Below are positions 1 through 32,514 of a stretch of 32,514 bases of DNA, piece after piece. The position numbers were made by a program, and so were the translations under genes. The notes beneath the pieces are model-generated. The model was not told where the DNA came from and made no database searches. It worked only from the letters and a program-made list of their open reading frames with translations. How positions within the stretch are numbered: position 1 is the first letter of the stretch; every line of letters begins with the position of its first letter. The stretch is from a virus: IMG/VR virus record IMGVR_UViG_3300042401_001018, positions 1-32,514 of that record; one strand, 5' to 3'.

Positions 1-63
1 CGGGGTTCCCCCGGAATGACATCGTCAAATCCGCAACAGTTTAACAAAATTGACAAACCCTAA
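1..63 (+). CDS. 3' end of an upstream gene (partial, frame uncertain)
   Basis: The window opens inside coding-like sequence. Two frames stay open from the edge: one ends at a TAA at 61-63 and another at a TAA at 42-44. Either could be the C-terminus of the preceding gene. Neither remnant is long enough to recognise. The frame ending at 44 would leave a 47-nt gap before the ParB start at 92, which is similar to other gaps in this genome. Confidence 0.3.
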   Translation, partial: RGSPGMTSSNPQQFNKIDKP

Positions 64-91
64 ACCGGGCTACCTAATTTGCCACCTAAAC

Positions 92-736
92 ATGGATCTA
101 CAAAACACGCCCAACAAAATTGAAATGATCGATACCGCATCGCTCATTCCCTATGCCAACAATGCGAAACTACATTCACCGGAACAAGTTGCACAGATTG
201 CCGCGAGCATCCGGGAATTCGGTTTTAACAATCCGGTGCTCATCGACAAAGACAATGGGATCATCGCAGGACATGGACGAGTGTTTGCCTCTAAACGTCT
301 TGAACTTAAACAGGTGCCTTGCATCCGGCTCTCGCATCTCACTGACGCACAAAAAAAGGCATTCATTCTCGCAGATAATCGCCTCGGAGAAACCGGAGGT
401 GGCTGGGACGAAGAACTAGTACGCGTGGAACTGTTGCAGATTCAAGAAGCAGGACTCAACATCGCACTGACAGGCTTTGACGAGATCACCAATCCGGATG
501 ATCTGAACGAACAAGACAATGTTGGCGAAGTGCCCTTTACCGAATACATCGGAGAACAAAACAATTACATCGTGCTAACGTTTAACAACGAAACCGATTG
601 GCTGATGGCATGGGAACACTTTGGCGTAGAGACAAAGAAGGATCTCTACAAAGTGGGCAAGATGGATCGCATGGGCCTCGGACGAGTGATCAATGGCGGC
701 GAGTACCTTAAAAAGATTACCAACAACAATGGATAA
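92..736 (+). CDS. ParB N-terminal-domain (ParB/Srx fold) protein
   Basis: The protein has about 214 residues. Its first ~100 residues read as a ParB/Sulfiredoxin-fold domain: a strand with a SLIPYANNA start, a helix with EQVAQIAASIREFGF, then NPVLID and the signature GIIAGHGRVFASKRL, followed by a DAQKKAFILADN helix. The C-terminal ~60 residues (ending in a GRVI/GEYL segment) match the tail seen in phage copies next to terminases. In phages this domain is often fused or adjacent to DNA methylases or DNA-modifying glycosyltransferases; here the next gene is a TAGT-like glycosyltransferase. I infer a role in DNA binding or nicking, or in guiding modification, rather than plasmid partition. The ATG at 92 is chosen because a C/A-rich leader (gccacctaaac) precedes it and it gives a normal N-terminus. 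An in-frame ATG at 50 would add 14 residues. Confidence 0.8.
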   Translation: MDLQNTPNKIEMIDTASLIPYANNAKLHSPEQVAQIAASIREFGFNNPVLIDKDNGIIAGHGRVFASKRLELKQVPCIRLSHLTDAQKKAFILADNRLGETGGGWDEELVRVELLQIQEAGLNIALTGFDEITNPDDLNEQDNVGEVPFTEYIGEQNNYIVLTFNNETDWLMAWEHFGVETKKDLYKVGKMDRMGLGRVINGGEYLKKITNNNG

Positions 737-1514
737 TCCTTTCCCGGAATTTCCGATCTTCTCGCCCTCTTACAAGCGAGCCGGTCGCGTGACCACGCAC
801 TTAATTGTGCCGCGAGTGGTTTACGTTGTCGCAGAAAACGAAGCCGATGAATACCGGAAGCAATCCGGCGTGAATGTATGGGCTGTGCCCAACACCGCCC
901 AAGGAAGCGTCTGCCGAATCCGGAACTACATCTTGAACAACTGTGGATCGAAGCAACTGATGATCCTTGATGATGACATCAAGAAAATCGGCTTCCACCA
1001 TGACAAGGATCGTTTCCATACGACACTCACCCCGGAGCAGATCGATTGGCAATTCGGGAATGCGATGCAGATGGCCATCGATGGAGACATTCGCTTTTGG
1101 GGCATTCAGATCTTACCAGATCGAAAAGCCTACCGATCTTATTCGCCGATTAATCTTACCGCATGCATCCTTGGACCGGTGCAAGGCTTTAACAACCTTG
1201 ATCTCCGGTACGATGAGAAATTGCCTTTGAAGGAAGACTACGACCTGTCGCTTCAAGTGCTGAACAAGTACCGCCGCGTGCTCCGCATTAACTTTTTGTT
1301 TTATGATGCGATGCAGAATGAAATGACCGGAGGCTGTTCAACCTATCGCAACATGGAACGTGAGAAGGACCAACTGAAAGCGTTGCAAATGAAATGGGGT
1401 AGCAAGATCGTGCGACAGGATCACGGCAACGCGGCGAAGGCGAATAAGAATTCCAAAAAGAAAACTCTCCACGACATAAACCCGATCATCAAATTTCCCA
1501 TTCCGGGAATGTAA
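729..1514 (+). CDS. TET-associated glycosyltransferase-like (TAGT/GREB1-type GT-A) protein
   Basis: The protein has 261 residues. The GT-A features visible are: an N-terminal strand VVYVVAENEADEYR (res 31-43); the segment SVCRIRNYILNNCGSKQLMI (res 60-79), typical of TAGT proteins; the metal-binding DDD triad at 81-83; and a later KEDYDLSLQVL segment (res 168-178) that would carry the acidic ED catalytic or acceptor motif. TAGT enzymes are predicted (comparative genomics by Iyer, Aravind and colleagues) to glycosylate oxidised pyrimidines in phage DNA, often beside TET/JBP dioxygenases and ParB-like genes. ParB is immediately upstream; no TET/JBP is in this window, so the oxidised substrate may be supplied by an upstream gene or the acceptor may differ. 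The start at 729 sits just before the ParB stop (734-736), overlapping it by 8 nt. An in-frame ATG at 693 would lie deep in ParB. The C-terminus is basic (KANKNSKKK), fitting DNA contact. The family call is from motif recall, not a search. Confidence 0.72.
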   Translation: MDNPFPEFPIFSPSYKRAGRVTTHLIVPRVVYVVAENEADEYRKQSGVNVWAVPNTAQGSVCRIRNYILNNCGSKQLMILDDDIKKIGFHHDKDRFHTTLTPEQIDWQFGNAMQMAIDGDIRFWGIQILPDRKAYRSYSPINLTACILGPVQGFNNLDLRYDEKLPLKEDYDLSLQVLNKYRRVLRINFLFYDAMQNEMTGGCSTYRNMEREKDQLKALQMKWGSKIVRQDHGNAAKANKNSKKKTLHDINPIIKFPIPGM

Positions 1515-1517
1515 GCG

Positions 1518-2141
1518 ATGGCGATACTGCAACAGGATCTGGCAACGAAGTGGAATCTATCGAAAGGCCGCATTTCACAATTAGTGGCAGAAGGCATGCC
1601 GCTGACAAGCGTTGAAGATGCCGAACGATGGAGAGAAGAAAGACACAAGGACACCGGACATGCTCCGGGCAATCACAAGATCGGAGAAGGTGGCCTACAT
1701 GTGGAACAAGACTCCGGGATACCAAAGCAGACCGCCGACGAAGAGATCCTTGAACGTCAGCGATTTCTTGTGCGTGTTTCGCGATCGCAGTACCTTAAAG
1801 CAGTGCAGGAAGGATCGCCGCAACAAGCCCGGCTTTATTCCTCTTACGATAAGACACTTGCCACTCTGACCAAACTTGAAAAACAAGAATGGGAAAGAGC
1901 CATCGCCAATCGAGATTACATCCGGATCAGCCACGCAGTGGAAAGATTCGGCAAGATCCTTCTTCAACTCCGGCAGGAATTAGACCAAGCCGAAGGCGAC
2001 CTGCCGTTGAAGATGAATCCGGAAGATCCGGCCAAGGCGTTAAAGGCTTACCAAGAATGGAAGCGAGCACTGATGGATCGCATATCGCAATCCTCCGACA
2101 TCTCGATTGAAGATGCGATGAAGAACGATGAAACAAACTGA
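1518..2141 (+). CDS. Terminase small subunit (Nu1-like, HTH)
   Basis: The protein has 207 residues. The N-terminal ~40 residues form a winged-HTH of the gpNu1/DUF1441 kind: LQQDLATKWNLSKGRISQLVAEGMPL, followed by a SVEDAERW element. The rest is helical and charged (res ~75-190), with repeated KxxxL/ExxL spacing suited to oligomerisation and large-subunit contact. In lambda-like phages this protein recognises the packaging site and loads the genome onto the motor. It starts 4 nt after the glycosyltransferase stop. Its 3' end overlaps the large terminase start by 14 nt, which supports translational coupling and the paired function. Confidence 0.82.
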   Translation: MAILQQDLATKWNLSKGRISQLVAEGMPLTSVEDAERWREERHKDTGHAPGNHKIGEGGLHVEQDSGIPKQTADEEILERQRFLVRVSRSQYLKAVQEGSPQQARLYSSYDKTLATLTKLEKQEWERAIANRDYIRISHAVERFGKILLQLRQELDQAEGDLPLKMNPEDPAKALKAYQEWKRALMDRISQSSDISIEDAMKNDETN

Positions 2142-3975
2142 TCTCTACGAAGCACAACTTCGATCTCTGCTCTCTCCGGATCCAGACGGAGACATTATCG
2201 CATGGCTTGAACATAATGTGCATTCAGTGCCTTATTCGCCCATTCCCGGACCATTCCGCATTGAGCATACCCCGTACCTTGCAGAACCTCTCCGGGCACT
2301 GACAGATCCGGAAGTGCGAACCATCGTGGCGATGGGGCCGGTGCAATCCGGCAAGAGCATGATCCTTGAACTGTGGAGCGTGTTTGCACCTTCACGTGCA
2401 CCCGGACCGATGCTTCTTTTGCAGGACATCGACATGAACGCACAGGATTGGTCAAAGCGAAGACTCAAACCTTTACTTGAAGCAACTCCGGCATCGCAAG
2501 ATCGGATGCGACAAGACGACAATGGAGGCTGGTCAGTGGTACAGTACGATCGCATGACACAGTGGATTCTCGGAGCAAATAACACTCGCAATCTGCAACG
2601 TCGATCGATCAAGAACCTTGGCGGTGACGAGTGCTGGCTCTGGCCAAAAGGCCACATGAAGGAAGCGATGGCCCGACTCACCGCATTTAATTGGCAAGGC
2701 AAAGCCGTATTCGTTTCGCAGGGCGGAGTGGTAGAAGATGACTTCACCGATACCTTCAACGGAACCGATCGCCGCGAATACATGTTCGCGTGCTTCGGAT
2801 GTGGAACACGGCAAGCATTTGAATGGGAACAGATCGTTTACCCTCCGGAGGCAAAGAAAGCCGAAGGCTGGGATTACGACATCATCCGGCAGAATACCGA
2901 ATACGAATGCAAACAATGCAAACTTCGGTACAAGGATCGCAACAGCGTCCGGGCAGAAATGTGCAAGACCGCAACATTCGTGCCGTTGAATTCAAATGCA
3001 CCAAAGGGCAGAGTCGGCTACCATTGGAATGCACTTTGCGTGCCGTGGGGGCTTTCGTGGGGCGATCTTGCAGTGGAGTGCATCGAGGCCAAGGAAGCGA
3101 TGAGGGAAGGTGCGGAAGATACGAAACGCCGGGAATTCAAACAGAAGCGTCTCGCGTTACCTTGGAGTGACGAACCAGACTTTGATGGCGGAGAGATCCT
3201 TCCCGGCGAATACAACATGTCGCAGGAGTGGGAAAAAGAAGCAGCATTCATCGCAGGAAAAGTAGAAGCAGGGCCGTTCACCCCGGAACAGATCGGAACC
3301 GCAGGTCACGTTCGTTTGCGTTTTCTCACTGTGGATGTGCAGAAAGACCACATGTACTATTTGGTCAGAGCGTGGGCCGCGAATGGGCAGTCGCGTCTTA
3401 TCACGTGGGGCATTGTTAAGACATGGGACGAGATCCGGGCAGTGCAGTTAAAAGTAAAAGTGGCCGATGGATTCACCTTCCTCGATTCCGGCCACATGAC
3501 AGATGAGGTTTACCGAATCTGCTCTCTGTACGGATGGCATGCTACCAAAGGATCCGGCCAAAACGAATTCCCTTGGAAGATCACTGACCCTTCCGCCCGA
3601 TCCGGCGTTCGCATGATCTTCAAACCATTCTCGCGACCGAAGCCGATCGCCACCGCCGGTAAGTGCAATCTTTATCAATTCAGCAACCTGCTGTTCAAGG
3701 ATCTGCTGGCCCGCCTCCGGAAGACCGGAGTGCATACCTATGCCGCAGATGCCGGAGAAGAATACACCAAGCAGATGAACAGCGAAAAGCGAGGAACCAC
3801 GCCAGCAGGGAAACCGATTTGGCTACTTGTCGGAGAACGTGCCAACCACCTATTCGACTGCGAGGTTTTACAATTATTGCCAGCACAGGCTCTCCGGATG
3901 ATCGGCAGAAATCGCAAGAAGCAAGAAGACAAGACCGAGGAAGAAAAAGCGAAAGACGAGAAACAAGTTGACTGA
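2128..3975 (+). CDS. Terminase large subunit, lambda GpA family
   Basis: The protein has 615 residues, close to the usual length of lambda GpA (about 640). It has the packaging ATPase with a Walker A motif GPVQSGKS (res 70-77) and a Walker B region KNLGGDECW with D167/E168. Two CxxC pairs (C222/C225 and C261/C264) form the zinc-binding insertion characteristic of this family. The C-terminal RNase H-like nuclease starts near LRFLTVDVQ (D403 as a metal ligand). The extreme C-terminus is a highly charged K/E helix. It powers DNA translocation into the prohead and cuts the concatemer. It overlaps the small subunit and is followed by a 111-nt gap that carries two motif copies and a hairpin. Confidence 0.95.
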   Translation: MKQTDLYEAQLRSLLSPDPDGDIIAWLEHNVHSVPYSPIPGPFRIEHTPYLAEPLRALTDPEVRTIVAMGPVQSGKSMILELWSVFAPSRAPGPMLLLQDIDMNAQDWSKRRLKPLLEATPASQDRMRQDDNGGWSVVQYDRMTQWILGANNTRNLQRRSIKNLGGDECWLWPKGHMKEAMARLTAFNWQGKAVFVSQGGVVEDDFTDTFNGTDRREYMFACFGCGTRQAFEWEQIVYPPEAKKAEGWDYDIIRQNTEYECKQCKLRYKDRNSVRAEMCKTATFVPLNSNAPKGRVGYHWNALCVPWGLSWGDLAVECIEAKEAMREGAEDTKRREFKQKRLALPWSDEPDFDGGEILPGEYNMSQEWEKEAAFIAGKVEAGPFTPEQIGTAGHVRLRFLTVDVQKDHMYYLVRAWAANGQSRLITWGIVKTWDEIRAVQLKVKVADGFTFLDSGHMTDEVYRICSLYGWHATKGSGQNEFPWKITDPSARSGVRMIFKPFSRPKPIATAGKCNLYQFSNLLFKDLLARLRKTGVHTYAADAGEEYTKQMNSEKRGTTPAGKPIWLLVGERANHLFDCEVLQLLPAQALRMIGRNRKKQEDKTEEEKAKDEKQVD

Positions 3976-3987
3976 CGGCTCTTAACG
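3967..3987 (+). promoter_or_regulatory. Structural-gene motif copy 1 (GTTRAC-N4-GGCT)
   Basis: GTTGAC (3967-3972), four bases TGAC, then GGCT (3977-3980). It overlaps the terL stop codon. It matches four other gap-located copies at the same internal spacing. Its role is unresolved: promoter, regulator-binding site or RNA signal. Confidence 0.5.
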
Positions 3988-4008
3988 TGGGAAGGTGAAA
4001 ACAGAAAA

Positions 4009-4058
4009 GGGCGGGGCTGGACTGCCTTGTGCATTGTGCAGTATTACCGGCCTCGCCC
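4009..4058 (+). other. Long two-part hairpin between terL and the connector gene
   Basis: The arm GGGCGGGGCTGG (4009-4020) pairs with CCGGCCTCGCCC (4047-4058) over 12 bp with two G-U wobbles. Directly inside, ACTGC (4021-4025) pairs with GCAGT (4038-4042), leaving a 4-nt bulge (ATTA) on the 3' side and a 12-nt loop. No U-tract follows, so an intrinsic terminator is unlikely. A folded RNA, processing site or packaging-related DNA element are alternatives. Confidence 0.55.
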
Positions 4059-4065
4059 CCATCTG

Positions 4066-4086
4066 GTTGACCACGGGCTACAATAA
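4066..4086 (+). promoter_or_regulatory. Structural-gene motif copy 2 (GTTRAC-N4-GGCT)
   Basis: GTTGAC (4066-4071), CACG, GGCT (4076-4079), then ACAATAA directly before the ATG at 4087. Together with copy 1 it flanks the hairpin at 4009-4058. Confidence 0.55.
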
Positions 4087-4350
4087 ATGAGTAGATCCGG
4101 CATTTTTCTCGCATACACGCAAGTCGAAGTGGAAGCGATCCTCGCGTCTGCAAAAACCTTGATCACCCAAGGCAAGACTATGATGAAATATGAGGACTCC
4201 GGCACCAGCGTGGAAAAGCAATTTGCGATGCCGGTCAAGGAAGTGATCGAGGAAGCCCGCTACGCTTTGCAGATTAAGGATCCGATTACCTACGGAAAGA
4301 TCGACAGGGTGCGAGTTATCAACTTTCTTAACAACTTCCGAGGACTATGA
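4087..4350 (+). CDS. Small protein in the gpW (head-tail connector) position
   Basis: The protein has 87 residues and is mostly helical, with a central segment YEDSGTSVEKQF that could form the small beta-hairpin of gpW-like folds. An N-terminal helix (VEVEAILASAKTLI) comes before it and a second helix (KEVIEEARYAL) after it. Lambda gpW (68 aa) lies at exactly this place between the large terminase and portal genes and joins head to tail. The assignment rests on position, size and secondary-structure pattern; no diagnostic motif is visible. Its stop overlaps the portal start (ATGA). Confidence 0.5.
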   Translation: MSRSGIFLAYTQVEVEAILASAKTLITQGKTMMKYEDSGTSVEKQFAMPVKEVIEEARYALQIKDPITYGKIDRVRVINFLNNFRGL

Positions 4351-5876
4351 GCAAAAAGAACCGCAAGAAATTCCAGCAACAAGCCCTTAAAAATAAGAAG
4401 GGCATGATCGGATCGCCGCAGAAACAGGCGACCGGAGGCCCGGGCATCTTCTCGAATTTCGAATCGGCAAAATTTAGCAACAAGCGTTCGTGGATCTGGT
4501 CATCGTGGCCGACCGATTTCAAGAAGACGATGACTGTCTTTGATCGGCTCGAAACCACCCGCAAGATGCGGTGGCTCGAACTGAATAGCGGACTCATCCG
4601 GCAGGTGATCAGTGACATCGCACTTTATTCCGTAGGCGATGGCATCAAGCATCGTGCACATACCAACGACCCAGCATGGAATGAGATGGCCGATGACTAC
4701 TTTTGCAAGTGGAGCCGCCGTGGTTGCGAGATCACCGGACGATTCACCTTCCTCGAAGTGCAGAACATCGCCACCCGTTTGATGATCCGGGACGGAGAGA
4801 TCTTCACCTTGAAGACCCGTAACCAAATGGGCAGTGCGATTATTCAATTAATTGAAGCCCACCAAGTTGCTACCGAGAACTCCGGATCACCGCCTTCCGG
4901 CATGGTTGACGGAATTCAATTTGATGCATACGGCAGGGTCGCAGGGTACAACGTTGTCAAAAGCGATGGATCCAGCCGCATGCTTCCCGGACAATCGATG
5001 ATGCATGTATTCGCCCCGGAAGTTGCCACCGGTGCTCGTGCGTATTCGCCACTTCAACACAGCATCAACAACATTGTGGACATGTTGGAGATCCTTTCGC
5101 TAGAAAAAATGGCAGTGAAGGCAGATGGCGACGCGACTCGCGTGATCTACACCGAGCGAGGACAATTTGATTCCGGAGACAATGAAGCATTCGGCATGAC
5201 CCCGGCGACAGTGGCCGGTGCCACTGACACTGATCAAGCATCTACCTTTATCGGCGGAAAGGTGCTCGCACTTAAACCCGGCGAAAAAATGGAAAGCATG
5301 GCGAGCAATCGCCCTTCTCCTACGTTCACAGGATTTATTGAACATCTCCAACGTGATAGCATGCAGGGCACTTTGCCGTTTGAATTCTCGATTGATCCGA
5401 CCAAGGCAGGTGGAGCAACAATGCGATTCGTGCTTTCGAAAGCCGATCGCTATTGCTCTTATGTGCAGAACATTCTTATCAACCGACTACTGACTCCTAC
5501 GTGGGGCTATGTTATCTCCAACGCGATCCGCGATGGAGAACTCCCGGACAATAAGGAGTGGAACCGAGTAGAATGGACTACGCCTCGCCGCGTGACTGTT
5601 GATGCCGGTCGCGAATCCGCACAGAATCGTGCCGACATTGAAGTGGGCTTGAAGACCCGCACCGAAAATTACCAAGAGCAGGGCCAAGACTTTCTTGTGC
5701 AGACCCGACTCCGGGCCGCAGAAATGCGAGCCACCATCGACATCGCCAAGGAATACAATGTGCCGTTTGAAACCCTCTGGCGACCTACGCAGTCACAGAC
5801 CGGATCACTCGACATGCTTGTGAATGGCGAAAACCCCTTGGAACCCAATCAACCTACAAAACCCGAAGACAAATGA
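4347..5876 (+). CDS. Portal protein, lambda GpB family
   Basis: The protein has 509 residues, similar to lambda portal (533). Family-like segments include a WLELNSGLIRQVISDI N-terminal helix region, the HVFAPEVATGARAYSPLQHSI block (res ~215-240), the turn PFEFSIDPTKAGGATMRF and the following helix (SKADRYCSYVQNILINRLLTPTW). It forms the dodecameric ring through which the terminase pumps DNA. It starts on the connector stop and ends overlapping the S49 protease start (ATGA at 5873). The N-terminus is strongly basic (MSKKNRKKFQQQALKNKKG), which may face DNA or RNA during head assembly. Confidence 0.92.
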   Translation: MSKKNRKKFQQQALKNKKGMIGSPQKQATGGPGIFSNFESAKFSNKRSWIWSSWPTDFKKTMTVFDRLETTRKMRWLELNSGLIRQVISDIALYSVGDGIKHRAHTNDPAWNEMADDYFCKWSRRGCEITGRFTFLEVQNIATRLMIRDGEIFTLKTRNQMGSAIIQLIEAHQVATENSGSPPSGMVDGIQFDAYGRVAGYNVVKSDGSSRMLPGQSMMHVFAPEVATGARAYSPLQHSINNIVDMLEILSLEKMAVKADGDATRVIYTERGQFDSGDNEAFGMTPATVAGATDTDQASTFIGGKVLALKPGEKMESMASNRPSPTFTGFIEHLQRDSMQGTLPFEFSIDPTKAGGATMRFVLSKADRYCSYVQNILINRLLTPTWGYVISNAIRDGELPDNKEWNRVEWTTPRRVTVDAGRESAQNRADIEVGLKTRTENYQEQGQDFLVQTRLRAAEMRATIDIAKEYNVPFETLWRPTQSQTGSLDMLVNGENPLEPNQPTKPEDK

Positions 5877-6931
5877 ATTTTCTAACCAAAGCGATCTCCG
5901 GACGCTATCCGTTGCTCATCGAGATCGGCAGGGCTAATGCCTATGCCGAGAAAGTGGCCAATCTGCAAATCTCCGCCGGAATGAAGGCGACCGACATTGG
6001 CAATATGCTTGAAGCAATTTTCGGCAAGCCCGACAGCATGACCAAGGCCGGACCTATTGCGATTATCCCGGTGCATGGCGTGATCGGAAAAAACCTTTCC
6101 GACATTGAGAAACTATGCGGTGCGTGCGACATCGGAGACATCGAGGAATGGCTCGAAGATGCGTGCAACGACAATCAAATCACCACCATTGTTTTAGACA
6201 TTGATTCACCCGGTGGCACGACCACCGGCGTTCCGGAGATCGCAGATTACATCCGGAAGATCAGCAAGAAGACTGTGGCCTTCACCGAAGATGAAGCGTG
6301 CTCCGCCGCTTATTGGATTGGATCGCAGTGCGATGAATTTATTGCCACCACGTCTTCAACTGTTGGTAGCATTGGCGTTTACATCGCGTTGCAGGATCTC
6401 TCCGAAGCCTACAAGATGGAAGGCGTGCGGATGGACATTGTGAAGGCAGGAAAGTACAAGGCGATGGGCTATCCCGGCACCGCCCTCACCGATGATCAGC
6501 GAAACCTTTTGCAGACCGAAGTGGACGAAGTGCACGCAGACTTTATTAGGGCTGTGCTTGCCGTTCGATCCTTTGCTGACAAGGATTGTATGCAGGGCCA
6601 ATCAATGTCCGGCAAGAAAGGTGCCGCAGATGGATTGATCACCGGACTCGTGCATGGCTTTGATGAATTTATGGCAAACCTTAACGAACAGGTGGCCAAG
6701 GATCTTGAAAAGAAAGAAAACCATACCAATCCCGGCATCGGCATGGTTCCCAAAGCAAAACACAAGAAAGACGAGCCTACGGATCCGGACTTTGAAGATG
6801 ACTTCTACGACAAGGACACCGAGGAAGATCCGGTTTGCGATGATGAAAATGACAAGGAAGATGAAGAAGATCCGGACAACCTCCTTCCGGATAAGATGAA
6901 AAAGAAGAAAAAGAAAACCAAGAAGAAGTGA
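5873..6931 (+). CDS. Prohead protease, S49 (SppA/ClpP-type, lambda gpC-like)
   Basis: The protein has 352 residues. The S49 core is clear: the strand TIVLDIDSPGGT (res ~104-116), the nucleophile region EACSAAYWIGS with Ser144, STVGSIGVY, and the basic dyad region VKAGKYKAMG with Lys194 or Lys196. Lambda gpC-type enzymes trim head proteins during maturation. After the protease domain ends near residue 260, the tail is unusual: about 45 residues very rich in Asp/Glu (to res ~335), then a short linker and an almost pure Lys run to the stop. Such a zwitterionic tail could act as an internal scaffold or DNA/portal contact; this is inference. It overlaps the portal stop. Confidence 0.9.
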   Translation: MNFLTKAISGRYPLLIEIGRANAYAEKVANLQISAGMKATDIGNMLEAIFGKPDSMTKAGPIAIIPVHGVIGKNLSDIEKLCGACDIGDIEEWLEDACNDNQITTIVLDIDSPGGTTTGVPEIADYIRKISKKTVAFTEDEACSAAYWIGSQCDEFIATTSSTVGSIGVYIALQDLSEAYKMEGVRMDIVKAGKYKAMGYPGTALTDDQRNLLQTEVDEVHADFIRAVLAVRSFADKDCMQGQSMSGKKGAADGLITGLVHGFDEFMANLNEQVAKDLEKKENHTNPGIGMVPKAKHKKDEPTDPDFEDDFYDKDTEEDPVCDDENDKEDEEDPDNLLPDKMKKKKKKTKKK

Positions 6932-6937
6932 TCACAG

Positions 6938-6958
6938 GTTAACAATCGGCTTACAATA
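6938..6958 (+). promoter_or_regulatory. Structural-gene motif copy 3 (GTTRAC-N4-GGCT)
   Basis: GTTAAC (6938-6943), AATC, GGCT (6948-6951), followed by TACAATAACAGC and the ATG at 6964. It fills the gap between the protease and scaffold-like genes. Confidence 0.55.
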
Positions 6959-6963
6959 ACAGC

Positions 6964-7440
6964 ATGAGCATCGAAGATTCTTTCCGCAAGATGAAGGCCG
7001 CTTACGAAGCGGTTTTCAATTCCGATAACGCGAAGACCTCGCAGATCAAGGAACTCACCGAGAAACTTGAAGCGACTAATGCGATGGTAAACGAATCCGA
7101 CAAGCAGGTTGCCTCTCATATGGAGCAGATCAAGGCTCTCACCGAGGAACTTGCCGCCGCCAAGCAGATCGCTATCGAATTCGAAAAGATCAAGACCGAT
7201 GCCGAATCCATCGCTAACCAGATCAAGGCCGAACAGACCACTGTCGGCAAAAAGGCCGCAGAAATGGCCGCAAGCGTTGGCGTTCAGCCTGTCGAACTTT
7301 CTCCGGCTGTTTCGCATTCTGCGTCTGACGAAGACATCGTGGAAAAGTGGATCGAGATGAAGAAGACCGATGCCAAGGCCGCGTCTCAATTCTATGACAA
7401 GAACCGGGCCTCCATTCTCCGGAAGGCCGGGATCCGCTAA
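6964..7440 (+). CDS. Coiled-coil scaffold-like protein
   Basis: The protein has 158 residues. Residues ~20-100 carry continuous heptad-like K/E/A/L/I spacing (SQIKELTEKLEATNAMV, HMEQIKALTEELAAAKQ) predicting a long coiled coil. A Ser/Pro-rich linker (VQPVELSPAVSHSASDEDI) and a compact basic C-terminus (FYDKNRASILRKAGIR) follow. A coiled coil with a small basic C-terminal domain immediately upstream of the coat gene is the usual look of a scaffolding or capsid assembly protein. A decoration or minor head protein remains possible. It is preceded by motif copy 3. Confidence 0.6.
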   Translation: MSIEDSFRKMKAAYEAVFNSDNAKTSQIKELTEKLEATNAMVNESDKQVASHMEQIKALTEELAAAKQIAIEFEKIKTDAESIANQIKAEQTTVGKKAAEMAASVGVQPVELSPAVSHSASDEDIVEKWIEMKKTDAKAASQFYDKNRASILRKAGIR

Positions 7441-7477
7441 AACTTTTTTTAATCCTCAACCTAACTAATTACATACT

Positions 7478-8392
7478 ATGAGCAACAACATCGGGGGTCT
7501 AACCCTCCAACTCGTCGCCGAAGAATCCCTCCGGACTCTGGTGCCGCAACTCGTGCCTCTGACCAAGATCGCTGTCAGCGATTTCGGCTCTTACGTGGCT
7601 GAACGTGGCACTACTGTCCACACCCGCTACGCTGATGCGTTCACCGCCCAGACGTACGATCGTGCTACCGGCTTCACCGAACAGGATGCCGTTTCGCATG
7701 ACATCCCGGTGACGCTTGCCGACCAGAAGCATGTCACCATCGCCTTCACCGACTACGAAGTTGCGACCCTCTCGATGGAACGCCTCCGCCGCCTCTTTAT
7801 GGCTCCGATGGCTAATGCCGTTGTGAAATCGCTTTTCGATAACGTCTTCACCCTTACGACCGCCGCGAATTTTCCTGCCACGGCCTACTCCGGTGCCAAG
7901 GCTTCTTTCGACCGCATCGCGATCGCTAACGCCGCCACCTCGCTGACCAAGGCTAACCTGCCTCACGAAGGCCGCATGCTTCTGCTCTCTCCGGATGGCA
8001 TGGGCCAACTCGTGCAGGATCCTGCCGTTGCCCAGACCTTCTCGTACGGCACGAGCGATGTGATCCAGAACAACGCGATCAGCAAGAAGTTGCATGGCTT
8101 CGACATCTTCGAATACAATGGCTTCCCGGTTTCCGGCACGCCGTTCACCGAAGGCTTGAATGGCATCGCCTCTTGCCGCGAAGGTTTGGTCATCGTCACT
8201 CGCGTTCCGGCGGCTCCGACCACCGGCGGTGGCGAACAGACCATCGTGCAGGATCCGGATTCCGGCTTCGCCTACTCGCTCCGCTATTGGTACGATTGGT
8301 CTGCTGGTCTGCACAAACTGTCGGCTTCGTGGCTCATCGGCTCCGCTGTCGGCAATCCTGCCGCCCTTCAACGCGTTCGCTTCACCTCTTAA
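7478..8392 (+). CDS. Major capsid protein (HK97-fold family expected)
   Basis: The protein has 304 residues. Position after portal, protease and scaffold, and before the connector genes, is that of the coat protein. Features fitting a coat of the P22/HK97 type include the beta-rich segment TTVHTRYADAFTAQTYDRATGFTEQDAVSHDIPVTL in two parts, an alternating-strand E-loop-like region, a helical spine (SMERLRRLFMAPMANAVVKSLFDNV) and a nucleotide-like A-domain stretch GRMLLLSPDGMGQL. Codon use differs from neighbours: C-ending and frequent-codon choices dominate, as in a highly expressed gene. Its own terminator follows. The leader (aattacatact) has no Shine-Dalgarno. Confidence 0.82.
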   Translation: MSNNIGGLTLQLVAEESLRTLVPQLVPLTKIAVSDFGSYVAERGTTVHTRYADAFTAQTYDRATGFTEQDAVSHDIPVTLADQKHVTIAFTDYEVATLSMERLRRLFMAPMANAVVKSLFDNVFTLTTAANFPATAYSGAKASFDRIAIANAATSLTKANLPHEGRMLLLSPDGMGQLVQDPAVAQTFSYGTSDVIQNNAISKKLHGFDIFEYNGFPVSGTPFTEGLNGIASCREGLVIVTRVPAAPTTGGGEQTIVQDPDSGFAYSLRYWYDWSAGLHKLSASWLIGSAVGNPAALQRVRFTS

Positions 8393-8414
8393 ACAGAGGG
8401 GAAAGATTGCAAAG

Positions 8415-8444
8415 AGCCTCGGAGAGATCCGGGGCTTTTTTTTT
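8415..8444 (+). terminator. Rho-independent terminator after the coat gene
   Basis: The stem AGCCTCGG (8415-8422) pairs with CCGGGGCT (8429-8436), loop AGAGAT, with one G-U pair, followed by a run of T (8436-8444). It lies 23 nt after the coat stop codon. Confidence 0.9.
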
Positions 8445-8449
8445 ACCCA

Positions 8450-8470
8450 TTCAACATCCGGCTCATTACA
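8450..8470 (+). promoter_or_regulatory. Degenerate structural-gene motif copy (after terminator)
   Basis: TTCAAC (8450-8455), ATCC, GGCT... reads as the GTTRAC-N4-GGCT motif with two changes in the first half; GGCT is at 8460-8463 shifted within GGCT (g8460 g8461 c8462 t8463). It sits between the coat terminator and the next ATG at 8470, where a restart signal would be expected. Confidence 0.35.
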
Positions 8471-8811
8471 TGGGAATCTACGAAGAATTCGCCAGCGATG
8501 CCATCGAGATCCTCGCAGAGATCCCGAAAACAGTCACTGTAAAGCCCGCCAAAGGCACTACCCCGGCAGAGCATACCTTTTCGGTACTGATGAGCCAGCC
8601 GATGGTAATGCAAGACCTCAACACCGGTGGCTTCATCGACAGCACTTCTTACGAAATTAAATTTCTCCGGGCTACCGCTGAACTACATCCGGGACTAGTG
8701 GCCTATGGAAACATTGTTACATTTAACAATGCTGATTTTCGAATCCAAGCCCTCGCTGACCGACCGCCTTCCGCATGGATTGTCGCAAAGGTGCAGAGTG
8801 CTATTCAATAA
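8470..8811 (+). CDS. Head-tail connector / head completion candidate
   Basis: The protein has 113 residues with an alternating beta pattern (TVTVKPAKGT, EHTFSVLMSQPMVM, YEIKFLRATAEL, GNIVTFNNADFRIQAL). It lies between the coat gene and the tail-terminator candidate, where FII-like or neck proteins usually occur. No family motif is recognised. The ATG at 8470 is chosen because it lies just after the terminator; an open frame continues upstream into the coat gene but cannot be the real start. Confidence 0.6.
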   Translation: MGIYEEFASDAIEILAEIPKTVTVKPAKGTTPAEHTFSVLMSQPMVMQDLNTGGFIDSTSYEIKFLRATAELHPGLVAYGNIVTFNNADFRIQALADRPPSAWIVAKVQSAIQ

Positions 8812-8812
8812 C

Positions 8813-9712
8813 ATGGGCGGATTAATTGTAGCAAGAAAAGGCATAACTGTCGATGCGACAGGAATGAAGCATCACATGGAACTTGCCGCCAAGGTGCTTA
8901 ATAAAGACTCCCGGATCATTTGCAGAGACGTGGCTAGAGGCTTCTGCGGTGACATGTTGGACTACACACCGCCCTTCTCTGGTAATACCCCCGGATACGG
9001 CAAAGGACGTGACCTTGATGCATACAAGAAAGGCGAGAAAGCAGTGTTTAAGGACATCAACAAGATCTTTAAGGGAATCAAGCAAATGACAGGACCACAA
9101 GTTGCCTCTCTTAACGATGAGCGTGTTTTTAAATTTTGGAAGAAAGAGCAAAAGATGGCCAAGGAATTTACGTTTAAACAGTTTAAGACCTATGTACCTG
9201 CATCCGCGTCAAAACCCGAATTCATTGAAAGGGGCGACATGGAAGGATTCCGGATCATTCATAAAAACATTACCGGAAAAACACACCGGGTGCCTCGCGG
9301 CAACAAGACTGTTGCCTTTGTCGAAACCACAAGAGATCGAAAAAAATACGCCGAGAGCGTAGCCGAACGCGTTGGCAAATTAAAAGGCGGCTGGTACGGA
9401 ACCGCATTAATGATTCCCGGACCCAAACTTTCTCGCGTAGGGGCGTGGATCAAGAAACAGCCAACTGTAATGTCTGCCAAGATAATGATTGAGGAATTTT
9501 CAAAAAATCAAAATGCCATCACTGTTGGCAACTTTATTGGCAATTCTAACCAGATCCTTACAAAAAAGGGCTGGCTTAAAATGGCATTCAACCATCGTGC
9601 CTATCAACTCCGGGAAAAAATTGCCTACCACGTAAATTGGAAATTGAAAGGTGCTAAATACCTTGCAGCATTTACTCGAATTTCTGCTGACAAGAATTAC
9701 GAAACACTATGA
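8813..9712 (+). CDS. Neck/minor tail protein, family not recognised
   Basis: The protein has 299 residues and is rich in lysine and aromatic residues. The first ~60 residues (KHHMELAAKVLNKDSRIICRDVARGFCGDMLDYTPP) resemble the N-terminal helix plus 'xxTPPxxG' turn found in HK97 gp10-like/minor tail proteins, here followed by a glycine-rich turn (FSGNTPGYGKGRD). The long basic middle and C-terminal regions are not recognised. It starts 1 nt after the upstream stop and its own stop overlaps the next ATG (9709). The position suggests a head-tail joining or tail completion role. Confidence 0.55.
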   Translation: MGGLIVARKGITVDATGMKHHMELAAKVLNKDSRIICRDVARGFCGDMLDYTPPFSGNTPGYGKGRDLDAYKKGEKAVFKDINKIFKGIKQMTGPQVASLNDERVFKFWKKEQKMAKEFTFKQFKTYVPASASKPEFIERGDMEGFRIIHKNITGKTHRVPRGNKTVAFVETTRDRKKYAESVAERVGKLKGGWYGTALMIPGPKLSRVGAWIKKQPTVMSAKIMIEEFSKNQNAITVGNFIGNSNQILTKKGWLKMAFNHRAYQLREKIAYHVNWKLKGAKYLAAFTRISADKNYETL

Positions 9713-10146
9713 CAACGTACATCGACATTAGATCCATCATCGAAGACAAGGTGCTGGAATACCTTTCCGAACAGATTGAAGACTTCCCGATCGTCAAAGG
9801 ACAAGTGGCCGATGATCGACCGCTTCCGGTCGGCGTTATTTCAGCCGAGGCATCAAATTCGCCTTCTGCGTTTCAAGGAAAGAACCAAGGCAACTACGAG
9901 GTTAAGTTAACAACCTTTGTCTATTCGTCTGCGTACGATTCAACACTCGATGAGCATCGTGCTCGCGTGCAAGCAGTAGTCGCAAGACTTCGCAACGAAG
10001 ATGCCTTAAAGGACTTTTGGGGCATTCCGGCAGACAATGGGATCCTTTACTACATCGCCTTTGATAACAACGAAGAAGCCCGATCCGCAAATCGCTTTGG
10101 AAATGCCGTTACGTGGAGCGTAGTCGCATGCCTTCCGACCGGTTAA
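9709..10146 (+). CDS. Tail terminator candidate
   Basis: The protein has 145 residues. Its layout fits phage tail terminator folds (gpU-like): an N-terminal helix (IDIRSIIEDKVLEYLSEQI), a first strand with PLPVGVISAEAS, a central strand YEVKLTTFVYSS, a helix DEHRARVQAVVARL, and a C-terminal strand pair ending FGNAVTWSVVACLP. The order neck protein, terminator, then tube and chaperone is the usual siphovirus order. It overlaps the preceding gene by 4 nt. Confidence 0.55.
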   Translation: MTTYIDIRSIIEDKVLEYLSEQIEDFPIVKGQVADDRPLPVGVISAEASNSPSAFQGKNQGNYEVKLTTFVYSSAYDSTLDEHRARVQAVVARLRNEDALKDFWGIPADNGILYYIAFDNNEEARSANRFGNAVTWSVVACLPTG

Positions 10147-10162
10147 CAGTAGGCTCTAAATA
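10142..10162 (+). promoter_or_regulatory. Structural-gene motif copy 4 (GTTRAC-N4-GGCT)
   Basis: GTTAAC (10142-10147), AGTA, GGCT (10152-10155), then CTAAATAAC. It overlaps the stop of the tail-terminator candidate and precedes the ATG at 10176. Confidence 0.55.
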
Positions 10163-10175
10163 ACAAACTACGAAC

Positions 10176-10544
10176 ATGCCACTAACCGACACTAGCGTTA
10201 ACATCGGCACCGGACATAAATTCGGCCTATACGATCCAAGCAACACCGGTGCGGTGGCTATTATGACCATCACGAGTGACCCGCTTTCAAAAGAATTCGG
10301 CCTTACTGTGGAAGTTACCGACCAATACGGGCGAGTAGTTACCAAGCGGTACGATGATACGCGTAACAAGATCACCTTGGAAGGCACGATTCTTTCCGCC
10401 GGTGTTCCGCCCGCTATCGGCACTACGTTCACCTACAACTCGATCAAGTACATTATCGAAAAGGTGGACGATCGTGGCGTGAACAACGATTTCCGCAAAC
10501 TGTCGCTCGATCTGGTTAAGTACCAAGAGATCGCCCTCGCGTAA
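10176..10544 (+). CDS. Tail tube / major tail protein candidate
   Basis: The protein has 122 residues and is almost entirely beta: VNIGTGHKFGLYD, GAVAIMTITSD, FGLTVEVTDQYGRVVTKRYDD, NKITLEGTILSAG, IKYIIEKVDDRG, RKLSLDLVKYQEI. Small all-beta proteins between the tail terminator and the tail chaperone normally form the tail tube. No family signature is certain, and a minor tail protein is possible. The start has a C/A-rich leader (caaactacgaac) and sits behind motif copy 4. Confidence 0.5.
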   Translation: MPLTDTSVNIGTGHKFGLYDPSNTGAVAIMTITSDPLSKEFGLTVEVTDQYGRVVTKRYDDTRNKITLEGTILSAGVPPAIGTTFTYNSIKYIIEKVDDRGVNNDFRKLSLDLVKYQEIALA

Positions 10545-10558
10545 GCGAGTGCCCGGTA

Positions 10559-11134
10559 ATGTCCGGGAATTACCAAGAAGCATTTACTCTGCTACCCACT
10601 CAACGTGTGGTAGCAGGGTTTGCTCTTAAACCTTTTTCACTCCGGCACCGCGTGTTGCTGGAAGCAGTGCAATCGCCGCTTGTCACCGGCTCTTTCATTT
10701 GCACTCCGGATGATCTACTTTTTGCATGCAAGATCTGCTCGTGCGATGATGTGCGTAACATGCCAAGGAAACCTTCGATGCGTGAACTTATCGAATGGAT
10801 CCGGCTAAATTTCAAAAAAGGTTACTTCAAAAAGTGCCTTGAAGAATTCGCTGAATACTACAAACAGCAGAAGATCTGGCCGGAGATTTATCACAAACAA
10901 AAATCCGGGAAGACCCGTGGCCTACCTTGGCCTCTTGCAATCATTTCCGTACTTGTGAAAAACGGAATCAGTTACGAAACCGCATGGACAATGCCGGAGA
11001 GCGAAGCAATCTGGTTACAGACATCATTCCTTGTCGCATCCGGAGCAGACATTGATTTAGTTACAGAGGAAGACAAGAAGGCTCGCGAAGCCCTCATTCA
11101 ATTACAAAAACAATTTAACAAACCAAATGGCTGA
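10559..11134 (+). CDS. Tail assembly chaperone candidate
   Basis: The protein has 191 residues and is helical, with an N-terminal 'ALKPFSLRHRVLLEAVQSPLV' stretch that resembles the tail-chaperone pattern describing the core gene product. Cysteines (C53, C61, C64) cluster in a DDLLFACKICSCDDV segment. Its position directly before the tape measure, with an 8-nt overlap, is that of the tail chaperone. I see no convincing slippery sequence producing a longer G-T type product. The first codon (ATG 10559) is 14 nt after the previous stop. Confidence 0.5.
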   Translation: MSGNYQEAFTLLPTQRVVAGFALKPFSLRHRVLLEAVQSPLVTGSFICTPDDLLFACKICSCDDVRNMPRKPSMRELIEWIRLNFKKGYFKKCLEEFAEYYKQQKIWPEIYHKQKSGKTRGLPWPLAIISVLVKNGISYETAWTMPESEAIWLQTSFLVASGADIDLVTEEDKKAREALIQLQKQFNKPNG

Positions 11135-12422
11135 CGAATCCGTAAAAGTAAAAGTAGGTGCTGATTTTTCGCAAGCAGAGAAGGCCGCAGAAAAATCCGG
11201 AGAGAAGATCTCTGGCATGCAAAAGTACTTTGGCGATTATATGGGATCGCTAAAAGAAAAACTTTTGCAGGGCTTGGCACTTGAATCGCTTGTGGATAAA
11301 AGCATCGAAACTGTGAAGGCCGCTTTCGATTGGACCTCTGAACTCCGGGACATTTCTGAAAGAACAGGTACTTCTATGGATCAACTCCAACGACTTGGAG
11401 CCGTAGGAAAAAAAACAGGCGTGTCGATGGAGTCGCTTGGACGGATGCTTTCTTTTGCAAACAAAAGCATTGGAGCCGCAGAAGTGAAAGCAAGTGATCA
11501 TAGAGCCGTTCTTGCAGAACTTGGATTCACCACTGAACAAGTGGTAAATAAACAAGTAAAAGCCGAAATGGTTTTCCAAGCATTAGCAGAATCACATGGC
11601 AGAGGTGCAGAAGCCGCAACGTTGCAAAGACAAGCCCAAGTGCTTTTGGGAAGATCATCGATGCAGAACATGCAGATCTTCAAAATGAATGGGCTTCAAA
11701 TGAAGACAATGATGGAAAACGTAACTGTATTTTCTGACGAACAGATCCGGGCGATGGATCGAACTGCTCGTGCTTTTGAACGTGCAGGTAACGAGTGGGA
11801 AAAAATGAAGCGAAGGATAGCAATCAATCTTTTTGCTGATCCTTCAAAAGATGCAAACAATTTGATCCGGCTTGGACTTACAAAAGACACCGGATTTTTT
11901 GGAGGCATAGAAGCAGAAACAGATCCGGCTATGGTACGTGCACGATTGCTAAAACAGATTGGAACGGCGGGTTACGATCCGGAAGATCTGCAAGACTTTA
12001 TCGATGCAATTGAAAAGGCTAAAAAATTCCGAGAATCAGAAGGCTTTTTTGATGAATTCAGCGATGAAGGAATCGCCGCCGCCGCATTGTCAAGAGATCG
12101 AGGAATTTCCGGCGTGGAGAAAGATGAATCCGGAAAAGCATACATCACCGGAAACAAACAAAACGAAGAACTGTTTATGGGGGTTCTCCGGGAAATAATG
12201 CAATCGATGACTCCAACATCCGCAGACCAAGATAAAATCGCAGAAGGAGTGGCCAAGGGTACTTCTCTGCAAGCAGTCGGCGGAGGCGATTGGATCACTT
12301 CAAATACTATTTCCGCAACTGAAAGGATTGCTACTGCAACAGAAGCATCGCAAAGAGAACTAGCATCAATTAACCAAAAGACATTACCCGGAACAAACAA
12401 CAAGACCAACATCGCAAAATAA
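11127..12422 (+). CDS. Tape measure-like protein (short)
   Basis: The protein has 431 residues. The start VKVKVGADFSQAEKAAEKSGEKISG is typical of phage tape measure proteins. Then come a hydrophobic segment, an ISERTGTSMDQLQRLGAVGKKTGVSMESL helix pair of the kind repeated in tape measures, and long amphipathic helices. At about 0.15 nm per residue this would specify a tail of roughly 65 nm, so the tail is short if this is the only tape measure. No peptidase or lysozyme domain is visible. It overlaps the chaperone candidate and ends 1 nt before the next ATG. Confidence 0.7.
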   Translation: MADESVKVKVGADFSQAEKAAEKSGEKISGMQKYFGDYMGSLKEKLLQGLALESLVDKSIETVKAAFDWTSELRDISERTGTSMDQLQRLGAVGKKTGVSMESLGRMLSFANKSIGAAEVKASDHRAVLAELGFTTEQVVNKQVKAEMVFQALAESHGRGAEAATLQRQAQVLLGRSSMQNMQIFKMNGLQMKTMMENVTVFSDEQIRAMDRTARAFERAGNEWEKMKRRIAINLFADPSKDANNLIRLGLTKDTGFFGGIEAETDPAMVRARLLKQIGTAGYDPEDLQDFIDAIEKAKKFRESEGFFDEFSDEGIAAAALSRDRGISGVEKDESGKAYITGNKQNEELFMGVLREIMQSMTPTSADQDKIAEGVAKGTSLQAVGGGDWITSNTISATERIATATEASQRELASINQKTLPGTNNKTNIAK

Positions 12423-12423
12423 A

Positions 12424-13296
12424 ATGGCACTCACGAAAAAATCACACAAGGACTTTGGAGATTCGCTCGAATCAAAGGTACGCGATTACAGCATGACGAT
12501 TGATTACGATGGCTTCGGCCTTGTGCAATCGACAGTCATTTACCATATCGACTCCGGCATGCTACAATCGATGGCAACGATTATGAGGATTGGCGATGCC
12601 CATCCGGATCTTTCACTTACCTTCCTTTCCTTGCACAAGTGGGAAGTTGCAATCGAAAAAGGAAGCGTAATGAAGATCACCGGACAGTACGCCGGAATCG
12701 CAGAAGGCAAAAATTCTACAACTCCACAGATCACGTACAATGGAGCATCAGTCACCGAACCGATTGAAACCCACGTCAACTTTACCACTCTGACAAGCGA
12801 AAACAAAAAGAAATTTGCGGAAGGAAGATCTACCGCACAAACGCCGATCGCAGGGATTCCGCCTTCCGGGAATCCTAAATCATACAACAAGGCCATCTGG
12901 ACGTTAGATGACAATACCGGCGAATACATCTTCAATGGATTTGCACCTTCAAAAGAAGAAGCAAACCCTAACCCCAAAGCAGGGGTACGTAGTTATTACA
13001 AAGGAAGCATCTCGATGCGTGGCGTTATTTATTTTTCAAGCCAAGCGGAAGCATCCTCACTTTCCGGACATCAAGGCTATGTCAGCAAACGTAGATGGGG
13101 CGACTTCGATCTGCTACCTGCTCCTTTTTGCAATCAATTCAACCAATGGAATCGCAAGGCCGGTTTGCTCAATACTGTCGGCCTCGAAAAATTTGGCAAC
13201 CTCTGGAAAGTGTCCTACGATGTGCTCGCCTCCGGCGAGAATGGATGGGATCCAGACATTTACCCTCACGATGGACAATGGTCATCCGCTAAATAA
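12424..13296 (+). CDS. Tail-tip protein, family not recognised (A)
   Basis: The protein has 290 residues and is mostly beta, with many Gly/Asn/Ser turns. It has a beta-sandwich-like first half (YSMTIDYDGFGLVQSTVIYHID, WEVAIEKGSVMKITGQYAGIAEG) and an aromatic second half (RWGDFDLLPAPFCNQFNQWN). It lies just after the tape measure, where distal tail or baseplate hub proteins lie in siphoviruses. I do not recognise the family. Motif and domain searches are needed to refine it, so the role is inferred only from position. Confidence 0.45.
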   Translation: MALTKKSHKDFGDSLESKVRDYSMTIDYDGFGLVQSTVIYHIDSGMLQSMATIMRIGDAHPDLSLTFLSLHKWEVAIEKGSVMKITGQYAGIAEGKNSTTPQITYNGASVTEPIETHVNFTTLTSENKKKFAEGRSTAQTPIAGIPPSGNPKSYNKAIWTLDDNTGEYIFNGFAPSKEEANPNPKAGVRSYYKGSISMRGVIYFSSQAEASSLSGHQGYVSKRRWGDFDLLPAPFCNQFNQWNRKAGLLNTVGLEKFGNLWKVSYDVLASGENGWDPDIYPHDGQWSSAK

Positions 13297-13305
13297 CAAA
13301 CGAAA

Positions 13306-13932
13306 ATGGAAGACTCTGGATTCAAAGGCGGAGGCTCAAACGCCGGACGATTCGGATCCGGCTCGCCCATTTATGCGAACCAACTCAACAAACTCGCGAA
13401 CGTTGCGGACAATGGGATCTACCGCCCGTCATCGGGAAACCAAGGCAACGTGGTGCAATCTCCGGCAGGGATTTCGCAATTTGTATCAGCGGCTAATTTT
13501 ACTCCCGCCGCATCGTACCCATTTAAAGTAGTAATAGTAGGCTCTGCATCTCCGGAGCCGGGATTCTTTTTTACAGTCAGACCCGGAACGTTCAACGGAT
13601 ACATCCCAACGCTTAACGGAACACGGATCGATGACAAACCATTTCCCGGAGGACCAAAAGCAAATGCACACCCATCCGGAAAGGTTTACATTAAAGCAAC
13701 CACCACAGAAGAAGAAGGAGTTGCAACGTTTCCGGCTGAATTGACCATTCATTACACTGACACTGCCATTCCGGATGATACCGATACGGCTGTGCATTAC
13801 CTCATCGCGTGGATCAACATTTCAACAGATGGAAAGACCGCCACTGTTGCACAGAACCTTTACACTTCTATTTGGGCTGACAGGTTAAAGTGCGGCACTG
13901 ATCCGGCTACCTATTTCCTTTCGAAGATCTGA
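13306..13932 (+). CDS. Tail-tip protein, family not recognised (B)
   Basis: The protein has 208 residues. The N-terminal ~50 residues are Gly/Ser/Asn-rich and probably flexible (MEDSGFKGGGSNAGRFGSGS). A following beta-rich domain (YPFKVVIVGSASPEPGFFFTVRPG; VYIKATTTEEEGVATFPAELTIHYTDT) could be an adhesin or baseplate-like sandwich. The C-terminus is a strand-rich stretch ending in TYFLSKI. It belongs to the distal-tail cluster and its TGA overlaps the next ATG by 1 nt. Function cannot be stated. Confidence 0.45.
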   Translation: MEDSGFKGGGSNAGRFGSGSPIYANQLNKLANVADNGIYRPSSGNQGNVVQSPAGISQFVSAANFTPAASYPFKVVIVGSASPEPGFFFTVRPGTFNGYIPTLNGTRIDDKPFPGGPKANAHPSGKVYIKATTTEEEGVATFPAELTIHYTDTAIPDDTDTAVHYLIAWINISTDGKTATVAQNLYTSIWADRLKCGTDPATYFLSKI

Positions 13933-15056
13933 TGGCCGTTTTCTCAACAGGAAACTTTCAGCGTACTCGTAGATGCGGAGCACTTGTCGCCGTTTGCAAA
14001 AATGGGCCTCGCTTAAACCCTTACGAATACAGACCGATTGAATCGTGGCCGAATCCGGAATTTATCGCCGGACCATACAGCCGACACAACGGAGTGGACC
14101 AATTTGAAGGCTTTGCATGCAAGGCTCCGACACACAGTCAAACGTTACAGGCGATTAATTGGATCTACCTTGAAGCCGTCTTTCCATACAGGCTGGCCTA
14201 CTCGTTTGCAAACCTCCGATCGCCCGGAGGGATTATGCCGGATCCGCAATTTGCACCTTGTAAGGACAGCACGCTGTGGAGTGGAGGGAATGACAGACCT
14301 TGCAACGGAATGACATTTCTCGAAGTGGGCTACGGAGCATGGACAATCCACGAGATCAACTTAAACGGAATTACCTCTACCTTCTCCGGCGTAGGAGATC
14401 CGCCGATTTCAACTACACACAATTACATCGGAACAGACATCGTGCCTTTTCCCGGATTTACTTGGAGTGCGAATTTCGGAAGCGAACTGACAACAGACCA
14501 AGTGTTTGAGCAAGGCGTGACACGATGGATCTCGAATTACGATTACAGTTTAATGCTATCTTACGTTTTCCCGCGTCACGTTTCGCAGGATGAATTAGAA
14601 GGTGCAAACTTTTGCATCCTGCCTTGGATCACAAACAGCCCTATCGACAACACTCCCTCCGGACCTAACGGAACTTTCTTCACATCAAGAATGCCCAATG
14701 CCGAAACTATGTTTCCGCGTGGAATCATAATGCGTTCCGATTCGGAGGATTGCAGGATCCGGCTCCGCAGTTATCGCGACCTTTGCAAAAACTTCCTCAA
14801 AGGCTGGACGATCAAAGGAAAAATGACTTACAAGAAAGCACAGATCATTCAAACATACGATGGATCAAACCCAATTTGGGATTTTACCTACTCTATTGGA
14901 GAATGGGAAGATGCCGGAGAGCGAGAGATCAACATCACGATCCCGGACTTTGATGCCAACACTGAAACAATCCTTGAAGAATGGGCATTCCCTATCAATG
15001 AGGGCTACGTCACAGTGATTGACGACTTCTATTTAGAGAAGCCAGACAAACCTTGA
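13932..15056 (+). CDS. Tail-tip protein, family not recognised (C)
   Basis: The protein has 374 residues and is beta-rich, with many Trp, Pro, Gly and Cys residues (for example GPYSRHNGVDQFEGFACKAP, SGGNDRPCNGMTFLEVGYG). Cysteines recur but without a regular zinc spacing. A late region (GWTIKGKMTYKKAQIIQTYDG) is a beta hairpin. It lies between a flexible tail protein and the fibre, so a role as hub, adaptor or receptor-binding support is possible. It resembles no family I can name. Confidence 0.45.
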   Translation: MAVFSTGNFQRTRRCGALVAVCKNGPRLNPYEYRPIESWPNPEFIAGPYSRHNGVDQFEGFACKAPTHSQTLQAINWIYLEAVFPYRLAYSFANLRSPGGIMPDPQFAPCKDSTLWSGGNDRPCNGMTFLEVGYGAWTIHEINLNGITSTFSGVGDPPISTTHNYIGTDIVPFPGFTWSANFGSELTTDQVFEQGVTRWISNYDYSLMLSYVFPRHVSQDELEGANFCILPWITNSPIDNTPSGPNGTFFTSRMPNAETMFPRGIIMRSDSEDCRIRLRSYRDLCKNFLKGWTIKGKMTYKKAQIIQTYDGSNPIWDFTYSIGEWEDAGEREINITIPDFDANTETILEEWAFPINEGYVTVIDDFYLEKPDKP

Positions 15057-15060
15057 CAAC

Positions 15061-15081
15061 GTTGACAGTCGGCTAATCTTA
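15061..15081 (+). promoter_or_regulatory. Structural-gene motif copy 5 (GTTRAC-N4-GGCT)
   Basis: GTTGAC (15061-15066), AGTC, GGCT (15071-15074), followed by AATCTTATACAGCG and the ATG at 15089. The 32-nt gap contains little else. Confidence 0.55.
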
Positions 15082-15088
15082 TACAGCG

Positions 15089-16966
15089 ATGCCCATCACG
15101 ACCAATACCTTCTGGATGAATCCGCAGACCAATTCGCTTTTGGCTGATTACGGATCGAACACGAATTCGAAAGTGCCAATCTTTAACCAAGGAGACATCG
15201 AGAGGCTCGACCTGCATCTGGTACAGATTGCGTCATCCGGTGCTACCTACGAAGTGCCTTTCCCGGCAGGTTGCTCGATCCAAGTAGCCGTTGGCCTCGT
15301 AAATGAATTGCCCACCGCAGGGACTTGGCGTTTGCAGGTTTCCGGCACCGAAACCGCTGACCTTGATTACAATGCCACAGCCGCACAGATCGGCGTTGTT
15401 TTGAATGCGATTTCCGCAGTTAGCACCGCTGGCGGAGTTACTGTCTCAACGCTTGGCGATTCTTTCTTGATCGCATGGAATACCTCCGGAGCAAAACCCG
15501 ACATTGAAGCAGGTTCCGACACGCTTACTCCGGCCTCCTACGAATCCTTGCAGGTCGGACAGGTCGGAGACGCTTTCAACAAACAGACTGTCATTCTTAC
15601 CCTTCGACAGTCGCCCGTTGCCATCGGTACCACTTGGACTCCGATCGCAAACCCCGTCACCAGCATCTCACTGATTCAAGCGTGGAATGGCACGCAAGTT
15701 ATTTACCGCCTCGATACTAATCCTCTCGCAAAGACCGGATCACTTCTTCTTACGTACAATGACGAACAGGCTGTTCCAATCGACATCAATTCGCCGAGTG
15801 GTAATTATTCGATCGCGTTGCAAGAACTGACCGGCGTTGGATCCGGGAAAGTAAATGTTAGCCAATCCGGAGAACAGACCTTCGACATCGCGATCCAGAT
15901 CGCCCCGACCACCGGCCTTGCTGTCGATTATTCCGGACTGATTGGATTCTCCGGATACTTCGGAGACATCAACTTCTCTACCGCAGAAGTGCATGCCCTT
16001 TTGCAGGGCAACGATTCCATACAGTGTAGCGTAGAAGTGCGGATCTTCACCGACAGTCAGCCGCAGACTGTGCTTCTCGCACCTTGCTTTGTTGTTTCCG
16101 ACATGGTCAGCGATGGAGCCATCGCTCCGGTTTCGTTTGGCACGCCTCTTACCGAAGAAGTGGCCAACTCTCGCTTTATTCGCCGCGACATTAACCAAGC
16201 ACCGGATGCACCTACGCAGGACATCATTTGGCAAAACCTCGGAGTCACCGAAGATGGATCTGACGTTGCCGCCGCGATCTCGAATGCGAATTCACCTTCC
16301 GGTGCTAATCCTCTCGCAACAATGGCTGACGTGGGCGGCGGTGGCGGTGGAGCCGCATGGGGTGGCATCACCGGTACGCTGTCGAGCCAGACCGATCTGC
16401 AATCCGCCCTCGATGCGAAATACGATGCGAGCAATCCTTCCGGATTCATCGACTCGTCAGCACTTTCTGGATACGCTCCGCTTGCCTCGCCTTCTTTTAC
16501 CGGAGGCATCACCGCTGATGGCGGAGTCACTGTTCCCGGCCCTTCCGGAAACCTCAACCTTGCCTACACCGGGATCACCTTCCCGGACAGCACTGTACAG
16601 ACCACCGCATACATTCCCGGCACGCCTCCGGTGCTGTGGAACCAATTTGACACGATGGAGATGCTGATCGAAGCACCTTCCTCTTACATCTCATCCGGCT
16701 ACTCTTACATTTATGCATCCTTTATGCAGGGGGCTAACCCGATCTCGCATTGGTACAATGGAAAGTACGCGACTGCTTATTTCGGCATTTTCATCAATGG
16801 AGCGTTGGCCGATGTGATCTCTTTTGCCACCACCTACAATTATGGATTTTCATCTGCAACACTTTCGCTGACCACCGGTGACAGTCTGCAAGTGAAACTC
16901 GGCTGGTATGATGGAGCAAACTACACTTGGGCTACCACCGCCTACCACCTCGATACGATTTACTAA
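15089..16966 (+). CDS. Tail fibre / receptor-binding protein
   Basis: The protein has 625 residues. Residues ~1-390 contain beta-sandwich-like repeats (TAGTWRLQVSGTETADLDY; TNPLAKTGSLLLTYNDE), suggesting a baseplate-attached shaft base. A 6-residue glycine run (DVGGGGGGAAWGGITG, near res 415) leads to a typical fibre shaft: TDLQSALDAKYD, FIDSSALSGYAPLASPSFTGGITADGGVTVPG, with a 'PDSTVQTTA' turn common before trimeric tips. The last ~110 residues (from PPVLWNQFDTME) are an aromatic, Ser/Tyr-rich beta domain and are the likely receptor-binding tip. It is the largest structural gene and lies behind motif copy 5. Confidence 0.72.
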   Translation: MPITTNTFWMNPQTNSLLADYGSNTNSKVPIFNQGDIERLDLHLVQIASSGATYEVPFPAGCSIQVAVGLVNELPTAGTWRLQVSGTETADLDYNATAAQIGVVLNAISAVSTAGGVTVSTLGDSFLIAWNTSGAKPDIEAGSDTLTPASYESLQVGQVGDAFNKQTVILTLRQSPVAIGTTWTPIANPVTSISLIQAWNGTQVIYRLDTNPLAKTGSLLLTYNDEQAVPIDINSPSGNYSIALQELTGVGSGKVNVSQSGEQTFDIAIQIAPTTGLAVDYSGLIGFSGYFGDINFSTAEVHALLQGNDSIQCSVEVRIFTDSQPQTVLLAPCFVVSDMVSDGAIAPVSFGTPLTEEVANSRFIRRDINQAPDAPTQDIIWQNLGVTEDGSDVAAAISNANSPSGANPLATMADVGGGGGGAAWGGITGTLSSQTDLQSALDAKYDASNPSGFIDSSALSGYAPLASPSFTGGITADGGVTVPGPSGNLNLAYTGITFPDSTVQTTAYIPGTPPVLWNQFDTMEMLIEAPSSYISSGYSYIYASFMQGANPISHWYNGKYATAYFGIFINGALADVISFATTYNYGFSSATLSLTTGDSLQVKLGWYDGANYTWATTAYHLDTIY

Positions 16967-16967
16967 C

Positions 16968-17159
16968 ATGACATCTCAAATCTACCAAAGCACTTGCTAC
17001 GTTGCACTTGTTAACGAATCTGCAAAGACCGCTATTAAGATCGGCAAAATGAATCCCGGACAGCGATACGCGAGCGTTGGCTTTACGATCGTCACCGCGT
17101 CAAACGAAGCCGAACTTGATGCCATTCTCGAAAACCAAAACCTAACCATTATCAAATGA
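16968..17159 (+). CDS. Small protein after the fibre (assembly protein or hypothetical)
   Basis: The protein has 63 residues with alternating strands and a C-terminal helix (SNEAELDAILENQNLTII). It starts 1 nt after the fibre stop (C then ATG). The fibre-adjacent position suggests a fibre assembly or cap protein; no family is recognised. Its stop is overlapped by the ATG of the next short gene. Confidence 0.55.
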   Translation: MTSQIYQSTCYVALVNESAKTAIKIGKMNPGQRYASVGFTIVTASNEAELDAILENQNLTIIK

Positions 17160-17281
17160 TCTACATCATCGCCGTAACTCTATCGCTAATTGCTGGCTTT
17201 GTCGCCGGTGCTCTTTTCTTCCGGAAGAACCAGAAGAAGATCGAGAATGCCGCCGAAGCCATCAAGAACCTTAAAAAGTGA
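17156..17281 (+). CDS. 41-aa single-span membrane peptide
   Basis: The frame starts on ATGA at 17156, overlapping the previous stop, and ends at TGA 17279-17281. The sequence begins MIYIIAVTLSLIAGFVAGAL, one hydrophobic span (~res 2-22), followed by a very basic then helical tail (FFRKNQKKIENAAEAIKNLKK). This N-in or N-out single-span layout with a charged tail is usual for accessory lysis proteins or small membrane peptides. Its place at the head of the membrane-protein cluster suggests a lysis role, which is inference. It was too short for standard ORF length cut-offs. Confidence 0.65.
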   Translation: MIYIIAVTLSLIAGFVAGALFFRKNQKKIENAAEAIKNLKK

Positions 17282-17299
17282 AATACGGGAGCCAGCCCA

Positions 17300-18058
17300 A
17301 TGAACCGAGAAATTTCTACGGGCTGGCTTCCCTTCTGCCGTCTTAACAGTGGGGCGATCCTTATCATCACCCTCGCTTTTTTCCCGGCATGCAAATCTCC
17401 GGAAGAAACCCCTGCCGCACTTCCACCAGCCGACCAGCCGACAGTCATCGATGAATACGCGGATCAAGCCGACAAAGTGGATTCAAGAGCCGCCGCCGCA
17501 ATCACAGTCGCGAAAGAGCAACTATCCAAGGAACCGCCCCGCGTAGATTCGGCAAAGAGCGAACTGAACGTTGGACTCGCATACCTCGCAAAGCCAGAGA
17601 GCAAGGATGTAGAATTCGCAAGGATCCGGGCTGACAAGAATTCGCAAGAGGAATACAAGAAAGCAATCGAGATAGCGGAGAAATACCAGAAGACCCTCGA
17701 TCAACTATGGTACGCGGTCGAACAGGAGAAGCAAAAAGCAAAGGACGATCTGGCCCGCAAGGAAGCAGAACTAGTCGCAGTCCGGAAAGAAAAGGCCACA
17801 GCGATGGCCGGTATGCTTGGAGCAGGGATCATTACCATCGGCACGCTGATGCTCGCATTTGGATCGATGATCGGAATTTCCCGGCTCTCTGCGTTGTTAA
17901 CAATCTTTATCGGAGCCGCGTGCATCTCGCTTCCTTGGATAATGGACTCCGACATTACCCGGTACATCGGGATTGGCATCGGAGTGATCGGACTCGCCGA
18001 ATGCATTTACCTGCTCATAAAGTGGAATAGAAAACAACATGAAGCCCCCGGACAGTGA
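17300..18058 (+). CDS. Lipoprotein-like multi-span protein of the lysis cassette
   Basis: The protein has 252 residues. The N-terminus is a signal-like hydrophobic segment (SGAILIITLAFFPA) ending in a possible lipobox FPAC with Cys31, though Phe at -3 is not ideal. Residues ~45-165 are charged and helical (coiled-coil-like, EIAEKYQKTLDQLWYAVEQEKQKAKDDLARKEAE). The C-terminus has three hydrophobic spans (~168-190, 195-215, 222-243). A lipid anchor plus periplasmic helix and inner-membrane spans would bridge both membranes like a spanin, which is an inference. A GGGAG about 9 nt before the ATG is one of the rare SD-like sequences here. Its 3' end overlaps the holin by 20 nt. Confidence 0.55.
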   Translation: MNREISTGWLPFCRLNSGAILIITLAFFPACKSPEETPAALPPADQPTVIDEYADQADKVDSRAAAAITVAKEQLSKEPPRVDSAKSELNVGLAYLAKPESKDVEFARIRADKNSQEEYKKAIEIAEKYQKTLDQLWYAVEQEKQKAKDDLARKEAELVAVRKEKATAMAGMLGAGIITIGTLMLAFGSMIGISRLSALLTIFIGAACISLPWIMDSDITRYIGIGIGVIGLAECIYLLIKWNRKQHEAPGQ

Positions 18059-18431
18059 TACCATCGGAGCCGCCTCGCGGAATGATTGGAGTGCTGTCGC
18101 TTCGCAATTAAAAGCCGGAGGCTGGATCGCCGCACTTCTCGGCATGGCAGGAATGGTCGCACGACTTCTTCTCCGCCCGGAGGAAGGCATGACATGGATC
18201 AAGGCACTACGATTCGTCACAGTGGCCGCTATCGGAGCAATCTTCGCAGACCTCGCACTCGCGGAAATTGAAATGGCTCCGACATTAAAGGCCGCCACCT
18301 TGGGCATATCCGGATACAGTGCTCCGGAATTATTCGACATCGCTTTACGTTGGATCAACAAGACCGCCGAGCAGAAACTTGGCATGATCAAGAAAAAGCA
18401 AAATGCGAAACCAAAGCGTAAAAAGCGATAA
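18039..18431 (+). CDS. Holin, LydA-like family
   Basis: The protein has 130 residues. Two or three hydrophobic spans lie at about residues 28-44 (GGWIAALLGMAGMVARLLL) and 56-76 (ALRFVTVAAIGAIFADLAL), with a weaker one near 85-95. The segment KAATLGISGYSAPELFDIALRW matches the conserved 'AGiaGysspelld' region of LydA-type phage holins. The C-terminus is strongly basic (KKKQNAKPKRKKR). It would make the inner-membrane hole that triggers lysis. It overlaps the genes on both sides (17300-18058 and 18403-18822), supporting a lysis operon. Confidence 0.7.
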   Translation: MKPPDSDTIGAASRNDWSAVASQLKAGGWIAALLGMAGMVARLLLRPEEGMTWIKALRFVTVAAIGAIFADLALAEIEMAPTLKAATLGISGYSAPELFDIALRWINKTAEQKLGMIKKKQNAKPKRKKR

Positions 18432-18822
18432 CACGGGCGATTCGCTAATGCTCGCGATGATTGTGTTCGCATGCATGTCGGCCATTTTTGCGTGGATCGG
18501 CATCAGCATCTCGCAACAACTCCGGGAAGTGGGCGACAACCTCACAGAGCAAATCTCTAACGCACAAAAAGCAATCAAGGATCCAAATTGGTTTGCCGTC
18601 ATCATCACCGAGGACAAAAAAATTTCTGACAACAAGAACATCGAGGCACGCATCAACGCGGCAGAAGATGGCATGAAAAATTGCCACAACAAAGCAAAAG
18701 AACTTGTCAGTGAAATTCGGATACACGAAAAGGTGGCGACAATTTATGCATCGTGCTGTTTGATCGTGGCCGGTGCTCTGATCGCGAGGAAGATCCGGGA
18801 ACGTAAGAAGAAGGCGGGCTGA
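18403..18822 (+). CDS. Bitopic membrane protein of the lysis cassette
   Basis: The protein has 139 residues with a hydrophobic span near residues 15-37 (SLMLAMIVFACMSAIFAWIGISI), a charged helical middle, and a second span near 113-128 (IYASCCLIVAGALIA) before a basic tail (RKIRERKKKAG). A second ATG at 18448 would shorten the N-terminus. It starts inside the holin 3' end. It may be an antiholin or second spanin-like component; no family is recognised. Confidence 0.6.
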   Translation: MRNQSVKSDNTGDSLMLAMIVFACMSAIFAWIGISISQQLREVGDNLTEQISNAQKAIKDPNWFAVIITEDKKISDNKNIEARINAAEDGMKNCHNKAKELVSEIRIHEKVATIYASCCLIVAGALIARKIRERKKKAG

Positions 18823-18876
18823 CCAAAATCCGGCCCCCGGAGAAAAAGGGACGACAGAGCAAACGATTGATTCTAT

Positions 18877-18892
18877 TACCGCAAGACCCACT
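18877..18892 (+). repeat. 16-nt repeat, copy A
   Basis: TACCGCAAGACCCACT differs by one base from TACCGCAAAACCCACT at 24496-24511. Both lie upstream of the promoter-like regions of small-gene blocks. Confidence 0.5.
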
Positions 18893-18903
18893 AAAACTTT
18901 TGC

Positions 18904-18936
18904 TTGTCAATGTTTGTTAGGCATGTATTGTTTGAT
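18904..18936 (+). promoter_or_regulatory. Promoter-like region A (start of the small-gene region)
   Basis: TTGTCA (18904-18909), a 16-nt spacer and TATTGT (18926-18931) fit a sigma-70-type promoter with a start near 18938. The TGTTTGAT at 18929-18936 is shared with regions B and C. It lies in the 133-nt gap before the first small gene (18956). Confidence 0.5.
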
Positions 18937-18955
18937 CAATCCAATCAATCCCAAC

Positions 18956-19210
18956 ATGAAGATCAACACCACCCAGCCGTTCACCCTCACCCTCACCCAG
19001 CGGATCGCCGCCGGTCGCTATCTGGCCCGCCACAAGGATCGCCTCGCCAAAGCCGATCCGGTCAATGTCCATTACCGCACCGGCCTTCGCCTTCGCCTCG
19101 AAGCCCTTGAACGCGGCCTCGCCAATGTGGATGCCCACGCCTCCGGCAAGGAAGTGACCTTCACCACCGATGATTGGCACTACGTAATGATCGCCGCCGA
19201 ACTCGGCTAA
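18956..19210 (+). CDS. Hypothetical protein, first gene of small-gene block A
   Basis: The protein has 84 residues. It has a basic N-terminal half (TQRIAAGRYLARHKDRLAKA) and a helix (LRLRLEALERGL), ending with an aromatic stretch (FTTDDWHYVMIAAELG). It is small enough to be an early host-modulating protein, but no family is recognised. Its ATG follows CAATCCCAAC; an upstream in-frame ATG at 18914 would sit inside the promoter. Codon use is strongly C-ending, suggesting high expression. Confidence 0.65.
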   Translation: MKINTTQPFTLTLTQRIAAGRYLARHKDRLAKADPVNVHYRTGLRLRLEALERGLANVDAHASGKEVTFTTDDWHYVMIAAELG

Positions 19211-19248
19211 TCCTTTCCACCCAACACCAACCCACACCACCCACCAAC
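19211..19248 (+). promoter_or_regulatory. C/A-rich translation leader (example)
   Basis: A 38-nt gap of almost only C and A with no internal Shine-Dalgarno, ending CCACCAACATG. It begins with the TCCTTTCCACC form of the leader shared by more than 20 genes. Confidence 0.6.
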
Positions 19249-19485
19249 ATGGCCCTCCGCAAAGGCAAACTCACCATCAAACAGGAAGCCAAGATCAAGG
19301 CTTTCACCATCAACGGCAAGCAGGTCGCCGATGAGATCTGGTACGAATCCGACTTCGACGAAGTGAGCATCTGGATCTCGCTCCGCGATGGCTTCAACTT
19401 CGATGGATGCTCCTGCGTTCACGAAGGATCCTTCCGGGAAGCGATGGAGTCGCTCGACTGTGTCAGCGAAGGCGAACCCTACTAA
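19249..19485 (+). CDS. Hypothetical protein
   Basis: The protein has 78 residues. A basic first helix (MALRKGKLTIKQEAKIKAF) is followed by acidic, aromatic beta-like segments (VADEIWYESDFDEVSIWISLRDGFNFDG) and two cysteines (C55, C57) in DGCSCVHEG plus one later. No family is recognised. It starts behind a C/A leader. Confidence 0.65.
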   Translation: MALRKGKLTIKQEAKIKAFTINGKQVADEIWYESDFDEVSIWISLRDGFNFDGCSCVHEGSFREAMESLDCVSEGEPY

Positions 19486-19516
19486 CCCACCAACCAACTT
19501 CACCCACCACACCAAC

Positions 19517-19708
19517 ATGAACAACAACGACAAACTCGCCGATCTCCGGATCGAGAAGACCAAGTACGAGAACCAAGTGATCGAGATCCACAACCGACTG
19601 CTGACCGAGACGAACATGGCCAACATCCTCCGGATGATGAGCCAGAAGCGTGCCCTCGCCGATCGCATCCGCGAGATCTCCTACAAGATCACTCTCATCA
19701 CCAACTAA
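19517..19708 (+). CDS. Small helical hypothetical protein
   Basis: The protein has 63 residues, predicted to be helical throughout, with charged heptad-like spacing (KLADLRIEKTKYENQVIEIHNRLL). It would form a coiled-coil dimer. No family is recognised. The start follows a C/A leader (caccacaccaac). Confidence 0.65.
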   Translation: MNNNDKLADLRIEKTKYENQVIEIHNRLLTETNMANILRMMSQKRALADRIREISYKITLITN

Positions 19709-19734
19709 CCCTTCACCACCAACACCACACAAAC

Positions 19735-20154
19735 ATGATCAATATCCAACCGCACCAGATCTTCGCCTTCGACATGGCCGACTTTATGATGCGAGGCGAA
19801 TCCTTCTCGGAGATCCGCGAGATCTTCCGGAATGGCATCAAGGAATTCACCGCCTACGAGCATCTCGAATCCGGGCAGGAAGCCATCACTCTGATCAAGC
19901 GACAAATCGCCGAGATGCAGAGCGAACGCCTTGACGTGATCTACGTCCGGGACAATTCCAAGTACGGAACCGAGAAGCACAAGAAGGCAGTGATCCGGGA
20001 AGAACAGATCTTCGACAAGGAACGTGCCCTGCTGTTTGTCGCGAAATGCTACAAGCACGAGATCCACAAACGAGTGCTCGGATCCGCCTACATGATGTGC
20101 ATTTGCGAACAGATCACCGAGGGCGACATCGAGGACATGGCCAACAACATCTAA
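19735..20154 (+). CDS. Hypothetical helical protein
   Basis: The protein has 139 residues and is mainly helical and charged: SFSEIREIFRNGIKEF, EAITLIKRQIAEMQSE, KAVIREEQIFDKERALLF, with a C-terminal helix containing two cysteines (MMCICEQITEG). No family is recognised. It is preceded by a C/A leader. Confidence 0.65.
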   Translation: MINIQPHQIFAFDMADFMMRGESFSEIREIFRNGIKEFTAYEHLESGQEAITLIKRQIAEMQSERLDVIYVRDNSKYGTEKHKKAVIREEQIFDKERALLFVAKCYKHEIHKRVLGSAYMMCICEQITEGDIEDMANNI

Positions 20155-20179
20155 CCTTCACCACTAACCTACCACCAAC

Positions 20180-20545
20180 ATGACTGAATACCGAGTAACC
20201 AAGCGGATCCTCTCCGGCACTTTCGCCGGAATGGATCGGAGCGAGATCACCAACGTGCACTTTGAAGTGGGCTTCAAGTGCGAGGAATGGGCTTACGGAC
20301 CGCCTTACCTTGTGATCGCGTGCGAGCCGTACGATCGAACCAAGGATCTGCACGAAGACATGATCCGGGCCGCGAGGATCCTCTCGATCATCGCAAACAA
20401 ATTTGCCAAAGCGTATCAAGACCAAGACATCTCCGGGATCTCCGCTGAATCGCCCTTCAACGAAGACAGCGAGACCTTGATCGATGCCGCCAAGCGATTG
20501 ATCGAACGCGAGCAGAACTTTTGGAAGCACATCGATGGCCGCTGA
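20180..20545 (+). CDS. Hypothetical protein
   Basis: The protein has 121 residues. A beta N-terminus (YRVTKRILSGTFAG, NVHFEVGFKCEEWAYGPPYLVIACEPY) is followed by helices (LHEDMIRAARILSIIANKFAKAY). It could be a small alpha/beta protein. No family is recognised. Confidence 0.65.
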   Translation: MTEYRVTKRILSGTFAGMDRSEITNVHFEVGFKCEEWAYGPPYLVIACEPYDRTKDLHEDMIRAARILSIIANKFAKAYQDQDISGISAESPFNEDSETLIDAAKRLIEREQNFWKHIDGR

Positions 20546-20579
20546 TCCGGATCTCTCTAACCCCAGGCACCCAACCAAC

Positions 20580-20960
20580 ATGACCGACATCAAGAAGATC
20601 AAGGGCTACGGAATTGGAAACCACGCCGTCACAGTGGCGATGGCCGACATCCCGACCAAGACCAAGACCATCCATCGACTCGAACTGACCGCCTACAAGA
20701 TCCGGAAGGATTACCAGAACAGTGCTGTCACGGAGATCACCAAGCAGACCCTCCGGGATCTCGCAGGTGCGTACAGAGAGCATCTTGCCTTCCTCACGCC
20801 GGACATGTTCCGGATCAAGCGGAAGGAAGATCCGGGCACGCACAAGAAAGTGGCCTACGCTTTGAAACTGCACAACGCAGTGGTAGATCTGCGATGGAAC
20901 AACCAAACCTTCATCGATAGCGGAGACATCGATCTGATCCCGGAACCGGCGAACATCTAA
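20580..20960 (+). CDS. Hypothetical protein
   Basis: The protein has 126 residues of alpha/beta character with a basic middle (RIKRKEDPGTHKKVAYALKLHNAV). The ATG at 20580 is chosen because ccaaccaac precedes it; an in-frame ATG at 20535 lies within the previous gene. No family is recognised. Confidence 0.65.
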   Translation: MTDIKKIKGYGIGNHAVTVAMADIPTKTKTIHRLELTAYKIRKDYQNSAVTEITKQTLRDLAGAYREHLAFLTPDMFRIKRKEDPGTHKKVAYALKLHNAVVDLRWNNQTFIDSGDIDLIPEPANI

Positions 20961-20982
20961 CCTCTCACCCATACCAACCCAC

Positions 20983-21237
20983 ATGAAAAACAAAACCAAA
21001 CTAATCCGATTCGAATTGCACTTCGCATCTTACTCGCTCGATGAAGTGGAGAACCGCAGGTGCGAATCCCGGCCCATCTTCATCAATCCGGCCTACGTGA
21101 TCAGCGTTTTGCCCATAGCGATTCCATCCGGGCAACCTTATCGATCTTCCGCGATCGTAAGCGAGATCGTCACCACCAATGGCTTTTGGCGAGTGGACTG
21201 CGATGTGCAGACTGTGATCGATTGCCTCTCCGTCTAA
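20983..21237 (+). CDS. Hypothetical protein
   Basis: The protein has 84 residues and is beta-rich: LIRFELHFASYSLDEVE, PIFINPAYVISVLPIAIP, AIVSEIVTTNGFWRVDCDVQTVIDCL. This looks like a compact beta protein with a final helix. No family is recognised. Confidence 0.65.
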   Translation: MKNKTKLIRFELHFASYSLDEVENRRCESRPIFINPAYVISVLPIAIPSGQPYRSSAIVSEIVTTNGFWRVDCDVQTVIDCLSV

Positions 21238-21250
21238 CACGACACGCAAC

Positions 21251-21562
21251 ATGGACGCAGTAATGATCAAAATGAAACCGGCCTCGCACCGGTACCCCTG
21301 CCGATTCTTCGCATCGATCGAGATGCGAGACGGAACACGCATCAAGGCCACCAAGCCATTCAACCACACGCTTGATCGAGACTCCCGGCATCATCCGGTG
21401 CTGATCGAGATCGCGAAACAGATCGCAGATTGGAATTCCGAAAACGGCATACCGATGCTCGATGACAAATACGAGCCTCTGTACAACCTCGACAATTGGC
21501 TTTGTCGCCGGATCGGGAAAGACCAAGTGGCATGCATCTACACCCACATCGTACAACTATGA
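21251..21562 (+). CDS. Hypothetical protein
   Basis: The protein has 103 residues, alpha/beta, with a DGTRIKATKPF hairpin and a helix VLIEIAKQIADWNSE. Its stop overlaps the next gene start (ATGA at 21559). No family is recognised. Confidence 0.6.
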   Translation: MDAVMIKMKPASHRYPCRFFASIEMRDGTRIKATKPFNHTLDRDSRHHPVLIEIAKQIADWNSENGIPMLDDKYEPLYNLDNWLCRRIGKDQVACIYTHIVQL

Positions 21563-21897
21563 CCTCGCATCCATTCAACACTGCCTTCGAACAGGCCGCA
21601 CATTCGCAATCCGGCGATGATCTGAAAGTGCGACATCAGCATTTACTGACAGCCGCAAACATGATGCTCGCCAATATGCACCTGCTTAAAATCAGCCAAG
21701 CAAGAAGCCACATGATCGTGCTCATCCGGCATACCTTGATCGAGAACAACACGCTGATGATGTATCAAAAGAATGGATACAAAGAAACCGACCGCGACAT
21801 CATCGATCTGGAACTGATCCGGGCAGGGAGGGCATTGTGCCAAGGCATCGGGCGGTGCATCCTCTCCGGCAGGGTGCGGTTTGATGTAGAATCATAA
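21559..21897 (+). CDS. Hypothetical helical protein
   Basis: The protein has 112 residues, helical, with a long amphipathic run of Met, Leu and Ala (LTAANMMLANMHLLKISQARSHMIVLIRHTLIE). It is the last gene before control region B and overlaps its predecessor by 4 nt. No family is recognised. Confidence 0.6.
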   Translation: MTSHPFNTAFEQAAHSQSGDDLKVRHQHLLTAANMMLANMHLLKISQARSHMIVLIRHTLIENNTLMMYQKNGYKETDRDIIDLELIRAGRALCQGIGRCILSGRVRFDVES

Positions 21898-21926
21898 CAC
21901 GCGAAGCCCAGCAAGACCAAGCCCAG

Positions 21927-22063
21927 CCGACATCGAATTACGCTCAACTTATTTGAACCCCGGCCAGCCGACATGGAAACCACGAGAGATCAGCAAACGT
22001 CAATAAATCCGGGCGTGGCAACGGGCAAAACAATCGACAGGCTATTGATACATTTTGTTTGAT
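21927..22063 (+). promoter_or_regulatory. Control region B (blocks shared with region C)
   Basis: Within the 238-nt gap 21898-22135 are: CCGACATCGAATTA (21927-21940) with a related CCGACATGGAAA at 21968-21979; GGCGTGGC (22012-22019); AAAACAATCGACA (22027-22039); and TTGATA (22045-22050), five bases, then TGTTTGAT (22056-22063). The same blocks occur in region C. I propose a promoter with operator sites. Confidence 0.5.
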
Positions 22064-22106
22064 AAGGTTTAGCAGACATGATCTTATTGATCCATCGAGA
22101 GCACTT

Positions 22107-22135
22107 TCACCCAAACCAAAAAACAAAACACCACC
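22107..22135 (+). promoter_or_regulatory. C/A-rich translation leader (example, block B)
   Basis: It starts TTTCACCC and continues with only A and C (ccaaaacaaaacaccacc-type) to the ATG at 22136. It closely resembles the leader at 24640-24676. Confidence 0.6.
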
Positions 22136-22540
22136 ATGACCCAGATCAAGAACATCCACACGACCGCCCCGGAATACTTCGCCGCCACGAAGCAGGTGCT
22201 CGACACTCCGGAATACAACCGGATCTGCAAGAAGGTTTCCGCCTTCTACGACAAGAAGCGGAAGATCGAGAAGCGTGAGCGTGCCGCCTCTGATCGCCGC
22301 TTCAAGATCGCCACCGATCTGATCTCCGCCCGCGAATCCGGCTGTTACTCGGACGTGACCGGCCCCCTCGAAGCGAAGAAGAAGGAACTCGATGCCAAGA
22401 TCGACTCCCTCCGCTTCAAGGAAAAGGAAGCCCACACGGAAGCCCTCCGGTACCTCGATGCCCAGATCGCCCTCCGGGAAGAACTGCTGACCCTCGCTGG
22501 TCTGCCCCTCGCTTGGATCTGGACCCCGACCGCCCGCTAA
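22136..22540 (+). CDS. Coiled-coil hypothetical protein, first gene of block B
   Basis: The protein has 134 residues, helical and charged (FYDKKRKIEKRERAASDRR; KELDAKIDSLRFKEKEAHTE), with a short hydrophobic C-terminus (LAGLPLAWIW). Heptad spacing suggests a dimer. An alternative ORF from 22078 lies in another frame across the leader and is not supported. Codon use is C-ending. No family is recognised. Confidence 0.65.
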   Translation: MTQIKNIHTTAPEYFAATKQVLDTPEYNRICKKVSAFYDKKRKIEKRERAASDRRFKIATDLISARESGCYSDVTGPLEAKKKELDAKIDSLRFKEKEAHTEALRYLDAQIALREELLTLAGLPLAWIWTPTAR

Positions 22541-22575
22541 TCCGGATCACCACCTTCACCACCAACACCACGAAC

Positions 22576-22788
22576 ATGAACCTCACCCCCGAAACCACCG
22601 AACTGACCTTCGATCTGCTTGGCGAAGCCGGAACGAGCATCCACATGCGGAAAATCGATCTCACCAACGAACTCCAACAAGCCAAGTGGCAGATCGACCG
22701 CATCGAACGCGAACTCCGCCAAATTATCGCCCTCGATAAGAAGATCCACGAATTCAAGATGAGCGTGATCCGCAAGGAAATTAAGTGA
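22576..22788 (+). CDS. Small helical hypothetical protein
   Basis: The protein has 70 residues: a short beta start (TTELTFDLLGEAG), then a long charged helix (ELQQAKWQIDRIERELRQII). Its leader contains ggatcaccaccttcacc, similar to the sequence at the 3' end of 16S rRNA itself. No family is recognised. Confidence 0.65.
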   Translation: MNLTPETTELTFDLLGEAGTSIHMRKIDLTNELQQAKWQIDRIERELRQIIALDKKIHEFKMSVIRKEIK

Positions 22789-22823
22789 TCCCGGCCATCC
22801 ACACCTTCACCACACCAACCGAC

Positions 22824-23042
22824 ATGACCAACCAAGACGTTATCTCCGCCTCGACCACCCTCTACGTGGACTCCGGCGATGCCATCGAGATCTTGCAGAA
22901 GATCCGCGAGGCCAACAAGAACTCGTGGGCCAAGACCGCCGCGAATGTCGCCGAGATCGATCAATCGATCCGGGAACTCGCCAAGGCCCAAGCGATCCTC
23001 CGCAAGATGCGTGAGAGGGCTACCACCCGGATCTCCTACTAA
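22824..23042 (+). CDS. Small helical hypothetical protein
   Basis: The protein has 72 residues, helical after residue ~16 (GDAIEILQKIREANKN; EIDQSIRELAKAQAILRKMRE). It shares size and layout with the genes at 19517 and 22576, though no clear sequence identity is visible. It follows a CCTTCACC leader. Confidence 0.65.
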   Translation: MTNQDVISASTTLYVDSGDAIEILQKIREANKNSWAKTAANVAEIDQSIRELAKAQAILRKMRERATTRISY

Positions 23043-23076
23043 CCTTCACCCTAACATCATACCAACCCACACGAAC

Positions 23077-23340
23077 ATGAACACGCACTTCAATAACACG
23101 ATCACCCGGTACCGAGAGATGGCCGATGCCATCCCGGAATCGTGCGGCGAGCCGATGATCCACAAGCATTGGTCGCTGATGACCGAGGACGAGAAGACCA
23201 TCGCGATCTGGTACCTCCGGAACCACAACACCTCGATGACTCGCACCCGCATCGCCGGTCACGCGATCGGCTGCTACATCAAGGAACACGGCACGATCAC
23301 CGAGGAAAAGATGAACGAGATCTTTTACTCGATCGTCTAA
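23077..23340 (+). CDS. Hypothetical protein
   Basis: The protein has 87 residues and is helical with His, Trp and Tyr residues (MIHKHWSLMTEDEKTIAIWYLRNHN). No family is recognised. Confidence 0.65.
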   Translation: MNTHFNNTITRYREMADAIPESCGEPMIHKHWSLMTEDEKTIAIWYLRNHNTSMTRTRIAGHAIGCYIKEHGTITEEKMNEIFYSIV

Positions 23341-23372
23341 CAAATCCACCCAACCCAAACCACACCAACACA

Positions 23373-23570
23373 ATGCGAACCACCATCCCGGAACTCACCC
23401 GCAAGGACTTCAAGTACATCGCCCGCATCATCAGCGAACTGCCGGTCGATCCGGAGCAGAAGAAGAAGATCGCGATCCATTTCGCCGATCGCCTCCGGTA
23501 CACGAACCAAGCCTTCAAACACGCGACCTTCATCGAAGCGAGCACGATCGAAACCGAAGACAAGATCTAA
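23373..23570 (+). CDS. Hypothetical protein
   Basis: The protein has 65 residues, basic and helical (TRKDFKYIARIISELPVDPEQKKKIAIHFADRL). The ATG at 23373 is chosen for its C/A leader (cacaccaacaca). No family is recognised. Confidence 0.65.
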   Translation: MRTTIPELTRKDFKYIARIISELPVDPEQKKKIAIHFADRLRYTNQAFKHATFIEASTIETEDKI

Positions 23571-23574
23571 CAAC

Positions 23575-23763
23575 ATGACCACCCGCGAATACCACAAGCA
23601 TCTGATCAAGATCGCCAAGGACGAATTGGACAAGGCCCACGCTGATCTGAAAAGCATCCGGGAAACCTCTCACATGGACTTTGAGATCGAGGAAGCCGAA
23701 GACAACGTTTGGGCAACTCAATCGGCTCTTTTCTTCATCAAGCGGAATCCTCCGATCAACTAA
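23575..23763 (+). CDS. Hypothetical protein
   Basis: The protein has 62 residues and is helical (HLIKIAKDELDKAHADLKSI), with a short hydrophobic C-terminus. The stop is followed by only one base (c) before the next ATG. No family is recognised. Confidence 0.6.
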   Translation: MTTREYHKHLIKIAKDELDKAHADLKSIRETSHMDFEIEEAEDNVWATQSALFFIKRNPPIN

Positions 23764-23764
23764 C

Positions 23765-24001
23765 ATGGCTCAACCAAACAACATCCATCCGAAACTCGAA
23801 CGTCTCGATGGCCTACAAGACAAGAACAACGAATACCTCCGCGAAGAATTCTCGCCCCGCCGATGCGAGTGCTGTGGAGATCTTCCCGGAGAAAGATACA
23901 TCGTGCGTGCCCACTATTGGAATAAGCGTGCCAAGAATGGATCTTCGATGATGAGAGGCAAATTCAGCGTATGCCCGCAGTGCATCTACGATTGGCAGTG
24001 A
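23765..24001 (+). CDS. Zinc-ribbon-like small protein
   Basis: The protein has 78 residues. A CECCGDLPG knuckle (C34, C36, C37) and a second CPQC pair near the C-terminus (positions ~70-73) suggest one zinc site in a treble-clef or ribbon fold, with a basic stretch between (YWNKRAKNGSS). It may bind nucleic acid or protein; the family is not recognised. Confidence 0.55.
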   Translation: MAQPNNIHPKLERLDGLQDKNNEYLREEFSPRRCECCGDLPGERYIVRAHYWNKRAKNGSSMMRGKFSVCPQCIYDWQ

Positions 24002-24013
24002 ACCGACACGAAT

Positions 24014-24301
24014 ATGACCTACATCAACACTGATCCGGATCGCGAGACGATGATCGAATACATCAACACGCTACCCTGCCTTGACCGAGAAGGATTGCAG
24101 GACGACATCGAGATCGCGATCTACGCTTTCACAATCTCGCACTACTCCGGCCAATTCTCGAATCTCTACAAGGCATTGTGCATGTCGCGATTCGATCCAC
24201 GAGGAACAGAGATCGATCCATATTGGCTACACAATAATGCACCGCAAGCATTTATGATCTGCAAAGAATTGATCGCTAAATTTACCAAGCCCACTTCGTA
24301 A
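24014..24301 (+). CDS. Hypothetical protein
   Basis: The protein has 95 residues, helical, with Asp/Glu-rich N-terminus and aromatic residues (HYSGQFSNLYKALCMSRF). It is the last convincing gene before control region C. No family is recognised. Confidence 0.6.
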   Translation: MTYINTDPDRETMIEYINTLPCLDREGLQDDIEIAIYAFTISHYSGQFSNLYKALCMSRFDPRGTEIDPYWLHNNAPQAFMICKELIAKFTKPTS

Positions 24302-24308
24302 TTACAAA

Positions 24309-24515
24309 ATGAATACATCGACCGACATCATCGATCTGATCCCGGAGATCCCGGAAGGCATAATCCGGGCGGACAATCGATCCGGGACCGCCACAAATCT
24401 ACCGGGACGACCATTTCCCGGAGACGGACCGGCTCAAAGCGACCAATGGCTACCGACATCGAATAAGGCGTGGCTTTTAATGACCCCGGCGTTCCTACCG
24501 CAAAACCCACTGTGA
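24309..24515 (+). CDS. Doubtful ORF in the block B/C gap
   Basis: A 68-residue frame whose middle (RADNRSGTATNLPGRPFPGDG) is Pro/Gly/Asn-rich. It lacks the C/A leader (attacaaaATG only). Its 3' end runs into control region C (the 24453-24466 block and the 24496 repeat). It is more likely non-coding. Confidence 0.2.
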   Translation: MNTSTDIIDLIPEIPEGIIRADNRSGTATNLPGRPFPGDGPAQSDQWLPTSNKAWLLMTPAFLPQNPL

Positions 24516-24603
24516 TCAGCAAAGGCCGACTCCGCCGACATAGGACTGACGTAAAACAATCGACAACAATCTACCGCTATTCGCTTGATAAGCCTTGTTT
24601 GAT
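24453..24603 (+). promoter_or_regulatory. Control region C (blocks shared with region B)
   Basis: CCGACATCGAATAA (24453-24466), GGCGTGGC (24467-24474), TACCGCAAAACCCACT (24496-24511), AAAACAATCGACA (24553-24565), then TTGATA (24585-24590), five bases, TGTTTGAT (24596-24603). A further TATTGT at 24614-24619 may be a -10. It precedes the block C leader and the ATG at 24677. Confidence 0.5.
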
Positions 24604-24676
24604 GATCATTGTCTATTGTGTCGGAGGGAAACCCCGATCAAAACCAAAAAACCAAAACCCAAACCAAAGCACACAA

Positions 24677-24961
24677 ATGACTAACTACCAAATCAACCGC
24701 CTCGACACGATCCTCCGCGAGAATGGCATCTCGATGATCTGCTCCACCCTCGCCGGTGAACAGTCCGGATTCATCTACCAATTCGATTCCCTCAACACGG
24801 AGAACCCGGTGCACGAGTGGTTCACCAAGAACACGCAGATCAAGGGCGACACCTACCGCACCGAAACGATCTACTCGGCTTTCGTGCCTTCCGGGAAGTG
24901 GACCGAACTCGTGGCCTTCTTGCAGATCCCGGCCTCTAACCCCCGCCTCGCCATCCGCTAA
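24677..24961 (+). CDS. Hypothetical protein, first gene of block C
   Basis: The protein has 94 residues, alpha/beta, with beta hairpin elements (GEQSGFIYQFDSLN; TYRTETIYSAFVPSG). The ATG at 24677 lies at the end of a long A/C-only leader. No family is recognised. Confidence 0.65.
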   Translation: MTNYQINRLDTILRENGISMICSTLAGEQSGFIYQFDSLNTENPVHEWFTKNTQIKGDTYRTETIYSAFVPSGKWTELVAFLQIPASNPRLAIR

Positions 24962-24999
24962 TCCCGGATCATCGCTAACCTCTCACCACCCACACGAAC

Positions 25000-25320
25000 A
25001 TGATCATCGAAGACATCACCGATCCGGAATCGATCACCGCCGCCATCAAGACGATGGAGGCTGACATGAAGGCGATGCAGAAGGCTCTCGCCTCTTTCAA
25101 GAAGAACAAGGCTCTGATCAAGAAAGTGGCCGCCGCCCAACATGATGGCCGGATTGATACCACCAAGGCCACCGAATTCTACAACCGCATCCGGGAAAGC
25201 ATCCGGGGCGATCTGATCGTCATTCAAGAGCGTGGCTTCTGCCTTGGCCAAGGCGACCTCGGCCAAGACCACGATGAAGTTGCCTCGATCTTTTCCTTCC
25301 GGTGCATCGCCACCCGCTAA
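25000..25320 (+). CDS. Hypothetical protein
   Basis: The protein has 106 residues. A charged helix (AAIKTMEADMKAMQKALASFKKNKALIKKV) is followed by a Gly/Asp-rich region (LGQGDLGQDHDE). Coiled-coil formation is likely. No family is recognised. Confidence 0.65.
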   Translation: MIIEDITDPESITAAIKTMEADMKAMQKALASFKKNKALIKKVAAAQHDGRIDTTKATEFYNRIRESIRGDLIVIQERGFCLGQGDLGQDHDEVASIFSFRCIATR

Positions 25321-25334
25321 TCTCTAACACGAAC

Positions 25335-25655
25335 ATGAGCACATTCAAAATGAAGACCTACGCGAACAACCGAATCCCAACCGAGGCCGAGATCCTCGCC
25401 GTCGCCACGATGACGATCCCGGAGATCAAGGTACAGCACTTGCTCTGGTTTAAGTGCCTCAACAGTTTCGCCATCGAACAGATCTGGACCGAATCGTGCC
25501 TCAACCGCATCCGGTACTCGATCGCAAAGCAGGAACGCCGGAACGCGTGGCTCTTTCCGATCTACCAACGCCTGCCGAAGACCGACATGATCCGGACTGA
25601 ACGAAACAAGATGATGCTCGCCCTCTGCCTCCGCCAGCACGCACTCTCCGCCTAA
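25335..25655 (+). CDS. Hypothetical protein
   Basis: The protein has 106 residues, helical and basic, with several Arg/Lys pairs (SIAKQERRNAWLFPIYQRL). It could bind nucleic acid or a host protein. No family is recognised. Confidence 0.6.
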   Translation: MSTFKMKTYANNRIPTEAEILAVATMTIPEIKVQHLLWFKCLNSFAIEQIWTESCLNRIRYSIAKQERRNAWLFPIYQRLPKTDMIRTERNKMMLALCLRQHALSA

Positions 25656-25672
25656 CCTTCACCCACACCAAC

Positions 25673-25945
25673 ATGCACACTGATCAAGAACAGCGGACCA
25701 TCCTCCGGGAAGCCGTCCGCAAATTCATTCACCACCAGAAGATTGCTACTGATCTGCTCGACCAGATTAATGCGATCGGCCTTCTTGAAAATGAGGGGAA
25801 CCCGTTTACTCGATCGATCAAAGGCGAAGATGATCTTCACGCGACCATCGGCCTCCGGGGCAAGCGGATCTTTGCCTCCGGAGAATTCGCCGACATCATC
25901 GAGAACATGAAGCGAACCGCCGACATGAACGGCCACATCGTCTAA
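25673..25945 (+). CDS. Hypothetical protein
   Basis: The protein has 90 residues, helical at the N-terminus (LREAVRKFIHHQKIATDLLDQINAIG), then beta (FTRSIKGEDDLHATIGLRGKRIF). Its stop is one base before the next ATG. No family is recognised. Confidence 0.65.
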   Translation: MHTDQEQRTILREAVRKFIHHQKIATDLLDQINAIGLLENEGNPFTRSIKGEDDLHATIGLRGKRIFASGEFADIIENMKRTADMNGHIV

Positions 25946-25946
25946 T

Positions 25947-26135
25947 ATGTCGCTCGTCAAACTCTCACAGGCACAGATGGATGCCCTCGATCGCTTGAAG
26001 GCGATTGGCTGGACCTTGGACCTATCCACAATGCAGAACCTGCCCTGCGAATTGGCAATCTCAATTTGCTGCAAAGGGCAATCCGGCATGCTGATGTATT
26101 TTGTGATCGAGCCGGATGGCTACACTCACTCTTAA
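25947..26135 (+). CDS. Hypothetical protein
   Basis: The protein has 62 residues, with amphipathic helices followed by a beta end (GMLMYFVIEPDGYTHS). No family is recognised. Confidence 0.6.
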   Translation: MSLVKLSQAQMDALDRLKAIGWTLDLSTMQNLPCELAISICCKGQSGMLMYFVIEPDGYTHS

Positions 26136-26155
26136 CCTTTCACCCACCCACAAAC
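26136..26155 (+). promoter_or_regulatory. C/A-rich translation leader (example)
   Basis: cctttcacccacccacaaac directly before the ATG at 26156: a clean copy of the CYTTTCACCC...AAC-ATG form, free of G. Confidence 0.6.
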
Positions 26156-26392
26156 ATGACCAAACAAACCAGATCCGGATTCCGTAAGGATCCGACCAAA
26201 CAGAAAAACAAAGACTACGTCACGATCACCGGGACTGTGAGCAAGGAGATCTACAACCTGCTCCGCACCGAATCGATGATCGCAAACATGAGCATCTCCG
26301 GCTTGATCGGCGATCGGATCATTCCGGATCGTTACAAGCATGTGATCTGGCTCTCGCCCAAGAAGAACCCGAACCGCAACAAACATGCCTAA
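26156..26392 (+). CDS. Ribbon-helix-helix-like small basic protein
   Basis: The protein has 78 residues. After a basic N-terminus (TKQTRSGFRKDPTKQKNK), a strand YVTITGTV is followed by two short helices (SKEIYNLLRTESM and MSISGLIGDRI), the order of a ribbon-helix-helix DNA-binding domain. The C-terminus is again basic. A small regulator acting on the phage's own control regions is plausible but unproven. The last 8 nt overlap the next gene. Confidence 0.45.
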   Translation: MTKQTRSGFRKDPTKQKNKDYVTITGTVSKEIYNLLRTESMIANMSISGLIGDRIIPDRYKHVIWLSPKKNPNRNKHA

Positions 26393-26927
26393 CTGGTGCG
26401 AAAACAAACTGATCATCCGGGCAGACCGACAGATGATCGAGCAGATCTCCGCAGATGCGGAGCACAAAGGATTCGATAACGATGGCCCGACCACCTTGGA
26501 TTTTCGCAGGATCATTCCGGAACCCAAGTACCCGGACGACCAAGCATGGTATGAATGGCGATGCGAAAATTGGGGCACCAAGTGGAACGCTACCGGGATC
26601 ACCCGAACCATCGACATCTCCGGCGACAAAGGCACGCTGACCTATACCTTCGACACAGCATGGTCGCCGCCTCTCCGGATCTACCAAGCGATTATCCACA
26701 AATACAAAACCATCTGCATGGAGGTTTACTACTTCGAGGGCGGATGCGATTTCGCAGGACTGATCGTGCAGAATGAATCCGGAGAAGTGGAACAGGAACA
26801 CATCAACAGTTGTCGCAACGCTTACCTCGACAGTGATCCGGACTTCCAGCGAATCAGTGAACAGATCGGGATCGATTGCTCGCTCTATTTTAGCGACATG
26901 GAAGATCCGGAGGAAGGATCAAACTGA
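26385..26927 (+). CDS. Api92-like / DUF1281 ferredoxin-like-fold protein
   Basis: The protein has 180 residues. The N-terminal signature MPNWCENKLII, followed by a NWGTKWNATG motif (res ~62-72) and a TYTFDTAWSPPLRIYQAI motif (res ~86-103), is that of the DUF1281 family (ferredoxin-like domain in Api92-like proteins), found in many phages and plasmids. Their function is unknown; a role in host inhibition or defence modulation has been suggested. The C-terminal ~50 residues are acidic (YLDSDPDFQ, DMEDPEEGS). It starts inside the previous gene. Confidence 0.75.
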   Translation: MPNWCENKLIIRADRQMIEQISADAEHKGFDNDGPTTLDFRRIIPEPKYPDDQAWYEWRCENWGTKWNATGITRTIDISGDKGTLTYTFDTAWSPPLRIYQAIIHKYKTICMEVYYFEGGCDFAGLIVQNESGEVEQEHINSCRNAYLDSDPDFQRISEQIGIDCSLYFSDMEDPEEGSN

Positions 26928-26928
26928 C

Positions 26929-27207
26929 ATGGCCTACATCAAACTCGAACCGCATAAGATCTTCCGGCATGCAATCACCCGCACGACCAAAGCCGGGAAG
27001 ATCACTTACTCCGAAAACAAACTGCGTCACATACTAATGCTACATCACGAATGGGATCACGAAACCGCAGACGAGTGGCTCAACTACAACATTTATGGAC
27101 TCGTACATACCAGCACATTCTCTATCGAAACCAAAACAAATGAAATACTCACTTCTACTGCTCTGCTCGACATTGTTAATTATTCCGACAACGACAAAAG
27201 CAATTGA
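26929..27207 (+). CDS. Hypothetical protein preceding the lysin
   Basis: The protein has 92 residues with a basic, His-rich middle (KLRHILMLHHEWDHETADEW). It starts 1 nt after the DUF1281 stop. The lytic transglycosylase start (27140) lies 68 nt inside its 3' end in another frame. No family is recognised. Confidence 0.6.
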   Translation: MAYIKLEPHKIFRHAITRTTKAGKITYSENKLRHILMLHHEWDHETADEWLNYNIYGLVHTSTFSIETKTNEILTSTALLDIVNYSDNDKSN

Positions 27208-27601
27208 ACCGCGTTGGCTTGATTGGATCGAGGCCGAGGAAAGCAATCACCGCCCCGGAGCCATCGGAGACAATGGGAAGGCCATCGGGCTATTTCAATT
27301 CCACGAAGCCGCGTGGATCCATACATCGGAGATCCGGAGGAAGAAAGGAAAGCCCACCTACCCGTACGCTTATGCTTACAACCAATCAATTAACAAGGCA
27401 TACGCCGTGGATTGGCTTGAATGGCATGAAGAACAACTAACCAAGAGACTCGGAAGATCGCCCAACATCGGAGAATTATTCGCATCGCACAATTTGGGGT
27501 TGCAAGGATTCGCAAACAAGGCATACCTTCTTAATCGCACAAGGCTATCAACAAGAACAGTCGCATACCGACTAATCTTGAAAGACAAACTTTCCAAATG
27601 A
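27140..27601 (+). CDS. Secreted lytic transglycosylase (endolysin candidate)
   Basis: The protein has 153 residues. Residues 1-21 are a Sec signal peptide (MKYSLLLLCSTLLIIPTTTKA). The mature domain has the SLT-type layout: catalytic Glu34 in WIEAEESNHRPGAIG, then the GK-AIGLFQFHEAAW motif (res 47-59) and a helix pair ending in HNLGLQGFANKAYLL. It would cleave the glycan strand of peptidoglycan with 1,6-anhydro formation. Secretion by the host Sec system means it does not strictly need the holin. It is coded far from the holin region. The start is embedded in the previous gene, yet still has an A/C leader (accaaaacaaATG). Its stop overlaps the next start by 4 nt. Confidence 0.8.
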   Translation: MKYSLLLLCSTLLIIPTTTKAIEPRWLDWIEAEESNHRPGAIGDNGKAIGLFQFHEAAWIHTSEIRRKKGKPTYPYAYAYNQSINKAYAVDWLEWHEEQLTKRLGRSPNIGELFASHNLGLQGFANKAYLLNRTRLSTRTVAYRLILKDKLSK

Positions 27602-28053
27602 TTAACTACATCGCAATCGATCCCGGCAAAAATGGAGGCATCGCCTACATTGAAGATGAGCAGGTGCGAACCTTGCCAATGCCGGAGGATCTCGGAGAGA
27701 TCTGCTCTTTCTTCAACGAACAGCGAATGAAGAACAAAGACATTACCCTTGTGATCGAGGACATTCCGAAATTCGTGCGATTCATTCCGGGATCCACTGT
27801 CGCCGTAATGTTTTACAATTACGGATACATGTGCGGAGCCGCACAAATGGCCCGGTGCAAGATCGTCAAAGTGACTCCGCAGAAATGGCAGAAAGACTTT
27901 TCACTCGGCACGAAAGGCGACATGACCGACTCGCAGTGGAAAAACAAATTGAAAGCCGAAGCATCCCGGCTCTACCCAACCATCGACAACCTCACACTTA
28001 AAACCTCGGACGCGTTGCTGATTCTCGAATACGCCCGGAGGAACAACCTTTGA
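27598..28053 (+). CDS. RuvC-like Holliday junction resolvase
   Basis: The protein has 151 residues, close to phage RuvC-like length. Acidic catalytic residues visible: Asp8 in YIAIDPGKNGG, Glu54 in LVIEDIP, and Asp138 in TSDALLILEYARR. Also seen is a Q-K-W motif (VTPQKWQKDFS) typical of RuvC-like phage nucleases. It resolves recombination branches before packaging. It overlaps the transglycosylase stop (ATGA). Confidence 0.85.
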   Translation: MINYIAIDPGKNGGIAYIEDEQVRTLPMPEDLGEICSFFNEQRMKNKDITLVIEDIPKFVRFIPGSTVAVMFYNYGYMCGAAQMARCKIVKVTPQKWQKDFSLGTKGDMTDSQWKNKLKAEASRLYPTIDNLTLKTSDALLILEYARRNNL

Positions 28054-28073
28054 TCCCAACCAACAACACAAAC

Positions 28074-28274
28074 ATGACTGAACTCAACACCCAACCTATC
28101 GCTACGGAGATCGTCAAGATCCTCGGCACGCCTTACATCGTTATCAACAAGACGACTGTGGCTCGCGTATTGAAGCCCACCACGATGGGACGCAAGGAAT
28201 ACTATGCCGTACGATTCGGCAAGAAGACCAAGCGAAAGACGATCGACAACATCCTCGAAGCGATGAAGGAATAA
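28074..28274 (+). CDS. Small basic hypothetical protein
   Basis: The protein has 66 residues, alpha/beta with a basic run (RFGKKTKRKTIDNIL). The ATG at 28074 follows caacacaaac. It lies between the resolvase and RecT-like genes, so a recombination accessory role is possible. Confidence 0.6.
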   Translation: MTELNTQPIATEIVKILGTPYIVINKTTVARVLKPTTMGRKEYYAVRFGKKTKRKTIDNILEAMKE

Positions 28275-28292
28275 CTTTCACCCACACACACA
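28275..28292 (+). promoter_or_regulatory. C/A-rich translation leader (example)
   Basis: actttcacccacacacaca (from the preceding stop to the ATG at 28293) contains no G and matches the leader seen before many small genes. Confidence 0.6.
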
Positions 28293-29063
28293 ATGCACAA
28301 CCAAGAACAACAAGGGGACATCGTGCCCCAACACTACGCCGGAGAGATCTACGACAAGATCGCGAATCCTCTCGATGCGATCAAGGCCATCGGACAGAGC
28401 ATCGCCCAATCCGGCCTTTTCGGATGCACCAAGCAAGAGCAGGGAGAGATCCTTGCGATGCAGTGCCTTGCCGAAAGGAAACCCCCGCTGGAATTAGCGA
28501 AGACCTACCATCTGATTGATGGGAAACTCGCGATGAAGGCTGATGCGATGCTCGCACGCTTTCAAGAAATGGGCGGTCGCGTAGATTGGAAGATCCGGAA
28601 TGAAAAGTGCGTCACCGCAATCTTTTCGCTAAATGGATCCTCCGCAGAGATCGTGGCCACGCTGGACGAATACATCGCCAATGGCGTAGCGATCGGCAAG
28701 GACGGCAAGAGCATCAAGGACAATTGGAAGAAGTGGCCGAAGCGTATGCTGACCGCACGAGCGATTTCGGAAGGCGTGCGATTGATCGGACCGCAGGTTT
28801 GCTTTGGAACCTACACTCCGGAGGAACTCGACACGAACGACAACGTGACGAAGACCTTGCAGGTGATCCCGGAATACCCGGTGGAGGAATTTATCGCACT
28901 GCTGAAAGACAGGAAGATCTCGATCGAATCCGCAGAGCAGGTGCTTCTCCGGACCAACAACCTTTCTCCGGGGCAGAAGATCGATGATCTCGACCCGCAG
29001 ATCGCGAGCAAGATCGTCAAGCGTCCGGATGGATTCATTCTTTCCTGCCAACAGCAGAACTAA
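28293..29063 (+). CDS. RecT-like single-strand annealing protein
   Basis: The protein has 256 residues, typical for phage RecT. Family-like stretches: EILAMQCLAERKPPLELAKTYHLIDGKLAMKADAMLARFQ (first helical block), a central beta-rich 'VDWKIRN...CVTAIFSLNGSSAEIVATLDE' section, and KDNWKKWPKRMLTARAISEGVRLIGP, which matches the conserved RecT helix. The C-terminus is less conserved. It anneals single strands and works with the exonuclease two genes downstream. Its leader is actttcacccacacacaca. Confidence 0.8.
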   Translation: MHNQEQQGDIVPQHYAGEIYDKIANPLDAIKAIGQSIAQSGLFGCTKQEQGEILAMQCLAERKPPLELAKTYHLIDGKLAMKADAMLARFQEMGGRVDWKIRNEKCVTAIFSLNGSSAEIVATLDEYIANGVAIGKDGKSIKDNWKKWPKRMLTARAISEGVRLIGPQVCFGTYTPEELDTNDNVTKTLQVIPEYPVEEFIALLKDRKISIESAEQVLLRTNNLSPGQKIDDLDPQIASKIVKRPDGFILSCQQQN

Positions 29064-29064
29064 T

Positions 29065-29328
29065 ATGCCCGTCATTCGCAAACATCACCCGGTCAGCAAA
29101 GGCAAAAGCGATTATCTCCGGGACGCGGCTGGTCATTACCTTTCCGAATTCCCGGAGAAGTGGACCGGAGAGCAGATCATCAAGCATCTCGAAAGCGAGA
29201 AGTACCAAGAAAACAAAAGGATCATGCATTGGTTTCCTTTCGAGGGATACGATGGTCAACAATTAGCCGAATACATCCGGAACCTCGCAGGATCTTTTGC
29301 ATTTTATCACTCTCTACCCAAACCCTAA
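29065..29328 (+). CDS. Hypothetical protein of the recombination module
   Basis: The protein has 87 residues with a basic N-terminus and a Trp/Phe/Tyr-rich C-terminal half (RIMHWFPFEGYDGQQLAEYIRN). It starts 1 nt after the RecT-like stop. Context suggests a recombination accessory factor; no family is recognised. Confidence 0.6.
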   Translation: MPVIRKHHPVSKGKSDYLRDAAGHYLSEFPEKWTGEQIIKHLESEKYQENKRIMHWFPFEGYDGQQLAEYIRNLAGSFAFYHSLPKP

Positions 29329-29339
29329 CCCACACAAAC

Positions 29340-30107
29340 ATGGAATACAAAGACATCAACGCGGTGAATTTCAGCACACTGAAATACATCCTACGCTCAC
29401 CGGCCCACTACAAGCACATTCTCGAAAATCCGCCGAAGCAGTCGGACGAGATGCGAATCGGATCGCTGATCCACCTCGCCGCACTCGAACCGGAGCGATA
29501 CCTCAACATCGTAAAGGTGGCCCCGGATTGCGATCGCCGTACGAAGGAAGGCAAAGCGATCTTCGAAGCATTCAAGCAATCGTGCAATCCCGGCGATGAG
29601 ATCATCACCGAGGACGACAAGATCTTGATCGATTCGTGCTCACTGTCGGCTCGTGCCGCGATTTCCCGGCTCGCATTCGTAAACCCGCAGAACGAAGTAC
29701 CTCTCACCACCGAGATCTCCGGGATCAACATCAAGGGCCGATTGGACATCATTGATAGCACCCGGAATGAGATCGCAGACATCAAGACGTGCGATGACGC
29801 ATCACCATCCGCAGTCGCCCGCACGATCGTCAATTACAACTACCATATGCAACAGGCTATGTATAAGCGACTCTCCGGGCAGTCGCTCGACACGCGTGCC
29901 TTCTTGATCTTCATCGAGAAGAAGCCGCCTTATTGCTGGAAGATCTACTCGATGGATCCGGAGATGCTCGAAGCAGGGAACAAACTTTTCGAACGTGCCT
30001 TGACGATCTACAACGAATGCCTCGCATGGGGCAATTGGCCGGGGTATACCTCGAACATCGAAACCATTTCCTTGCCCAAGTGGGCATTGAACAACCAAAC
30101 CGAATAA
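29340..30107 (+). CDS. RecE-like PD-(D/E)XK exonuclease (DUF3799-type)
   Basis: The protein has 255 residues. The PD-(D/E)XK nuclease of the RecB/RecE kind shows GSLIH (res 41-45, H45), a helix with a conserved Tyr/Arg region, GRLDII with D136, IADIKT with D147 and K149, and the YNYHMQQAMY motif (Q171). It resects double-stranded ends to give 3' overhangs for the RecT-like partner. Leader: cacacaaac before the ATG at 29340. Together with RecT, SSB and helicase it forms a recombination pathway. Confidence 0.82.
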   Translation: MEYKDINAVNFSTLKYILRSPAHYKHILENPPKQSDEMRIGSLIHLAALEPERYLNIVKVAPDCDRRTKEGKAIFEAFKQSCNPGDEIITEDDKILIDSCSLSARAAISRLAFVNPQNEVPLTTEISGINIKGRLDIIDSTRNEIADIKTCDDASPSAVARTIVNYNYHMQQAMYKRLSGQSLDTRAFLIFIEKKPPYCWKIYSMDPEMLEAGNKLFERALTIYNECLAWGNWPGYTSNIETISLPKWALNNQTE

Positions 30108-30136
30108 CACCAACCCACCCAGAAAAAAAAAAGAAC

Positions 30137-30592
30137 ATGAAACTAAACCCAAAGCGTTTCGAACGTAATTGGATCACCGAACCCGGCGAGTACGAAGTGA
30201 CTGTCACCAAGGCAGAATTCGGCCTCACCAGCAAAGGCGATCACAAGGCCACGATCGAATTCGCCACTGACGATAACAAATCCGGTCGCGAGATGCTCAC
30301 CAGCGTCGAGCACCCGCAGTACGGCAACATCAACCTCGAACAGTACATCTGCTCGTGGATGAAGGAAGGCGAGAAGATCATCTACAAGGACAACGGAGCC
30401 GTTCGCGAGATCGTGCTCTCCGGAGAATCCGAGATCAACACGCAGAACGCGGCCACCTTCCGGGCCATCATCGAACACGGCATCAACAAGCGAATCAAGG
30501 TTACGTTGAAGCACCGCGAGTACGTGAAAGATGGCGTACCGAAGAAGATCCTCGCTGTGAGCCGTTGGAGCAAGAGCGATAACCCGTACTAA
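30137..30592 (+). CDS. Single-stranded DNA-binding-like protein (DUF669-like)
   Basis: The protein has 151 residues, a beta-rich OB-like first half (WITEPGEYEVTVTKAEFGLTSKGDHKATIEFATDD) followed by helical and basic sections. This 'PGxYxVxVxKAE' start and position between nuclease and helicase match phage DUF669/SSB-like proteins. An acidic C-terminal tail is not seen; it ends SKSDNPY. The leader includes an A-run (agaaaaaaaaaagaac). Confidence 0.6.
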   Translation: MKLNPKRFERNWITEPGEYEVTVTKAEFGLTSKGDHKATIEFATDDNKSGREMLTSVEHPQYGNINLEQYICSWMKEGEKIIYKDNGAVREIVLSGESEINTQNAATFRAIIEHGINKRIKVTLKHREYVKDGVPKKILAVSRWSKSDNPY

Positions 30593-30615
30593 AACAAGTG
30601 GCCGTCACGACCGAC

Positions 30616-32070
30616 ATGATCCTCCGGGATTACCAAACCGATGCAGTGAACTCGATCGTGGCGGCTCTTTCTTTAAACATCAACCCGTTGCTGGTCGCAC
30701 CGACCGGATCCGGGAAGACAGTAATGGCTTCCGCAGTAGCCAAACAAACAAATCTGCGGACCCTTTTCCTCGCCCACCGGCGAGAACTTATCAAGCAAGC
30801 CGAGGAAACATTTTCCCGGTACAACATCGATGCGGACTTCGACACAGTGCAGTCGGAGCCTTATGAACATGACGGACTGATCATCTTTGACGAAGCCCAC
30901 CACGCGGTCGCCGCGACATGGGATAAATGGAAACAGATGAATCCGGAATCACAAATGCTCGCAATCACTGCGACACCCGACCGGCTCGATCGCCGCAGAT
31001 TGGAAGACTCCGGCTTCGTCACTGTTAACGAGATCCACATCGCAGATCTTATCAAACGCGGACACCTTTCCGGGATCCGCAACATCACCCTCAACCTTGA
31101 ACTAAATCCGGGCGATGAGGACATGACCGACGAAGTGCTGTCGGAATTGGCCGACAAGATCGCAGAGGCCATCCGGTCGCATTCCCGGAGAGCAACAATC
31201 GCATTCCTGCCTCTCATCAAGACATCGCAAAGGTTTGCTCAAATGATGCGACAAAGAGGAATCCGGGCCGGTCACGCGGACGGCACTGACACGATCGACA
31301 TCGAGAGGTACAAATCCGGCGAGATCGAAATGATCTGCAATTCATCGCTACTGACAGAAGGATTCGATGCACCAAAAACAGATTGCGTCATTCTTCTCCG
31401 GCCTACCGAATCGCGTGCCCTTTATTCGCAGATGATCGGCAGAGGACTGCGGACCTGTGAAGGAAAAGATTACTGCATCGCCATCGATCCGCTATGGCAG
31501 TCGAACAAACATTCGCTCGCCACCCCGGAATCAATTTTTGGATCAGACGAACAAATACTAGCGGAGGCCCGCAAGGACAAGAAGCCCGGAACGTTAGAAG
31601 ATCCTACCCAGAAACTCGCAGAGGCAGTGGCCCGCCGCGAAGCGGATCTTGCGAGAAGGATTGCCGAGGCGGAACTACTCCGGCAAGAAAAACAAGCGAG
31701 GATCGAGAACCGACAAGAACAAATACGGCAGATCGAAAGAAAGAAAGCCCGCAAGAAACTCGCAGGGAGAAACATCCTTTCGATGGTCGGCCTTTTTCAT
31801 TACCCGGCTCCCGGAAGACCATCCGACAAAGATTGCGAGATGCTTGATCGGCTCGGCTTCGACAGCGATGAATGCGGAGGCGGAAACCAAGCGACCGAAA
31901 TTGCCACCGACCTTCTTGATCGAAAAGCCAATCGACTTGCAAGCCTTCCTCAAATTAGAGCGATGCATCGCCTCCGGTGCAACTTCACCGCCCACACGAC
32001 AGTCGCAGAAGCATCCGCACTTCTTGATTCAGAGATCAAGCGAAGGCAACGATTCCGATACCGCCGATAA
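30616..32070 (+). CDS. SF2 (DEAD/DEAH-type) DNA helicase
   Basis: The protein has 484 residues from the ATG at 30616. Motif I APTGSGKT (res 28-35), motif Ia FLAHRRELIKQ, motif II DEAH (res 92-95), motif III-like AITATP, and the C-terminal motifs IV-VI (LLTEGFDAP; QMIGRGLRTCEGK) define an SF2 helicase resembling phage DEAD/DEAH and restriction-type helicases. The C-terminal third is a charged helical and coiled extension (from ~residue 320) rich in Glu/Arg/Lys, probably interaction-related. An in-frame GTG at 30598 would add six residues. It unwinds DNA during replication or recombination. Confidence 0.85.
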   Translation: MILRDYQTDAVNSIVAALSLNINPLLVAPTGSGKTVMASAVAKQTNLRTLFLAHRRELIKQAEETFSRYNIDADFDTVQSEPYEHDGLIIFDEAHHAVAATWDKWKQMNPESQMLAITATPDRLDRRRLEDSGFVTVNEIHIADLIKRGHLSGIRNITLNLELNPGDEDMTDEVLSELADKIAEAIRSHSRRATIAFLPLIKTSQRFAQMMRQRGIRAGHADGTDTIDIERYKSGEIEMICNSSLLTEGFDAPKTDCVILLRPTESRALYSQMIGRGLRTCEGKDYCIAIDPLWQSNKHSLATPESIFGSDEQILAEARKDKKPGTLEDPTQKLAEAVARREADLARRIAEAELLRQEKQARIENRQEQIRQIERKKARKKLAGRNILSMVGLFHYPAPGRPSDKDCEMLDRLGFDSDECGGGNQATEIATDLLDRKANRLASLPQIRAMHRLRCNFTAHTTVAEASALLDSEIKRRQRFRYRR

Positions 32071-32089
32071 ACTTTCCACCCACACAACA
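32071..32089 (+). promoter_or_regulatory. C/A-rich translation leader (example)
   Basis: actttccacccacacaaca directly before the ATG at 32090: same form as the leaders upstream, free of G. Confidence 0.6.
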
Positions 32090-32362
32090 ATGCAAAAACC
32101 CACACCAACGGAGATCATTAACAAGATCTCCAAAAACATCCACGAGGCTGGATTCTACACGCCGAACTTTCTACCTATTGCCCGCCAATTGAACGCGGAC
32201 ATCCGGGATTTGAAAGAACTCGCCCAACGCACAGAGATGGCCGAAGGCATGTGCGAGGACATGTACCTTTACCTTACCCATCTTGAAAAAGATCCGACAT
32301 TGATCGATAAGGCTCACATTCAAACCTTGTGCTGTGCCTACCGAGCATTCTTTCTCAAATGA
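32090..32362 (+). CDS. Hypothetical protein
   Basis: The protein has 90 residues, helical with acidic Met-rich middle (ELAQRTEMAEGMCEDMYLYLTHLEKD) and a C-terminal pair of Cys (TLCCAYRAF). It follows the helicase and overlaps the next start by 4 nt. No family is recognised. Confidence 0.6.
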   Translation: MQKPTPTEIINKISKNIHEAGFYTPNFLPIARQLNADIRDLKELAQRTEMAEGMCEDMYLYLTHLEKDPTLIDKAHIQTLCCAYRAFFLK

Positions 32363-32514
32363 AATACAGCGTTTGGAAAAATGATCAGACCGAAGCGTGC
32401 TACATCGCCGTTGATGTATCTAACCCTCTCCGGCCAGAATTGATCTGCACTCCTTATGGAAGATTCATTCCATTGGATGATGCCGAAGCAGAAATGATCG
32501 TGACGATGCTGAAT
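32359..32514 (+). CDS. Hypothetical protein (partial, cut by the window end)
   Basis: The first 52 codons are seen, starting at the ATG of ATGA at 32359. The peptide begins MKYSVWKNDQTEACYIAVDV and has a beta-rich look with a possible small alpha/beta fold. The rest lies outside the window, so no family can be given. Confidence 0.5.
   Translation, partial: MKYSVWKNDQTEACYIAVDVSNPLRPELICTPYGRFIPLDDAEAEMIVTMLN

Follow-up and report, generated by a model that had tools for sequence, protein, structure and literature searches.

The 32,514-nt window analyzed here, meaning the whole stretch of IMGVR_UViG_3300042401_001018, which we take to be a bacterial virus, raises the question of why so many of its early genes are preceded by leaders made almost only of C and A. 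The right half (positions 18937 to 32362) has 35 gene starts, which were picked by hand without a gene-calling program and compared to 193 other ATGs there; the left half (the left 18.9 kb) has 23 gene starts. The called frame was the best fit to a codon-position model in 34 of the 35 right-half reading frames. A frame with a TTG start at 27204 failed the coding test and was rejected; the gene there is 27140-27601. The early region also encodes RecT, exonuclease, SSB-like, and helicase genes, and most genes with C/A leaders are downstream members of closely spaced same-strand clusters. No relatives of the early small proteins were found by tblastn or peptide patterns, and a sigma-70 promoter scan found fewer sites than in shuffles.

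C/A leaders recur at early gene starts

Nearly G-free C/A leaders with a shared start pattern precede about 20 early genes (Table 1). All 18 coordinates that the sequence-only reading gave as examples are ATG starts, and each of their leaders has at least 19 A+C and at most 2 G in 25 nt. Among the 35 right-half starts, whose leaders have a mean A+C of 0.80, 18 are preceded by 25 nt containing no more than one G, compared to 2 of the 193 other ATGs, and 17 have at least 21 A+C in 25 nt compared to none of the 193. When the window was scanned for runs with at least 23 A+C in 25 nt, 14 were found on the plus strand; each lies in the right half, at a gene start or running into one, and none was found on the minus strand or in the left 18.9 kb. 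The leaders are not a product of local composition, because the spacers of the right half, in which C makes up 50%, are opposite to the third codon positions in G (0.042 versus 0.275) and A (0.352 versus 0.168).

The YTTCACC-type leader beginnings described earlier were also borne out. TTCACC is found in 10 of 30 forty-nt leaders, compared to 0.5 expected from shuffles and a maximum of 4 in 5,000 of them. The recurrence is therefore beyond chance, both in this comparison and in that with the 193 other ATGs. The recurring distal element is CTAACCYTTCACC-like and often lies 2 to 3 nt past an upstream stop. At the other end, the fixed endings first proposed do reflect a shared pattern, which is better written as A(-6) C(-5) N A(-3) A(-2) C(-1) ATG. 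A occurs at -6 and at -3 in 21 of 25 leaders each, in a set that had been chosen for low G. It is fixed at -6 (P = 4.4e-6) and -3 (P = 1.4e-5) even within A/C-only sequence and is enriched at both over the 193 internal ATGs (P = 2e-7 and 6e-9, respectively). At -12 and -13, A occurs in 11 of 25 leaders each (P = 0.38 and 0.012 versus internal ATGs).

Table 1. Early region and its C/A leaders (TTCACC and related words are given with their positions)
Feature	Positions	Strand	Remarks
Early region with C/A-leader genes	18956..32362	+	mostly unassigned proteins of 60-140 aa
Leader of gene 19249-19485	19211..19248	+	25/25 A+C, 0 G
Leader of gene 19517-19708	19486..19516	+	TTCACC at 19499
Leader of gene 19735-20154	19709..19734	+	upstream TAA + CCC + TTCACC at 19712
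Leader of gene 20180-20545	20155..20179	+	TAA + CC + TTCACC at 20157
Leader of gene 20580-20960	20546..20579	+	CTAACC inside, at 20557
Leader of gene 20983-21237	20961..20982	+	distal element as CTCTCACCC variant
Leader of gene 22136-22540	22106..22135	+	25/25 A+C; TTCACC at 22106; opens second cluster
Leader of gene 22576-22788	22541..22575	+	TTCACC at 22555; chance 16S-like word at 22544
Leader of gene 22824-23042	22789..22823	+	TTCACC at 22806
Leader of gene 23077-23340	23043..23076	+	TAA + CC + TTCACC at 23045
Leader of gene 23373-23570	23341..23372	+	25/25 A+C
Leader of gene 24677-24961	24629..24676	+	opens third cluster
Leader of gene 25000-25320	24962..24999	+	CTAACCTCTCACC at 24975
Leader of gene 25673-25945	25656..25672	+	TAA + CC + TTCACC at 25658
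Leader of gene 26156-26392	26136..26155	+	TAACC + TTTCACC
Leader of gene 28074-28274	28054..28073	+	
Leader of RecT-like gene 28293-29063	28275..28292	+	TAAC + TTTCACCC
Leader (start-proximal part) of exonuclease gene 29340-30107	29329..29339	+	A/C run starts at 29314, within end of upstream gene
Leader of SSB-like gene 30137-30592	30108..30136	+	counterpart of conserved G-free leader in six relatives
Leader of gene 32090-32362	32071..32089	+	TAAACTTTCCACCC form, resembles relatives' SSB leader

Lack of SD sites is phage-wide

GGAGG-type Shine-Dalgarno (SD) sequences had been described as missing, and this half of the genome as set apart. SD-like sites (GGAG/GAGG/AGGA type, about 4 to 20 nt upstream) were indeed found at only 1 of the 35 right-half starts. 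However, the restriction to the early half applies to the C/A leader type and not to the lack of SD sites, which were found at only 2 of the 23 left-half starts. SD loss is therefore phage-wide. Since it is a trait of the whole phage and is also reported for part of the Verrucomicrobiota (PMC10783764 describes some Verrucomicrobia as SD-scarce with CCUCC conserved), it is not what makes this half of the genome special.

Two further suggestions fell away. The likeness of GGATCACCACC at 22544 to the 3' end of 16S rRNA is due to chance, because it is made of words common in the genes of this phage; CGGATC occurs 35 times and GATCACC 18 times on the plus strand. Nor is there a sign of an unusual 30S subunit, as the ordinary GGATCACCTCCTTT tail is present in all three readable Verrucomicrobiota 16S genes.

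The leader type is conserved in relatives at one gene

The host phylum is probably Verrucomicrobiota, judging by sequence similarity. The terminase is 38 to 41% identical over most of its length to those in ten Verrucomicrobiota genomes, the portal is 44 to 50% identical in eight Verrucomicrobiota prophage loci, and the nearest named phages include Verrucomicrobia phage P8625 and Akkermansia phage Moulinsart. A check of host genes, which had been set beforehand as a possible refutation and was made at the level of the phylum, favored the earlier reading: the sampled Verrucomicrobiota genomes and prophages are almost without such leaders. A host-wide leader type was rejected; 20 Verrucomicrobiota genomes lack it in the regions of their ribosomal-protein operons, as does one prophage-bearing genome across 398 kb. 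Matches to M18-ATG were rare across 289 genomes, leader and coding matches to the loose TTCACC..AACATG pattern in 289 genomes were not separable, and searches of viral contigs with a long exact leader motif gave only AT-rich chance matches. The start context likewise finds no support as a host rule, since 80 unambiguous genes of G137, a prophage-bearing Verrucomicrobiota genome, showed no A preference (0.28 at -3 and 0.21 at -6).

Six close relatives have a homologous leader, with 0 or 1 G in 40 nt, before an SSB-like gene between the exonuclease and helicase genes. Its sequence varies while the G-free state is kept; it begins at the upstream TAA, and its distal element differs from TTCACC. 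Because the leader is kept at this gene in all six, the element is ancestral and has multiplied in this phage. The relatives carry it at one early gene only, and it is therefore not required for their other early genes.

The leaders as probable SD-independent initiation regions

The explanation that we favor, with a probability of roughly 0.6, is that each leader serves as a strong translation initiation region that needs no SD and combines an unstructured tract with a Kozak-like A-6/A-3 context. The design resembles SD-free ribosome recruitment taken to an extreme. First, a tract of about 15 to 40 nt with almost no G would keep the ribosome-binding region unfolded, and it holds no competing start codon because ATG, GTG, and TTG all need G. 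The predicted mean folding energy of 49-nt windows is about -0.6 kcal/mol at C/A starts compared to about -10 on either side, and the predicted unpaired fraction at -20 to -1 is 0.82 at C/A starts, 0.62 at left genes, and 0.45 at internal ATGs. These predictions agree with the earlier suggestion that G-free leaders are unstructured. The modeled folding minimum at the start codon, together with the lack of SD, is the mark of an SD-independent unfolded initiation region; in genes that lack an SD, unfoldedness has been described as what signals the start (PMC3121790). Second, the 30S subunit may prefer an AUG in the fixed context given above without SD/anti-SD contact; A-3 and -6 are initiation determinants in Flavobacterium (PMC6847099). 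Third, the distal element, often running from the upstream stop codon, may mark where the landing tract begins on its 5' side. The phage would use such leaders for high, uncoupled translation of abundant early proteins in polycistronic mRNAs. High expression of these genes is suggested by codon bias, a proxy, which rises with the A+C content of the leaders among right-half genes (Spearman 0.68, P = 7e-6), and by the conserved SSB leader in relatives.

Alternative explanations

Reinitiation fares best among the alternatives but is unlikely. Ribosomes past the upstream stop would scan a start-codon-free, unstructured spacer, with the distal element aiding their retention. This element, where present, is indeed mostly 2 to 3 nt past a stop (19712, 20157, 23045, 25658, 26139, and 28277), G-free spacers offer no possible ATG, GTG, or TTG, and the relatives' SSB leader also begins at a stop codon. 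However, the purest leaders are at the cluster-first genes 22136 and 24677 (238 and 161 nt from the previous gene), most short-gap or overlapping genes have no such leader, and CTAACC lies away from a stop in two cases (20557 and 24975).

A regulon in which these genes are activated or regulated through their C/A tract is less probable still; the tract would be recognised by an sRNA or by a protein, either ribosomal protein S1 or an RNA-binding protein of phage or host origin. The element is common to about 20 unrelated genes, and in enteric bacteria CA-rich/ACA leaders are known to enhance translation and to be targeted by sRNAs (PMC3879156), but proposed S1 signals are U-rich (PMC5397173). 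In addition, no RNA-binding protein candidate was recognised among the early proteins, and the fixed -6/-3 positions favor a start site over a floating protein site.

Two other possibilities are highly improbable. One is that the distal (C)TTTCACC pairs with GGUGAAA of the 16S 690 loop, replacing the SD/anti-SD contact. This loop belongs to helix 23, beside the mRNA exit path, and in two of the three Verrucomicrobiota 16S genes TTCACC is complementary to the GGUGAA found at position 690 (E. coli numbering); about 32% of all hexamers match 16S somewhere. If true, the phage would recruit ribosomes by a different mRNA-rRNA pairing in an SD-scarce host. The other is that the leaders are recombination linkers, common boundary sequences that permit swapping of small gene cassettes. 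Alike boundaries of 24 to 38 nt do precede unrelated, unassigned small genes, and the 19735 leader is nearly identical to the 22576 leader (leader family D12). However, the leaders are alike in composition and start context more than in sequence, and relatives hold the leader at the same gene and not at moving cassettes. Duplicated gene-plus-leader cassettes were rejected: no pair among the proteins behind C/A leaders is paralogous at E<0.05, and the likeness of the leaders therefore does not come from gene duplication.

Rho-utilisation sites, C-rich G-poor intergenic RNA for regulated termination or polarity, are slightly more improbable again. C exceeds G by 7 to 27 over the 78 nt before C/A starts (genome mean 2.9; C/G 1.5 to 4.9), but the G-free tracts are only about 15 to 40 nt, end exactly at AUGs, and carry the fixed A-6/A-3, and a terminator would be placed ahead of every operon gene. 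Finally, strand or regional composition bias alone, without function, is already contradicted: the right half has a strong C-over-G and A-over-T skew, but the third codon positions, the -6/-3 fixing, and the G-free SSB leader of relatives despite its sequence variation all speak against it.

Comparison with known systems

Read as SD-independent initiation regions, the leaders bear on start-codon choice in SD-scarce bacteria outside Bacteroidota. With a leader design that this small phage repeats naturally at about 20 genes, and of which relatives keep an ancestral copy at a conserved gene, a set of reporters for Verrucomicrobiota lies at hand, and the leaders could supply strong expression elements for this phylum, Akkermansia included.

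The features have partial counterparts elsewhere. The SD-independent unfoldedness of Scharff et al. 2011 (PMC3121790) shares the lack of SD and the folding minimum at the start codon, but no conserved motif is reported there, whereas the phage has a repeated distal element and fixed -6/-3 positions. The Flavobacterium johnsoniae/Bacteroidetes context (PMC6847099) has A-3, A-6, lack of SD, and low structure in common with the phage. However, its leaders are A-rich compared to the G-free C/A tract here, its -12/-13 positions are not clearly matched, and the phage's likely host phylum is Verrucomicrobiota. The in vitro-selected C-rich sites of Barendt et al. 2012 (PMC3310771), also known from 5' UTRs of phages that infect other hosts, likewise place an SD-less, C-rich, G-poor tract immediately before the AUG; they concern a single C-rich 5' UTR per phage, whereas about 20 genes here have one pattern, and the likeness is one of tract composition. 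The enhancers of GcvB targets (PMC3879156) are also CA-rich single-stranded leaders, but they act beside an SD, which the phage leaders do without. Finally, SD-scarce genomes with a conserved anti-SD (PMC10783764) include some Verrucomicrobia, and the phage is SD-scarce too; the accessible part of that source describes no C/A leader or start context, whereas both are present in the phage.

C/A leaders mark early gene starts

All 18 positions listed by the sequence-only reading proved to be ATG starts behind C/A-rich leaders. At most one G within 25 nt upstream was found at 18 of 35 right-half starts, compared to 2 of 193 other right-half ATGs. The window contains 14 A+C runs of at least 23/25. 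All are on the right half's + strand, at gene starts or in a spacer running to one, and none lies in the left 18.9 kb. Gene starts were picked by hand and with simple rules, and 34 of the 35 called reading frames are backed by codon-position statistics. A TTG start at 27204 without such support was rejected; the gene there is 27140-27601. The reading had restricted both C/A leaders and the absence of Shine-Dalgarno (SD) sequences to this half. This holds for the leaders, but SD-like sites are scarce in both halves, making SD absence a phage-wide trait; SD scarcity has also been reported for some Verrucomicrobia (PMC10783764).

Composition alone does not explain the leaders. In right-half genes, the third codon position is 0.275 G and 0.168 A; short spacers in this half are 0.042 G, 0.352 A, and 0.499 C. 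Among 25 leaders chosen for low G (two at most), A occupied -6 in 21 and -3 in 21, more often than their own A/C mix would give (p = 4.4e-6 and 1.4e-5, respectively). The resulting start context is A C N A A C AUG. Farther upstream, a CTAACCYTTCACC-like element recurs: TTCACC was present in 10 of 30 leaders compared to 0.5 in shuffles, and some others have CTCACC or TTCCACC forms. The element often starts 2 to 3 nt past the upstream stop, whose TAA then belongs to it.

TTCACC is complementary to the 690 loop in two of three sampled Verrucomicrobiota 16S genes. This is weak evidence for pairing, because a match somewhere in 16S exists for ∼32% of hexamers and the relatives carry a different element. 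The proposed look-alike of the 16S 3′ end near 22545 is composed of words frequent in this genome, and the suggested unusual 30S is not indicated, the tail being normal in all three sampled genes, which come from genomes other than those with the nearest prophages.

Predicted structure and proposed function

As had been suggested, the leaders are predicted to be unstructured: mean folding energy in 49-nt windows is ∼-0.6 kcal/mol at C/A starts compared to ∼-10 on either side, and the predicted unpaired fraction directly upstream is 0.82, compared to 0.62 for left-half genes. Codon bias correlated with leader A+C in the right half (rho = 0.68). We infer that C/A leaders are candidate strong SD-independent initiation sites, which would serve abundant early proteins. 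The downstream proteins showed no mutual relationship, and most had no family in searches.

About 25 small early genes (60 to 140 aa, scarcely any of recognizable family) occupy 18956-27207, where codon bias generally peaks close to the head of each cluster and weakens toward its end. Long gaps at 21898-22136 and 24430-24677 precede C/A-leader clusters and share the blocks CCGACATCGAAT, ACCCCGGC, GATCAGCAAA, AAAACAATCGACA, TTGATAAG, and AAACCAAAAAAC; they appear to be promoter or regulatory regions related to each other. TTGTTTGAT lies upstream of all three clusters, near 18926, 22057, and 24596.

Phage, host, and relatives

The left side of the 32.5-kb phage record carries a lambda-like head and tail module, and the right side an early module.

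Landmark genes of the two modules
Gene	Position	Module
GpA terminase	2128-3975	left
Portal	4347	left
Protease	5873	left
Coat	7478	left
Tape measure	11127	left
RecT	28293	right, early
Exonuclease	29340	right, early
SSB-like gene	30137	right, early
Helicase	30598	right, early

The terminase matches ten Verrucomicrobiota genomes (38 to 41% identity across most of its length) and the portal eight Verrucomicrobiota prophage loci (44 to 50%), and the nearest named phages include Verrucomicrobia phage P8625 and Akkermansia phage Moulinsart. These matches point to a Verrucomicrobiota host, at the phylum level only. A predicted TET-associated glycosyltransferase at 693-1514 (Pfam TAGT, E = 2e-12) raises the possibility that the phage DNA contains modified bases.

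The same leaders are nearly absent from the Verrucomicrobiota DNA sampled. C/A runs at starts occur at 8.9 per 10 kb in the right half and 0 in the left, compared to 0 in P8625, 0.06 in prophages, 0.05 in 398 kb of one prophage-bearing genome, and 0 in ribosomal-protein operon regions of 20 genomes. M18-ATG occurs five times in this 32.5-kb phage and at most 16 times per genome among the matches listed from 289 Verrucomicrobiota genomes searched.

Six close relatives (L393-L404; coat ∼75%, portal ∼60%, RecT ∼50% identity) have ordinary early leaders except before the SSB-like gene. That gene occupies the identical position between exonuclease and helicase, and its leader in all six starts at the upstream TAA and contains 0 to 1 G per 40 nt (for example, TAATTTCCACCCAAAACCCATAACCCACAACCCGATACCATAACATG). 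Where relatives are GC-rich, part of the greedy gene calling is unreliable. The window's own SSB-like gene also has a C/A leader, so the element is ancestral within this group and has multiplied in this phage. Early genes of the six relatives lie on the strand opposite the head genes, whereas both are + in the window. Weaker C/A leaders are also present in some more distant RecT relatives; L172, L154, L178, and L115 have a few C/A-only leaders of their own, CCAACAACCAAC-like type, so similar leaders may have originated repeatedly.

Each feature has a known parallel: unfoldedness at the start (PMC3121790), the A-3/A-6 context (PMC6847099), C-rich initiation sites (PMC3310771), and ACA enhancers (PMC3879156). 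The novelty is their combination and its repetition in one phage.
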